Position numbers and translations under genes: made by a program. From Thraustochytrium sp. TN22 (taxonomy: Eukaryota > Sar > Bigyra > Thraustochytrida > Thraustochytriidae), in contig JABLUY010000139.1 in assembly GCA_013306675.1 (NCBI GenBank), positions 19,033 through 83,032 on the forward strand: a DNA stretch of 64,000 bases, given 5' to 3'. The notes beneath the pieces are model-generated. The model was not told the DNA's origin and did not search any database. It worked only from the letters and a program-made list of their open reading frames with translations. Below are positions 1-64,000 of the stretch, in pieces. Position 1 is the first letter of the stretch; every line of letters begins with the position of its first letter.

Positions 1-300
1 GTCCAGCGCTGCGGCGACGTCCGCGCCCTGGCCAGCCTCGGCCTCGAGGTCCAGCGCTGCGGCGACGTCCGCGCCCTGGCCAGCCTCGGCCTCGAGGTCC
101 AGCGTCGTGGCAGTGCCCGCGCCCTGGTCGACCTCGCCCTGGAGGTCCAGCGCCGAGGCAGTGCTCGCGTCCTGGTTGACCTCGCCCTCGATGCCCAGCG
201 CGGAAACAATGTCGGTCTCCGCGCCCTGCTCAAGCTCAGCCTCGAGGCCAAGCGTCTTGACAAAGTCAATGTGCTGCTCGAGCTCAGCCTCGAGATCGAG
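1..300. repeat. 48-54 bp coding tandem repeat
   Basis: Positions 1-48 and 49-96 are identical 48-bp units. Diverged 48-bp units follow at 97-144 and 145-192, then a 54-bp variant (193-246) and a further diverged unit to about 300. Unit length stays a multiple of three and each unit encodes one acidic 16-18 residue repeat of the minus-strand protein. The most homogeneous copies lie at the window edge, so the array probably continues to the left. Confidence 0.85.
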
Positions 301-1155
301 CGCCATGGTGGCGGCCTGGCCCTTTCCAACGTCGCGACCAGTGCCGCGCGCAGAGACCACGGCGGTCTCCGCATCCTCCGTCACCTCGCCCTCGAGGTGG
401 CGCTCGGCGACATCAACATTCTCGATGTTCGGGTTCGACGTCTCAAGAGCGCCGCCGATGCCGTTCGCGTCGTCAGTTCCGAGCGAAGGATCGCGAGGGT
501 ACGAGAAGGCGTCCACATCCCAGCTGGCGACAGACATGGTCTCGGCAAGAGGCTCATCCCACGTTGGACGCTCGTCGCGCCGGGGCGCGCGCTCGCTGCG
601 CCAGTCCGAGTCGTCGCACCAGGACGAACGCTCGCCCTGCCAGGCCGGGAACTCGCCAGGCCCAGCCTGGCACTCGAAGCAGCTGCATCGCGGGCAGCCG
701 GAGCCGGAGATGATGAAGTTGTAGACCACGTAGGTACTGGTGTTGTCGTCGAAGGTGGTGTAGCTGGCGGGGAAGAAGTTGTTGCTGAAGTAGTTGCTGA
801 CGAAGGTGTTGTAGGTGATGTTGTAGGTGATGTTGTTGGTGGCGGACCCGCCACCGGCGCGGGGCTGCTCGGCGCGGGACTGCTCGTCGCGGTCGCCGTC
901 TCGGTCGCCGTCGCGGCCGCCGTCGCGGTCGCCGTCGCGGCCGCCGTCGCGGTCGCCGTCGTGGTTGCCGTCGCGGTCGCCGTCGCCGTCTTCATCCACA
1001 TGGCGCGACTCCTCCTTTGGGCCGTGCTGCTGCTCCGCGTCAATGAAGTCACCATTCATCATCTCCTCGAAGAAGACCGCATCCATCATCGCATCGAAGT
1101 TGTCCGCCGCGCTCCGGCCGTCGGCTGTCGCCGCGCCTTCGGCGGCCTCAGCCAT
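1..1155 (-). CDS. Repeat-rich hypothetical protein, 3' part beyond the left edge
   Basis: An open minus-strand frame runs from an ATG at 1155 to the window edge without a stop (385 codons visible). An in-frame stop at 1228-1230 makes this the first possible ATG. In order: a helical acidic head with paired Phe/Met residues (about 1-35), an Asp-Gly-Asp-Arg repeat tract (about 50-85), an Asn/Tyr/Phe-rich stretch, a small Cys cluster (CPRCSCFEC, about 150), a Trp/Arg-rich charged stretch, then tandem 16-18 residue repeats of the type LEGEVxQGAxTAxxLD. The last repeats are an exact 48-bp DNA repeat. Composition fits a secreted, cell-surface or scaffold protein, but no signal peptide or known domain is seen and I do not recognise the family. 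The long plus-strand frames over this region are reading-frame shadows of it. Confidence 0.6.
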   Translation of the reverse strand, partial: MAEAAEGAATADGRSAADNFDAMMDAVFFEEMMNGDFIDAEQQHGPKEESRHVDEDGDGDRDGNHDGDRDGGRDGDRDGGRDGDRDGDRDEQSRAEQPRAGGGSATNNITYNITYNTFVSNYFSNNFFPASYTTFDDNTSTYVVYNFIISGSGCPRCSCFECQAGPGEFPAWQGERSSWCDDSDWRSERAPRRDERPTWDEPLAETMSVASWDVDAFSYPRDPSLGTDDANGIGGALETSNPNIENVDVAERHLEGEVTEDAETAVVSARGTGRDVGKGQAATMALDLEAELEQHIDFVKTLGLEAELEQGAETDIVSALGIEGEVNQDASTASALDLQGEVDQGAGTATTLDLEAEAGQGADVAAALDLEAEAGQGADVAAALD

Positions 1156-3322
1156 GCCGCCAGCCGCGTGCGCAGAGAGGCGAGGTCCGTGGCTTGCCCA
1201 GCCACCACGCCGTCGGTTCCCGCCAGCTCAAGTGCTGCAACGCGCGACCGCAAAAGTCCTGAGCTCCGCCACCTTCGCACTGTTGTACGCCACCACCACG
1301 CCGTCCGCCGTGCCCGCCTCGCCGTCTATGGAGTCCCTGAGCGCGGGGTAGCCCTCGCTCGCAACGTCGCTGCACCGTGCCGTGCCCTGTCGCGTCGCGT
1401 CGCGTCGCCGCCCTGTTGCGTGCGTGTCCCAGCGCGCAAAGAGCGCCCTGCCCTCCCCCAGCCTCGTGCCACCCGCCTCGTTCGCCACCGCTACGCCGCC
1501 CGCCGCCGCCGTCTCGCCGTCCACGAAGCCCGTGCGCGCGCTCTCGTGCTCGCTCGCCGCGTCGCAGCGCCCGCTCGCCGTCCAGTCGTCTCCGGTCTGG
1601 GCCGGCAGCTCACGGTGCGTGGTGCAACGGGTCCTGCTTGGCCCAAGCGGACGCGCCCAAGGTGCTGCCCGGCATTTGAACTTTCAAACTTGCGTGCAAC
1701 CGCCCGGGCCGGGGCATGCGGCGCCAGGAGGCTGCGTCTGCGGCTTGGTCTCCGTGCATGGATGTGCCTTCACCACGAGCGAGCCGCGACGCGTGCTGGG
1801 GAAGCGCGACCTTCTTCGCACCATGCCCCCCGTTGCGTCGCCCTGGTGCTTCATCTCGATGCCCTGCTTGACGTGTGTCCCGCGCCCCGCGTCCCACTCC
1901 CCGCGCCGTCCGGGCCTTTGCGGCCACAGCTCTGCCCCGGGAGCGCGGCGGAGACGGGCACGCTGGGTGCGGTCGTAAGCCGCTGCCACGCCCGCCCGCC
2001 CTGGCTGTGAAGGCGCGTCGAGCCCGCGCGCGCGTCGCTTCGCCTCGTCCGCGCCTCGCCTCGCCGCGCCTCGCCTCGCCACGCCCTAGTTTTTCCCATG
2101 AGAGCGAGGCACGGGGACAAACCCCAGGCCGTCCCAGGGGCAACTGTCAGTCAGTCAGTCAGCCAGCCACCCAGCCAGCCCAGGCCAGCGACGCGGTGGC
2201 AGGGCCTTGCGCGTGAAAGAGCGCGGCAAGGGTGGCGGGGCCAGCGCCGGACGCCAAGCGCGGACGCATTGTCGTTGGCGTCGCTGCGGCGCGCGAAACG
2301 AGAAACGAGGGCCTCACCTGGGCATTGGGCGCCAAGCGCCAGGCTCCGGAGCTTGCGCGAAGCGCTTCACCTTCAGCACTTCTCCTCTGCTCATCACGCG
2401 CCCTAGCTTGCCTCGTGCGGAGTCCATCGGGCATCAAGCTAGGCCGCCACAAGGCGCCTGCATGCTTCTGCCTCGCCCGTTACACGAGAAGCGCGCGACT
2501 GCATTACGCACCAGCTTCACCATGTCGGCGTTGTGTCGCGCTTCTGTCTGGTCGCTCCTCCACTTTGCGCCAGGTTGCCGCGCGGCGCGGCGCCTGACCG
2601 TGCCATTCTTGCGCGTCATGGCGCCGTGGAGCCAAGTCGCTTCTTCTCTCTCTGCTGAGGTGGCCACTGGGCGTCGCCACCCGGCTCTAGATAACTCCCG
2701 CCCGGCCCGCCTTGGGAACATAAGCAGCCGGTTATGCTCGCGCTGGCCTGCGTAGCGCTCATGGCCTCGCCAGTGCAACCTCGCCAGCGTGGCCTCGCCC
2801 GTGCGGTCTCGCTTGTGCGTCTTCCCTCGTATTTACCTCGCTCGCGCGCGCTCGCGCGCGCTCGCTCGCGCAGCGTCGCGTGCCTTCGTTAGCCTGGTGT
2901 TCGCCCACAGATCAGTAGGAGGTGCGGGCGAGGCCGAGCCGAGCCCAGGTGACGGTGATGTCGAGGGTAAAGCCGAGCAGGACGGTCGCAGGACGGCGGA
3001 TGGGGCGACGCGGGCACAACAATAAACGAGAGCGAGGCCGATCACGAAGGCGGCTGGGCCAGGCCAGCCGGGAATGGTAGTCGAAGCGACGAAAGTCGAG
3101 TCTCGAGGCGACGGTACCCATGGTCGATGCGACGGCAGGGACATTCCCACATTCATGCATCGGTAGCCGAAGCGACGAAAGTCGAGTCGATGCGGCGGCA
3201 GCAGTCGTGGACGATGCGGCGGCAGTGACTTTTCACTCATTCATACATTCATTTGAGCAGCCTTCGGACATGAATGATGAGATAAGATTATCGCAGAGAA
3301 AGAAGCGGGGTTGGAGTCCAGC
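1156..3322. other. Intergenic, no gene supported
   Basis: A 2.2 kb spacer between two minus-strand genes. It holds short simple repeats (a cagt run near 2147-2162, gcctcgcctcg tracts near 2030-2090 and cgctcgcg tracts near 2840-2870). A roughly 20-bp sequence, cgaagcgacgaaagtcgagt, occurs near 3077-3100 and again near 3167-3190. The open frames here are GC-driven and have no recognisable protein. Confidence 0.6.
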
Positions 3323-4324
3323 TCAGGCGCGCATGCGGCGGTAGAGCACGAAGAGGAGGATGATGGCGGCGTACCACTTGAGGTTGGAGCCCTTGTAGCG
3401 GGCCATGGCGCGCTTGGGGCCGTCCTTGGGAGCGGCGGCCGGGACGGGCCGCGGCGTCCGGCCGTCGTTGGCGGAGAGAACGGTGTCGCGCATGGACTCA
3501 GGCAGCGAGGAAATGATGGGGACGATGTACTTGGAGTCGAAGCCGACGCGGTACCGGTACTGGGGGGCGTCAGAGCAGATGGCGTCCATCATGGCCTCGG
3601 GCACCAGCTCGGCGCGGCCGTTATCGAAGTCGTGCAAGCTCTGGCCAAGGATGGCCCGAAAGTTCTTGTTGAAATCCTCGCCGTAGTCACGCTTGATGTC
3701 CTCGGGCTGCGCGTCCCAGACAGCGTCCCAGCCGGTCTGGAAGGAGCCGTAGAGCGAGGTGTTCTTGAACACGCCCGGCTCGATGATGTGCACGGTGGCG
3801 CCCCACTGCAGCAAGTCGGTGCGCAGCACGTCGCTAAAGGCCTCGACGCCGTACTTGGAGACGCAGTAGGCGGCCTGGCTCGGGATGCCCATGCGGCCGG
3901 CGATGCTGGCGACGTTGATGACGCGGCCCTGCGAGTTGCGGATCAGGCGCAGGACCGACTTGGTCACCAGCACGGTGCCGAGAACGTTGACGTCGAAGAG
4001 GCGCCGGTACACGCTGGCGTCCACGAGCTCGACCGGGCCGGGCGCGATGAGCATGCCGGCGTTGTTGACCACGGCGCGCAGTGAGCTTCCCGGGCGCTCC
4101 TTGAGGTGCGCCTCGATCCGCTGCGCGCAGTCCTGCACAGAGTCCTCCTTGGTCACGTCCAGCCGCAGTCCGACCACGCGGTCGGACCCCTTCTCGTTCA
4201 GCTTGTCCACGGTCTCGCTCAGGTAGCAGCCGGCGAACACGCCGAACCGGCCCTGCTCCTCCAGCATCTTGACCAGGATCTGGCCAAAGCCCGAGTCACA
4301 CCCGGTCACGTACACATACTCCAT
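3323..4324 (-). CDS. Short-chain dehydrogenase, SDR9C/retinol dehydrogenase type, membrane-anchored
   Basis: 333 residues from ATG at 4324. The Rossmann nucleotide motif TGCDSGFG is at residues 7-14, NNAG at 87-90, catalytic Ser near 140, and the YxxxK pair is Y153/K157 in YCVSKYGVEAF. The TGCDSGFG signature and the EPGVF motif after the active site are typical of the SDR9C group (retinol, 11-cis-retinol, 17-beta-hydroxysteroid and 3-hydroxybutyrate dehydrogenases). These are NAD(P)-dependent oxidoreductases acting on hydrophobic alcohols. A single hydrophobic helix near 316-328 followed by Arg-Arg-x-Arg suggests a tail anchor in the ER or a lipid-droplet membrane. The substrate cannot be told from sequence. 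Confidence 0.85.
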   Translation of the reverse strand: MEYVYVTGCDSGFGQILVKMLEEQGRFGVFAGCYLSETVDKLNEKGSDRVVGLRLDVTKEDSVQDCAQRIEAHLKERPGSSLRAVVNNAGMLIAPGPVELVDASVYRRLFDVNVLGTVLVTKSVLRLIRNSQGRVINVASIAGRMGIPSQAAYCVSKYGVEAFSDVLRTDLLQWGATVHIIEPGVFKNTSLYGSFQTGWDAVWDAQPEDIKRDYGEDFNKNFRAILGQSLHDFDNGRAELVPEAMMDAICSDAPQYRYRVGFDSKYIVPIISSLPESMRDTVLSANDGRTPRPVPAAAPKDGPKRAMARYKGSNLKWYAAIILLFVLYRRMRA

Positions 4325-4329
4325 GCTGC

Positions 4330-4335
4330 TGCCGC

Positions 4336-4381
<46 letters not shown>

Positions 4382-4384
4382 GCC
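4330..4384. repeat. Hexanucleotide (cctgct)n tract
   Basis: About nine copies of a ctcctg hexamer lie directly upstream of the dehydrogenase start codon, in its likely 5' leader. On the transcribed strand this is a gagcag purine-rich run. Confidence 0.8.
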
Positions 4385-5119
4385 GCTGCCGCCGCCGCCG
4401 GTGCCGAGCGAAGAAGGTTTGACCCGCGCCGGGCTCCGCGGTCCGCCTGCCCGCCTGCTCGCCTCCGCCGCCGCCTGCTGGCGCCGCCTGCGCGTCTGCG
4501 CGAGCGCGTGCGAGCGCGTGCGAGCCTGCGCGCGCGCGGGGCAAGCGGGTCTGCCGCGGCGCCGCGCGGCGCGGCTCCGGCCGCCCGGCGGTGCCTCGCC
4601 GCCGCGCCGTCGCCGATCTTGACCGCGGCCCGGGTCGCGTCATATGACGGCACGCCGCTGGGACGGCGAGGCTTGAAGGGACGCGGCGCCAGCCTGACGT
4701 TGGACTTGGAGGGCGCGCAGAGCGCGCATCGTGACGCCAAAGCCGCTCCGTCGGACTCGTCCAAATCGCTGCACGATTGCGCGGCGTCCGCGGTCAATGC
4801 CAGTGCACGACGCGCTCGTGGTCGGCGGAGTTCTGAGCAGCCGCGGCCGCACATGACGATGATCGACGCGAGCAGCGGGCCTCTTGAGCTTGAAGCTGTG
4901 AAGAACGGGCTGCGACGACTGCCAAGCGCGCAACCTCCGGGCCGGGCACTGACAGCCTGCACGCCTTGACAAGCTCAAGCTTCAAGTTCGAGCGCATCCG
5001 AGTGACGGTCTGACTGCCTGAGGCTGGCTGGCACCCGGCACGGTTCGCCCACGACTGGGACTGGCACGTGCACGTGCAATCAACACAAGTGGTCACTGGC
5101 AGTGTCTGATTCAATAGAT
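4385..5119. other. Intergenic, promoter side of the dehydrogenase
   Basis: GC-rich spacer between the dehydrogenase start and the 3' end of the OB-fold gene. Open frames on both strands overlap each other and none resembles a protein I know. Confidence 0.5.
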
Positions 5120-6374
5120 TCAGGCGCTAGCAAAGTCGAGTCGCACGAGGACGGCGCGCTCTGCGTCGGCAAGCGCGAATCCATGCTCGTCGTGACGGCG
5201 CGTGTAGCGCAGCGTAAGGCGCCAGGGCGGGTTGGCGCGGGCGAGCAATCGTCGGCGCAGTGAGGCAAGTACGTCGGGGCGCACGAGGTCGGCGGGCAGC
5301 AGGCCGCAGGCGAGCTCCGGCACAGACGCTGCTGGGACGTCGAGCGCAAGCGAAGCATTTGGATGACGACGACGCTCGCGCTCGTCGCCGGCGCGCAGCG
5401 AGGTGTCAGAGAATATGGGCTGTCCATCGGCGTCCAAGTCTGCCACCGGCCCGGAGAGCGGGCCGTGCAGGTACGCCGGGACCTGGACAAGGGCGTCTTC
5501 GAGGCCGCGGGCGTTGCGCAGAGCCTCGACGGAGGCGAAGAAGCGTACGCGCTCTGCGGGGGCGCGGGCCAGCTGCACTGCGGGGGGCGCCTCCTTGACT
5601 TCGGTGAACTTGGTTGCGTTGAGGCAGTAGCTCTCGCGGCGGTAGCTGTACATGACGCGGCAGTGCGAGCAGAGCACAATAGCGTCGCGGTCCTTGAGGT
5701 CGTGCAGAAAGCGCATGTGCTCCTCGCCGGCGAATTCGTTCCAGAGCTGGACCTGGCCCGTGGCCGAGGCGTCCTCGAGCGTGAGCAGGGCCATCTGGCG
5801 CCGCGGGTTCTTGCCGACGAGCGAGACGGCGCGCAGGCGGCCAGCTACCGAGACGCTCTCGTTGAGGCGCGAGGCCTGCAGCACGTCAGCCAACTGGTCA
5901 CGCGCCGCCTCGGGCCGTGCGCCGGGCGGGTTCTTGCGCTTCAAGAAGCTGCCGCCCGCCAGGTCGGCCATGCCCTTGAGGTCGGGGGAGACCTTGAAAA
6001 ACCAAGAGCGCACGCGCTCGGCCTTGGCTGCGGCCGGGCCGGCCCAGACCTGCAGCTGCTTGCGCGCGCGATCCGTCTCGTCGAGGGGCGCCACACAGCG
6101 CGACGCGTGCGACTGGAAGCCGTGCAACAGGCCGCCGCGGACTCGGAAAAAGGTCCTCTGCAAGAGGACGACGCGGCCGACGCGCGCCTCCTCGCGCGCC
6201 CAGGCGGCCGCCTGGTGCGTGAGCACAAGCGGGAAGAAGTGGCACTCCTTGTCGCTGACCATGAGCCCCCACTCGTGCAGGCCCAGCGGCTGCGAAGCCA
6301 TGACCATGCACATGGGCGAGCGCACGGTGCCAGCCTCCACCTCGCTCAGCGTGTCGTCCCAGGGCTGACCACGC

Positions 6375-6405
<31 letters not shown>

Positions 6406-6742
6406 TTGCAGCGGTAGTTGTCGCCACCGCCGCCTCCGGAGCGGCCTGCCTGCCGGGCTCGACGCCGACGCCGCTGCTCTGGTACGAGGCATGGCCGAGC
6501 GAAAAGGACGTAAGCGCGTCCACAGAGGAGCTCTCCTGGCCGCCGCCGTTCACCTCGGACACGTCCTGGCGCAGCGAGGAGACGCCCGACGCCGGCGATC
6601 GCGGCGCCGGCCGCGCCCTCTTGCGCGCAGCGCCGCCCTCGGGCTCGGCGCCATCGACATCCGCCTGCGCCACGCTCTGCTCCCACGCGTCGACACGCTG
6701 CTCCTCTTCCTGCGTCAGCCGCGGCCCTCCCTCCTGCTGCAT
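5120..6742 (-). CDS. OB-fold protein, RPA1/MEIOB-like single-strand DNA binding candidate
   Basis: 540 residues from ATG at 6742; the frame continues upstream to a GTG but has no other ATG. The N-terminal third is low-complexity, with a Gly run at about residues 115-125. The C-terminal half contains a convincing OB fold at about 310-395, with VSVAGRLRAVSLVGKN, a strand pair ending in QVQLWNEFAG, and DAIVLCSHCRVMYSYR. This matches the strand order of RPA1-type OB folds, which also occur in MEIOB and SHLD2. A role in ssDNA or telomere biology, replication or meiosis would follow from that fold. The exact family is uncertain because the middle part (about 150-290) is not recognised. Confidence 0.6.
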
Positions 6743-6994
6743 GTCCCGCGAGCCCACGAGCTGCGCGGCGGGCCGTGCTTCGCGTTGCGACGTTGCTTGG
6801 AACGACGACCACTGGCAAGGCCACTGCACGACAAGCACGAAGCGAGCGAGCTGACAGTGAGCACGTGGCGCACGTGGGCACGTGGCTCCTCGCCAAGTTC
6901 CAGGACATACGATCGGGAGCTCACTGACCTCTCAGGCTGCCAGCACTGCAAGCCCGTCGTCATGCCAGATCGATCACGATGATACTTCTACTTG

Positions 6995-9541
6995 TTACCG
7001 CACGGGACGCTTAAAGGTGGGCGAGGAGCGCGTGGGTGAAAGCTTGCGGCCCGGCGAAAGCTTGCGGTCGCGCATGTCGAAGAGCTCGCTGCGCAGGTAC
7101 TCATTGTCCTTGGTGAGCTGCGCCAGAAGCGCGTCGTCGACGTGAGTCTCGGAGCTCTGGATGCGGCGTTGCGCCTCAACTGCAGTCTGCTGGACCTGGT
7201 GCTTCATGTCCTCGATGGCGCGCTCGTAGGCGCTCTTGACCTGGACACCCATCTCGCGGAGGATGCGGATTTCCTCGTCCTTCTGGGCAATAGCCTGCGC
7301 CGCGGAGGCGCGCACGACGCGCGTCTCCTCGATCTGGAGGGCGAGCTGGTCGCGCAGCGTGCTGAGCTGGTCCGCCATGGGCTGGCGCTTGCGTCCGCCG
7401 GCGTGGATGTTGCCGAGGCGGCGCTCGAGCTCTACCTTGGCGCGCTCAAGCGTCTTGCACTTTCCGAGCGCGGCCTCGCGGTCCAGTACGGCGCGCTCCA
7501 GCTTCTGCTTGAAGAGGTCCACGAGCTCGCCGAGGCGGTCGTTCTCGACCTTTAGCAGCTTGCTGTTGACGGCGTGGCCTTGGCTGTCGAGCTCCTCGTG
7601 CGCCTTTTGTACGATATCGCGCGAGGCTGTGGCGCGCACGCGGTCCATCTCGGAGCGCATTTTGACAAGCAGCTGGCCCTGGCGCTCGATCTGCGCTGCT
7701 TGATTCATGGCGTGCTGGCGCAGCTCCTCGAACTCGAGGTCGCTGCGCGAGCTTTGCTCGTGCGTCTGCGCGCGCTCGCGCACGGCGCTCAGCTCGCGCT
7801 TGACGCGGTCGAGCTCGCGGCGCAGCGCGTCCACCAGCGTGTCGTCGTTGCTCGTCTTCTTGAGCAGCACCTTGAGCTGCTCCTTGAAGCGCTTGTTCTC
7901 GCCCTCGAGCACCTTGCCGCGCGCGCGCACGGCGTGGATCGTGCGCTTCGCCTCGCCAAGGTCATCCTCCAGCTGCTCGTACTCCTGCGCTAGCTTCTCC
8001 ATGGCGTGCCGCCGCTCCTGCTCGATGGTACGGATGTCACGCGCCGCGCGCGCGTCCACGTCGCCCTCGCGACCGCCCGCGAAGAACCCGGGCGACGCCG
8101 CCGGGCCTTCATCCGCGCAGCTCAGGCCGGCCGCCGACGCGCCACCGGCCGAAGGGTCCGCCGCCGAGAGCTGGGCCAGCTGCGCCTGCGCGCGCTTGAG
8201 CTTGTCTTTGAGCAGGATGATCTTTTGCGCGCGTCCGCGCCAGCCGCCCAGCTTGCTCTCCTCGTCCGTCGTCCCGGAGCTCACCTCCTCGAGCAGCTTA
8301 TCCAGGGGCGGGCCGTCGCCCACCTCGCGTGCCAGGACGCGCTTTAGCCGCTTCGTCTCAGTCGTCGCGCGCAGGCAGCGCTGCCGCATCTGGTCACAGC
8401 GCTGCTCGGCATCGGCGATGCGCTCCGTGAACTCGCGGTGCGCCGTCTCCCGCGCCTCCGCCACGGCGCGCTGCACCTCGCTGGCCTCGCTCGGACCCGA
8501 CTTCGACCCCTCGCCCCCGCCCGCCGCGAGGCTCACCTCGCGCTTCACCTTGGCTCGCGCCTGGCCCCGCGCCTGCGCCTTGTGCGCGTCCTCCAGGTCT
8601 GCCTCCAGCTGCGTAATGCGCGTCTTTTGGCGCTCCAGCGCCAGCTTCATGGACCGGTTCTTCTTGGCGAGCGCCACGATCTTGGCGTCGCGCTGGTCCG
8701 CGCCACCGTCCAGGCCGTCCACGACGCCAGCGTCGCCGCGTACTGCCTGCATCAGCTGCTCTTGCAGCGCCTCAATCTGCTGCTCGCGCTGCGCCAGGAG
8801 AGCGGACATGTCACTCGCAGCGGGAGTCGCGGTCGCGGAAGCGCTGACTGGCGCCGCGGCGGGGGGCGCTTTGAGTGGCGCCGCAGCTTTAGCCGCCGGC
8901 ACCTTCCGGCAGACTGGCGGCGCTATGCTCGCCTCCTGCACTTGCGCCAGCTCCTCGCGTCGCATCTCGCGTTCCATGTCGGCGGCAAGCACCGCGGCGA
9001 GGGCTGCCTCGTCCTCGTCGATCGCGTTGTCCGCTTCGTCCGCGTGTGGGTCCCAAGTCGCGCCAGGGCTCTCGAAGCCTCCGTGCAGGCTATCCTCCTC
9101 ATCCACATTCTCATGATCCATGCCGTGGGCCTGCTGCGCGGGCCGCACCTGGCCGCGGAGCCCGACCTCCACGGTCTTGGTGCCTCCGGGGCTTGTCACG
9201 ATCTCCGTCTTCGCCACGACGGACGGCCTGCGCTCGAGCGCCTCCGCGGACGACGGCACCGTCCCATCGATGCTATCTTCCTCCGGCGCGCCCTCCTCGT
9301 TGTCCTCCGCGGTCGCCGCGGCGTCCGGACCAGCCTCCAACGCCGTCGCACCCGCCTCCGGCTGCAGCTCTTCAATAGGGTTCACCACGACCTCTCGCTC
9401 CTCCTCGTCGTCCTCACCGTCCTCGTCATGCCACGCCTTGTCGTGCTCCGCGCGCCCTCCCGCCGCCGTCGCCGTCTGCTCACCGGCGCCCGCGCAGTCC
9501 TCCGAGGCGTCGCGCGCCGCCGCCGCGCCCTCCTCCGCCAT
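6995..9541 (-). CDS. Long coiled-coil protein, CCDC13-like
   Basis: 848 residues from ATG at 9541; an upstream in-frame GTG at 9589 is not a plausible eukaryotic start. After an acidic, disordered N-terminus (about 1-230) almost all of the protein is charged heptad coiled coil (about 245-850). The segment reading RGKVLEGENKRFKEQLKVLL followed by NDDTLVDALRREL, together with the closing NEYLRSEL segment, resembles CCDC13, a centriolar-satellite/ciliary coiled-coil protein. Coiled coils attract false matches, so the family is a working assignment. If right, it would act at the basal body or centrosome of a flagellated zoospore stage. Confidence 0.6.
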   Translation of the reverse strand: MAEEGAAAARDASEDCAGAGEQTATAAGGRAEHDKAWHDEDGEDDEEEREVVVNPIEELQPEAGATALEAGPDAAATAEDNEEGAPEEDSIDGTVPSSAEALERRPSVVAKTEIVTSPGGTKTVEVGLRGQVRPAQQAHGMDHENVDEEDSLHGGFESPGATWDPHADEADNAIDEDEAALAAVLAADMEREMRREELAQVQEASIAPPVCRKVPAAKAAAPLKAPPAAAPVSASATATPAASDMSALLAQREQQIEALQEQLMQAVRGDAGVVDGLDGGADQRDAKIVALAKKNRSMKLALERQKTRITQLEADLEDAHKAQARGQARAKVKREVSLAAGGGEGSKSGPSEASEVQRAVAEARETAHREFTERIADAEQRCDQMRQRCLRATTETKRLKRVLAREVGDGPPLDKLLEEVSSGTTDEESKLGGWRGRAQKIILLKDKLKRAQAQLAQLSAADPSAGGASAAGLSCADEGPAASPGFFAGGREGDVDARAARDIRTIEQERRHAMEKLAQEYEQLEDDLGEAKRTIHAVRARGKVLEGENKRFKEQLKVLLKKTSNDDTLVDALRRELDRVKRELSAVRERAQTHEQSSRSDLEFEELRQHAMNQAAQIERQGQLLVKMRSEMDRVRATASRDIVQKAHEELDSQGHAVNSKLLKVENDRLGELVDLFKQKLERAVLDREAALGKCKTLERAKVELERRLGNIHAGGRKRQPMADQLSTLRDQLALQIEETRVVRASAAQAIAQKDEEIRILREMGVQVKSAYERAIEDMKHQVQQTAVEAQRRIQSSETHVDDALLAQLTKDNEYLRSELFDMRDRKLSPGRKLSPTRSSPTFKRPVR

Positions 9542-10731
9542 GACGCGCTGGTTCGCTTTCTGCGCTCCTGGAGAACGCGGCCACCGCACGGGCCGGTGCG
9601 CGGGGCGCGGCGCTGTCCAGCGCAGCGCAGCGCAGCCTCGGCGCGGCGAGCCACCCGAGGGATTGCACGCGCGTCCTGCGCGCGAGCCTGAGCAGCCGAG
9701 CGCGCGCGGCTCGACCTTGGCTACCTTGGCGAAGCATGTAGGGAGAGATGATGAGAGCTGAGAAGAGAGAGGAAAACGCAGCGCGTTGGCCGTTGAGCGG
9801 GAACGGAGGGCGCGACGGCGCTGTGGTGGGCCGCACGCGCGCCGGTCGCGCTTCCTTGTCCGAGGTCTCGTCGAACAAGGACGAGGAGAAGTGCGCAGGA
9901 TACCTGAATTTTTGGCGGGTGACGCATGAACGGGCCTTTGTCGAGTGTTGGATGAAACGCTTCGCGGGGCCTAGTGGATGTATCTAGCTAGACCACCACA
10001 AGTTCGTGGCGGTGGCAGACGGTCTAGGTGACCGCTGGATGAAGCCGGAGGAGCAAAGGAAGAGTGGGCCAGAGAAATCGGGGTGAATTGTAGCGCAGCC
10101 CAGCGCTGAGAAGATCTTGTGCTAAGAAATGTGGACAGATTCTTACGTGGGAGAGCACAAGAAAATCTTAGCGCCTTTTGCAGGACCACCCTGCAGACTC
10201 GACATTCCTTGATAGACCTTGGCGGCCTGAACCAAGGCTACACTCGATGGTCGAGAGGCTGGCAAGACGTGTGCAAGTTCTCTCCTTCATTTCAGAAGCA
10301 ATTTTTGAAAATAAAAGAAACTGGCCGCATCTGTGCAAGAACCGAATCCATGTGAGTCTGTTTGGCAAAACTCACTCCTTCTTTCGAGTCAATTCGTCAC
10401 CCTTTTGCCCGAGTCAGTCACGGTGCCTTGCGCACAGACATGCTTGAGATTTGTTTTACAGCTAGCCCGGCGCCGGCGAGCCAGTGCCTAGCACGCAGAC
10501 GTGGCTGGGATTTGCCGGCGTGTCAAAGACAAGCTTTGTGCAAGGTGATTTCGGCAGGTCTGGCAGGTGCAGATGGGCTTTTTCAACTTGGTTAGCAATG
10601 TGACTGGCAGCATGCTTGATTGCACACGGTCGTGGCCCGCTCGGGACTAACTGAGAGGGATGTGGAGCGTGGGCGGCGCGTGCGAAGGGCCAGCAGAAAG
10701 AGAAGAAATTCAGTACCACCACCACCACCGA
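9542..10731. other. Intergenic, no gene supported
   Basis: Spacer upstream of the CCDC13-like gene and downstream of the NTF2-like gene. Part of it (about 9880-10480) is noticeably less GC-rich than the surroundings. Only short overlapping open frames are present, none with a recognisable product. Confidence 0.5.
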
Positions 10732-11481
10732 TCATCCGTAGTTGAGACGGAAGACCTGGTTGCCGATGATATACGAGCCGCCGGCCTTTTGCAAGATGAA
10801 CATTTGGGCGAAGCGAATGGGGTTGGTGCTGTCGAGGCTCTGCTGGCCGGTGAGGAAGACCATGAGGATCTCGGTGCCGTTGATGAGCTGGACGTCGACG
10901 GACATGTTGGAGTCATGCACGGCCTGAGGGAGTTCAAGGATGCGCTGCATGATGGCGTCGCGGCCAACCTCGGCCTTGCCCTCAAAGCTGAGCGTGGAGC
11001 CCGCCTGGTACAGGTTGGCAAGCGCCTGACGCTTCTCGGAGCCGCCGTCGAAGTTGGTGTAGTAAAAGTTGAGGAACTGCTTGGCGAGCTCAGCGGCCTC
11101 GTTGGGCACGTTGAACGGGTTGCCCATACCGAGGCGAAAGATCCAGTTGTGCACGTAGTAGTTGCTCGAGCCCTCCGGCACGAGCTGAAAGGCTTCCTGG
11201 TACTGCTGGCCCATCCACTCGCCCGTGAGGAAGAGGACGATGGCGCCCGACCCGAGGGACGAGGTCTGCGCGTCCGTGGCCGTCACCCGGCGGGTGACAT
11301 TCTGCGGCAGGCCCAGGCTGCCAAGCTTCTGGCAAATGGCCGTCCTGCCCGTGATGGTCTCGCCCTCAAAGCTGAGCGTGCTCACGTCCTTGAAGAAGTC
11401 GGGGAGCGCCGCCTGGTTGGAGTCCAGCGCCTGGTAGAACGCCTGCACGAAGGCGTTCGCCACCGCGTTGGGGTCCGCCAT
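10732..11481 (-). CDS. Double NTF2-domain protein
   Basis: 249 residues from ATG at 11481. Two complete NTF2 folds lie in tandem. Module 1 (about 1-122) begins NAVANAFVQAFYQALDSN and module 2 (about 126-249) begins ELAKQFLNFYYTNFDG. Each ends in the expected strand pair (NYYVHNWIFRL and SYIIGNQVFRL), and each contains the STLSFEG element. Ordinary NTF2 is about 125 residues and works as a homodimer importing RanGDP, so this chain looks like a covalently joined dimer. Whether it binds Ran or FxFG nucleoporins cannot be judged here; a stress-granule or mRNA-export partner role is equally possible. The GC-rich upstream frame lacks an ATG and is treated as leader. Confidence 0.85.
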   Translation of the reverse strand: MADPNAVANAFVQAFYQALDSNQAALPDFFKDVSTLSFEGETITGRTAICQKLGSLGLPQNVTRRVTATDAQTSSLGSGAIVLFLTGEWMGQQYQEAFQLVPEGSSNYYVHNWIFRLGMGNPFNVPNEAAELAKQFLNFYYTNFDGGSEKRQALANLYQAGSTLSFEGKAEVGRDAIMQRILELPQAVHDSNMSVDVQLINGTEILMVFLTGQQSLDSTNPIRFAQMFILQKAGGSYIIGNQVFRLNYG

Positions 11482-12239
11482 GCTGCCGGCGTGCGTCGCC
11501 GCGCGCCGTGCTCGCTCGCTCGCGCCTGCCTGCCTGCCTGCCCGGCCTGGCCGCTCCTGGCTTGCTCGCTCGGCTGCCTGTCGCCCAGCCCGCCGAGCGC
11601 CGCCGCGCCGCCGCCGCCGCCGCCGCGGACCCGCACGGGGCGCCGCCCGCCGCCGCCGCCGCCTCCGCCGCGCCCGCCGCCGCCGCCGCCCGCCGCCGCT
11701 CCTCCGCGCCGCGCCCGTTCGCGCGCGAGCCGGCGATTTGCCGCGCCGCGCCGCCGCCAGCGACGCCCACTGCCACAAGCTGCCACGACACGAAGGCCGC
11801 CGCGATCGATCAGATCAGCAGGCCCGTTCACTTCACATAACTACCACCACGAAACCAACGCAAGGCAAGGCAAGGCGACCCAGCCACGGCGCTCCGTGAC
11901 CGGCGGCCGCGAGAAGTCGTGCATCCTAAGGCACAGCATGCATGTTCTTCAAAGTTTTGCAAGGTCTGGGGCGCGGCAGTCAGCTGCTTGGTTGTGGGTC
12001 ACGGCCGGCGCGCTCGCCAGGTCAAAAAGGCGATACACACGTGGACGACGGTGACGTGCAGTGCTTCGGGGACGACGCGGAGGAGAGGAGTGACGAGCTG
12101 GCAGCCAGCTGGCAGCCAGCCGACAGCCGAGAAGATGATGATGGAGCAAAGCGACTGTCGCGGCTTCGCGCATCAGCAGCTGGCTGCCGAGGAAGATTAT
12201 GATGGAGCAAAAGCTAGTGTCGCGGCCCGGCTTCGCGCA
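11482..12239. other. Intergenic, promoter side of the NTF2 gene
   Basis: A cgccgccgc-rich leader (about 11590-11760) lies directly upstream of the NTF2 start. Further out, near 12100-12215, an approximate direct repeat (gatgatggagcaaa / tatgatggagcaaa) lies downstream of the nuclease gene. No gene is seen. Confidence 0.5.
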
Positions 12240-13934
12240 TCAGGAACCAGGCGAGGCGTTGGCGGAGAGGGCCATGTGGCGCCAGGAGAGGCCTGGCGGA
12301 AGGCGGGCGTCGAGGTGGAGCGCGACGAGCTTCTTGCCGAAAATGGCCTGATGCGCCTGGTCTCGGACCTTGGCGAAGACCCGCGCGCGCGAGGTGGTCG
12401 TCTGCGCGTGGTGCACGAGGGCCTCCACGGTCCCGTGCTCCTGCAGCAGCTTGAGGGCGGTCTTGGGGCCGACCGAATCGACGCCGGGGATGTTGTCGGC
12501 GGAGTCGCCGACGAGCGAGAGCAAGTCAATGTGCTGATCGGGGCGGAGGCCGGGATATTCCTTCTCGAAGGTTGTCCGCGTGCTGACGTGAAAGGCGGCG
12601 TTGAGGATCTTGGCGAAGGCGCTGCGCTCCGCGCTGTATGGGAAGGTGAACGTCTTTTTGGGCCGGAGCACCGAGACCCGATCGGAGACGAGCTGCAAAA
12701 AATCCTTGTCAGGGGAGACGATGTCGACGCGGGCGCCGAACGCGCTAGCGCGGTTGGCGAGCGTCGCGATGAGGTCGTCCGCCTCCATGCGCGGCATGCA
12801 GAGCGTATGCACGAGGTGCTCGTCGAAGCGCTGCAGCGCGATCTGGAAGCTGGAGGAGATCGGGTCGGGCGCCTCCTCGCGGTGCGACTTGTAGCCTGGG
12901 TACGCCTGCATGGTGGCGAGCTTGGCGGCGGCCTCGGCCGTGGCGTCGCTGGCGCGGCGCGAGCCATCCTCCACGAGTGCGGCGTACTGGCCCAGGATGT
13001 CCGCAAAGAGCTGCAGGTCGCCAACGTAGTCCTGGCCGACGCGCGCCAGGTCCTCGTCCTCGAGCTCGGCGGCGCACTCGGCCAGCGCGATGCTGTCCTT
13101 GACGCGGGCCGCTTGCGCGAGCAGCGCGTCCACTTCCGCCGAGGTGCTTGCGGAGCCCTCAGCCTTGGAGGTCTCGGCGTGCGCCTGCAGGCCGCCGGCG
13201 AGCAGGGTGGCGGCAGCCTCGAGGCCGTCCTCGAGGGTGCTGGGCGCGCGTGCCGGGTCGCGCGCGCGCGCCTCGGCTCGCGCCGCCACTTCGGGCGGAA
13301 GCAGCTCCTCGCGGCAGCGGCCGATCTGCTCGATGGAGGCGAAGTCGTTGCGCAGGTCCTCGAGCATGGCAGAAACGCTGTCAGCGAGCTCCTCGCTCGT
13401 CTCCACCTCGAGACGGCCCAGCTCGCGCTCCGCCTCGGCGCGCGCCTCGTGGATGGCCTGCTGGCGGCCCTGCCGCGCGCCGTGTCCGTCAAAGACCACG
13501 CTCACGTGCGTCGGTTCCACGTACTGAATGATGTGCATCACCTTGCGCAAGAAGGTCACCGCCACGCGCTTGACGAACTCCGGGCTCTCCTCGCGCGCCG
13601 ACCCGGCGTTCTTGAGTCCATGGTACTGCCGGAAGAGCAGCGGCCACCCGTCGACCAGCAGCACGTGCGCGCCCTCCGGCAGCTCGCCCTCGGGCAGTCG
13701 CGCTCTCGTGCGCACCTGGTGGTTAGCCTGTGGCTCCGCGGCGTCCGCGCCGACGGCCTCCGCAGCCCGCGCCGCCGCGCGGCTCGCCAGCGTCCGGGTC
13801 GAGGGGCAGTGCGCCGGCCCGCGCGCTCCGCGTGCGCCCGCCGCGCCCCACGCGGGCCTCGCGCGCCTCGTCAAGCCGGCCCCGGCGCCTCGGCCCGCGC
13901 CGGCAGCCAAGGCGGCCGCCCTCCTCATGGCCAT
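12240..13934 (-). CDS. Organellar 5'-3' exonuclease (FEN/53EXO superfamily) with a long insertion
   Basis: 564 residues from ATG at 13934. The Arg/Ala-rich, acid-free N-terminus (about 1-55) looks like a mitochondrial presequence. The nuclease core follows the Pol I 5'-nuclease order: VLLVDGWPLLFRQYHGLKN, VVFDGHG (about 145), YKSHREEAPD (about 346), EADDLIATLA, IVSPDKDFLQLV and the helix-hairpin-helix GDSADNIPGVDSVGPKTA. The metal-binding Asp/Glu residues expected for catalysis are visible. Between VFDGHG and YKSHR there is an extra stretch of about 190 residues, Ala/Glu-rich and helical, at the helical-arch entrance. No polymerase domain is attached. Probable role: RNA primer or flap removal in organelle DNA replication. 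Confidence 0.85.
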   Translation of the reverse strand: MAMRRAAALAAGAGRGAGAGLTRRARPAWGAAGARGARGPAHCPSTRTLASRAAARAAEAVGADAAEPQANHQVRTRARLPEGELPEGAHVLLVDGWPLLFRQYHGLKNAGSAREESPEFVKRVAVTFLRKVMHIIQYVEPTHVSVVFDGHGARQGRQQAIHEARAEAERELGRLEVETSEELADSVSAMLEDLRNDFASIEQIGRCREELLPPEVAARAEARARDPARAPSTLEDGLEAAATLLAGGLQAHAETSKAEGSASTSAEVDALLAQAARVKDSIALAECAAELEDEDLARVGQDYVGDLQLFADILGQYAALVEDGSRRASDATAEAAAKLATMQAYPGYKSHREEAPDPISSSFQIALQRFDEHLVHTLCMPRMEADDLIATLANRASAFGARVDIVSPDKDFLQLVSDRVSVLRPKKTFTFPYSAERSAFAKILNAAFHVSTRTTFEKEYPGLRPDQHIDLLSLVGDSADNIPGVDSVGPKTALKLLQEHGTVEALVHHAQTTTSRARVFAKVRDQAHQAIFGKKLVALHLDARLPPGLSWRHMALSANASPGS

Positions 13935-14697
13935 GCGCAGGAAGCTGCGCAGTTCGTTGCGCGCGAGAAGGAGCGAGCCTCTGAGAGCTACTACCGTGCG
14001 TCGTCCGGCGCCCGCCGGCCCCCGCCGTGCCTCGTGCTCTGCTACGGCGAGCGCCGCGGACGCTCACTGTGCCGAGACCGTGACAACTCTGGTCGTTTGG
14101 TCCGAGCAAGGCGACCAGCCGCCATGGCCACATCAAGACGTCTCGCAGGCTCATGAAGGATGTCCTGCCCGCGCGGGGCGCTTCGGGACTCGAGGCGAAA
14201 GCCTTGCGATCATTGCGATGCCGTCTCCCTCGCCCTCGCCGCCGCGTCACCTTTTCGTCCGCGCTGTCTGTCTCCTATGAGCACCAAGGGCGCCCTGCCC
14301 GCCATGCACTGCCAGCGACCAGCCGCTTCGCACTGAGGTCCGTGGACTGGCGACCCATGAAGCATCCGTGCATGTGGCCGTGGTGGGTGGATGGTGCCGT
14401 CCTTTGCCATGAGCTGGCTGCTGAACAGGTCGACAGCCGCGGTGGCCATGGCGGCCACCTCAGCTTGAGAAGTTGGCCTTGGTCATGGCGAACAGGTGTG
14501 CGCGGGGCCGTCGGCGTTCGCGCGCGGACGGGAACAGGCCCAAGGCGCGGCCTGGCGCGCGCGCGGCGACGCGGCCGGGGCTGCAATAGGGCGGGCGCGC
14601 GGCGTCGTGGCGGCGGCGCGGGCAGTGCTCGTGAGCGCGGGCGAGGGCGAGCGCGGCGCGGCGGCGGCGGAGCGCAGGCAGGCAGGCAGCAGGCAGG
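13935..14697. other. Divergent promoter region
   Basis: This 763-bp spacer separates the minus-strand nuclease and the plus-strand NDUFA13 gene, both for mitochondrial proteins. It may act as a shared bidirectional promoter. No distinct element is identified. Confidence 0.45.
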
Positions 14698-15093
14698 ATG
14701 TCGACCCCACTGAAGAGCAAGCCGGTGCAGGACATGCCGCCGCCGGGCGGGTTCAAGCCGTTCAGCGTGGAGGCGCAGATGCCCAAGCCGCGGCTGTCGG
14801 GCGCGGCGCTCTTCGGGCTGACGGCGGGCATCTGCGCGGTGGGGTACTACATCCTGGGCCAGGGCAACATCCACCGGCGCGAGCTCAAGATGGAGAAGCG
14901 CGAGCGCCGCATGGCCATCGTGCCGTTCCTGCAGGCGGAGGAGGACGCGCGCTTCGTGCGCGCCACGGCCGACCTCCACGACAAGGAGGCGCGCATCATG
15001 AAGGACGTTCCGGGCTGGAAGGTCGGCGAGAGCGTGTACAATACGCAGTCGTGGTACATCCCCACCGACACCAACAACTCCAAGCCCTGGTAA
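14698..15093 (+). CDS. NDUFA13: NADH dehydrogenase 1 alpha subcomplex subunit 13 (GRIM-19/B16.6)
   Basis: 131 residues, ATG at 14698. The family signature is nearly complete: QDMPPPGGFKPFSVE near the start, a single membrane helix (about 33-53, SGAALFGLTAGICAVGYYIL), then GNIHRRELKMEKRERR, PFLQAEEDARF, and the invariant EARIMKDVPGWKVGESVYNT. This is an accessory subunit of respiratory complex I, inserted in the mitochondrial inner membrane. Length matches the family (about 140). The head-to-head neighbour is a nuclease with a mitochondrial presequence. Confidence 0.95.
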   Translation: MSTPLKSKPVQDMPPPGGFKPFSVEAQMPKPRLSGAALFGLTAGICAVGYYILGQGNIHRRELKMEKRERRMAIVPFLQAEEDARFVRATADLHDKEARIMKDVPGWKVGESVYNTQSWYIPTDTNNSKPW

Positions 15094-16022
15094 AAGCTTC
15101 GAGATCCGGAGGAGGCCCGCTCGTCTGCCCGCGCGGAGGCGCGTCTCGCGCGCGCGCGCACGCGAGGGCCGGCGCCTGAGGGGGCGGCGCCTCAGGCCGC
15201 CTGGTCCTGTCCCTGTTCACCACCATCATTCAAGGAAACCCTTAGCCTACAAACAATTTGCCGTAGCGCTTGTTGCATTGACTCAGAGGAGAAGGACCAA
15301 GGCGAAACAGAGGTCAGGTCAGGAAGATGACGTTGAAAAGCTTCATGCGACTCCTCCCTGAGACCTTTTTCGCGAGGGCGCATGCTCACCGAAAAAAACG
15401 AAGCCGACAATGCTATGCAGATCTTGATCCATGAGAGACGAGCGACCCGTGACGATGACGGGCAGCACGCCAACACGCCAACACTGTGCAGCAGACCTTG
15501 GTTTTCACGTACAGGCGGCAGAGCTAGTCGAAGCCCATGTGTGAGTCGCGTTGCTGACGATGCAGTGCGGATCTTGATTTTTTCTCACCCCACAATCATG
15601 AGGGCTCGCTCGCTGTCCTTGTCCTCCCATGTCGCTTCTCATGCTCGTCATTTCTCATGCTCGCTCGCCTCTGTCGCTTTCCATCTTATGCTCGCTCGCT
15701 TGCCCATGTCGCTTGCTTCTTCCACCCACTCGCCCATGGCCCCTTTCACCTCGCTTCTTCCTCCACGCAGTCGAGCTTGTTCGCTCGCCAATGTCGCTTT
15801 GCTTCTTGTGCTCGCTCGCTTGCCCATGTCGCTTGCTCCGTCTACCCGCTCAACGCTGTCCCCTTTCACCATCACCTCGTTGATATCTTATTCCACGCTG
15901 TCGAGCTGGCTCACTCGCCACTCGCTGGCGATTTCGTTTGCAATCCGTGGCTCACAACAGAGGCCGGCACTGGGTTTCTCTTTCTTGTGTCTCTCTACTA
16001 ACAGTAACGTTATGCCGCGTGA
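15094..16022. other. Convergent 3' spacer with a tandem repeat
   Basis: Between the 3' ends of NDUFA13 and SEC23. It contains the 120-bp repeat listed separately; the rest is unremarkable. No gene is supported. Confidence 0.5.
15640..15912. repeat. 120-bp tandem repeat, about 2.3 copies
   Basis: The sequence ctcgctcgcttgcccatgtc occurs at 15691 and again exactly 120 bp later at 15811. The preceding tcgctcgc(c/a)...tgtcgcttt stretch at 15661 and 15781 keeps the same spacing, and a third partial copy begins near 15900. Copies differ by many substitutions, so the array is not recent. It lies downstream of the SEC23 stop codon. Confidence 0.7.
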
Positions 16023-18605
16023 TCAGCTGGACTCTACGGCGAGTTTGATGAGGTGCTGCATGAAGACCTGGAGGGAGACATCGTCGGTGAAGATGCGCTG
16101 TGCGCCACCCGAGTCGGAGTTCTCTGGCGGGTTGACACGTGCGACGAGGAAGCGGCCCTGGGACTTGTGCTGGTCAGCGGGAATGTAGCGAGGCAGCGGG
16201 AAACGGTCCTCCATGACGGCCTGAGCGTCCTCCTTGGGCGCCTGGAGGAGGTGCTTGAAGTTGGCGTAGTCGGGGAGGTTGTGGTAGCCCTTGTCGCGCC
16301 AGGAGACAATGGTCTCGCCGTGGTAGACGACGACGGTGAAGAAGGTGTCGAGGAGGAGGATGACGTCGGGCTTGATGGAGGATGCGTCGAGCAGGACCGG
16401 GGTGGGCGGTCCGTTGAAGGAGTAGCTGAGGAGGGCGGGCTGGATCATGACGAGGGAGTCGGAGGTGTTGTTGCGGGTGAGTGTCATGCGGTAATAGGCG
16501 CTCTCGTCCGGGGAGTTGTTGAAGATCTGCAAAAAGGGGGACCTGCGCAAGAAGAAGAGGAACTGCGGGAAGATGGTGAACTCGGGCGGGAGGCGAAAGG
16601 AGCTGGGATCGTCCTTGCGGTACTCGGCGAAGCGCGAGCAGAGGCGGATGAGGCTGCGGTCGAGCCAGCGCAGCACGTCGGTGAGGTCCTCCTCGTCGGC
16701 GCGGTAGACCGCGGCGCGGGCCATGAGGACGGCCGCGGCCTCCTGGTCGAAGGACGGGCCGATGGTGGTGACGTTGGGGTCGGTCTGCAGCGGGCCGCCG
16801 ACGGTGGTGACGCGCATGCGGTACTTGCCGTTGGCGTGCTGGTAGTTGGTGATGAACTGCGTGTAGCGGCGGCGCGGGCCGGACTGCTGGTGTGCCTGCT
16901 GTTGCTGGTCCGAGTTGCCCTGGACCTCAAAGTAGAGCGCAATGGTGCTCTGCGGGTCCAAGCCGCACAAGCGCCAGGCGTAGGTGCCGCCCTCGCCGAC
17001 CTCGGTCTCGCTGACGGAAGGCGACTTGGTCTTGAGCGAGGAGCAGGAGCCGATGGCGCCGCGCACCTTGTATTCGCGCGAGGTGATGCACTCGAGGGTG
17101 CCGGCGAAGCCCATACGCAGATGGCCGCGGTCCTGCTCCGTGGTCTTCTCGTCGGACGGGTGGCGCGTGAAGACGCGACGGAAGGACTCCTTGAAGACAG
17201 ACTGGCCGAAGCTGTCGGCGAGCACGACGAGGCCGCCGGTCTTGTCGACGCAGGACTTCATCTCGAGCAGGCCGACCTGGTCGAGGCAGCACCCAAAGAG
17301 GTCGACGACATGGCAGTTGGTGACGCAGCGCTGCGTGAGCGCGTCGTAGTGCTTCTTGGCCTTCTCGAAGAGCTCGGCGCGGCCCTTGCTCAGGTCCGCA
17401 TGCGAGCGCATGGTATCCTTGAGGTCGAGCTTGGCGACGCAGCCGGGGCCGACGGTGGCGGGGCCGCCGATGAAGAGCATGATGCGCGCGCCGCGGCGGT
17501 TCCAGAGCTTCTCCAGGAGGCCAACGGCCACGCTGAGCGCCACGCCCGTGCAGCGCTGCGGGCGCTGGTTCTGGCCCGTGGGCCACGGGTCGCGCGTGAG
17601 GTCCGAGAGGATGGAGTCCAGCGTGACGAGCGCCTCGGAGACGGGCAGCAAGAAGCGCTCGGCGCCCGGCGGGAAGCCCTGCGTGCCCTGCGCGCCGGGG
17701 GCGCCGCCCTGGCGGTTCACGGGCAGGCCCAGCAGCGCGTGGATGCGGTCTGCCGCGATGTCCTTGGTGCCGCGGAACACGTAGCTGCGCGAGGCCTCGG
17801 CGAAGTTGAGCTCGTGCACGTGCACGACGCTGCCGAAGGTGATGAGACCCACGAGGGCGTCCTCCGGCAGGATGCTCATGCTCTGCAGGATGGAGTCCTT
17901 GAGGAACTCGAGCTCCGTGTCCGGCACGGCCACGTCCAGCATGAAGAGGAAGACGGGCGGGCCGGCGTTGCGGTGCGGCATCTCGTACTCGACCGTCGTG
18001 TACTGTGGGATGAGCTCCGCGGGCAGGTTCACCTCGGTGATGTTCTCGGCGTAGTGCGGCGGGAACGGGTTGCGCGTCGTACAGAACGGGCAGTTCCACA
18101 GCTTCGACCGCATGTCGGTCGTGGACCACGGCGACAGCACGGCCATGCAGTTTGCGTTCTTGCACCGGATCGGCTCGTACTCGAGCACGGGCATGCCCTC
18201 GATGCGCTTCAGCGGCGTGTACAAGGCGCCCACGGGAATGACGGCGCGCTCCGCGTCCAGCTTGTTGTTCGGGAACATGTTGAACGAGAACCGCACGCCG
18301 TTGCGCTCCTCCTCGCCCTGGAAGTCGTACGACATGGCCTGCTGATGCTGCTGCTGCTGCTGCGCGTACTGCTGCTGGTCATACTGCTGCTGCCCCGCAT
18401 ACTGCTGCTGATCATACTGCTGCTGCTGCTGCTGGTACTGCTGGTCGTACCCCTGCTGCTGCTGGTACTGCTGGTCGTACCCCTGCTGCGCGTACTGCTG
18501 GTCCTGCTGCGGCTGGTACTGCTGCTGCTGGCCCTGCTGGCCGTAGCCCTGCTGCGGCTGCTGCTGGCCGTAGCCCTGCTGCTGCCCGCCGTAGCCCTGC
18601 TGCAT
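16023..18605 (-). CDS. SEC23: COPII coat protein SEC23 with a Q/Y/G-rich N-terminal extension
   Basis: 860 residues from ATG at 18605; an in-frame TTG further upstream is not used. The first ~90 residues are Gln/Tyr/Gly repeats (GYGQQQ and YDQQYQQQQ units). The canonical SEC23 start follows ([19 protein letters not shown]). Then come the zinc finger (CKNANC ... CPFC), the trunk/vWA-like domain ([26 protein letters not shown]), the beta-sandwich, the helical region, and a C-terminal gelsolin fold ending in [14 protein letters not shown]23 is the Sar1 GTPase-activating inner-coat subunit of ER-to-Golgi COPII vesicles. The trunk is collinear with animal and yeast SEC23; only the prion-like head is unusual. 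Confidence 0.95.
18345..18602. repeat. CTG/CTGGTA-type repeat encoding the Q/Y-rich SEC23 head
   Basis: Degenerate tandem units of 6-30 bp built from ctgctg and ctggtactg or ctggtcgtacccctg encode Gln, Tyr and Gly on the minus strand. The unit ctggtactgctggtcgtacc occurs twice about 30 bp apart near 18430-18480. Confidence 0.8.
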
Positions 18606-19506
18606 CCTGCCCTCCGCCGCGGCCTCCACGCCGCCGGCCGTTGATGCCGCGATGCGCAGCTCCTGTTTGCTTTTCAAACGGGCCAGCTCGGCCTTGCCAG
18701 GTCGGCTCCGCGCGCGGCTGCGCTCGCCCGGACGCTCGCTCGCTCGCTCGCTCGCTCGCTCGCCCGGCGGCGGCCGCTCGCGCCCCTGCGCAGCGACTCT
18801 GCGCGGCCGCGGCGGCGGCGCCGCGGCGGCCGCGGCGCCGGCGCGCGCGCGGGCGGCGGCCGGCCGGGCGCCGCGGCAGGCTCGCGCAGGCAGAAGGAGA
18901 GAGAAAGAGAGGGGAGAAGCAGAGCCACGTCAGCTCCGGGCGCGCGGGGGCAGGGCGCGCGTCCGCGCGGCGTGCCGCGGCGGGCGCATGCTCGGGCGCG
19001 GGGCGGCGGGCGGCCTGCCGCGGCAGGACGCGCGGCGTGCCCCCCCGAGGCCGGCGCGCAAGTGCGGCCGCGCGCGCGCAAGTGCGGCTTTCGCGACGGA
19101 GCACTTGCGCCTCACTGCGGCAAACCGCGCAAGGGCCGGTCGGCTCGCGCGGCGGCAAACCCGCTGCTGCCAGAGCCTAGGCTCCGGAGCGCGCGCGCGG
19201 CGCGGCGCGGCGCGGCGAGGCGAGGCGAGGGCGCGGCGAGGCGCGGCCAGCCGCGGCAAGAGGCGAGGCGAGGCGAGGCGAGGAGGCGCGGCCAGCCGCG
19301 GCGACCTGCGGCCCGGGCCGGCGCCCGCAGGCTCCCGGCGGGCTCTACTCTCTCTCTCTCTCTCTCTCTTTGCCTGACTGACTGCCTGCCTGCCTGGCTG
19401 AGTTTCGTATTGATTCTCTGGTCTTCCGCTTCGTGCGGACGAGCGAGGCGCAGGTGCAGCAGGTGCAGCAGGCAGGGCGCGGGAGGCAGGAGCGAGCGCA
19501 GGCTGC
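18606..19506. other. Divergent promoter between SEC23 and the kinase
   Basis: Head-to-head spacer of 0.9 kb. It contains a gctcgctcgctcg run (about 18735-18765), gaggcgaggcg purine-rich repeats (about 19205-19290) and a (tc)n run at about 19345-19369, 140 bp before the kinase ATG. The pyrimidine run is a plausible core-promoter initiator tract. No gene is supported. Confidence 0.5.
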
Positions 19507-21135
19507 ATGAACGAAATCAAGGAGCTCATGTCGCGGCGCGGGACGAGCCAGCGCGGGCTGGATGGCGGCGCCGGCGCCGGCGCGGAGGACGACGCGGACT
19601 GGCCCAACACGGCGAGCGCGTACGAGCTCAGGGCGCTGATCGGGCAGGGAGCCTTCGCCAAGGTGTGGCAGGCGACGTGCACGGAGCGCAACACGGACGT
19701 GGCCATCAAGGTGATTGAGCTGGACAACCTGACGTCGGATCTGGAGGACATTTACCAGGAGGTGCGCGTGATGCTGCTGAGCAAGTTCCCGAGCGTGCTG
19801 CGCGCGTACGCGTGCTTCGTGGTCAAGCGCAGGCTGTGGCTGGTGATGCCGCTCATGCGCAAGGGTTCGTGCCTGCGCATCATGAAGGTGCTCAAGCGCA
19901 GGGGCCTCGGCGACGGGCTCAAGGAGGAGTGGATCGCCACTATCCTCAAGTCGGCGCTCGAGGGCCTCGAGTACTTTCACAAGCGCGGCAAGGTGCACCG
20001 CGACATCAAGGCTAGCAACCTGCTCATGGATAGCGACGGCTCCGTGCGCATTTCTGACTTTGGAGTGGCGGGCTGGCTGCCCAACGGCCTCGACCGGAAC
20101 GGCGTGGAGCGCCGCACCTTTGTGGGCACGCCCTGCTGGATGGCACCCGAGGTGATGGAGCAGACCGACGCCTACGACGAGAAGGCCGACATCTGGTCCT
20201 TTGGCATCACGGCGCTCGAGCTGGCCAAGGGCTACGCGCCCTATGCGCGCCTCACGCCCATGCGCGTGCTGCTGCTCACCATCCAGAACCCACCGCCCTC
20301 GCTGCGCTCTTACGATGACTACCAGCAGACCAAGTCCAAGTTCTCGCGCCACTTCCGTGAGATCATCACGCTCTGTCTGCAGCGCAACCCTGCCAATCGG
20401 CCCTCGGCCTCGACGCTGCTCACCAAGACCTTCTTCAAGCGCGCGCCGCCCCAGAGCTCGCTCGTCAAGGACCTGCTCGAGGCGGTTCCCATCCCGGACA
20501 CCGCCGAGCAGACTTCCTCCTCTGCCGAGCGCCAGTCTGAGCAGCGCCAGCTGCTCGAGGAGATGATGAGGGACCGCGACGAGGAGCAGGCGCGCCGGGA
20601 ACCCTCTCCGCAGCAGCAGGACCAGGAGCCCGTCTCCCCATCACAGCAGCTCGGCGGCGCGGAGGACGGTGCGATTGCCGCGGATGCAGCAGCGTCGCAG
20701 CAGCCCGCCGACGCGGCGGCCGCGGCCGCGGCGCCGGCGCAGCAGCAGCAGCAGCCGCAGCCGGCGCAGCAGCCGCAGCCGGCTCCCTCGCAGCAGGAGG
20801 CGCAGCAGGCTCAGCCCGAGGCCCAAGGGCAGGCGCAGCCCGAGGCCCAGGCTCAGGCTGTGCCGGCGGCCGCGCCGGCCGCGCCGGCTGACGGCGCTGC
20901 TGCCGACGCTGGCAACGCTGCGGCCGCGGCGGCCGCGCCAGCCGAGTCTGCTCCGGCGCCAAGGAAGCCCCACGGCAGCTTCATCCCCGGTACCTCGTGG
21001 GTTTTTGATGAGGAGTCCGAGGGCGGCTCGCGGGACCGCGTCAACCAGCAGGTCAGCGATGCCAACGCCACCCAGGACGGCTCTTTTGACGACTTTGTCA
21101 GGGAGTTCGAGCAGACCGACATTCAGCGCGAGTGA
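19507..21135 (+). CDS. STE20-family protein kinase, SPAK/OSR1 (Fray)-like
   Basis: 542 residues, ATG at 19507. The kinase domain spans about 38-315: glycine loop GQGAFAKV, catalytic Lys68 in VAIKVIEL, HRD at 164-166 (VHRDIKASNLL), DFG at 184-186, and the activation segment TFVGTPCWMAPEVMEQ with the SPAK/OSR1-type Thr. All catalytic residues are present. A Gln/Pro/Ala-rich disordered linker (about 345-485) precedes a conserved-looking tail with GSFIPGTSWVFD and an acidic C-terminus. In animals SPAK/OSR1 control cation-chloride cotransporters downstream of WNK kinases; osmotic control here is inference. The typical CCT/PF2 peptide-binding domain is not evident, so the docking mode probably differs. 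Confidence 0.85.
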   Translation: MNEIKELMSRRGTSQRGLDGGAGAGAEDDADWPNTASAYELRALIGQGAFAKVWQATCTERNTDVAIKVIELDNLTSDLEDIYQEVRVMLLSKFPSVLRAYACFVVKRRLWLVMPLMRKGSCLRIMKVLKRRGLGDGLKEEWIATILKSALEGLEYFHKRGKVHRDIKASNLLMDSDGSVRISDFGVAGWLPNGLDRNGVERRTFVGTPCWMAPEVMEQTDAYDEKADIWSFGITALELAKGYAPYARLTPMRVLLLTIQNPPPSLRSYDDYQQTKSKFSRHFREIITLCLQRNPANRPSASTLLTKTFFKRAPPQSSLVKDLLEAVPIPDTAEQTSSSAERQSEQRQLLEEMMRDRDEEQARREPSPQQQDQEPVSPSQQLGGAEDGAIAADAAASQQPADAAAAAAAPAQQQQQPQPAQQPQPAPSQQEAQQAQPEAQGQAQPEAQAQAVPAAAPAAPADGAAADAGNAAAAAAAPAESAPAPRKPHGSFIPGTSWVFDEESEGGSRDRVNQQVSDANATQDGSFDDFVREFEQTDIQRE

Positions 21136-21728
21136 CATGCTTCCGCTTGCTCGACGAACCGACGCTTCACGTGGCAGCCGTCGTGGCGGCGAGTGGCGGC
21201 AACGGCTGCAACAAGGGTAGGGTGTTGCATCCTCGCGAGTGACTGTGCAAGTAGCTTGCGCGCGGTGCACCCCGCCCCTTGCTGCAGCAAAGCGTTGCTG
21301 CAAGCGTTGCTGCAGCAAAGCGTGCAAGGAACGGGGCACGACGGGCTAGCGATCTTTAGCGAGCAACGTGCTGCTGCTACTCGTAGCTAGCTAGCTGGAG
21401 CAGCGAAAGATCCCAAGTCTTGCTTGGTGGGGTGAGAAAAGTAGGCGGTGGCATGGGAGGCCTACCGTACTAGCGCGCACGTTCAGGGTGGTCGCGGGAC
21501 TCATGCTCGTTCGACGCGCGTGCGCTAATGCGCAGTCACGTCGGCTTTTCCCTTCCCCGCCCCCGTTTTCCTTCTAAAAATTCACCATGCTGTGCACACA
21601 GCAGCGCGCTTGCGCAACCTTTTTTCTTTTTCATTTCATTTCCCCTTTTCTACTTTTCTTACCATTCAAATGCGGCCTGACCACTTTGGTTCTCTTTCAT
21701 TCTTTTTGGGCCCCGTGACGCAAAAAGG
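21136..21728. other. Convergent 3' spacer
   Basis: Between the 3' ends of the kinase and p24 genes. A gttgctgcagcaaagcg unit is repeated near 21290-21320. A strongly pyrimidine-rich, AT-richer stretch (about 21540-21715) abuts the p24 stop and is probably its 3' UTR on the minus strand. Confidence 0.5.
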
Positions 21729-22364
21729 TCAGATGAGCTTCTTGGACTTAAAGTACGACTTGAGGTAGAGGATCTGCCAGACGCCGAGCGAGCCCACGAC
21801 GGCGACGGAGAAGAGCGAGAAGATTGTGACGCGCGAGTTGATGGTCTCGTTCAAATCGCGCATCTCCGACTCACGCAGCTTGAGCGCCGTCAGCTCGCGG
21901 CGCACGTCGCTGATGGTTTCCTGGATGCGGATGACCTCGGCGCTCAACGGCTTGAGATGGTGCCTCTGCACGATCTCCGAAAGGTCCTTGGCCTCCACGC
22001 CAGACCGCAGCTTCACCGTCACCTCACGCGCCACCATGTCCTTGTTGTGCACGCACACCGTGTGCTCGCCGGACTTCTCCGCCGTGAACCCAAACTTGGT
22101 CGACTTGGAGTTGCGCTTGCTAAAGATCTCCTCGCCCGCCGGCCCCGTCACGCGCACGTCCACGCTCACGTCGCTCGTGTCCGCGACCACCTCGAAGTCG
22201 CCCGTCACCAGCTGGTCCTTGCGCAGCACGTCGAAGATACACCGCGTCTCCGTTGAAGGCACCTCGAAGCGCACCGCCTCGCACAGCGTCGCCAGCGCCG
22301 CTAGCGCCGCCAGCACAAGCGCCAGGGCGCCGCGCGACCTCCTCTGGGCCTTCATGGCCGCCAT
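21729..22364 (-). CDS. p24/TMED family cargo receptor (GOLD domain)
   Basis: 211 residues from ATG at 22364. Order: signal peptide (about 8-28), GOLD domain (about 30-120) with the two expected cysteines (TRCIFDVL and HTVCVHNKD), a short coiled coil (about 130-180), a transmembrane helix (about 182-202) and the cytosolic tail KSYFKSKKLI. The tail has a KKxx-type COPI retrieval signal and an aromatic residue at the COPII-binding position. p24 proteins cycle between ER and Golgi as heteromers and help pack GPI-anchored cargo. It most resembles the delta/TMED10 group, but the subfamily call is tentative. Confidence 0.9.
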   Translation of the reverse strand: MAAMKAQRRSRGALALVLAALAALATLCEAVRFEVPSTETRCIFDVLRKDQLVTGDFEVVADTSDVSVDVRVTGPAGEEIFSKRNSKSTKFGFTAEKSGEHTVCVHNKDMVAREVTVKLRSGVEAKDLSEIVQRHHLKPLSAEVIRIQETISDVRRELTALKLRESEMRDLNETINSRVTIFSLFSVAVVGSLGVWQILYLKSYFKSKKLI

Positions 22365-22965
22365 CAACCGCCACGGCGGCCTGGCTTGCCGCTCCCACGC
22401 CGCCGCTCGCAGGGCCGCGTCACCGTCCGGCGGGGCTGCCGCCTGCTGCCGCCTGCCGCCGCCTGCCGCCGCCTGCCGCCGCGCCGCGCTGCGCCGCGCC
22501 GCGCCGGCTCGCGCCGCTGCTTACTTTTTCTGCGGAGTCGGAGTCGAGCTTCTTGACCGTGACTGTGAGTTGAACACGAGGGCGAGCACGAGCACGAGGA
22601 CGAGAGTGAAGGCGCAACAAGCAAACAAGCTTCAGACAGAAAAGGCTCCATGTATCACATGATCTCAAGCGACGCGCTTCGTGCTTCGCGCTTCGCACTT
22701 CGCACTTCGCGCTTCGCGCTTCGCGCGCTTCGCGCTTCGCGCTTCGCGCGCTTCGCGCTTCGAGCTTCGAGCTTCGCGCTTCGCGCTTCGCGCTTCGCGC
22801 TTCGCGCTTCGAGCGAGCTGGCCAGCTAGCTAGCTAATAAGCTTAGGCTAGGCCTAGAGCAGTAAAGTGCGCAAGATAATCATAAAGCAGGTTGAGACCA
22901 AGAACGTCTGGTCTGGTCGTTTTACGCACAAAGCTTACCTGTGAAGGTAGCAGGTTGGCTTCTTG
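22365..22965. other. Intergenic with a heptamer array
   Basis: Spacer between two minus-strand genes. It holds the promoter side of the p24 gene and the heptamer array described separately. No gene is supported. Confidence 0.5.
22674..22812. repeat. Heptamer (gcgcttc)n tandem array
   Basis: About 19 consecutive copies of a cgcgctt-type heptamer with sporadic variants (gcactt, gagctt, extra gc). It lies in the spacer between the p24 and SAM-domain genes. The unit is not a telomeric motif. Confidence 0.85.
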
Positions 22966-23997
22966 TCAAGTCTGAGTGACGCGGGCGCTGCGCAACGTCT
23001 GGGCCTCCTCCATGTGATGCATGATGGCGCGAGCGGCCTCGTCGGCGCGCTCGAGGACGCCAATGTTGCGGACGTTGCCGGACTGATCGCCGTGACCGTG
23101 AAGCGTGATGATCAGGTAGCCCTCGGGACGCTGCTTGTAAAAGAGGTCGTAGCCGCAGAGCTGCTGGCAGACGTTGGCCCAGTAAAAGTCGCCCTTGTTG
23201 GGCTCGCGGCGAAGAACCTTGCAGCACATGACGTTGCAGCAATCAGCGCAGGAGCGCTTGTACGCGTCCTGCTTCTGAACGACTTCGACATCGACGTCGG
23301 CGATGGTGCTAAAGTCGATGTTGTCGATGACGACCTTGTGCGGCGGCTCGTTGGTGGCCACGAAGGCGTGGTCCAGCTTGCGGTACTTGTCCTTGACGTG
23401 GTCCTTCCACTTGGCGTACTCGATGGTGAGGTGATCGCGGTAGATCTTGAGCGTCGAGGGGGGCAGCTCCACGTAGTCCTTGGGGCTGCAGCAGATGGCG
23501 TCACAGCACTGGTCGAAGTTACCGCGGTAGGTCTTCATGGCGCAGCGGTTGCAGCGGTCGACGGGGCCCGGGATCCACTCGTGCGCCGTGCCCCAAAACA
23601 CCACGGGCACCTCCATGATGACGAGCGCGCGCTTGTCCTCGCGGTCGATCGCGTTGAGCGACTTGCACAGGTTCTCAAAGCCCTTGGCCTCACCCAGCGC
23701 CGAGAACCCCATCTTGTCAATGTCCTTCTCCGTGATGGAGTGCAGGATGCTGCCATTCAGCCCGTGCTTGCGGATCATCGTCGGGACCTCCTGCAGCCGG
23801 AGCCGCTCCATGAAGGCCGCCAGCTGCTTCACGTCCATCTGCCGCAGCTCGTGCATCTGCTTCACCTGCAGCGATGACAGCACGCGCACCGGGTCCACCA
23901 CGTCGTCCTCTGCGTCGCGCTGCATCAGCGGCTGCGCCGCCGGCGCCTCCCCGGCCGGCTGCCGCCGCGGCGCTACGGGCGGGCTCTTGTCCCCCAT
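22966..23997 (-). CDS. SAM-domain protein with cysteine clusters, function unknown
   Basis: 343 residues, ATG at 23997. After a Pro-rich start, residues about 45-118 look like a sterile alpha motif domain (LAAFMERLRLQEVPTMIRKHG, then HSITEKDIDKMGFSALGEAKG). The C-terminal two thirds form an unrecognised domain. It contains two cysteine-rich patches (CNRC...QCCDAICC and CADCCNVMCCKVL), a VVIDNIDFSTIADVDVE strand-like segment and a closing ITLHGHGDQSGNVRN. The paired CC motifs could be palmitoylated or bind metal. SAM domains mediate protein-protein or RNA contacts, but no specific role can be assigned. Confidence 0.7.
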   Translation of the reverse strand: MGDKSPPVAPRRQPAGEAPAAQPLMQRDAEDDVVDPVRVLSSLQVKQMHELRQMDVKQLAAFMERLRLQEVPTMIRKHGLNGSILHSITEKDIDKMGFSALGEAKGFENLCKSLNAIDREDKRALVIMEVPVVFWGTAHEWIPGPVDRCNRCAMKTYRGNFDQCCDAICCSPKDYVELPPSTLKIYRDHLTIEYAKWKDHVKDKYRKLDHAFVATNEPPHKVVIDNIDFSTIADVDVEVVQKQDAYKRSCADCCNVMCCKVLRREPNKGDFYWANVCQQLCGYDLFYKQRPEGYLIITLHGHGDQSGNVRNIGVLERADEAARAIMHHMEEAQTLRSARVTQT

Positions 23998-24895
23998 GCT
24001 GGCTGCCGCCTCCGGCGCGCTCCACGACCTTGGCGAGGCGAAGGCGCACTGGCCGCTAGCCAGCTGAGGTAGCCGCGGACCAGGCTGCTGTCGCCGCCCG
24101 CGCGCGCCAGGGCCGTCCCGACCGAGTCGCGGCGAGTCGCGGGAGTCGCGGTCGCGAGTCTGGTTCTGCTCTCTCTCTCTGCCGGTAGGGAGGGACGACT
24201 CGGACTTGCCAAGCAGCCGGAGTGAAGAAGGAGCCTTCTTACGCAGTGTTAGGAGCTAGCCAGCCCTGGCTCATCAGGTGGCTGCTGCGCTGTAGTCGCG
24301 GCCCGCTGGCCGGTGGGTGAGTGCGTATCCAAGGCTATCCAAGTCTCACGGCGCCTCGCGCAGCCCCGGCCCGCGCCGCCTTGGCGCGCGCGAGCGTAGG
24401 CGAGGCCGAGCCTGGGCTCGGGACACGGGTGAGGTGCATCAGCGCGCGCCGCGCGACTCGTGATCGCTCGCTCGTCGCTACCCGCGCCGCGTGCTGTGCG
24501 TTGGTTCAGGCCGCTGGCTGGCTAGCGGCTGCCGCAAGCCCGTGACTCGCACGCACGCGGACGCCGCCGCCGGCCACTGCTGCAGTGCCCAGCCGGCCGG
24601 CCTGGCGCTCGCGGCGGCCGCCGTGGCTCTGGCAGGCGCGCGAACCGCGTGGTAACTACTCTGGTGCCGCCCCTGGTACCTGATACAAAAGAGATTTGAA
24701 TTTGAAGTGGTACCAAGAGTTGTGAATTTGATCTTGAATTTGAATTTGAATTACGTGGACTCGGACGATTGGGCAAGACGAATCAAGACTCGGACAGGGG
24801 TTTGGAGCAGCCATGAGCTGATGGCAGCTAATGGCAGCTAATGGCAGCTAATGGCAGCTGATGGCAGCTGATGGCAGCTGATACGCCGACGTTCT
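23998..24895. other. Intergenic
   Basis: Spacer upstream of the SAM-domain gene. It includes an AT-richer gaatttgaattt stretch at about 24690-24755 and the 10-bp repeat listed separately. No gene is supported. Confidence 0.5.
24818..24884. repeat. 10-bp (atggcagcta/g)n tandem repeat
   Basis: Seven copies of tgatggcagc / taatggcagc end about 11 bp before the stop codon of the next minus-strand gene, so the array probably lies in its 3' UTR. Confidence 0.85.
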
Positions 24896-26146
24896 TCAAG
24901 CGGCGGAGCTGGAGGCTTGCAGCGGCGGCGACGAGCCGGCCACAGAAGGCGTGGTAGACGTGGATGCCGCCTTGCGGGTCATAGAGCTCGAGTCCACGTC
25001 GGGATAGCCCGCAAGGACACGCAGGCAGAGGAGAAGGAACCGCGCGACCGCAGAGCAGACGCCGCGCAGCGAGATGGAGCGATGCGTGGTCATGGTTGGC
25101 GGAGGCGGCGCGCTGGGCGTCACAAGCTCGCCGTTCGGCCCGTGAGCGTCCGAGCCAGGGTCCGTGGAGACCGGGCTGTCACTGCGCAGGCTGAGCGCCG
25201 CAAGCGCCCCGATGAGCGCGGCAATCTCGTCGTCTAGCTCGGACGCCTCATGGGCGTCCCCTTGGGCGACCTCGCGGGCGTCCTCGCGGGCGTCCTCGCG
25301 GGCGTCCTCGTGTGTGTGGGTGTCCTCTTCTTCTTCAAGTTCTTCTTCTTGGACCGAGCCGACCGGCGCCTCGAGAACAGAGTTCTCGTTGCAAGGGCTG
25401 CTGGTAGGAGACGATCCACGAGACCCGGACCCGGGGTGCCAGCTAGTCTCGACACGCAGGTCGCCCGAATCAGCCATGGCCATCAGGAGGTATTTGGGGA
25501 ACTCGCTCTGCGTGTAGATTCTGCTGCGGACGGGCGTCGCGCGCACGTGAAAGTCCTTGGCAACCTGGGCGAAGAGCTCGGGCAGGGAGAGTTTGGCGAG
25601 TTGGCCGGCGTACTTGGCGGTCGCAACGTAGGCCTCGAGCGGCTTGGCGATGCTCTCGATGCAGCTGTGCTTGGTGGTCTCGCCGCTCACAAAAATGGCC
25701 GTGTGCACGCGGCGGTACATGACCTTGCCGAAGATGACGATCCTCATGTTGACAGGGTCATCGGTCGCCGGGACAAAGTACTTCTTGAGGGGGTGCCTGC
25801 AGGGCCACATGCACCTGACGAAAAGGGTCTCGAATTGCTGCAGCGCATCCTGATGCGAAGAAGCGCCTTCCGTCTTGGCCGCGGGCAGGGTGCGAATGAT
25901 GGGCGTTGCCTGGAGGCTACTCGCGTCGCGGTGGACGGCCAGGTCACCGTATGTTTTGTGTGACACCAGCCTCACCTCTGTGATGGACAACGGCGTGCTC
26001 ACGGCAAAGACCTGCTCATTGCAGTTGAATGTGTTGGCCTCCTGGTCGATGTACGTGATGGTTAGCTTGATCATCTTTTTGGAGAGCCTGGAGCGGACCT
26101 CCACTTGCCGGGACTGCTCGTCGTGGAACTTGTCGTTGTCCTCCAT
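24896..26146 (-). CDS. Hypothetical protein with an EDAR repeat
   Basis: 416 residues, ATG at 26146. The N-terminal half (about 1-230) looks globular, with strand-rich segments such as KMIKLTITYIDQEANTFNC and MRIVIFGKVMYRRVHTAIF. It could be a novel lipid- or ligand-binding fold, but I recognise no family. The second half is disordered: Ser-rich, then acidic with a short HEDAREDAREDAREV repeat (near 25260-25310 in the DNA). A hydrophobic helix (VARFLLLCLRVLAG, about 368-382) and a Ser/Thr/Ala tail follow. Codon use and GC3 match its neighbours. Confidence 0.6.
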   Translation of the reverse strand: MEDNDKFHDEQSRQVEVRSRLSKKMIKLTITYIDQEANTFNCNEQVFAVSTPLSITEVRLVSHKTYGDLAVHRDASSLQATPIIRTLPAAKTEGASSHQDALQQFETLFVRCMWPCRHPLKKYFVPATDDPVNMRIVIFGKVMYRRVHTAIFVSGETTKHSCIESIAKPLEAYVATAKYAGQLAKLSLPELFAQVAKDFHVRATPVRSRIYTQSEFPKYLLMAMADSGDLRVETSWHPGSGSRGSSPTSSPCNENSVLEAPVGSVQEEELEEEEDTHTHEDAREDAREDAREVAQGDAHEASELDDEIAALIGALAALSLRSDSPVSTDPGSDAHGPNGELVTPSAPPPPTMTTHRSISLRGVCSAVARFLLLCLRVLAGYPDVDSSSMTRKAASTSTTPSVAGSSPPLQASSSAA

Positions 26147-26812
26147 CGTGCGCCTTGCTCAATCGGTCGCGCCGCCCAAGAGAACCTGGCTGGCGTGGCC
26201 TGATGGCTCGTTGCAGGTTTGCTTTTGATTGCTCAAGGGCCGCCGTCCGTGTTGGCTGGAATCATCGGCTCCTCTTCGATGGTTGCCTGATCCATGAACC
26301 AACAGGCCCGAAGTCGATTCGGGCGGTTGCGTGGTCACCGCATCAGGTCACTGAAGCTCGCACCCGCTGTCCGAGCGACTCTCACGCCGGGCGGGCCACG
26401 GCCAACTCGCACGACGAGCGAACCATCATCGCAATGCGCCAACTTCGCCAAAAGAATCGCGATGAGTGATGTGTGATGCGGGGCGCGCGAGCTGAGCAAG
26501 TTGCTTGTTTTTTCCTTTATTCTGGGCGACTTTCGAGAAAAGGCGAAAAGGAGACAAAGAGAGAGCGTTGAGTGAGTGACTGGCTGCGCAGCGCAAGCCT
26601 CGAGCCGAGGTCTCCTCCGCCAATGCCTGCTGCAAGCTGCACAGCCTTGAGCCCTGGCAGGACTCGCAGTGGGCGTCGGCGTCCCGCGTCCCACTGCAAG
26701 CCCGGCGCCGCGTGGTCGTCCCAGGCGGCAGCTCCAAAGCCCTCTCTCTACCGCGCACGCAAGCACGCAAACACGCAACCAGCGCGAGCGCAGCCGCGGC
26801 GCGGCGGGGACG
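26147..26812. other. Divergent promoter region
   Basis: Head-to-head spacer between two unrecognised genes. The part near 26490-26560 is lower in GC, and the rest is unremarkable. Confidence 0.45.
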
Positions 26813-28201
26813 ATGGCGGCGCTGGAGGCGGCGCGGCGGCGCGAGGAGAAGGCAGAGGACGCGCGCGACGCGGCGCTATACGTGCTATTTCAGTGGTACG
26901 CGGCGGGCGGGACGGCCGAGGCCGGGCTGGCGCGCGAGCGCGAGGAGATCAGGCTGACGGCCGTGGCGCGGCTGGCGCGCGAGCTGGGACTGACCACGGC
27001 GCCCGGCGCGGTGGCCGTGGCGCTCGCGCGCAGACCGCTGGCCGGGCGGCCGCCCGGCGTGACGGACTTTGGCGGCTTCGTGGCGGTGGTGGAGGAGCTT
27101 TCGCAGCCGGAGCCGCTGCAAGCCCTCGTGCAGCGCGTCAAGCGCGAGCACGCGCGGCTCTGGGAGGCCGCCATGCGCGCGTGGGCGGCGCGGCAGCCAC
27201 GCACCGCGGTGGCGCGCGCCGAGGCGGCGCCGGCGCTCGTGACGGACCTCTTCGAGTACTACAGCGGCGCGGGCCGCGAGGCGAACGTGGCGGCGGGGGT
27301 GGCGACGGGCCTGGACGCGACCATGTGCTTCGCGGACTTTCGACGGATGGCGCTCGAGTTCCAGCTGCACCCGCAGCTCTGCTCGCGGCGGGCACTGGCC
27401 AAATCCTTCCAGTCCGCGGCGATCCGCGAGGACTGCGTGGACATGGACGGCTTCGCCGCGGCGCTCGAAGCGCTCTCGCTGGCTGTCTTTGACCACCGCT
27501 ACGTGGACGCGGCGCTGCGCGAGCACGCGCGCGAGCAGCTACTCGACCTCATGCGTGCCTGCAGGGACCGCCTGGCGGACATGATGCGCGAGCTGCGCCA
27601 GCGCCGCCGCCGCCACGCGACCACCAGCTTGGCCCGCCGCGGCTCGCGGGCCTCGTGGCCAGTGGCGCTCTCCGCGGCGCCCCGCGACGCGAGCATCAAT
27701 CGGATCAGGCCGCACTCCGTGCGCAGCACCGGTAGCGGCCCTGGGTCTGCGCACCTTCGCTGGGCCTCGCTTTCACCCTTGTCCACCAACACCACAAGCG
27801 CGGGTGAAGCCGGCGCGTCGCTCGTCGACGAAGAGGAGCATGTCCTCCTCTACAAACACGAGCACGTCGATAAGTCCCTAGCTCAGGACTTTGAAACGCT
27901 GCTGACCGAGGAGGCAAGGGAACGATTCCACCGGCGCGAGCATGATGTTGCCCATGATGGCCACAAGCATGCCGCTGACGAGCACGAGGCTGCTGGTGCG
28001 CGTGCACGAGCTGACGCGTATGGCCAGTACGAAGGGCCCAAAGCCAGGGAGCACGTGCCCCTGGAAACGCCCGACGTGCCGCGGCCGCAAGAGTCGCCGA
28101 CCCAAACAAAGCATCGAATCACAATCCACCCCGATGGAAGCATCGACGTCCTCCGTGTATCCTTCACCGCATCGCCAGCAGCTTCTCCGCGAAAAAGATG
28201 A
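26813..28201 (+). CDS. Hypothetical protein with an EF-hand-like helical domain
   Basis: 462 residues from ATG at 26813 (a GTG further upstream is ignored). The Ala/Arg-rich N-terminal half is helical. The segment FADFRRMALEFQLHPQLCSRRALAKSF followed by DCVDMDGFAAALEALSLAVF resembles degenerate EF-hand pairs found in many protist cytoskeletal and flagellar proteins. The calcium ligands are poorly kept, so calcium binding is doubtful. The C-terminal third is disordered and His/Asp/Glu-rich, ending with HRITIHPDGSIDVLRV. Family not recognised; a ciliary role is speculative. Confidence 0.55.
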   Translation: MAALEAARRREEKAEDARDAALYVLFQWYAAGGTAEAGLAREREEIRLTAVARLARELGLTTAPGAVAVALARRPLAGRPPGVTDFGGFVAVVEELSQPEPLQALVQRVKREHARLWEAAMRAWAARQPRTAVARAEAAPALVTDLFEYYSGAGREANVAAGVATGLDATMCFADFRRMALEFQLHPQLCSRRALAKSFQSAAIREDCVDMDGFAAALEALSLAVFDHRYVDAALREHAREQLLDLMRACRDRLADMMRELRQRRRRHATTSLARRGSRASWPVALSAAPRDASINRIRPHSVRSTGSGPGSAHLRWASLSPLSTNTTSAGEAGASLVDEEEHVLLYKHEHVDKSLAQDFETLLTEEARERFHRREHDVAHDGHKHAADEHEAAGARARADAYGQYEGPKAREHVPLETPDVPRPQESPTQTKHRITIHPDGSIDVLRVSFTASPAASPRKR

Positions 28202-28335
28202 GCGGAGCCGGAGAAAAGAGAGAGAAAAAAAGAAGAGAAAGAAACCAATCAACGTCCGCTAGCTAGCTGGTGTAGCAAGGCTCCAAGAGGGAGCGCAAAG
28301 CAGAAACAGAGCGAGCCTCTAGCTGGGCGGGCCGC

Positions 28336-28863
28336 TTAGGAGATCTGGCCGCAGTCGGAGATCTCGACATCTTTGCTCGTGGCGCCCGAGCCGGAGCCGA
28401 CGGCCTCCATCTGCTTGAGAATGTCATCGCCCGAGGTGAGCTTGCCGAAGACGACGTGCTTGCCGTCGAGCCACGGGGTGTCGGCGGTGCAGATGAAGAA
28501 CTGCGAGCCGTTCGTGTTGGGGCCGGCGTTGGCCATGGAGAGGCAGCCGAAGCCGGTGTGCTTGCCGGCCTTGCCGGCGAAGGACTCGTCAGCGAACTTC
28601 TCGCCGTAGATGGACTCGCCGCCCGTGCCGTTGCCGCGGGTGAAGTCACCGCCCTGGCACATGAACTCCTTGATGATGCGGTGGAACTTGGAGCCCTTGT
28701 AGTGCAGGGGCTTGCCGGACTTGCCGGTGCCCTTCTCGCCGGTGCAGAGGGCACGGAAGTTCTCCGCGGTCTTGGGCACGGTGTCGGCGTACAGCTCGAA
28801 CTCCAGCCGGCCGGCGGCGGCGCCGCCGATGGAGATGTCGAAGAAGACCTGGGGGTTGGACAT
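28336..28863 (-). CDS. Cyclophilin A-type peptidyl-prolyl isomerase
   Basis: 175 residues, ATG at 28863; upstream in-frame Met codons are ignored because the family starts here. Full-length cytosolic cyclophilin: [19 protein letters not shown], the catalytic Arg in [39 protein letters not shown], the cyclosporin-site Trp in [12 protein letters not shown], and a short C-terminal extension ([13 protein letters not shown]). It catalyses cis-trans isomerisation of Xaa-Pro bonds. No signal peptide or transit peptide is apparent from the chosen start. The 3' end faces the 3' end of the EF-hand-like gene only 134 bp away. Confidence 0.93.
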
Positions 28864-30546
28864 TTTGCTAGTTGTTTGAAGGAGTTGGTCTGCGGTCGCG
28901 AGCGAGCTTGGGTTAGTCCAGTCAGCTCCCTCCTTCGAGAACGATCGAGGGGCGCTCCGGCACCAACGGTGGATATTCTGAGGATGCCTCGCGCCACAAT
29001 GCCGTACCCGCTGTGCCAGGACCCTCGCGGGGGCGGCGGGCGTTCCGGGGAGACAGGCGGCGGGCGCGGCGGAGCGGCGGCGCTGCGGAGCGAGCTTCGC
29101 GCGCGGGTGCGTGTGCTTCGCGCGCCGCTCGACACAAGTCCAACGTACGGTGTTCTGAAGAGTCACTCAATTCGGGTCTGCCCGCCAGAGCGTCCAAGAT
29201 CGAGCGTCAACGAAGCCGGCGCAACTGGTTCTTCCGGCTCTGCCCACAGCGTTCGCGGCGCCCGCCCTTTCCCCCTTCCGCCCACGCTGCGCCATCCCCC
29301 CCGCGCAAGCGCCGATCGGGCCTGCAGTCGCCTGCAGTCGCCCGCAGCGCGGGAAACGGCCGCGTGTGGGCCCGCACCCGGATCCCCCGCGGCGACGCAG
29401 GTTCCCCCGGCCACCGCAGCCCCCCGCCCGCAGCGCCCGCCCCTGCCCCGCAGCGCCGCGCGCCGGCGCCACGCCGGGCGCGGCGCGGCGGCCGGCCAGC
29501 CGTCCGTTCCGCCGCCGCCGCCGGCCAGCCTCCCGCGGCGCGCGGCCCGCCGCCGGCGGCTCGGCTCCGGCCGCGCTCGCTCTGCCAGTGCGCGCGCGGC
29601 CGCCAGCCAGTGGCAGCGCTGCCAGGCGGCGGGGCGGGCCGGCCTGGGCCCAGCTTGAACTCGAAGCTGGCGGCGGTTGGGATCGGGATCATGGATGATC
29701 ACGAAGCGGAGCAGCCTGGCTGAGCGCAGCGGCATGATGAGCGTGCCATGATCAGCAGATCATGATCAGGATCGAGATTCCAATCATTCGTTCCACCGCC
29801 GGGCTGCGGCTCATGGTCAACGCCGGCGGCTCGGCTGCCTGTCATGATCACGCTGCCGGCGCTGCGCTGGCGGCTGGTTGGCTGGCGCAGCACGGGCCGG
29901 CCAGGCAGGCTGGCTGACTGACGGCGAGGGCGGCACTGCCAGTGGCGCTGGCACAGTCTGGCACTGCCACTCGCAGCGCCGCGGGGCGCGGTCGAGGGCG
30001 AGCGAGCGCGCGGGCCCGGCAGGGAGGGGCCCGGCGCGGTCGGCGACAGGTCGCCGCCGCGCCGCGCCGCGCCGCACCGCGCGGGCCGAGAGTCAGACTG
30101 GGCTGGGCTGGCGCGGATACGGCCCGACGGCGAACCCGACCGCGCGGATCCGTGGGGACACTGGGGAGCCGGGCCCAGCGGCGGCGCTTGCAGTGGGGTC
30201 AGAACCTCAGCTCAGATGCGCGCGAGCTCTGCGGAGCGCTGCGCAGGCGCGAGCAGGCGGCGCTGGTTGCGGTCGCATCGCAGGCGAGATCTCGAGGACG
30301 GATCCTCGAGGGGTAGAGCGCGGACGAGGCGGGATGGGCCTGTGGCATGAGCAGGTGCCAGGCAGCTGTTGCGGCATGTGCGGGTTCTTGTCTTGTCTTG
30401 TCTTGCGCAGCGCTCGTGCGTGTTGCGCGGCGCATTGCGCTGCATTGCATTGCATGGCAGCACGCTCGCGCCGCACGCACGGGAAAAGAAGAGTACAGGT
30501 GACGTATTGCAGTTATGGTTCAAGCTCCAGAGCTGGACTTGCTGCG
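28864..30546. other. Intergenic, no gene supported
   Basis: 1.7 kb upstream of the cyclophilin gene and downstream of the first GT32 gene. Overlapping tgatca/catgatca palindromes cluster at about 29690-29850. The long GC-rich open frames on both strands overlap each other and show no protein-like sequence. Confidence 0.5.
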
Positions 30547-31661
30547 TCAGTCGTGGCCCAGGAGTTTTTCAGGCCCTGGGTCGGGCGGGTAGTAGACGCC
30601 GCGCTGGTTGTCCCAGGGCTTGAAGAGCTTGGTGATGGTCTTGGACCAGCGCTCGTAGGAAAACTGGCTTCGGTTGAGACTGGGATGAAAGACGGAGAGG
30701 TCGGCGCGGGACCAGTGGGGCGGCGCCTGGTCGCCCTCGGGGCGGTCCGCGGTTTTGAAGATGTCGTCCTTGATGGGGCCGTAGTTATTGCGGATGCGAT
30801 TGCCAAAGCTCTGCGTCATGTAAAGCACGAGCTTATCTGAGTAGTTGGCGGAGACGGGCCAGTAGTCGATGGCGCCGAGGAAGGCCTGCTGCAGCGCGGG
30901 CGGCCCAGAGATGTACTTCTTCTGATTGAACTCGCGTTTGCCCCAATCGTCGATGCCGTGCATGGTCTTGAGCAGGTTGATGAAGGATTCCCTGGCAGCC
31001 CTGGCCATGACGAAATGGCCCGGCCGGTACATGAGCGCCCACTGCGAGAAGATACCATCGGACATGATGGTTGCCACGGCGTCGACGTCAAGCGGGATGA
31101 CCTCGCGCAGCGGCGTGACGGCGCGTGCGTCCATGTCCAAGTAGACGCCGCCGTACTTGACAATGATGAGATAGCGCCACAGGTCGGCACGGATGGCGCC
31201 TGTAGCCACCGCGTCCCAGAGCGGCACGAGCGGGCGGAACTCGGAGCGAAGCATGAACTCGCGTGCGTCCTCGTCGTCGAAGACGTAGACGTCCCACTCG
31301 GGGTTCATTTGCAGCAGCTGGTAGATCTCCTCGCAGTGTCGCGGTCCCACGCGCCGCGACTTGGCTGTGAAGATGATGCGCCGCGGGATGAGCGCCTGCG
31401 GCCGCGGTACGACGGCGCGCAACAGAAACGGCAGCTCTGTGTCGCCATTCTTGGCGCACACGATGCGGTCCTTGGGTGCCATCACGTGCGGTAGCGCCTC
31501 CACTGGGCTGAATCGAAAGCCCATCTCCACCGCGGCTGCTACGCCGCTATTGCTGCTGCCGGCGTGAGCCACAACTTCGACGCCAGACTCTGACGAGGCA
31601 TCAAGTGACGCGACGGGGACCTGCTGGACCGCTGTATTCATGTCTTTGATTGTGTCCATCA

Positions 31662-31692
<31 letters not shown>

Positions 31693-33864
31693 AAGCTTTT
31701 GCTGCAGAAGCTCTTGCTGCTGGGCGTTCACAGAGAGGAGCGCCTCGGGTCCTATTGGTGCTGACGCGCGGGCGACGCGCGCCTGGCCTTCCCACTCTGC
31801 AAAGGCGGCGTCGATTAGTTCCATCCACGCCGTTCCGCGAAATGCCACACGATCGACGCCCTGCTTGATGACGGCGCTGTCGCGCCCACCAAACAAGCCT
31901 GGCCGCGCAGGGTCTTTGAGGCCGTTTTGCAGGCGTTCGCCAAAGGTCGGTGTCGTGTACAGGAGCAAGGTGCCCGGGCTTCTCGCATTCGCGTGAGCGC
32001 CGCGCAACGAAGTGCTTCTAAAGGCGGCAGAGAGCGCTGGCGGCCCAGAGATCCACTTCTTCTCCAGCTTGACGGCGGCTGGGTCGCCCTGGAGGACTTT
32101 GAGCATGTTCGTAAACGCGTGTCGGGCGGCCTTGGCCATGACGGCGTGTCCTGGGCGGTACATGAGTGCCCACTGCGAGAGGATACCGTCCGGCATCACC
32201 GAGGAGACGGCACCTACATCGAGAGGCACGACCTCGCGCAGCGGTGCGTTGACGACAGCGTCTTCATCCAAGAAGACGCCGCCATACAGGAGGACCACCA
32301 CATAGCGCCAGATGCCGGTGCGGACGGCAGTGTTCGCGATGGCGTCATAGATCGGCGCAAGATCTAGGAAGCTCGTGCGCAACAGGAGCTCGCGCGCGTC
32401 GTGATCGTCAAAGAGGTAAAAGTCCCACTCCGGGTTGGTCTGCAAGAGGTCTCGCAGCTTGTGGCACAGGTGCGGCGATACACTACGCGAGCTGGTCGTC
32501 ATGAAGATGCGGCGCGGGATGGACGCGTCCGGCTTCATCAGCACTGCGGGCGAGAAAAAGGGAAGCTCCGTCTTGCCGTCCAACTCGCAGGTGATCCGGT
32601 CCACCCGTGCGACCATCGTTGCGGGCTTCTCCAGTGGCATTAGCCTGCGGCCGAGGCGCACTGCCTCCATCCATGACTCGCGTGAGAAGGTAGCGCTCCT
32701 CTGGCCTTTCGATAAGACGGTCCAACCATCCACACGGTCTTCCGGGCCCGGCTTCGCCGGGTAGGCTACCCCATGCTGCGCATCCCAGCGCGCGAAGCTG
32801 GCTCGAATCTTACGCTGCCACGTCGAGAGCGGGAAGCGTGCGCGGTCCAAGTCGGCGTTGAAGATGGAGGAGGAGGAGGAGGAGGAGGCGTGTTCCGTGG
32901 CACCACGGGCCTCTGCTGCTGAAGGACGACCCAGGCGGCCACTAAAGTTCTCGTTCAGGTGCAAGAGGACCTTGTCAGTGACGTTGACTCTGATCATGGA
33001 CGCCTTCTCGGGAAGCAGATGCGTGGGCAGCGCCTCGTCAAATGCCGCGTCCAAGGCCTTGGCACCCGAGATGTGACTCTCCGGCCCCGTCTCGAAGCTC
33101 CCCCAGCCGTCTCTCTTGTGCATGACGCTAAGCACATGAAGGAGCGCGTTTCTGGCGGCTCGTGCCATGAGATAGTGCCCCGGCCGGTATATGAGTGCCC
33201 AGTCCGCGAGGATCCCGTCTGACGTGACCGAGGAGACCGCGTCCACGTCGACCGGGACGATCTCGCGTAGCGGACCGCTGGCCCGCACGTCGATGTTGAA
33301 GAACACCCCGCCGTACACGAGCATCGTGATATAGCTTAGAATGCGTGTGCGCACGGCATTAGGAGCAAGCGTGGCCCAGAGCGGGACCAGCGACGCGAGC
33401 TCCTCGTCAGCCTGCAAGAGGACGTCCGCATCATTCTGCTCGTCCAAGACGTAGACATCCCACTCCGGGTTCTCCTGCGCAAAGTGGCGCACCTGCTGGC
33501 AGAGCTTGGCGTCCACATGGCGCGACTTGGCCGCGAGGAACACGCGGCGCGGGATGAGCGCCTCCGGCTCGGGCAGGGTCGCTGGCAAAAGGAAGGGCAG
33601 GTGTGTGAGGCCCTCCCGCGCGCACGCGAGCCGGGGCCGCGCGCCGTTCTTGCCTGGCCCAGGAGCCTGAGCCCTCCAGAGTCGCACGCTCGCAATTTCG
33701 TCCGGCATGCCGAAGTTCTTGTCCGCGACAACACGGTGCAAGGGCTCGCTGGAAATGAACACGAAGGTCAAGCTAGCCACGATGAGCCCGGCCAGCAGCA
33801 CAAGGAGGCCTGTCGGACGCGGCGCAGTCGCCGCGCCGCGCCGCCCGCCGCCTGCCGGGGCCAT
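30547..33864 (-). CDS. Three-module GT32 glycosyltransferase, type II membrane protein (array gene A)
   Basis: 1105 residues from ATG at 33864. A signal anchor (about 19-38) predicts a Golgi type II membrane protein. Three GT32 (OCH1-like, DXD) modules follow. Module A1 has its DXD position as N-I-D (190-192, GGVFFNID). A2 has D-E-D (533-535) and A3 D-M-D (910-912). Each module has IPRR(V/I)F, NPEWDxYxxD, the RxxLWRYxxxxYGGVYLDxD-type core, WAL(M/I)YRPGH and an ISG(A/P) segment. A polyglutamine tract (about 725-735) links A2 and A3. GT32 enzymes transfer mannose or galactose from nucleotide sugars. A1 has lost the first acid and the usual WRY (ISY-like instead), so it may be non-catalytic. 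Confidence 0.85.
31657..31692. repeat. (ctg)n microsatellite encoding polyGln
   Basis: About 11 consecutive ctg triplets encode polyglutamine on the minus strand between GT32 modules A2 and A3. It keeps frame and lies in a linker. Confidence 0.85.
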
Positions 33865-34298
33865 GCTCTCGAGCGACGGCGCGTGCGCGCGCGCGCGCCC
33901 GCCCGGCCCCTTGCCACTGCGGCAAAGGATTTTGCGGCTGGCAGTTGCGGCTGGCACTTGAAGTGAGTTCCGAGTCCAGTCGCCCGCGCGCTACTACTGC
34001 GGGATCATGGCCGAGCTTGGCAGCCAGGATGCACTGCACTGCAGCCAGGTCCCGGGGATGGTCTCCATCTTGCGCTGTAAAGAACCAAGCTTAGTTAGCT
34101 GATTCAGCTTGCTAGGAGCTAGCTCAGAGCCAGTGGGCCTGCGGCGCATGGCAGCTTCTTGGTGGAGCAGCGACCTCAAGATTTGCTGCGCAGGAGGCGA
34201 CATTCGTTTCGAGGCAAAGCACATGTCGACGCTCGTCCCTCACGACATGGTAGCCCTAGGCTAGTTCGAAGATTCACTGGTGGTGATCAGTCAAGTTA
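33865..34298. other. Short spacer between GT32 genes A and B
   Basis: Holds the gene A promoter and gene B terminator regions. No gene or distinctive motif is seen. Confidence 0.5.
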
Positions 34299-36653
34299 TC
34301 AATTAAAGAGCATACCACCCTCCCTACCGTGGTCGTGCCACGGCGCGAAGAGTTCCTCAGGGCGGGGTGGGATGGGGATGTAGACGCCGCGCTGCACGTC
34401 CCAAGGCGCGAAGACGGCATCGATTCTACGTGTCCACTCTGCACTGTCAAAGGCCGTGCGGTCGACGCCCGGCTTGACGACGGAAACGGAGGCGTTGCGC
34501 CAGTGCGGGCCGGCACGCGATGGATCGCTGTGCGCCTCCTTCGCGATGGGTCCGAACCCGTTACGCAGCCGACGGCCGAAGCTGATAGTTGTGTACAGGA
34601 CGACGTGCTCCGTACGATTCGCCTGTACCGGGCTGCCACGCAGAAATGTGCTTTTGAAGGCAGCTGACATCGCGGGCGGGCCAGAAATCCACTTCTTCTC
34701 AGCGTACTCAAAGCGAGACATGGTCTTGTCGCCGTTGAGAATTTTGAGCATGTTGAGGAAAGCATGCCGGGCGGCCCTGGCCAAAATAAAGTGGCCCGGT
34801 CGATACATGAGCGCCCACTGTGCGAGGATGCCGTCCGGCATGATGCTGGAAACGACACTCTCGTCAAGTGGAATGATCTCGCGCAGTGGGACGAGAGCAT
34901 GAACGTCCGTGTCCAGGTACACGCCCCCGTAGAGGAGGACCGCCAGGTAGCGCCAAATGTCGGCGCGGATGGCGCCCGTCGCCACCGTATCAAAAAGCGG
35001 CACGAGATCACGAAAGGCGGTGCGTAGCAGGAGCTCACGTGCGCTGGCGTCGTCAAAGAGGTAAAAGTCCCACTCCGGATTCGCTCGGAGGAAGCCGTGC
35101 AGCTCCTTGCAGAGCACGGGGCCCACGCTGCGCGTTTTAGCCGTCATGAAGATGCGCCGCGGGATGAGCGCATCTGGTTTCGGCGCGACGGCAGGTGTGA
35201 AAAATGGCAGCTCCGTGTGGACCTTCTTCAAGCACGTGATGCGGTCTTGACTCGCCGTCAGCACCGCTGGCTTTTCGTGGGGCACGAGCCGCCAACCCCG
35301 TGGCGCTGGCGGGTCCCGTGCGGCAACAGGTAGGCTGTCCTTGGGCGGCGAAGTCGCGTTCAAGAGTAGCAGCACCTCCGGGCCCGGAATGACCGGGTAG
35401 AAGACGTCGAGCTGCGCATCCCAGCGCTTGAAGACCGCCCGGATCTTGCGCAGCGTAGCGGAATAGGGAAAACCCTCTTTGCTCGCCTCGGGTCGGAGGA
35501 TGTTGGAGCCTGCAGAGCCGGATGCTTTCCTGGTCCTGATTCCGCCACGGACGACACGCTCGCCGAAGTCATCACTCAGGTGCAGGAGAATCTTGTCCGT
35601 CGCGTTGACCCTCACCATGGCATGCCGGGGCGGAAACAGGTACGTGGTCAAGGCCCACTCGAAGGCGGTGTGCAGTGCCTCAGCGCCAGAGATCTTGGTC
35701 TCCGGCCCACTTGCGTACTTGCCCCAGCCCTCAATGTCGTACATGATCCAGAGTACGTGCAGGAAGGCATCTCTCGCTGCTCTGGCCATGAGAAAGTGGC
35801 CGGGCCGGTACATGAGTGCCCACTCTGCGAGGAGGCCCTCCGGGCCGACCGCCGAGACCGCATCCACGTCGACCGGGATCATCTCTCGCAGAGGCGTGAG
35901 GACTTGCGCGTCCAAATCAAGCAAGACACCGCCATAGACGAGCACCAATACGTAGCGCAGAATTTGCCTGCGCACGGCGTCATGGGCGAGCGCATCAAAG
36001 AGCGGGACGACCCCCGCGATATTGTGGTCAGCTCGTAGCAGGACCTCTCGCGCGTCGTGGTCAGTGACGACGTACACGTCCCACTCAGGATTGGCGTCCA
36101 CGAAGGCGCCAAGCTCGCGGCAGCGTGCTGCGTTCACGCGGCGCGACTTGCCCGCCATGAGAAAGACGCGGCGTGGGATGAGGGCTTCTGGCTTGGACTC
36201 GACGGCGGCCATGAAGAGAGCAAGCTCCGTGTCGTCCTGCGCTGCACATTTGAGCCTGGAGAACTGTGACGGGAGAAGGTCTTGTCGAGGTCGTGCGGTT
36301 GCTTGCACACGTACGGATGGCGGCGTGGAGATCGTTGTCGGCGTGACCCCCGGGAAGGTTGCTGTTGGCGTGGCCCGCGTGGGGGTCGCGTGTGGCGCGA
36401 CCGCCGTGGACATCGCGGGTGGCACGAGCATCGTCTCCAGCTTCTCCGTAGTGCCCACGAGCTCATAGGGCCCAGCGACCGCTTCCTCGCTCACTCGTGG
36501 CTGGAGCATGAACGGCACGAGCGAGACGGCCAAGCAGAACGCGATGCAGAGCGCCTGCGCCACCTGCTTGGCGCACCGCAGGGGTACTCGCCATGCCCCT
36601 CGGTGATGCCCACGGCCAGCTCCCAGGCCGCGCGCGCGAGTCCGCTTCGGCAT
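34299..36653 (-). CDS. Two-module GT32 glycosyltransferase, type II membrane protein (array gene B)
   Basis: 784 residues from ATG at 36653. A basic N-terminus and a signal anchor (about 31-50, AQALCIAFCLAVSLVPFML) are followed by a Thr/Pro-rich stem (about 80-125), then two GT32 modules with DXD motifs D-L-D (246-248) and D-T-D (581-583). Module B1 is most like A1 (both have a VRVNxTDKxLLHL segment). B2 is most like A2 (KKWISGPPAxSAAF and LRGxxxxA). B thus looks like A without its third module. Both DXD motifs are intact, so both modules may be active, probably in Golgi glycan or extracellular polysaccharide synthesis. The acceptor is unknown. Confidence 0.85.
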   Translation of the reverse strand: MPKRTRARGLGAGRGHHRGAWRVPLRCAKQVAQALCIAFCLAVSLVPFMLQPRVSEEAVAGPYELVGTTEKLETMLVPPAMSTAVAPHATPTRATPTATFPGVTPTTISTPPSVRVQATARPRQDLLPSQFSRLKCAAQDDTELALFMAAVESKPEALIPRRVFLMAGKSRRVNAARCRELGAFVDANPEWDVYVVTDHDAREVLLRADHNIAGVVPLFDALAHDAVRRQILRYVLVLVYGGVLLDLDAQVLTPLREMIPVDVDAVSAVGPEGLLAEWALMYRPGHFLMARAARDAFLHVLWIMYDIEGWGKYASGPETKISGAEALHTAFEWALTTYLFPPRHAMVRVNATDKILLHLSDDFGERVVRGGIRTRKASGSAGSNILRPEASKEGFPYSATLRKIRAVFKRWDAQLDVFYPVIPGPEVLLLLNATSPPKDSLPVAARDPPAPRGWRLVPHEKPAVLTASQDRITCLKKVHTELPFFTPAVAPKPDALIPRRIFMTAKTRSVGPVLCKELHGFLRANPEWDFYLFDDASARELLLRTAFRDLVPLFDTVATGAIRADIWRYLAVLLYGGVYLDTDVHALVPLREIIPLDESVVSSIMPDGILAQWALMYRPGHFILARAARHAFLNMLKILNGDKTMSRFEYAEKKWISGPPAMSAAFKSTFLRGSPVQANRTEHVVLYTTISFGRRLRNGFGPIAKEAHSDPSRAGPHWRNASVSVVKPGVDRTAFDSAEWTRRIDAVFAPWDVQRGVYIPIPPRPEELFAPWHDHGREGGMLFN

Positions 36654-38124
36654 GCATGCACGAGCTCCCGCGGCGCGCGGCGCTGCGCCTGCCGCAGCAA
36701 CTTCTGCGCGAGGCCGCGCGCGCGAGTTCGCTTCGGCTTGCACGAGCTCGCGCGGCGAGCAGCGCTGCGCCTGCCGTGGTAGCAACTCCGAGTCTGCACG
36801 GCCGTCACTCGGACGGTGACGAACCCCGAGCTGCACGTGGAGAGAGAGTCTGGAGACGCCGAGTCCGCACCCTCACAGTCAAGTCAAGACAGGCCAAGCT
36901 AAGACAGGCTAAGACAGGCCAAGACGCCGGTCAAGACAGGCCAGGACGCCGGAAAAGACAGGCCAAGACACGCGGCTTGTAACGTTCGGGTACCACCCGG
37001 TACTCGTACCAGTGCCAGGTGTTCACAGTCCGTAGGCCCAAGCCCGAAAATCAGGTCGGTCTTGGCGAATGTCTTACGGTGGTCCCGTCTGCCACGAAAA
37101 GATCGATCTACGTCGGCGAATGGCTGGTACGAATAGCTCATTTGCCCGTCCGGCCACCGTGACCATGTCATGTGGTTCGGGCCTTTCTGCCCTTGGCAAT
37201 CGCTATTGCGTGCGAGGAGCGCGAGGGAACAGGGGCGCGCGCGGCCGCAGGCGCGCGCTGGGGAGGGAGGAAGCGAAGGCACGGTGTCAGTGAGTCTCAG
37301 AGCGACAACTTTTGTCGCTCTTTCGTTCACGAGGATGGGGCGGCGACGTCGCAAGCGCCACGACGAGGAGGAGCTTCTCGCGAAGAAGAAAGCGCTTGCG
37401 CTCTTTCTCGTTTTGGCAGGCGCGTTCTCGGTGAAGCACAGGAAAGACAACTCCGTCTTGCAATCGTTTAGCAAAGTAAAGATGAGCCCGCCGCGTGTAG
37501 ATCCGAATGCGGAATACGCGCGCTCGCGAGGCAACCACGGCGGCGACGCGCGGGCCAAAGCGGGAACGATGGGACTCCAAGAATCGCAATGGGCAAGGAG
37601 GCTCATCGGCCGGGGAAAGCCAGACGAGTCAAGTTTCGCTTCTTCTTCGTGCGCTTTGCAGAGACAGTGTCGACCATGTTCAGCTTTCAAAAAAAGTGAC
37701 GACCATGTGGTGCTTGGATGGTTGAGCGCTGAAGGCTGGCTAGCTAGATGGCGCATGCCTTGGCCGCTCTTGCGATTGCGAACGCCATGGATCGTGCCAA
37801 GCTGCGCATGCACGCAGACACGCCAGAGGTCCCCAAGTGGAACGCCTGGCGGAGTGCCTCCGCTGCGCTATTCGGCGCGCGATAGCACTGCAAGAAATCG
37901 TTCATGGCGTTGGGAATCGAGAGCAAGGCTTGAACACGCCAACGTTCAAACGTTCAAGCCACTCACGGAAACCACCGACGGTGTTGCCACCACGGAAACC
38001 TTGTTCAAGTTGTAGTGCAGGTACGATGGAACCACCCGTCATGCGGGCTCGAAGAGGGCGAACGCATGACGAGGGCGGGGCTACGCGCCACATGCGTTGG
38101 ACTCACAATCCAGCAGAAATGATT
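36654..38124. other. Spacer between GT32 genes B and C, lower GC in part
   Basis: 1.5 kb. Repeated caagacaggcc-type units occur at about 36884-36970. From about 37000 to 37700 the base composition is less GC-rich than the surrounding genes. A weak ORF candidate is listed separately. A perfect 9-bp inverted repeat with a 17-bp loop is at 38037-38071, in the likely 3' UTR of gene C. Confidence 0.5.
37335..38015 (+). CDS. Doubtful ORF, 226 codons
   Basis: From ATG at 37335. It begins with a basic/acidic N-terminus (MGRRRRKRHDEEELLAKKK) and a short hydrophobic stretch (ALALFLVLAGAF), the sort of start seen in some transposase-like or small membrane proteins. The rest has no domain I know. A 304-codon frame overlaps on the other strand, and the composition differs from neighbouring genes. 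It could be a chance frame or a remnant of an inserted element. Confidence 0.2.
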   Translation: MGRRRRKRHDEEELLAKKKALALFLVLAGAFSVKHRKDNSVLQSFSKVKMSPPRVDPNAEYARSRGNHGGDARAKAGTMGLQESQWARRLIGRGKPDESSFASSSCALQRQCRPCSAFKKSDDHVVLGWLSAEGWLARWRMPWPLLRLRTPWIVPSCACTQTRQRSPSGTPGGVPPLRYSARDSTARNRSWRWESRARLEHANVQTFKPLTETTDGVATTETLFKL

Positions 38125-40464
38125 TCAAAGACTTGTCACAACGGCGACAGGGTCGTCGTCGACGAGGAGCTCAGGACCGGGAAGAACCGGGTAATGGACG
38201 CCGCGCTGCTGGTCCCAGCGATTGAAAACCGCCATAATCTTGTCCTGCCAGGTCTTGAAGGAGAAAGAGGAGCGGTCCACGTTCGGCTTGAAAATGGAGG
38301 TGCTGTCCGCGCCTGCTCCGCCGGGGTCGTCACCTGCCCCGGCAGCCACGAGGCGGTGGCCAAATCCCTGCGCGCCCCAGTACAAAATCTTGTCGGTTTT
38401 GTTGACGCGGATCATGGACTCTGTGGGCGGTGGCATGAGGGCCCCGTAGAAGGCCTGCAGCAAGACGCTCGGGCCAGCGATCTCGCGCGTGGCGCGAGTC
38501 TCGTACTGCGACCACCCGTCGCGCCCAGTCAAGACGCGGAGGAGGTTCATGAAGGCAGCTCTGGCTGCCCTGGACATGAGGAAGTGGCCTGGCCGGTACA
38601 TGAGCGCCCACTGTGCAAGCACGGCCTCGGTCGAGGAGGTTGAGACACTGTCGACGTCGAGTGGTACGAACTCGCGCAGCGGGGCCAAAGCGTGCGCGCC
38701 TAGGTCCAGAAAGACGCCACCATAGGTGAGCACAACGAGGTAGCGCCATAGGTCGGCGCGGACCGTCTCAGAGGCCAGCGTGTCGAAGAGCGGCACAAGC
38801 TCGCGAAACTCGGAGCGCCCCACGAAGCGGCGTGCGGCCGCGTCATCAAAGATGTAGACGTCCCACTCAGGATTCGCCCGCAAGAAAGCGCGCAGCTGCC
38901 CGCAGCGCGTGACGCCCATACTGCGGCTACTGGCACGCACGAAGACGCGACGCGGGATGAGGGCATCAGGTTTGGGCGCGGCGGCGGGCACGAAGAAAGG
39001 CACACCGGTCACGCCGCGGTTGTCGCAGGAGATGCGGTCGACTTGGACGCGCGGCGGCATGTCCGGGATCATCCGGTAGCCGAGCGGGTCGGGCTGGCCG
39101 ACCTGGACGGGGAGTGTTCCGCGCGTGGCGTTCACGAAAACCCAGTCGGGCCCGGGCACCGCGGGGAAACTGACGTTGCGCTGGCGGTCCCACCGTGCAA
39201 AGGTCTCGGCGATGACGCCGGCCCAGGTCGCGTAGTCGAAGTCCGTCCTGTTCACCTCGGGCCGAATGGCTGAGACGGCGGTGTTGGACCAGTGCGCGCG
39301 CCTCCAGGTGTTCTTGCCAGCCCGCGCCTGGTCAAGGTCCAAGTTGGCGTCCTCGCGCTTAAAGTCCATCCAGTTGTTGCGTACGCGATCGCCGAAGCTC
39401 TGGGTAGTGTAGAGCAGCATCTTGGCGTTGTCGTCGAGCGGGAGTGTGCGCGCGTCCTCGAAGGCGCGGGACATGGCGGGCGGGCCGGAGATGTACTTTT
39501 TGTCGACGAACTCGTGCCTCTCCCAACCGTCGACCTTCTTCATGACCTTGAGCACGTTCATGAAGGAGTCTCTGGCGGCCCTGGCAAGCACGTGGTGGCC
39601 CGGGCGATACATGAGCGCCCACTGCGCGAGCATGCCGTCTGGCATGATCGAGGAGACCACTTCGGCATCCAGCGGGACAATCTCGCGCAACGGGGCGTTG
39701 ATGTAGGCGTCCATGTCAAAGTAGACGCCGCCATAGCTGAGCAGAACCAAATAGCGCCAGAGGTCGGCGCGGATGGCGCCGGTGGCCACGGCGTTGACGA
39801 GCGGCACGAGCGCGCGGAACTCACTGCGCACGAGCCAGTCCTGCACAGCGGCGTTGTCGAAGAAGTAAATGTCCCACTCCGAGTTGTTCTGCGCCAGGTC
39901 GAGCAGGCCTTGGCAATGCTTGGGTCCCACGATGCGCGTCCTCGCCGTGAGGAAGATGCGGCGCGGAATGAGGGCGTCCGGCTTGGGCTGCGTTGCCGGC
40001 ATCAGCTCGGGCAGCTCTGTGTTGGCCTTTTCGGCGCACGCGAAGCGCGGCGCGCTCGCCTGAACATGCGGCGGTTTTCTGCGCGGCTCTACTCTGAAGC
40101 CGAGCTCGCCCTCGTAGTCGGCGGGCGTGAGCCCCCCCTCTGCTGCTGCTGCTGCTGACGGAGACCTGCCCTCGTCCTCGTCCTCGCCGACATGGTTCTC
40201 CTCGGGCGCGGCCGGCGCCGCGGGCTGCTCGCCGGTCACGCTGGCCTCGCGTAGCCTGGGCGCCGCGGTGGCCTCGTTGGCCGCGCCCGCCACTTCAGAA
40301 ACGTGGACGGCGTGCTGCACCCTGCCTGTGAGCGCGTACGGCGCCGCGGTGAGCACGAGACACATGAGCACGCCCAGCGCCAGCGCGCGCCGCAGGCTGC
40401 CCTGGCCGCTGCTGCGCGGCGACCGCGGCACGCTGCCTGCCGCCAGTGGCGACCGCGCCACCAT
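38125..40464 (-). CDS. Two-module GT32 glycosyltransferase, type II membrane protein (array gene C)
   Basis: 779 residues from ATG at 40464. Signal anchor at about 27-45 (ALALGVLMCLVLTAAPYAL), an acidic stem, then two GT32 modules. C1 has an intact DXD, D-M-D (250-252), and is most like A3 and D (KKYISGPPAM, TQSFGDRVRNN). C2 reads D-L-G (587-589), so the second acid of DXD is gone. C2 resembles the type-1 modules A1 and B1 (MIRVNKTDKIL). The module order 3-then-1 is the reverse of what gene A alone would predict. C2 may be a regulatory or structural module rather than a transferase. Confidence 0.85.
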   Translation of the reverse strand: MVARSPLAAGSVPRSPRSSGQGSLRRALALGVLMCLVLTAAPYALTGRVQHAVHVSEVAGAANEATAAPRLREASVTGEQPAAPAAPEENHVGEDEDEGRSPSAAAAAEGGLTPADYEGELGFRVEPRRKPPHVQASAPRFACAEKANTELPELMPATQPKPDALIPRRIFLTARTRIVGPKHCQGLLDLAQNNSEWDIYFFDNAAVQDWLVRSEFRALVPLVNAVATGAIRADLWRYLVLLSYGGVYFDMDAYINAPLREIVPLDAEVVSSIMPDGMLAQWALMYRPGHHVLARAARDSFMNVLKVMKKVDGWERHEFVDKKYISGPPAMSRAFEDARTLPLDDNAKMLLYTTQSFGDRVRNNWMDFKREDANLDLDQARAGKNTWRRAHWSNTAVSAIRPEVNRTDFDYATWAGVIAETFARWDRQRNVSFPAVPGPDWVFVNATRGTLPVQVGQPDPLGYRMIPDMPPRVQVDRISCDNRGVTGVPFFVPAAAPKPDALIPRRVFVRASSRSMGVTRCGQLRAFLRANPEWDVYIFDDAAARRFVGRSEFRELVPLFDTLASETVRADLWRYLVVLTYGGVFLDLGAHALAPLREFVPLDVDSVSTSSTEAVLAQWALMYRPGHFLMSRAARAAFMNLLRVLTGRDGWSQYETRATREIAGPSVLLQAFYGALMPPPTESMIRVNKTDKILYWGAQGFGHRLVAAGAGDDPGGAGADSTSIFKPNVDRSSFSFKTWQDKIMAVFNRWDQQRGVHYPVLPGPELLVDDDPVAVVTSL

Positions 40465-41147
40465 CTTGCGCGGCCCGTCGCGCCTGTCGGCGCGCCCGCC
40501 TCCGGTGACCAGGAGTTCAGGTTTTGCGACGAGTCGAGGCTTGCGAGCTCTGGCTGACGTGACTCGATGATGGAAGACAACACTACAGAAAGGGCGCGTG
40601 CCTTGCAGGCTATGACGGCAGACAGTGAGCGCGTCGGAGCGGCAGAACGCGCGCGGCCTCACAGGCTGGACGTGCGCAGATCTAACTTAGGTTAGGCTCG
40701 TCAAACGCAGCCAGGCGCCCATCAGAATCACACCGCTGGCTGCCCCTTGGAGAGCTCGGCGTCTGGGCTCTCGGAGCAGTTACCGCAGAAGCGGAAGTGA
40801 CTGTGCCGCGAGGTCCGTTGACCGACTCACGCATCCGTGTCAAGCATTGCGCCAGTGATGAGAGGAGAGACTGCACCCTGCTTGCGTTGAAGCGGCTGTC
40901 GCAAGCAGCGCAAAAGGATGAACATGAGGTTGGGGTGCGGATCAAGAGATGCTTGGACGTTGATTGGACCAACAAATCGCGGTCCGCGGCGTCGGGAAGC
41001 GCCGTCACTGCAGTTGCAACTCAGCCCTCCGTCGATCCCGCGTTGGATTCCATGGATGGAAGAAACAAACATGGAATCAGAAGAAACTGTGATCCAAGGA
41101 GGCAAGAGCACGAACCTGAGCCCGTTTTGACCGTATCCCGCCCCTGA
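40465..41147. other. Spacer upstream of GT32 gene C
   Basis: Promoter side of gene C. No gene is supported; composition is moderately GC-rich. Confidence 0.5.
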
Positions 41148-41240
41148 CGTCAAAGTCAACGAAGTTGTACGTCAAAGTCAACGAAAAGTACAACCTTTGT
41201 GAGAGGCACTCTTTGGCCCAAAAACGTCAAAGTCAACGAA
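41148..41240. repeat. cgtcaaagtcaacgaagttgta repeat units
   Basis: The motif acgtcaaagtcaacgaa occurs repeatedly at about 41148-41260 and again at about 41580. It is followed each time by a shared agtacaacctttgtgagagg stretch. This forms the outer, more eroded part of the duplicated 3' flank of GT32 gene D. Confidence 0.75.
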
Positions 41241-41576
41241 GTTGTACGTCAAAGTCAACAAAAAGTACAACCTTTGTGAGAGGCACTCTTTGGCCCAAAA
41301 AAGTGGTAGCCAGCAACTCGTGTCCTTTTCTTCTTCTTCAAAATCAGCAGCGTCGCCAAATGAGCTAACTTAGAATACAGGTACCACCCAGGCGGATTGT
41401 TAGTTCGCAAAGAGAGCCTCAGGCCCGAGGCCGGGAGGATAGTCCAACCGCGCTGCTTGTCCCATGGCAGAAAGGTGTTCATAATGGTCTCAAGCCAAGC
41501 GTCGGAGTCGATGAGAGTCCGGTCGACGCCGGGGCGGAAAACGGAGACGGTGCTGTTGGACCAATGCGCGGTGGCG
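41241..41576 (-). pseudogene. Tandem duplicate of the 3' end of GT32 gene D
   Basis: This 336-bp block is a near-copy (about 97% by eye) of the adjacent 41577-41921 block. It holds the last ~59 codons of gene D plus roughly 165 bp of 3' flank. It lacks the catalytic core, so it cannot encode a transferase. Differences are a handful of substitutions and one short indel, so the duplication is recent. It lies directly downstream of the complete gene in the same orientation. Confidence 0.85.
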
Positions 41577-41743
41577 TTGTACGTCAAAGTCAACGAAAAG
41601 TACAACCTTTGTGAGAGGCACTCTTTGGCCCCAAAAAAGTGGTACCATGGTAGCCAGCAACTCGTGTCCTTTTCTTCTTCTTCAAAATCAGCAGCGTCGC
41701 CAAATGAGCAAACTTAGAATACAGGTACCACCCAGGCGGATTG

Positions 41744-42949
41744 TTAGTTCGCAAAGAGAGCCTCAGGCCCGAGGCCGGGAGGATAGTCCACACCGCGCTG
41801 GTTGTCCCATGGCAGAAAGGTGCTCATAATGGTGTCAAGCCAAGCGTCGGAGTCGAAGAGAGTCCGGTCGACGCCGGGGCGGAACACGGAGACGGTGCTG
41901 TTGGACCAATGCGCGGTGGCGCCCTTTCGCGTGGCGGTCTCCTTCTTGATGTGCTTGTAGTTGTTCCGGATCCGGTCTCCAAAGCTCTGCGTCATGAACC
42001 AGAGGATCTTGTCCTCGTAGGGGACCGGGAACTGGTTGATGGAGTCCACAAAAGCACTCGACATGACGGGAGGGCCCGTGATGGACTTCTTGTCGTGGAA
42101 CTCTTTGCGCACCCAGTTCTTGTCGCCCCGGATGGTCTTGAGCACGTTGACGAAGCCGTCCCTGGCGGACCTGGCCATGATGAAGTGGCCAGGACGGAAC
42201 ATGAGCGCCCACTGCGAGAAGAGGCCGTCTACCATGATTGTGGAGACAGCCTCGATGTCGAGCGGGATGATCTCGCGCAGCGGGACCTTGACCTCGGAGT
42301 CCGCGTCCAGGTAAACGCCACCGTGCTTGAGGATGATCATGTAGCGCCAGAGGTCGGCGCGGATGGCGCCGGTCTGTATGGTCTCGAAGAGCGGGACGAG
42401 CTCGCGGAACTCGGTGCGCAGCATGAAGTGGCGCACCTCGTCGTCGCCAAAGGCGTAAAAGTCCCACTCCGGATTCTCCTGGAGCAGGTCGTAGACGAGC
42501 TTGCAGAGCCCTGGGCCAACGCTGCGCGTCTTGAACGTCATGAAAATGCGGCGTGGGATGAGCGCGTTCGGCTTGGGCAGGACCGCTGGCGAGAAGAAGG
42601 GCAGCTCCGTCTCGCCGTGGCTGTCGCACTTGAGGCGGTCCGCGGGCGCCCGCACGCGCGGCGGCATGGCCGGCGGCATCATGCGGAAGCCGATCTCCTC
42701 CTGCGAGGCCGCGCCGGGCAGCGCGAGCTTCTTGCTCCTCTCGGCCGCCCTGTGCAGGCTCGCCAAGCCGTCCTCCAGCTTGGCGACCTCGTGCAGCACG
42801 GCGGTTTTATCCTCCTCGCAGGCGCAGCTGCACACCGCTGGCGTCACCGCTGCCAGCGGTGTGCAGGACAGCTCGTTCATGAACGACGAGAGTGCGAGCG
42901 CCACGCACACCGCCAGCACGACCGCCAGCGCCAGCCGCTGCTCGCGCAT
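41744..42949 (-). CDS. Single-module GT32 glycosyltransferase, type II membrane protein (array gene D)
   Basis: 401 residues from ATG at 42949. Signal anchor at about 6-24 (LALAVVLAVCVALALSSFM), a Cys-containing stem (CSCACEED) with a short coiled coil, and one GT32 module with intact DXD, D-A-D (215-217, GGVYLDADSEV). The module is type 3, like A3 and C1 (TQSFGDRIRNNYKHIKKE). It is the only single-module member of the array and the closest to the usual GT32 length. Its last 59 codons are duplicated immediately downstream. Confidence 0.88.
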   Translation of the reverse strand: MREQRLALAVVLAVCVALALSSFMNELSCTPLAAVTPAVCSCACEEDKTAVLHEVAKLEDGLASLHRAAERSKKLALPGAASQEEIGFRMMPPAMPPRVRAPADRLKCDSHGETELPFFSPAVLPKPNALIPRRIFMTFKTRSVGPGLCKLVYDLLQENPEWDFYAFGDDEVRHFMLRTEFRELVPLFETIQTGAIRADLWRYMIILKHGGVYLDADSEVKVPLREIIPLDIEAVSTIMVDGLFSQWALMFRPGHFIMARSARDGFVNVLKTIRGDKNWVRKEFHDKKSITGPPVMSSAFVDSINQFPVPYEDKILWFMTQSFGDRIRNNYKHIKKETATRKGATAHWSNSTVSVFRPGVDRTLFDSDAWLDTIMSTFLPWDNQRGVDYPPGLGPEALFAN

Positions 42950-45387
42950 GGTCGCGGCGCGCTGCTTGCTTTGCTCTGACCGAACCCCTGCCTGCCGCCG
43001 CCGTTGTCGCGGCTTGTCGCGGCGCGCGGGCGAGGCCACACTCACAGCGACCGCGAGCGGCGCGGCGCGGCGCGGCGCGGCGAGCGGCGCGGGGGCGCTC
43101 CGCTCTCCGAGCCCGCCGAAGTTCAAGATCAGGTGCCCCCGCGTCTTCCGTCGCGACGAGTGAGTTGCTCGCCGACGTTAGTCCGCGTGAGTCCACGTGA
43201 GTCCTCCGCAGCACTTGGCGTGGACGGCGTCCGCGGCACTAGGCCGAGGATGGGTGTGCCCGGCCATCACCACTCGTGGTCGCACCTCAGAGGCTCAGGC
43301 TGGCGCGTGAAAACCGAGGCTCTGACTGGATCATGACATCATGTGGCTGCGGCAGGCGCGGCTGTCACAGCGAGAAGCATGCAGAGTTGTCTCGAAAGGA
43401 GCTCAGCGCTGCGCTGCGAGGGAGCTGCAGGGAGCTGCAGAGTTGTCTTGTGACTGACCGGTGCAATGCAAGGTTCTTTTCACTGATCTTATGAGTCACT
43501 CTCCCATGTCAGTGACACTCTGATCACAGGCTCGGCTGCTGCACATCAAGTTCTCAAGAGCCTGCCAGAGCGGTTGCCCGGCCTGCCGGTGCAGTGCAGT
43601 GGTTGGTTCGAGTGAGCGGGCCCCGGCCTGTGTCCGCATCGGTGCAGGATGACCGTGGCACGGTGGCTGCAACACGAAGTTGTTCGAACCCGCTCCAAAT
43701 CAACTTGAAGCTTGGCATTGGCAAGGCTCACTGAAGCCGTAACGTTACCATCACTGGCCGATCGGACTCGTACTCGCCACTAGGCTAAGCTGGCCATGAT
43801 TGCTGGTGCCTGGTCCCTGGATGAGTCACAGGCAGACGACACGACACGCCTCGAGCTACGCCAACCTCCCACCTCAGCTGGCTTACCGTTCGGTTCAGAC
43901 CCTGTCCACTGCAGGCCGGCACTGCCTGAGACGGGCATGGCATGGGACGCGCAGGAACCCCCGTTGGAGGTCGTTATCGCCACAACGTCAAGCAAACGTC
44001 GATTTTTGCCCTCCCAGGCACAGGCAGGCCTGCGCCAGCTAGGCCAATTTCTCGACCGTCACCTCCCTCGCTCGCTCGCTTCTGCAAGGGCCGGCGCCTG
44101 CTTCGCGAGCGTCTCACCGGCCCGGGCACTCCGCTCGCCGTCGGCGGCGTCCGAGTCCGCGTCCGCCTCGCCGCAGCCACTGGCAGACTGCCGCACCCAA
44201 GGCACAAGTTGAAGCTGCCGCGCCGAGCGACGTCACTGTCCCCTCGCCGCGGCGCGCGCAACGCATCTCGCGGCGCGCCCCGGCCGCACCGGACCCGGCG
44301 CGCGGCGGGTCCCGCGGCTGCCGCCGGCGCGGCGTCCGGTGCGCTCGGCGCCGGCACCACGTCGGTGCCGCTCCGGCCACACGCCGCCTCCAACGAACAG
44401 TCTCAGTCCACGCCGCCCGCCACGGCTGCGCGCTCGCCGTTGACGTCGAGGCCGACCGGGGCTGCGGTGGAAGCTGGCAGCGCGGCTCGGCGGCTCGGCG
44501 GCGCTCGGCGCCACTGGCCAGCGGCGGCGCCGGCCCGGCCGCCTCGATTGGCCGTGCTCGCTGCTTGTCGCAAGGTGACAGCGACGCCGTGCTGCCGGCC
44601 GTGCAGCACCAGGTGGCTGCGTGGGCGCGGCGGCGCACATCGATTGCAGCGCGGTGCTGGCGGCCAGCCAGCACCGCAGCGCGCGCGAGCTGGCACCGCG
44701 GCGCCGCACGAACCATTGCACCGCATCCACTGCGAAACAGTCGTCCGTGGCGAGGCGAGGCGAGTCGAGGCGAGGCCCTCTCGTCCCACCAGCCTGCAGT
44801 GCTCGCCGGAGTCGCGCGCTCTGTGCCACCAACGGCCTCGCCTCGCCTCGCCGCGCGAGCTTACTTCACGCGGCGCGGCCAAAGCGACTTCGCGCCGCGG
44901 CCTCGCCGCTCCGCGCCTCGCTTCGCTCCGCGCCTCGCCTCGCGCTTGCGCTCGAGTCCTCCTCCTTCATCGCCTTCATCCTTCGCTCGGCGATTCCGGC
45001 ATTCATTCGCGCCGGGAACAGCGGGAGGGTAACGCCGGGAGCGCCGGTTGCGCGTGACGTTCCTGCCTAGAGGGGCGGGAAGAGCGGCGGCGGGCGCGCG
45101 GCAGGCGGCGCGCGGGGGCCTGAGCGCGCGGGAGACAGAACCCGATCGCAGAGGCGGCCACGGCGAGCGCGAGCGGCGAGCGCAGCAGGCGAGCGCAGCA
45201 GCGGGCGGCGGCGAGCGGCGAGCGGCTCGCGCGGGCGTGCGTGCGCGCGCCGGAGACCCGGCAGCGGCTCGCAGCGAGGGCGAGCGTCAGCAGGCAGGCA
45301 GTCAAGCGAGGCGGCCGCGTCCCGGCGGAGGGAGGCAGGGAGGCAGCCGGCCGAGCGCGAGCCGGCGAGGCAGAGCGAGACGCGAAG
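42950..45387. other. Intergenic, no gene supported
   Basis: A 2.4 kb divergent spacer between GT32 gene D and the PAPS reductase gene. It has short direct repeats (ggagctgcag twice near 43420-43440) and GC-rich stretches. Several hundred-codon open frames overlap on both strands, and none looks like a conserved protein. Confidence 0.5.
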
Positions 45388-46983
45388 ATGTTCAAGACGC
45401 TGGGCAGAGGCGCGCTGGGCGCGGTGCGCGCCGGCGACCGCAAGCGCGCGTTTAGTGCGGCAGGGCAGACGGCAAAGCGCGCGCTGTCGGCGGCGACCGT
45501 GACGCCCGGCGGCGCGCGCGGCGCGCAGGTGCGCGAGCAGCAGCACAAGCTCAGCACGGCGGCGGCCGTGCAGCCGCCGGTGGCGCCCCAGCTGGATGGC
45601 GCCACCGACCTGGAGCGCATGAACACGGAGCTGGAGCGCTTGGAGCGCGACCCGCTGTCCGTGCTGCGCTGGGCCATGGAGGAGTTCGACGGCCGCCTGG
45701 CCATGAGCACCTCGTTCGGCATCCAGTCGGCCGTCCTCCTGCACCTGGCCACCCAGGTCAAGCCGGACATCCCGGTCGTCTGGGTGGACACGGGCTTTCT
45801 GCCCGAGGAGACGTACAAGTATGCCGAGATCCTGCGTGAGACGCTCAACCTCAACCTGACCGTCTCGACCAACTCGCAGTGGAGTGCCGCGCGCATCCAG
45901 GCGCTCTACGGCAACCTATGGGAGAGCGAGGACGCCGAGGCGCACGCGCTCTACGGCCGCCTCACCAAGGTGGAGCCCATGAAGGCCGGCCTGGACTCGC
46001 TCGAGCCCAACCCGCTCGTGCTGCTGTCCGGCCTGCGCGCCTCGCAGACCAAGGCGCGCGCCAACATGAAGCCCATCGGCTTCCAGCAGGGCCGCTTCAA
46101 GCTGCTGCCCATGCTGCGCATGACGGACGACGACGTCGCCGCCTACATGGACCAGCACGACCTGCCGCAGCACCCGCTGCAGGCCAAGGGCTACGTGACC
46201 GTCGGCGACTGGCACTCGTCGCGCCCGGTCGAGGAGGGCGAGGACCCGCGCAACACGCGCTTCGGCGGCAAGTTCCAGGAGTGCGGTCTGCACGTCGATT
46301 CGCACGAGCCCGTGACGCCGGCGCCCGCTGTCAAGCCCGCCACGCCGGCCGCGGCCGCCGCTGTCAAGCCCGCCAAGGCCGCTGCCGCCGTCAAGCCCGC
46401 CGCGCCCCAGCGCTTGCTGCCCGAGTCGCTCGAGAAGACCGGCGTCAAGGCGCTCGGGCTCACTCGGCACAACCCCGAGACGGACGTCGCCACCATCATG
46501 GTCAAGAAGCTCACTGAGGACGGCTCCTACTGCCGCAAGTGCAACGACGTCGCCGACAAGATCGAGAAGGACGGCATCTCCAACTGGATCGGCCACACCG
46601 CCGTCGCCAACGTGCTCGACCCCACCAGCGAAGGCGCCGTCCTCGCGCGCCACTTTGGCGTCGCCACTGCCCCCTTCTTTCTCGTGCGCGACGCCGCCGA
46701 GGAGGCCCAGGACGGCGAGTGGAAGGTCATTCGCTCCTACCTGCAGCTCCGCAAGCTCCTCGAGAAGGCCGCCGAGCACAAGGCCGCCACCCTCGAGGTC
46801 GCCTCGCCCGAGGCCCATGCCAAGGCCGAGCACGACCCGACCCTGGTGGAGGCTCGCGCCAACCTCGACTCGATTCAGTCCGAGATCGCTCGCCTCCAGC
46901 TCGAGCTCCGCGAGAAGCAGAACGCCGCCGCCGCCGTCGAGAACCAGCTCCACGGCCGCGCCGCGCAGCTCGGCCTCGAGTAA
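45388..46983 (+). CDS. PAPS reductase (CysH type) fused to a thioredoxin-fold domain
   Basis: 531 residues, ATG at 45388. The N-terminus (about 1-45, Arg/Ala/Ser-rich, no acids until Asp17) resembles a mitochondrial presequence. The CysH domain (about 75-305) has MSTSFGIQSAVLLHL, WVDTGFLPEETYKYAEIL, TKVEPM and the catalytic ECGLH motif (298-302). The paired Cys motifs of iron-sulfur APS reductases are absent, indicating the PAPS type. A Pro/Ala/Lys linker (about 310-350) leads to a thioredoxin/glutaredoxin-like domain (about 350-460) with CRKC (382-385) and a TAP cis-proline, then a short coiled-coil tail. It reduces PAPS to sulfite, and the C-terminal domain may supply electrons, as in plant APS reductases. 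Confidence 0.88.
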   Translation: MFKTLGRGALGAVRAGDRKRAFSAAGQTAKRALSAATVTPGGARGAQVREQQHKLSTAAAVQPPVAPQLDGATDLERMNTELERLERDPLSVLRWAMEEFDGRLAMSTSFGIQSAVLLHLATQVKPDIPVVWVDTGFLPEETYKYAEILRETLNLNLTVSTNSQWSAARIQALYGNLWESEDAEAHALYGRLTKVEPMKAGLDSLEPNPLVLLSGLRASQTKARANMKPIGFQQGRFKLLPMLRMTDDDVAAYMDQHDLPQHPLQAKGYVTVGDWHSSRPVEEGEDPRNTRFGGKFQECGLHVDSHEPVTPAPAVKPATPAAAAAVKPAKAAAAVKPAAPQRLLPESLEKTGVKALGLTRHNPETDVATIMVKKLTEDGSYCRKCNDVADKIEKDGISNWIGHTAVANVLDPTSEGAVLARHFGVATAPFFLVRDAAEEAQDGEWKVIRSYLQLRKLLEKAAEHKAATLEVASPEAHAKAEHDPTLVEARANLDSIQSEIARLQLELREKQNAAAAVENQLHGRAAQLGLE

Positions 46984-47196
46984 GCAAGCACCGTGCGCCG
47001 CATCTCTTCGTTTGCAGCACAGCGTGCATGCCCCGCGCCACCCAACCCGGCCCCGCCTGGGAGCGAGTGATTGTAGAGTACCTTGATGAATTGCAGCCAG
47101 CCGCGACACGAGCAAGCAAGCAAAATGTCTCAATAATTCTTTTCCAGAGGTGTTTTTTGATGAAATGCCACCATCGATCGGTACGCTGTTTCCCGC

Positions 47197-47513
47197 CTCG
47201 CGCCAACCTCGACTTGATCCAGTCCGAGATCGCTCGCCTCCAGCTCGAGCTCCGCGAGAAGCAGAATGCCGCCGCCGCCGTCGAGAACCAGCTTTACGGC
47301 CGCGCCGCGCAGCTCGGCCTCGAGTACGCAAGCACCGTGCGCCGCATCTCTTCGTTTGCAGCACAGCGTGCATGCCCCGCGCCACCCAACCCGGCCCCGC
47401 CTGGGAGCGAGTGACTGTAGAGTACCTTGCAGCCAGCCGCGACACGAGCAAGCAAGCAAAATGTCTCAGAGGTGTTTTTTGATGAAATGCCACCATCGAT
47501 CGGTACGCTGTTT
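47197..47513 (+). pseudogene. Tandem duplicate of the 3' end of the PAPS reductase gene
   Basis: This block repeats 46853-47196 with about 344-bp spacing. It contains the last ~42 codons of the reductase and about 200 bp of 3' flank including gaggtgttttttgatgaaat. The stop codon of the original (TAA) reads TAC in the copy. Two small gaps distinguish the copies. It lies directly downstream in the same orientation and cannot make a reductase on its own. Confidence 0.85.
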
Positions 47514-47804
47514 TTCACGTCTCTGTTTTGATGATGTAACACCGAGCAAGCAGCCTGGCTGGCAAAAGGCTTCCAGGTTCCAAAGTCCATCTTTCCGTGT
47601 TCCGCAAGCGACGACTGCCGACGGCAGCTTGAGATTGGAAGAAGCGCAAGGCGAAGCAGGAACGAGTCGCCACTTGTGGTTGGTTAGCCTAGGCCTAACG
47701 TTACGACTCGTCGCGCCAACTTGTCGTGCGACGTCACTGTGCTGTGTTCTCGTGTTCTCACTATGTTTTTAGACTACACCGGGCCATCCATGGTCACACA
47801 TCAC

Positions 47805-48488
47805 TCACTCATCACCGGCAAGCTCATTGGCAAGCGTGAACCAGCCCTTGAGCTCCTGATCTGACATGTCGCGGTAGCCACGCACCGTAGGCCTCCCTTC
47901 CACGAGAAAGCCGCGGCGCTTGTCGTTGACGGCGCGCAGCAAGTCGTCAATCATCTTCTCGCGGTCGTCCCAGGTCATGCTGGTGCACCGAAGGAGCTTG
48001 GACTTGATGCGGTTGAACTCGGAGCAGATGGGCCCATTGCGGTCCAAACTGGCCTCGCCCACCTTGTTCTCCATAAAGATGGACAGCGCGCGATAGTCGA
48101 TCTTGGCCTTGACCTTTTCCACGAGCGCCTCGAACTGCGTCACCAGCTTGCGCAGCGTCGGCAGCTTGGTGCAGTCCTCCGTGCACAACTTGTCCTTGGT
48201 GGCCACGAGGAACTCCACCACATCGAGCAGCGCGCGCTGGATGTCCTCGCGCCTGCCCTCCGCAATGAGCGCCTCCGCCAGGCCCACCAGCCCAGTCAGC
48301 ACCTGCGTGAGCCCGTCGATATCCTGGTCCACCAGGCCGCCCAGCGAGATGACCGTGGACACCGGCACGTTCAGGGCCGCCGTCTTGTTGAAGGCCTCCA
48401 GCTGCTCCGCCAGCTTCTGCCGCTTCGCGGCCGGCGCCTCGCCCTCCTGCGGCCGCTCCTCCTCCGCGCCGCGCTTCGGCTCCGCCAT
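47805..48488 (-). CDS. Hypothetical helical protein
   Basis: 227 residues, ATG at 48488. A charged head with a possible nuclear localisation signal (PAAKRQKLAEQL) is followed by an apparently all-helical region (about 30-185; for example QRALLDVVEFLVATKDKL and QFEALVEKVKAKIDYRALSIF). A conserved-looking C-terminus contains RRGFLVEGRPTVRGYRDMSDQELKGWF. Family not recognised. Codon use fits the genome and the frame is uninterrupted, so it is probably a real gene, perhaps nuclear. Confidence 0.6.
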   Translation of the reverse strand: MAEPKRGAEEERPQEGEAPAAKRQKLAEQLEAFNKTAALNVPVSTVISLGGLVDQDIDGLTQVLTGLVGLAEALIAEGRREDIQRALLDVVEFLVATKDKLCTEDCTKLPTLRKLVTQFEALVEKVKAKIDYRALSIFMENKVGEASLDRNGPICSEFNRIKSKLLRCTSMTWDDREKMIDDLLRAVNDKRRGFLVEGRPTVRGYRDMSDQELKGWFTLANELAGDE

Positions 48489-49637
48489 CCGCCCCGCCGC
48501 GCGCGCCGCCGCGCCCCTGCCGGCTCCGCCTCGCCTCGCCGCCGCCGCGCCGCCGATTTCGAAATGGATCGATCGCCCGCGCGCGCGCGCGCGCCGGCCG
48601 GCGCCCGCGAACCCGCCGCTCGCTCCCGCGGCCGGCCGCACGCAGCTTGCGCGCTTGCTCGCCCGCCCGCCCGCCCGCCCGCGAGCGCGCGCGCCTGAAA
48701 ACACCCGCGAGCGCGCGCGCGCAATGCGGGCGCAATGCGCGCGCGGGGGCGCGCCCGGTTCGGCCCGGACCCGCGCCGCGTTCCAGGCGTGCCTGCTTCT
48801 TCCCCGGGCCCGCCTGCTCGCGCCCGGCGCCGCCGCCGGACACTCTGGAATGCCGCGTCCGCCGGAGAACCGCGCTTTTCGCCGCGCTCGTCGCCGGCGG
48901 GCCGCGCCATATCGTACCGATTCCGTACGTAACGGTCACATGGTCTGGCCTGGTCCGAGTCCGAGTCCGCGCTGGGACTCAGCTCGGAGGGGCGAGGGAG
49001 GAAGAAGAAGTCAGACGTCAGGAGTCGAGGCGCTCGCTTGGAAGGGAGCTGGCTGGCTGGCAGGGGGGAGGAGCGGAGGAGCGAGGGAGCGAGGGTGGCG
49101 TGGAGATGCTGAGGCCCGAGACGCCACCGGTGCGTGGTTTGCTCGGGTTGGCGTCGACTTTGCGAGGTGCGACATTGGGACGCGTCGCTGCGGCTGCTGC
49201 TTGCTGCTTGGTCGGGCTGCTCCTCGCGCGGTCCGCCTCCGGCGCAAGGGCTAGGACGGCTAAGGCGAATGGTACCCACAGGCCAAGGTCCCGCGGAGCC
49301 GGAGAATGCTCGCGGGCGCACGAGGGCATCCCTGCGCCACGAGCTGTCCCAGACGAGGCCGGCGCCCGAGCCGCGCTTCGACACAGCGGCCAGCAGCGGC
49401 AGCGGCAGAGATGAGACGAGACGAGACGAGACGAGACGAGACGAGACAGGCTGCCTGCCTTGTCAGGCAGGGCGTGCGAGCGAACGAGCGAGAGGACGAG
49501 CAAGCGGGCGAAGCCCTGCTTGAGCAAGGAGCGCAAGGAGAGCAGAGACAAGGAAAACTCCTGAGCGCGCAAGAGCGTGCGCGCAGGCCGCTGCCGGTGC
49601 CGCTCTTGCTGCCGCCGCGACCCCAAAACAGCGGAAC
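48489..49637. other. Divergent promoter region
   Basis: 1.15 kb between the hypothetical helical protein and the RhoGAP gene. It contains cgcccgcccg runs near 48660-48685 and an agacgagacg pentamer run at about 49411-49447, 190 bp before the RhoGAP start. No gene is supported. Confidence 0.5.
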
Positions 49638-50834
49638 ATGTCGGACCCGCTCGACCTGGTAGCCATCCATGGGAGCGCCTGCGTGGGCGGCGCCTGCGCC
49701 GAGGAAAACAAAACGCCCAAGCGCAAGGCCTCGGCCCTCTTCGGCGGGCGCCTCAACTTCTGGGGCAATGGCCAGCCGGCCAAGCGCGTCGGCCACGGCG
49801 ACGGCATTGCGGGAGACTCGGACGAGGAAATGGTGCAGGACGAGGACCTCGCGGACGACAACCGGAACGTCGTGGTCCCGGGCGCCGTCGCCACCACCAA
49901 GCCAGGCTTCGCCGGCTGGCGCAACCGCAGGAGCAGCCGCCGCTTCGACAGCGCCGGCGCCGTCGGAGACGCGGACATGACGACCAGTGACGAGAAGCAC
50001 ATGCTGCCATTCCCGTCGGCCGCCGCCGCCGCAGCGGCCGCGGCGGCCATCGACACCGCCTCCGCCATGGGGGAGGCGCGCCGATTCATGCCGCCGGTGC
50101 TCTGCGAGTGCGTGCTCTACCTCAAGGCGCACGGGCTCCAGACCACGGGCATCTTCCGCATTCCTGGCGAAAACGCGCGCGTCAAGGCGCTCGCCGCCGC
50201 CTACGACCAGGGCAGAATCGGCCTGCTCAACGATCCGGCCGTCACGGTGCACGACGTCGCCACTCTGCTCAAGACCAGCATTCGCAATATGCCCGAACCG
50301 CTCGTGCCCTTTTCCGTGTACAAAAAGTTCCTGCGCGCCGTGCGTCGCTTCGAGGAGGGCGCCGGGAACAGCGAGAAGCGCCGCTCGCGTTCCTCCTTCT
50401 TTGGCCGCCACCGCCGCTCTGACACCGGCTCCTCCAGCGTGTCCTCTTTCGATGCCGTCTCCGTGGACGAGACCAGCGTCGCCTCGGCCTCCGCCTCGTG
50501 TGCCGAGGAGGCCCAAGCCGCGCGCCGCGCTCGCGTCGTTTGCGATGTCGCGCTCACTCTGCCGCTGCGGCAGTGCCAGTGCCTTTCCATGATTCTCAAC
50601 CTGCTCTACATCGTCAGCGAGCTCGCCCACGTCAACAAGATGACCACGCAGGCCCTCGCCGTCGTCTTTGCGCCTACTCTCATGAACACCCCTGACAACA
50701 TCCCGCCCGAGACCGTCCTGCGGGACATGCCCATTGCCATCGCCGCGACCAAGATCCTCATCGAGAACGCCGAGGCGCTCCCGCAGCCCGACCCCTACCT
50801 GATGCAGCGTATCTCTTCTGCCTGCGTGGCCTGA
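49638..50834 (+). CDS. RhoGAP-domain protein
   Basis: 398 residues, ATG at 49638. The N-terminal ~140 residues are disordered, with a polyalanine run. The RhoGAP domain (about 148-385) has the arginine finger R174 in GIFRIPGENARVK, the conserved DPAVTVHDVATLLKTSIRNMPEPLVPF segment, LPLRQCQCLSMILNLLYIVSE and the closing MTTQALAVVFAPTLM. A Ser-rich insertion of about 65 residues (about 245-305) splits the domain between its middle helices. The product should stimulate GTP hydrolysis by Rho/Rac/Cdc42-type GTPases. The target and membrane association are not visible. Confidence 0.9.
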   Translation: MSDPLDLVAIHGSACVGGACAEENKTPKRKASALFGGRLNFWGNGQPAKRVGHGDGIAGDSDEEMVQDEDLADDNRNVVVPGAVATTKPGFAGWRNRRSSRRFDSAGAVGDADMTTSDEKHMLPFPSAAAAAAAAAAIDTASAMGEARRFMPPVLCECVLYLKAHGLQTTGIFRIPGENARVKALAAAYDQGRIGLLNDPAVTVHDVATLLKTSIRNMPEPLVPFSVYKKFLRAVRRFEEGAGNSEKRRSRSSFFGRHRRSDTGSSSVSSFDAVSVDETSVASASASCAEEAQAARRARVVCDVALTLPLRQCQCLSMILNLLYIVSELAHVNKMTTQALAVVFAPTLMNTPDNIPPETVLRDMPIAIAATKILIENAEALPQPDPYLMQRISSACVA

Positions 50835-51511
50835 TTGACGAAACAGGTATTCAACTACATCTTACCTTGAACATGCTTCGCCCTGAACAATGCTCTGCAT
50901 TGGAGCTGCAACTGCTCCTGGGCCAGCTCGCGGCCATTTCGCCAAGATGGGAGGCCGTCATGCGTTCCTGCTTTTGCGAGGTGCCGTCGGTGCCGTCGGT
51001 GCCGTCGGTGCTGTCGGTACCGTCGGTGCTGTCGATGTCGTCGGTGCTGTCGGTGCCGTCGGTGCTGTCGATGTCGTCGGTGCCGTCGGTGCCGTCGGTG
51101 CCGTCGGTGCCGTCGGTGCCGTCGGTGCCGTCTACGAGCTACTGACGAGCTTGCAGTGAGGTTTGCAATAAGCAAGAGCACTTCTGCAGTGCCAGTGTAG
51201 CAAGGAAAGACTTCGTCGGCTTGGATCATGTGCTCACTCGCCTCGACGTCTAGCTTCTGCGCATTGAGCGTTCGCTCCCGACTCGTCGTCCGGCTTTTGC
51301 CGCCCAGCTTGTGCATCTCGTCCTTCCTTCAAGTTGCGCTCGGCTCCTCCACCTGAGCCTCGGCGCCTGCGCGGCAGACCCGAAGTCGCTGTCAGCAGCA
51401 GCGCGGCAGCGGCGGCGGCGGCAGCGGCGGCAGCAAAAGGCAGGCAGGCAGGCAGGCGGGCCGGCAGGCGGCCGAGGTCTCTCGGCGGGCGAGCTCGCGG
51501 CTTGCGCCAGC
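50835..51511. other. Spacer with a 9-bp repeat array
   Basis: Between RhoGAP and RCE1, both on the plus strand. It contains the array listed separately and an aggcaggcagg run near 51440-51458. No gene is supported; the His/Arg-repeat frame on the minus strand is just the array read backwards. Confidence 0.5.
50980..51131. repeat. 9-bp (gtgccgtcg)n minisatellite
   Basis: About 17 copies of a 9-bp unit, mostly gtgccgtcg, gtgctgtcg or atgtcgtcg. A higher-order ~36-45 bp pattern places the atgtcgtcg variant twice. It starts about 145 bp after the RhoGAP stop. Confidence 0.85.
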
Positions 51512-52456
51512 ATGTGGCTGTCGGCGAGCTCCATGGGCGCGGTGCTGGGCTGCACCGGGCTCGCCACGCTCTTCGTGGGCAGGTACGTGGAGCACAGGAG
51601 GCGCGTGAAGAAGTACTCGTGCTGACGCGTGGGCCCGCTCAGCCTGTACATGGCGCCAGGATCGGTGCGCAAGAGGGCGCACGACGATGAGGTCCAGATC
51701 TGGTGGCGGTTCAGGTCGACGGCCACGGTTTGCGTGTTGTCGCCGCTTCTGCTGCTGCTCTGGCGCGACGCGGACAAGGACGGCGGGCCCAGCCTGCTGC
51801 ACCTGATCGGCATGCGCACGGACGGCTTTGTGCGGGCCGCCGTGCTGCCGCTGGCGCTCATGGTGGTGCTCTTCACTGGCCCGCTCGTGGATATGAGCTT
51901 GAGCTACGAGCGCGCCAAAATGGACGGCCGCGTGAACCGCTTCTCGCTGGCGAACTTCTTTCCAAACTGTCCCGAGTCGCGGGTGGCGCAGTTTCGCAAC
52001 ATGGTGGCGGCGCCCTTTGCGGAGGAGCTCGTCTTTCGCTGCTGCATGGCGGCGCTCCTGGCGGCGGCCGGATGGCGGCATAGCCTCATCATCTTCATCG
52101 CACCTCTCTTCTTCGGGATCGCGCACCTGCACCACTGCTTTGGCATGATCGAGCAGGGCACCCCGGCAGAGCAGGCCGTGCTCATCTCGCTGCTGCAAAT
52201 GACGTACACGACGCTCTTTGGCGCTCTGGAGATGTATCTCTTTCTGCGCACAGGCCACCTCATCTCGGTCTTCCTCGCGCACAGCTGGTGCAACATGCTC
52301 GGGCTGCCACCGTTTGGGTTTCTGAGCAAGACCCACCCCAATTACGAGCAGCGGCGCTTCATCCTGGTCGGCTACGCCTTTGGCATCGTGGTCTTCGTGC
52401 TCGGTCTCGTGCCGCTCACGCGCCCAGACCTGTATCTCAACGATATCTATGCCTGA
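51512..52456 (+). CDS. RCE1: CAAX prenyl protease 2 (RCE1), one intron
   Basis: Exons 51512-51582 and 51643-52456 give 294 residues. The 60-bp intron has donor GTACGT, branch-like gctgac and acceptor cAG. Splicing joins FVG to SLYMAPG, matching the family VGSLY motif; without it a stop falls in the intron. Catalytic motifs are E151-E152 with R156 (AEELVFR), H185 (FFGIAH) and H237/N241 (HSWCN). About seven hydrophobic membrane segments fit the ER intramembrane CAAX protease family. It removes the -AAX tripeptide from prenylated proteins such as Rho and Ras GTPases. The RhoGAP next door makes a thematic but unproven pair. Confidence 0.92.
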
Positions 52457-52605
52457 CCTTTGCAGCTTGCATTCCGGGTCTTGCAGAAAAGGGGTCGTTG
52501 CTCTTTGCTTTTACTGATTGACTTACTTGGTACTTACTTACTTGGGGAGTCGAAGGCTTCTACGGATCCGGATTCTTACATACAAGGTCACGTGCCAGCG
52601 CCGTG

Positions 52606-54066
52606 TCAGGCGGCGGAAGAGTACAGGGGCCGAACATAGTTGCTGGGAAAGAGGCCGCAGGCACCGTCCTCGAGCCTCTCGCCGGTCCACCAGCCACACG
52701 GGTCCTTGCTGAGCACACGCAGGATGTCGCCCGGCTCGAGTGCGATCATGTCGTCCTGGATGGGTTGGAAGCCAAAGCTCGCCTTGACAAGGTCACTCTC
52801 CTGCAGGCCGGCAGCGTTTGACGAATCTTGGGCGCTCGCGTCCACGCCCTTGGGCTCTTCCACCTCAAGCGGCTTCACTTTGAGCAGGCTCTCCGGACGC
52901 AGCGGCAAGTACGGCGGCGCCTCCTCCGTCGTTTCCTCTTCCTTGACCTCGAGTGTGCTCAGGTTGGAGGCCTGGCGCGTGGGCTGCGGCGGCGGCGGTC
53001 GGTGGTGCGGCGGCTGCTGCACCGGCGTCGGCGAGGGCAAGGGCGAGGGCGAGGACGAAGGCAGCGAATGCGTCGGCACCGGGAGACCGAGCGGAACGCG
53101 GCGCTCGCGCACGTTCTTGTCCAGCTTTGGGCTCTCGTAGCGCACGAAGTCCTCGTAGACAATATCGGGCGCCACGCCTTGTGTGAGCGCGAGTACAAAG
53201 TCCGTCTGGTCCTTGCCGGTGTCAATGCTGCTGGCGGCATTCTCGAGCTCGTCCAGCAGCGACCGCAGGTACTCGGCCTGCTCAATGTGCACCTGGGCGG
53301 CGCGGGCCAGCGCGGCGCGCACGCGCGAGGCGCGCACGTCCTCGAGCGACTGAAACTCGCGCGCCAGCTTCTCCTTGGCCGTGCGGTTGCGGTCCTGGGC
53401 CTGGCGCGTCTCCTCCACCACGCGCTGGTGCATCATCTCCGCGTCATACGAGGCGTCGATGAGCTCGCCGGCCTTGGCCTGTACCTTTTGCACCTCCGCC
53501 GGGCTGCGCTGCAGGTCTGTGCGGTCGCGCTGGTCGATGAGCTTCTCCGCGTCGCGGCACGCCTTGTGGTACTTGTTGCGGGACCGCTGCAGCACGCCGC
53601 GCTGCGTCTGCAGCTGCTTGTCGAGCCGCGCGTTCTCGGCCATGAGCGCACGCTGCGCCTTCTTCTGCTCCGTGCGGAAGTTCGCCAGCTTCTTGCCCAG
53701 CGTCGCGAACTCGTGCGCCATCACCACGCGGCTCTTGATCACGTTGTCCAAGAAGACGCACCCGAAGGAGACCAGCGCCTTGTCCAGGGTCGGCGACAGC
53801 TGCGCCGCGGTCAACGCCGCGTTTTTGCCCGCCGGCTGCGTCAAAGCGTTCTTTTTGCGGTACAGGCCAAGGCTCTGCGCATGCTGCTCCTCCAACTGCG
53901 CGGCCTGCGAGAAGGTGCCGGCCAACGCTTTGAGCGAGGCGCTGCGCGCGTTCGCCTGCTCGATGCAGGCATCCACCTCGGCCCAGAGTACCGAGTAGTC
54001 CGCCGGCACCGAGCCGCTGTCCGCGCGATCTGAGTCGCCGTTCGCGCTCGTCGGCGAGGTCGCCAT
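52606..54066 (-). CDS. F-BAR and SH3 domain protein
   Basis: 486 residues, ATG at 54066 (an upstream in-frame GTG is ignored). The N-terminal ~290 residues match the F-BAR layout: a Trp/Glu start (VLWAEVDACIEQANARS), then long charged helices including EEQHAQSLGLYRK and an HEFATLGKKLANF segment. A Pro-rich linker (about 330-400) leads to a C-terminal SH3 domain (about 432-484) with GWWTGE and the classic GLFPSNYV. F-BAR/SH3 proteins bend membranes and recruit actin or endocytic factors (PACSIN, Cdc15/Hof1 groups). The ALYDY motif of SH3 is ASFGF here. Confidence 0.85.
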   Translation of the reverse strand: MATSPTSANGDSDRADSGSVPADYSVLWAEVDACIEQANARSASLKALAGTFSQAAQLEEQHAQSLGLYRKKNALTQPAGKNAALTAAQLSPTLDKALVSFGCVFLDNVIKSRVVMAHEFATLGKKLANFRTEQKKAQRALMAENARLDKQLQTQRGVLQRSRNKYHKACRDAEKLIDQRDRTDLQRSPAEVQKVQAKAGELIDASYDAEMMHQRVVEETRQAQDRNRTAKEKLAREFQSLEDVRASRVRAALARAAQVHIEQAEYLRSLLDELENAASSIDTGKDQTDFVLALTQGVAPDIVYEDFVRYESPKLDKNVRERRVPLGLPVPTHSLPSSSPSPLPSPTPVQQPPHHRPPPPQPTRQASNLSTLEVKEEETTEEAPPYLPLRPESLLKVKPLEVEEPKGVDASAQDSSNAAGLQESDLVKASFGFQPIQDDMIALEPGDILRVLSKDPCGWWTGERLEDGACGLFPSNYVRPLYSSAA

Positions 54067-54964
54067 GGTCTCTAGCGCCTGCTGCGCCTCCTTCGTCTGC
54101 TCGCGCCGCCTGCGCAGGCGGACGCCTGCGAGCGCGACGAAGAACAGCGACGGGATACTGTGCGAGTGCGCGAGCTCCACCTCGATGATGGCGAGCGTGG
54201 CAAGGCAAGGCAGGCCAAGGCGAATTGCTCTTCTTCGTTTTTATTGCAGCACAGTGCAGGGGCAGTGCAGTGCGCAATGCAGTGCAACGCTGCGCAATGC
54301 CGACAAGCACGGCTGGGACGGGACGCCTGCCGCCCAGGGCCATCTTGGCCAAAACGGAGCCTGGGGTCGGTGGGTATCGGGCGGGCGCCCGCGGCGAGGG
54401 CCCCCGCGCGCCGCTCCCCCGCGGCTGTCCACCTGACTCCACCGGCAGAGCGGCGCAGAGCGGCGCAGAGCGAGCATGTGGGACTGTCCGGGGGCGCGCG
54501 GGTGGTCCCCGCGCACCCTTGGGCCACGTGAAACGGTGCTGACAGTGAGGATGAGCGCGCCTGTGATGCCATGATGATGATGATCGCGCGCCACCCGCGG
54601 GCGGGCAAAGCGCCGAGCACAGCACTGCAAGCCAAAGCATGCAAAAGGCGAAGCCAAGACGAAGGCAAGAAGGAGGAGGAAAGACTGACGCAGAACATGC
54701 AGAGGAGAGGAAAGAGAGGCGAATGCAGGGAGGAATCCCGCGGCGCCCGAGTTAGATTGGCTGATTGATTACGTAGGATACGGGACCGATAGAGCGATCG
54801 ATGGATCACGCGAGCGAGCGAGAACGAGCGAGCGGGCTTTTATTGCGTCAACCTTTTCCATGCAACCTCTCTCGCTTCGGAACTTGGCCAGGATGATCTC
54901 GCCTGCGTGTCGCTTGGCGCCGGTGTCGCTTCGTTTGGCGCGCTGGCTTCGTCTTGCACTGGCG
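54067..54964. other. Spacer upstream of the F-BAR gene
   Basis: Between two minus-strand genes. It contains a gcagtgcaatgc-type run near 54245-54300. No gene is supported. Confidence 0.5.
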
Positions 54965-55945
54965 TCACGCGAATTGGCTCGGCTCGGGCTCTGGGAGGAG
55001 CGCCCAAGCCTCGAACGCAAGCACGTCGAAGAACGACTCCTTGCAAAGTGGCGAGGCCAGGCCGAAGCGACGGCTTGCGGACGATCCACCCTGTGTCAGG
55101 TCGGCGTCCAGCCAGAAGCCATCGCTGGCGAAGCTCAAGTGAGATGGCGAGGCCTCCACGAAGGCGGCCTGCGCGTCGAGCGGCCGGTACACGTGCGCCT
55201 CCGGAATAATGTGACGATGCGCGGACTCGTGCGTCCAGACTGAGGAGTAGTGCGGCGCAAGTCGATTGCAGCGGCCCGACGGCGCGTGGCCGCCCGCCCT
55301 GTGTCGCACCAGCGAACTGCAGGCGTCCGCCGGCAGCGAGAAGAGAAAGGAGTCGCCGCCGCCAAAGCGCACGACCGTCGACCCGGGCTGCGTGCCGGGC
55401 TCCTGCCAACCGCCCTCGGGGCACACGGCCGTCGCTCCAATGAGTGTGCCATCGTTCACGCGCACTACCATCACGACGGCCGCCTCGCCCGCCACCTTGC
55501 GGTAGAGTTGCGTTAGTGTCGGCCGCGCAAAGCCCAGGCTGAACGATTTGCGCCACGCGCAGTGTCGCAACCCGCGCGGCAGCGCCCTGCGCAGCTCCGC
55601 CAGGTGGATGGGCTGCAGCAGGGACGAGTGCCCCGCCATGACCACCAAGGGGGGCGTCACCGGCAGCGGCGACTCCGACCGCGCCAGCACCATATTCCTG
55701 GCGGACGCAGGCTCGCGAGCGCTGCGCTCCTTTTCCGGCTCCGCCTCGGCCGCGCCGAAGAGGCTCATGCTCCCCGACGGCTCCACCGCCGCCTCCGAGG
55801 CGCCCTCATGCTGCAACAGCGGCTGGTGCTGCTGGTCGCACCCATCGTTGCTCGGCTGCACCGCGGCGCGCCCGCGCGCCCTGTACTCGCCAAGCCACTC
55901 CTCCGTATCCTCGCAGCACTTGCACTGGCAGAACGCGTTGCCCAT
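54965..55945 (-). CDS. TLDc-domain protein with a predicted myristoyl/palmitoyl anchor
   Basis: 326 residues from ATG at 55945. The start MGNAFCQCKCC puts Gly at position 2 and four cysteines within residues 6-11, a classic N-myristoylation plus palmitoylation signal. A disordered Ser/Glu-rich segment precedes the TLDc domain (about 145-326). There LLQPIHLAELRRALP, CAWRKSFSLGF, VVMVVRVNDGTLIGA, GGDSFLFSLPAD, GFWLDADLTQGGS and a final SFFDVLAFEAWAL segment follow the family order. TLDc proteins (OXR1, NCOA7, TBC1D24) protect against oxidative stress and can bind the V-ATPase. Membrane attachment would place this one at the plasma membrane or endosomes. Confidence 0.85.
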   Translation of the reverse strand: MGNAFCQCKCCEDTEEWLGEYRARGRAAVQPSNDGCDQQHQPLLQHEGASEAAVEPSGSMSLFGAAEAEPEKERSAREPASARNMVLARSESPLPVTPPLVVMAGHSSLLQPIHLAELRRALPRGLRHCAWRKSFSLGFARPTLTQLYRKVAGEAAVVMVVRVNDGTLIGATAVCPEGGWQEPGTQPGSTVVRFGGGDSFLFSLPADACSSLVRHRAGGHAPSGRCNRLAPHYSSVWTHESAHRHIIPEAHVYRPLDAQAAFVEASPSHLSFASDGFWLDADLTQGGSSASRRFGLASPLCKESFFDVLAFEAWALLPEPEPSQFA

Positions 55946-57768
55946 CCCGCCCACGAGGCTCCGCACGCCCGCGAGCACCACAGCCGCGGCCTCGAAGCAG
56001 CCCGAGGCTGCCGTTTTCGCCGCCGAGCCCCGCAGAACTTGGCCTGGAGACCCGCCGGCGCCGCGAGCGGCTGCTGCTGGTGCTCCTGGCACTGCTGGCG
56101 CTTGCTTCGCGTCGCTTGGGCTCCGGGCCTGAGCTCGTCTTTCCCTGGCCAGCTCGTCCGTCTGCAGCTCTGACTTGGCTCGTACAACTCACGCGTGCTG
56201 CGCAAAGGTAGGCAGGCAGGCAGGCAGGCAGGCAGGCTGGTGCCTCCCCGCGTCCCCGACTAGCAGCCGCGCCGCGCTCCGGGCCGCCGTCGCCGTCGCG
56301 AGCGCCTCGTGCAGCCAGGGAAGAAGGAGAGGACGCGCCGCCACGCAGCAGCGCGCGCGCCTTGCGCGAGCTCCGCCACAGCGCCGCCGCCCCCCTCGAG
56401 CGTGACGGAGTCGGCGGGGTCCGAGCTGCCGCTCGCGAGCGAGCGGCCGTAGTCGACCCAGGCAACCAGGCGCACCCCGAGCAGGCAGGCGGCAGCCGGG
56501 CAGGCGAGAGCAGGCAGGCAGCCGGGCAGCCAGGCGCCAAGCCTCGCGCCTTCTGCCGCGCGCGGCCGCGCCACCGCCGCGCAGGGCCGGCGCTTGTCGC
56601 CTTGCAGGTCTGGGACTCGAGCGAGACGCAGGCAGGCGCAGCGGCGGCGTACTAAACGCCGTCCAAAACCGGAAGTTCTCCCGCTCACAGCCTGAGTCAA
56701 GCCAAAGATGCCATCTTGGGCGCGCTCACGCCGAGCGCTCCGCTCGCGCGAGGACGCTCAGCGCTGCGACGGACGCGCGCTCGGCCGCGGCGGTCGGCTT
56801 GCTTGATTACCTGATTCCTTGCTGCCTGCCTGGCTGGCTGGCTGGCTGGCTGATTGGCTGGCGGGTGAGGCCTGGCTGCGCGAAGCCGAGCCCCGAAAGC
56901 GCCAGGCGCTGCAGCGCAACTGCGAGACCACCGTAGAGGCGCAAAAGGCCGTGATCAACGCTATCGCTCTGCCAGAGGCTGACAAGGATGTTTTGGACGG
57001 GATCCCGCTTGATGACTGACTCTGGTCGAGGTCCGTCTTGTGTGTGTGGTTCGCAAAGTGATCAGCAGGTCAACGATGGAGCAATCTTGAGGATTTCGTG
57101 AGTGCGGTGACGGCGGCTCCGAGCTGGATGCGCTTGACGAGATGCTATACTAGTTGTAGCAGGCCGGCTGCACCTCCGCTGGTCGCCTGCGGTCCGAGCC
57201 GAATCGTTCGACTTGAAGGTCTAGATTGTCGGTCGGCCGCGGCTTGGTCCCCCTCTTGTTACTGCCTCTTTCGCCTTCCGAGTCTCATGCTGCTCGCGCA
57301 TGGTGGCGATGTGCGGGCGTCCGACGGCGACAGCAAAGCTCGACCTCGCCCGCGGGGCCGTCACGACTCGCGACTCGGACGAAGGGGCAGCTTCGCAGCG
57401 CCCGAGTCGAGTCGAGTGAACTGCAGCTGACTCCGAGCTGCCAGCTCCGAGCTGACGCTTCCGGTGCTCTTTGTTTGGATTTGCCGTGCCTCGCGACGGC
57501 AGCGGGCCCGCGGCGGGCGCGCGAACTAACGAGGAGGCGCGCGAGAGCTGAGCGCCAGCACTGCAAGGACGCCGCAGGGCGCCTGGACGCTGCCTCTGGC
57601 AGCCACTGGCAAGATCGACGTCGCTGGTCGCGCGCACCACAATTCACGGTCCGCTCTCTCTGGCCACGGTCAGTCAGCGCGTTGCTGCGATGGGTGTCGC
57701 GCTGGCAGAGGGCGCGCTCGGAGCACGGCAGACACCGATCTTCGTGGAGGAAAGTCGAGGCCGGCAGC
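55946..57768. other. Intergenic, mostly empty
   Basis: 1.8 kb between the TLDc gene and the first GPX. It contains a ggcaggcaggcagg run near 56208-56240 and a ctggctggctgg run near 56826-56862. One weak coding candidate is listed separately. Confidence 0.45.
56819..57019 (+). other. Possible terminal exon or chance frame, 66 codons
   Basis: A frame ending at 57019 reads protein-like in its second half (ETTVEAQKAVINAIALPEA, then DVLDGIPLDD), but it has no ATG and starts in a ctgg repeat. It could be the last exon of an unrecognised spliced gene, or chance. Confidence 0.2.
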
Positions 57769-58560
57769 ATGATGTCGAGCGTGTACGAGACCACGATCAA
57801 GTCGCTGGAGGGCAAGCCGATGGATTTCGGCGCGCTGCGCGGCAAGGTCCTGGCGCTGGTGAATGTCGCTGGCCAGTGTGGGCTCACGAAGCGCGACTAC
57901 GCCGGCCTGCAGCAGATGCACGAGGCGTACGCCAAGGACGGCCTGGTCATCATTGGCTTCCCGTGCAACCAGTAGGTCCAAGCGCAAGCGCAAGCGCACG
58001 CGAGCGAGCGAGCGAGCGAGAAAAGGAGCGAAAGGAAAGGAAAGGAGCGACGGCGCGCGAAGGCACGAAGCGGTGGGACTGACACAATGGCGCCGCTCGC
58101 AACGCACTGCAGGTTCGGGGAGCAGGAGCCCGGCGACGCAGCGGAGATCCGCGACTTCGTGAGCAAGGTACGTGCTGGGCTGCATGCATGCATCGCGCTC
58201 GACCTCGCCGGGCTGACTCGGACGGCATCGCCTTGTTGCAGCTCGACCCGCCCGTTACCTTTGCCCTCACGGAGAAGATCGACGTGAACGGTGACAACGC
58301 GCACCCGCTCTGGAAGTACCTGCAGTGTACGTTGCCTCCGCCTTTTCGCCTCAGCTAACCCCAGCCTGACATGTGGGCGCCTCGCAGCCGTCAGCAAGCG
58401 CGACCCGCCGGCCATCAAGTGGAACTTCACCAAGTTCCTCGTCTCGCGCGACGGCCAGACCATTGAGCGCTACGAGCCGAAGCAGCCCGCCATTACGCTC
58501 GAGGACCGCATCAAGGAGCTGCTCGCCCAGGACGCCGGCGCGCCCACAAGCAGCCTTTAG
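57769..58560 (+). CDS. Glutathione peroxidase, cysteine type, three introns
   Basis: Exons 57769-57971, 58113-58167, 58242-58326 and 58388-58560 give 171 residues. ATG-ATG opens the frame at 57769. Motifs are VNVAGQCGLT with catalytic Cys37, FPCNQFGEQEPG (split by intron 1) and KWNFTKFLVSRDG with the active-site Trp. Intron donors are GTAGGT, GTACGT and GTACGT; branch-like sequences are actgac, gctgac and gctaac. The enzyme reduces hydrogen or lipid peroxides using thioredoxin or glutathione. No clear targeting peptide. The next gene downstream is a tandem paralogue with selenocysteine at the same site. Confidence 0.92.
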
Positions 58561-59147
58561 AACCAATGCGTCGCGCTGCGCGCACAGCAACGAACGAAAC
58601 TTTTGTCCAATCTCCGGCGAACTTGACGCGCCACGACCTTGGGCGACCTTGGAGCGTCTTGGAGCGAGCTTGAGCGAGAGCACTGCACGCACGTCAGCTT
58701 GCGAGCTGGCTGTACGCGCCGGCCGCGCGCCGGCCGCGCGCAATTTACCGCGCAAAGAAGAAGGACTCGGAGGCTTTCTTGCGAGTGATCATGACTCATG
58801 AGCATGACTTCGGAAGGCAGGCGAGGCAGGAGGCAGTCGTTGACAGTCGTTCTCCCCCCTCCGAGTCCAGGCCCCGGAAGGCACCCAGCGAATCACGCCT
58901 GGCGTGATTCTTCGTTCTTCGAGCGGCTCAAGAAGGAGCGCGAGCGGCAGCCTGGCCGGGCGGCCTAATGGATAGGCCAGGCCGCGACCGCCCGCGGGCG
59001 GCACTGCAGCCGACACGCCTGTGCCGCGCGGCAAACCAGGTTTGTCTCGGGCCGCAAGTGTCACATCTCGAGCGGTGCGATCGGAGGCGCCGGTGCGAGT
59101 CCGCCCAGGAGGTAAAGGTCGCGCGCGCGCGCGCGGAGGCCGGGCAG
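58561..59147. other. Spacer between the two GPX genes
   Basis: 3' flank of the first GPX and promoter of the second. No SECIS-like ATGA/AA/GA hairpin is seen after the first gene, consistent with its Cys active site. Otherwise nothing is supported. Confidence 0.5.
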
Positions 59148-59766
59148 ATGCTGAAGGCACTGAGCAACCTGCGCACGCCGGCGACGAAGATGTCGAGCGT
59201 GTACGAGACGAGCATCAACTCGCTGGATGGCCAGCCGATGGACTTTGAGGCGCTGCGCGGCAAGGTCCTGGTGCTGGTGAACGTGGCGAGCAAGTGAGGG
59301 CTCACCAAGCGCGAGTACGCGGGTCTGCAGCAGCTGCACGAAGCGCACTCGCAGGAAGGTCTTGTGGTCATTGGCTTCCCCTGCAACCAGTACGTGCTCG
59401 CTGCGTGCTTGATTGCTTGGCTAAGCTTGCCGCGCGTGACGAGAACTGACGGGCGCGTTGGCGGCGTCGCAGGTTTGGAGGGCAGGAGCCCGGGGACGCG
59501 GCGGCGATCCACGACTTCGTGAGCAAGGTACGTGCAGACGCGTGCATTGATTGCTCTTGCCGACGCAGGCTTTTGACTGACTTGGCCCGCGGCCAAAAAA
59601 ACACCACGTAGCTCACGCCTCCCGTCACCTTCGGCTTGACGGAGAAGATTGACGTGAACGGCGACGACGCGCACCCGCTTTGGACGTATCTAAAGAGTAA
59701 GTCTCGCTGGCCTCTGCTTGGGAGGCGGCATGCGAGCAAAAGGGTGGACTACTAACCATGGGCACG

Positions 59767-59805
<39 letters not shown>

Positions 59806-60018
59806 CCTTGCACGCGCACTCACGTTCTCACAGACGTCGCAAAGGGCGAGTCGCTCCTGCCGCTGGCGGCCATCAAGTGGAACTTCACCAAGTTCCTGGT
59901 CTCGCGCGACGGCGGGACGATTGAGCGGTACGAGCCGACGACGCCGGCCATTTCGCTGGACGACCGCATCAAGGAGATGCTAGCCGAGGAGGCGCCCGCC
60001 GACTCGAGCAGCCTGTGA
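59148..60018 (+). CDS. Selenoprotein glutathione peroxidase with in-frame TGA (Sec), three introns
   Basis: Exons 59148-59389, 59473-59527, 59612-59696 and 59834-60018 give 188 residues if the TGA at 59295-59297 is read as selenocysteine (residue 50). An internal ATG at 59190 matches the paralogue's start and would give 174. The context NVASK-U-GLTKREYAGL is the canonical GPX active site. After the TGA the frame stays open and conserved through FPCNQFGGQEPG and KWNFTKFLVSRDG to a TGA stop at 60016. Intron phases and exon lengths (55 and 85 nt) are identical to the Cys paralogue. Donors are GTACGT, GTACGT and GTAAGT. A SECIS element follows 90 bp after the stop. It is a peroxidase of hydrogen or lipid peroxides, normally faster with Sec. 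Confidence 0.9.
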
Positions 60019-60107
60019 GCAGTGACAGGCAGCCGTGCATCCACTCAGGAGAGCTAGGGCACGCGTCGCGCCCGCAGCGGCGGCCCAGGCTCCGCTTGTC
60101 GCACCTG

Positions 60108-60173
60108 ATGACGCTTGGCGAGGCTAAAGCCTCACAGCCCCTTGTGTCAAAAGGGGCGGCCTCGCCAAGCAGA
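60108..60173 (+). promoter_or_regulatory. SECIS element, form 2
   Basis: ATGA at 60108-60111 and AGA at 60171-60173 supply the non-Watson-Crick quartet (tandem G.A pairs). Between them 60113-60124 pairs with 60159-60170 in 12 uninterrupted Watson-Crick pairs. An AAA at 60126-60128 sits in the apical internal loop, and a mini-stem CCCC(TT)/(AA)GGGG (60138-60156) caps it, as in form-2 SECIS. It lies in the 3' UTR of the TGA-containing GPX, where eukaryotic SECIS elements act through SBP2 and eEFSec. A competing local hairpin (gaggc-taaa-gcctc) exists. Confidence 0.88.
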
Positions 60174-60669
60174 CCTGGTCTTCGGGCGCATCCGATGGCA
60201 CGCGAGTCAACCCACAAGACCTTCCTCGCACGCCATCGAGGTGCCCGACCCCCCCCCCACATAAACCGCGACAAGCGGGCCGCGTCGCTGCGCCACGGCT
60301 TCGTAGACTATCCCGCAAAGCTCACCGTATCCCCCCTGGCTCGTCTTCAAGCTGCTCAAAGCTTGCATGCTTGCTTTCGAAAGGATGAAACCGAGCAAAA
60401 TCTTGGGGTTCTTTTCATCGTTTTGTAACAGCATCGCGGTGAAGTGATGAGCGATGGGTGGTAGCAGATGTGCCTCTTGTCACCTTCTTGAGAGCGGGAA
60501 AGAACGAATTGTGCAGTGGCCGTGGGGACAAATTAAAAGGGACGCGGGCGCTGCGCGAGCCGTGAGCGCGCGGCTTGCGAGCCAACATAAGAGGTGAAGT
60601 CAGGCCCAGAGCGACTGGACAGATCGGATAGGGGACGTGACGCGTGCGAGGCGCCAGCCTTGCAGTCAA
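60174..60669. other. Convergent 3' spacer
   Basis: Between the selenoprotein GPX and the 3' end of the MYB gene. No gene or clear motif is seen. Confidence 0.5.
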
Positions 60670-62343
60670 TTAGACCTTCTCCGTCGCCGCGGCGGCCCTG
60701 GGCGTGGTAGCGGCCTTGGCCTTGGCCTTGGCCGGCGCCGCCCTGGTGCGCGTTGCGATCCTGGCGGCACCGCTGTTGTTGTTGTTGTTGTTGTTGTTGG
60801 CAGACACCATGTTGCTGAGGATCTGGAGGTTGGTGAGCGACATGCCACCGTCCTTCTCGGGCGGCTTGTTGGGCGAGATGGCGCCCGTGGGCTGGGAGAC
60901 CTTCCACAGCGGCGTGTCGACAACAGCGGGCGTGGCGCCACTGCGCGGTGGCGCCGCGGAGCGGCCGTTCTCCGTGTTGATGGAGGCCGGCGTGGTGAGG
61001 TGCGGGCGCGAGGCGCTAAAGCTGGCGGCGCGGCGGCCGCGGCGCGCGGACGTGGGCGTTTCCGCGCTGGGACGGCGCACGCTCTCGTCGCCGGCGTCGG
61101 CGTCGAGCGCGGCGTTGTAGAGCGAGATGAGCGAGCTCGCCACGGTGCCCTCGGGACCGCCAGCGCCGGCCTTCTTGCGCGGCGCACGCTTGGCGCGCGG
61201 CTTGGCAGCGGGGTTTCCTCCGGCGGAGGCGGCGGCGGAGGCGGCGGCGGCGGCAGCGGCCGAGGAGGAGACCGAGGAAGCGGGGCCGGTCTTGCGCGCC
61301 TTCTTGGAGGGCGACACGGCGGCCTTGACGGGCGCGCGAGAGCGCTTGGCGCCGGCATTCATGGTGGTGGCGGCGAGCGTGAGGGCGTCAATCGCGCTGC
61401 CGCCCTGCGCGTTGACCTGCGCGATGGCGGCGGCGGCCGCAGCCTCGGCGGCCGCCGCAGCGGCGCGCGCCTTCTCGGTGGCCTCCTTCTGGTTGACGGT
61501 GCGGTGGCGGCGCGTGGCGGCGTTCCAGCGGTTCTTGACGGCGTTCTCCGGGCGGCCCGGCAGGTAGATCTTGGCGATCTGGCTCCACTTGTTGCCGAGC
61601 TTGAGCTGGCCCTCGATCAGGAGCGCGTCCTCGTCCTCGGTCCACTCGCCGTGCTTGATGCTCGGGTCCAGGTGGTTGAACCAGCGCTCGCGGCACTGCT
61701 TGCCGATGCGACCCGGCACGCGCATCGCGATCTCGCTCCAGCGCGTGATGCCGTTCTCGATGCACGACTTGATCTTGGCGTCCTCCTCGGGCGTCCAAGG
61801 GCCCTTGACCAGCCCGGGCCGCAGCACCTTTTGCCACCGATGCAGACACTGCACGTCGGTGCGCGTGTCCGCCAGGTACTCGGACGCGATGCGCTTCCAG
61901 TTGCGCGCGCCCACCTGCGTTACGGCCAGCTTGAGCGACTCGTCCTCGGCCTTGGTCCACCTCCCGGACCCCTTGCCGCCCGGCGGGCTGCTGGCCAGCG
62001 CCGCCTCGCGCGCCTTGGCGGCCGCCACGGCTGCCGTCAGCGCGCTCTGCTTGCCTGCCTCAGGGTCCGCTTCCGGGTCCACCTCCTGCTTGAATCCGAC
62101 CTCGGCCTCCTCGTCTACGGCCCCCTCCGAGGCATCCACCTTCGGCTTGCTGCGCACGTCCAGCAGCGTCTCCGCCGCCGAGCTCTCGTCCCGGGCGGCG
62201 CCCTGCATGAGCGGCAGCTCCACCTCGACCTTGGTGGGCGGCATTGGCATCGTCGCGGCGCCCGCTGCGTCGGCTGCGTCAGCAGCGGCGACGGCGGCGG
62301 CGGCGGCGGCGCTGGCGGCGCTGGCGGCAGCAGGCTCCGTCAT
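60670..62343 (-). CDS. Three-repeat MYB transcription factor (MYB3R/c-Myb type)
   Basis: 557 residues from ATG at 62343; the open frame upstream has no other ATG. Three adjacent MYB repeats lie at about 127-176 (GRWTKAEDESLKLAV), 178-228 (KGPWTPEEDAKIKSCI ... CRERWFNHLDP) and 230-280 (HGEWTEDEDALLIEGQ ... AVKNRWNAATRR). Spaced Trp residues in each repeat mark this as R1R2R3 type, which binds the MSA or MRE core AACNG and in plants and animals controls G2/M or growth genes. The rest is Ala-rich and disordered, with a polyasparagine run (about 510-517, encoded by gtt repeats at 60776-60799). An N-terminal acidic stretch may be an activation domain. Confidence 0.9.
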   Translation of the reverse strand: MTEPAAASAASAAAAAAVAAADAADAAGAATMPMPPTKVEVELPLMQGAARDESSAAETLLDVRSKPKVDASEGAVDEEAEVGFKQEVDPEADPEAGKQSALTAAVAAAKAREAALASSPPGGKGSGRWTKAEDESLKLAVTQVGARNWKRIASEYLADTRTDVQCLHRWQKVLRPGLVKGPWTPEEDAKIKSCIENGITRWSEIAMRVPGRIGKQCRERWFNHLDPSIKHGEWTEDEDALLIEGQLKLGNKWSQIAKIYLPGRPENAVKNRWNAATRRHRTVNQKEATEKARAAAAAAEAAAAAAIAQVNAQGGSAIDALTLAATTMNAGAKRSRAPVKAAVSPSKKARKTGPASSVSSSAAAAAAASAAASAGGNPAAKPRAKRAPRKKAGAGGPEGTVASSLISLYNAALDADAGDESVRRPSAETPTSARRGRRAASFSASRPHLTTPASINTENGRSAAPPRSGATPAVVDTPLWKVSQPTGAISPNKPPEKDGGMSLTNLQILSNMVSANNNNNNNNSGAARIATRTRAAPAKAKAKAATTPRAAAATEKV

Positions 62344-63645
62344 GCTGGCGTCCGCGCCGGGCGTGCTCGTCGCAGCGGTCGCAGACGGAGACGGCGCCGG
62401 CGGCGACGGCCTCCTCGTCCTTGTCCTCGGCAGGCAGGGTGAAAGAAGCAGGCTCAAGGGGGGGAGGGGAAGCCGAGCCCGCCCCTCTGGTTCTCGCCCT
62501 TGTTCGCCTCCGCGTCCGCGTCCTCGCCGCGCGCGCCGCGTCCGCTCGCGGCGGCGCCCGCGCGCTGCCCCTCCCTCTCGCCCGCGCGCCCGCGCCCGCG
62601 CCCGCGCGCGCGCAAGCGCTCGCCCGCGCGCCGAGCTAGCTCGCGCGCGCCGCGCCCGATGCCGATGCTCGATGGACCGATGCCGAGTCCCCCCCCCGCC
62701 TCCGGCCCGGCGCGGCGGCGGCGGCGCGCGCGGCGGCCTCGCGCGCGCGCTGCGCGCGGCTGCGCGGCTCGCGCGGCCCCGCGCGCGCGGCGCTGCGCGC
62801 GGCGGCTGCGCGCGCCGGCGAAGCGCAACGAAAGTCGCAGAAAGCAAAGCAGGCGAAAGCAGGAATAGTCGCGGCCGCGACTGGACTGGCGGGCGCCCTT
62901 CAACGGCCGCTCAACGCGCCGCGGCGGGTCCGGTGCGCGCCGCCCCCCGCGCCGGGGCGCGCGCCGCTACGGCAAACGCTAGGCCCGGCGCGGCGCAGGC
63001 GCGCGGACTCGCACCGCGCCCCCCGGAGCGCCCGGCGCGAGGCGGCGGCCCGCGCGCCGCGAGGGGGCGCGCCGCGAGTCCCGGCGCAGGCAGCGGCGGC
63101 GGGAGGCGCGCGCGCGCACAGGACGCGGCGCGCCGATAAAGGCAACGAGGAGGGCGCCCACGGCGACGCCGGGTACCAGCTCGCGGCGCGCGCCATCCAG
63201 GGCGGCGAGAACGGGGCGGCGAGCGAGGAAAGGAAAGCTAGCTTCATGGGTATCGGAGGGATGCGGGCGAAGAGGGCGCGGCGAGGGGAGCGAAGCGAGC
63301 TGCGCTAGGAGCGGCGGAACTTGAAGGGAAGGATGGAAGGCTCGTGCGAGCGGGGCGCGGAGACCACGGCGATGACTGGAATGCAGGCCCGAGCGGCGAG
63401 CCTAGGACGGTGAGTGAGGGGCGGCGGGTCGTGGCTCATGCGCACGAGGTTAGCTTGCTCACGGCGGCCAGGGAGCACTCGCCTAGGCCCGCGGGCGGGG
63501 AGCGCAACGCAACGCGGCGCAACGGAGCATAACGGCAAGGCCGAGCACGAGAGGGACGGGACTCGGATGCGGAGTGGTGGAAACAAGGAACTATCATGCG
63601 GAGAGGTGGCAGGGAGGGGCGCGTGGGGGGTGCGGGCTGGCGCGC
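62344..63645. other. Promoter region upstream of the MYB gene
   Basis: 1.3 kb of very GC-rich DNA with gcgcgc-rich stretches near 62580-62830. No gene is supported. Confidence 0.45.
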
Positions 63646-64000
63646 TCACATGTGCATGCCGCCGGTGACCTCGATGGAGGCGCCGGTGATAAAAGCGGCG
63701 GCGTCGGAGCAGAGGAAGACGCAGGTGTTGGCGACCTCCTCGGCGGTGCCGAGGCGCGCCAGGGGCACCTGCTCGATCATGCGGTTGAGGACCTTGGGCG
63801 GGACGGCCTGCGCCATGGGCGTGTCGATGAAGCCGGGAAGGACGGCGTTGACGCGGATGTTGCTGCGCGCCAGCTCCTTGGCGGCGGTCTTGGAGAAGGA
63901 CACGACGCCGCCCTTGGACGCAGCGTAGTTGGCCTGGCCCAGGTTGCCGACCTTGCCGATGATGCTGGCCAGGTTCACGATGGAGCCGCCCACGGCGGGG
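63646..64000 (-). CDS. SDR reductase, FabG/HSD17B8-like, 5' part beyond the right edge
   Basis: The visible 117 codons hold the C-terminal half of a classical SDR. The catalytic Ser is in IVNLASIIG and the YxxxK in NYAASKGG. Then come RVNAVLPGFIDTPM, PLARLGTAEEVANTCVFLCSD and the terminal ITGASIEVTGGMHM. The last motif is typical of 3-oxoacyl-ACP reductase (FabG) and its animal relative HSD17B8, which function in mitochondrial fatty acid synthesis. The nucleotide-binding N-terminus lies outside the window, so NADH versus NADPH use cannot be judged. Confidence 0.88.
   Translation of the reverse strand, partial: PAVGGSIVNLASIIGKVGNLGQANYAASKGGVVSFSKTAAKELARSNIRVNAVLPGFIDTPMAQAVPPKVLNRMIEQVPLARLGTAEEVANTCVFLCSDAAAFITGASIEVTGGMHM

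Follow-up and report, generated by a model that had tools for sequence, protein, structure and literature searches.

A glutathione peroxidase gene with an in-frame TGA at the catalytic position, a downstream SECIS-like hairpin and a tandem cysteine paralogue

Is a glutathione peroxidase (GPX) gene that carries an in-frame TGA a broken copy of its intact neighbour, or does it encode a selenoprotein? This question was raised by the region 59148-60018 (plus strand) of the window, which is the whole 64-kb stretch of DNA analysed here. Spliced conceptually, the gene (Sec-GPX below) is composed of four exons and encodes a glutathione peroxidase of 188 residues, whose reading frame contains a single internal TGA. 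A preliminary description had read it as a selenocysteine (Sec) gene, and our analysis supported this reading: the TGA falls on the catalytic residue, the protein encoded beyond it is intact and under constraint, and a hairpin with canonical SECIS anatomy lies at the correct place on the sense strand. We consider it very probable that the locus is a functional eukaryotic selenoprotein gene encoding a GPX4-like glutathione peroxidase.

Exon 1 is located at 59148-59389, starts with ATG at 59148 (alternatively at 59190) and carries the Sec codon. Exon 2 (59473-59527) encodes the catalytic Gln, exon 3 is located at 59612-59696, and exon 4 (59834-60018) encodes the catalytic Trp-Asn and ends with a terminal TGA at 60016-60018; all four are on the plus strand. 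This splice structure, exon 3 included, was inferred from comparison with the Cys paralogue together with GT-AG signals. All three introns are GT-AG, with cumulative phases of 2, 0 and 1 that are identical in the Cys paralogue, so the earlier claim of in-frame downstream exons with conserved splice phases was borne out.

The in-frame TGA at 59295-59297 (plus strand) is codon 50 counted from ATG 59148, in the context NVASK-TGA-GLTKREY. It is placed at the catalytic Cys of the paralogue, a TGT within NVAGQ-C-GLTKRDY, as had been proposed, and we assign Sec to it on the basis of this TGT and of the Cys in relatives. Past the TGA, 138 codons are intact; apart from the TGA the frame is undamaged, and every splice site is preserved. 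The expected truncation to 109 codons by ORF calling was also observed: the listed ORF, 58968-59297 with ATG at 58968, ends at TGA 59295-59297.

The Cys paralogue is located at 57769-58560 on the same plus strand, with exons at 57769-57971, 58113-58167, 58242-58326 and 58388-58560. It has TGT as the catalytic codon, terminates in TAG, and ends about 590 bp upstream of the Sec-GPX gene. Exons 2 and 3 measure 55 and 85 bp in both copies. With the TGA codon set aside, the two copies encode the same residue at 129 of the 170 codons aligned. The upstream regions of the two copies aligned weakly, and the Sec copy may start at ATG 59148 or at ATG 59190. The stretch between these two candidate ATGs (59148-59189) gives the Sec copy an N-terminal extension of 14 residues, MLKALSNLRTPATK, which is basic and includes no acidic residue; it is absent from the Cys copy and may be an organelle presequence.

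The G+C content of the window is 62-72% per 4 kb. The Pfam scan of its proteins covered 17 of 25 long frames and the GPX. A neighbour gene with three Myb DNA-binding repeats (60670-62847, minus strand) is convergent with Sec-GPX. A gene for PAPS reductase, an enzyme of sulfate assimilation, is located at 45124-46980 on the plus strand (NCBIfam PRK02090, 238.6 bits, cut-off 154), and its C-terminal region beyond the reductase has a CRKC motif and appears thioredoxin-like by eye. The introns mark the DNA as eukaryotic, and the PAPS reductase gene and the G+C content are compatible with an algal source, though neither is proof of one. At 30547-43177 (minus strand), four consecutive open frames each encode a Gly_transf_sug (DXD) domain and constitute a tandem glycosyltransferase family, and a 77-bp unit occurs in two tandem copies with 98% matches at 41147-41301.

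With Sec written as C, the Sec-GPX protein contained a GSHPx domain (Pfam PF00255, E 2.4e-36, 124 bits, cut-off 27). Its best PDB matches, behind three designed proteins, included yeast HYR1, a glutathione peroxidase 5 and GPX4. The catalytic tetrad of glutathione peroxidases is described in PMC9925728 as Sec or Cys, Gln, Trp and Asn, and it is complete in Sec-GPX at core positions 36, 71, 129 and 130. All 80 bacterial relatives (the best 80 of at least 595 matches) share the Gln, Trp and Asn of the tetrad with it.

The active-site codon in these bacterial relatives, the best 80 of at least 595 matches, was TGC in 63 and TGT in 17. Among the relatives from viral contigs, alignment gave the codon for all 44 loci (TGT 27, TGC 13, GCA 3 and ACA 1), while a first motif count recognised the active site in 22 of the 44 (TGT 12, TGC 10). 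The active site itself is divergent in the four loci without a Cys codon (L039, L040, L041 and L043), and two of the 44 matches (L006 and L013) gave a stop symbol in the conservation script. TGA was found at the active site in none of the best 80 of at least 595 bacterial matches and in none of the 44 viral-contig loci. Sec-GPX has the feature by which selenoprotein genes are recognised, an in-frame TGA aligned with the Cys of homologues with conservation on either side.

Is the sequence after the TGA still constrained? By the NG86 method, the Sec and Cys copies showed dN of 0.145, dS of 0.486 and dN/dS of 0.298 over the 134 aligned codons after the TGA. The bootstrap 95% interval of this ratio was 0.167-0.500, with 2.6% of replicates at 0.5 or above; before the TGA, dN/dS was 0.395 over 36 codons. 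As a neutral yardstick we reasoned that one copy drifting freely since the duplication should give a dN/dS of about 0.5 or more.

Conservation was scored in 28 distinct viral-contig relatives of the 44, with duplicates and the four loci lacking a Cys codon excluded. Thirty columns after the TGA were conserved at 90% or more in these 28 relatives; the Sec copy retains 27 of them and so does the Cys copy. Each copy has thus lost three, of which two are common to both, and the copy-specific losses are His for Tyr at 53 in the Sec copy and Met for Leu at 49 in the Cys copy. The columns beyond the TGA in which the copies differ were also compared with the 28 relatives: a residue that none of these has was carried by the Sec copy alone in two columns and by the Cys copy alone in five, with 16 columns undecided; therefore there is no sign of decay in the Sec copy.

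Downstream of the terminal stop we found a type II (form 2) SECIS-like hairpin at 60108-60174 on the plus strand. Its 5′ side begins with AUGA (60108-60111) followed by C, and AGA-C is located at 60171-60174 (AGA at 60171-60173), giving an AUGA/AGA quartet. The helix is a perfect 12 bp (60113-60124 with 60159-60170) and is extended by a U.G as the 13th pair; AAA is located at 60126-60128, where the apical bulge begins, and a 7-bp ministem is formed by 60137-60143 and 60151-60157. Type II SECIS are described as having a ministem within the apical loop (PMC3737529) together with an AG/GA quartet and an adenosine triplet (PMC7409322); the hairpin contains the apical-loop ministem, the quartet with AG/GA and the apical adenosine run. 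The form-2 SECIS anatomy of the preliminary description, with its 12-bp helix, AUGA/GA quartet and apical AAA, was thereby confirmed, the gap from the Sec-GPX stop to the AUGA being 89 nt rather than 90 bp. Folding of 60094-60188 (95 nt) gave a minimum free energy of -47.5 kcal/mol (z -4.68), and none of 200 shuffles was equally stable.

In the spliced mRNA the Sec codon is separated from the SECIS by about 506 nt (417 + 89). A minimum of 51 nt and best function at 200 nt or more are quoted in PMC3737529, and the spacing exceeds both. The terminal stop of Sec-GPX is TGA too and lies 89 nt 5′ of the SECIS core, also more than the 51-nt minimum quoted there. Read-through of terminal TGA 60016 would give 12 extra codons, AVTGSRASTQES (60016-60057), and then TAG; occasional Sec insertion at this TGA is conceivable but unsupported.

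A custom SECIS descriptor (UGA/GA quartet, helix of 9-14, apical AA), composed with the site already known, gave a single match on both strands of the 64-kb window, which was the 60108 hairpin with a score of 33.5. On 100 dinucleotide-shuffled windows it gave a mean of 1.49 matches and a top score of 28, so a single match alone carries little weight; with 1.49 matches in 128 kb of strand, the expectation for a given 1 kb of one strand is about 0.01. Stems of 12 perfect base pairs closing loops of 20-60 were found three times in the window and 0-2 times per Markov control (n=10), and thus the stem by itself is no proof of a SECIS. What is improbable is that a strong stem and SECIS motifs occur together at this position, not any stem or match alone.

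Rfam models, which are uncalibrated on known algal SECIS, revealed no SECIS family in the whole window at gathering level and none in 59900-60400 at E up to 10. The sole Rfam row was ACAT on the opposite strand, whose 14.2 bits fall short of its gathering score of 37. The 3′ UTR SECIS expected of a eukaryotic selenoprotein gene is accordingly recognised here by anatomy and by the custom descriptor, not by Rfam. BLAST of the hairpin against the window gave no second copy, its remaining matches being just 11-12 nt long.

A further feature is common to the two copies. The resolving Cys is described as a feature of thioredoxin-dependent CysGPX (PMC9404953, PMC9925728), and in the thioredoxin type it follows FPCNQF; both window copies have Val there. 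This column holds Cys in 80 of 80 bacterial relatives (the best 80 of at least 595 matches) and in 96% of the viral-contig set. In the core proteins of both window copies, Cys (or Sec) is confined to positions 36 and 65, the latter being the FPCN Cys. In HMMER alignments, 2p5q (glutathione peroxidase 5) has a Cys one residue further on, opposite the Ser of the Cys copy, and 7l8m (GPX4) has no Cys at the resolving position. These residues point to a GPX4-like enzyme, probably regenerated by glutathione or another external thiol: with no resolving Cys, reset of the oxidised selenium would be made by an outside thiol and not by an internal disulfide and thioredoxin. The animal Cys subfamily GPX7 is also described as being without the canonical resolving Cys and as using PDI (PMC9925728), so the missing Cys does not fix the reductant.

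Could the TGA be an ordinary stop in a recent pseudogene, that is, a GPX copy hit by one mutation, with a coincidental hairpin behind it? A single base change would be enough, an intact Cys copy adjoins, and the dN/dS of the two copies is compatible with a very recent loss; weak descriptor matches are also common by chance, at 1.49 per shuffled window. However, the frame is otherwise undamaged with every splice site retained, and, among 188 codons, the stop occupies the only one at which a Sec would be expected. The hairpin, 89 nt past the stop and on the correct strand, scored above all matches in 100 shuffled windows, and the relaxed descriptor found nothing in the 3′ flank of the Cys copy. 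We therefore regard a pseudogene as very unlikely.

A sequencing or assembly error at the third codon base, the true gene being a second Cys GPX, is highly improbable: TGA is indeed one base away from TGC and TGT, but such an error leaves both the 3′ UTR SECIS and the missing resolving Cys unexplained. Hardly credible at all is an altered genetic code in which UGA is read as another amino acid of an ordinary non-Sec enzyme, for which nothing further than the in-frame TGA speaks. Sec-GPX itself terminates in TGA and its paralogue in TAG, and Cys codons occupy the site in all 80 bacterial relatives (the best 80 of at least 595 matches) and in 40 of the 44 loci from viral contigs; the remaining four have GCA or ACA, and none has TGG.

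The locus is most simply explained if the usual eukaryotic Sec system recodes the UGA. The 3′ UTR SECIS would recruit an SBP2-type SECIS-binding protein together with eEFSec carrying Sec-tRNA, the ribosome would place Sec at UGA 59295, and translation would continue across exons 2-4 up to the terminal UGA at 60016. The Sec, with Gln, Trp and Asn, would then reduce hydroperoxides, and the oxidised selenium would be reset most likely by glutathione or other outside thiol. Sec insertion at UGA 59295, and expression of the gene, are what we infer from the sequence. One noted exception apart, the presence of selenoproteins in 33 algae is reported to match an intact Sec machinery (PMC6627142); by analogy with this agreement, the Sec machinery is likely present in the source organism. 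The gene itself indicates that this organism very likely decodes Sec. ARAGORN found no tRNA in the window; with introns allowed it proposed two long-intron tRNAs and a tRNA-Trp with an 18-nt intron, all of about 80% G+C, which were judged unconvincing.

How did a Sec copy and a Cys copy come to stand side by side? The Cys copy too is without the resolving Cys, which suggests Sec ancestry for it. We somewhat favour a lineage-specific Sec-to-Cys conversion, in which a Sec ancestor without resolving Cys would have been duplicated, after which TGA would have become TGT in one copy and the SECIS of this copy would have disappeared. No SECIS relic was detected in the 3′ flank of the Cys copy by the strict or the relaxed descriptor, and BLAST of the 3′ flanks of the two copies gave nothing longer than 10-nt matches. 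Since the relaxed descriptor matched in only 17 of 200 mononucleotide shuffles of this flank, zero is usual for unrelated sequence and means merely that no recognisable relic exists. The opposite direction, from Cys to Sec, needs a functioning SECIS downstream and is called harder in PMC7539508. In ciliates, some Cys GPX are reported to retain SECIS, and Sec was possibly gained (PMC7409322); on this reported pattern, both directions are possible for the pair.

The Sec-GPX gene is of a well-known kind and may already be catalogued. Of 36 algal genomes, 35 are reported to contain GPX, for the most part as the Sec form, and GPX with Sec is listed among the most widely distributed algal selenoproteins (PMC7539508). 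These algal genes, likened here by description, likewise have Sec at the catalytic position and a SECIS in the 3′ UTR; unlike in the window, no tandem Sec/Cys GPX pair is mentioned in the available text of PMC7539508. Vertebrate GPX4 (PHGPx) aligns with Sec-GPX over most of its length (2obi, 7l8m), and 7l8m, like the window copies, is without Cys at the resolving position. In contrast to vertebrate GPX4, Sec-GPX has short GT-AG introns in DNA of 66.7% G+C and an optional 14-residue N-terminal extension.

For the pair, the reported mammalian GPx5, a tandem duplicate of GPx3 (PMC3316567), likewise combines a tandem duplication with a Sec-to-Cys change in one copy, but in another GPX subfamily and another lineage. 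The glutaredoxin (GRX) pair reported in Fragilariopsis cylindrus (PMC7539508) is also composed of duplicates, one with Sec and one with Cys, though it is not GPX. A literature search of titles and abstract openings gave no case of an algal tandem Sec/Cys GPX; printed cases may exist.

Sec-GPX opens no new mechanism and is one more well-supported selenoprotein gene truncated by plain ORF callers. If the Sec-to-Cys conversion is true, a one-Cys GPX stands beside its Sec sister, and the cell could have selenium-dependent and selenium-independent versions of one enzyme. The Sec/Cys pair is a compact natural system for what Sec gives a GPX4-like enzyme and for how Sec is lost.
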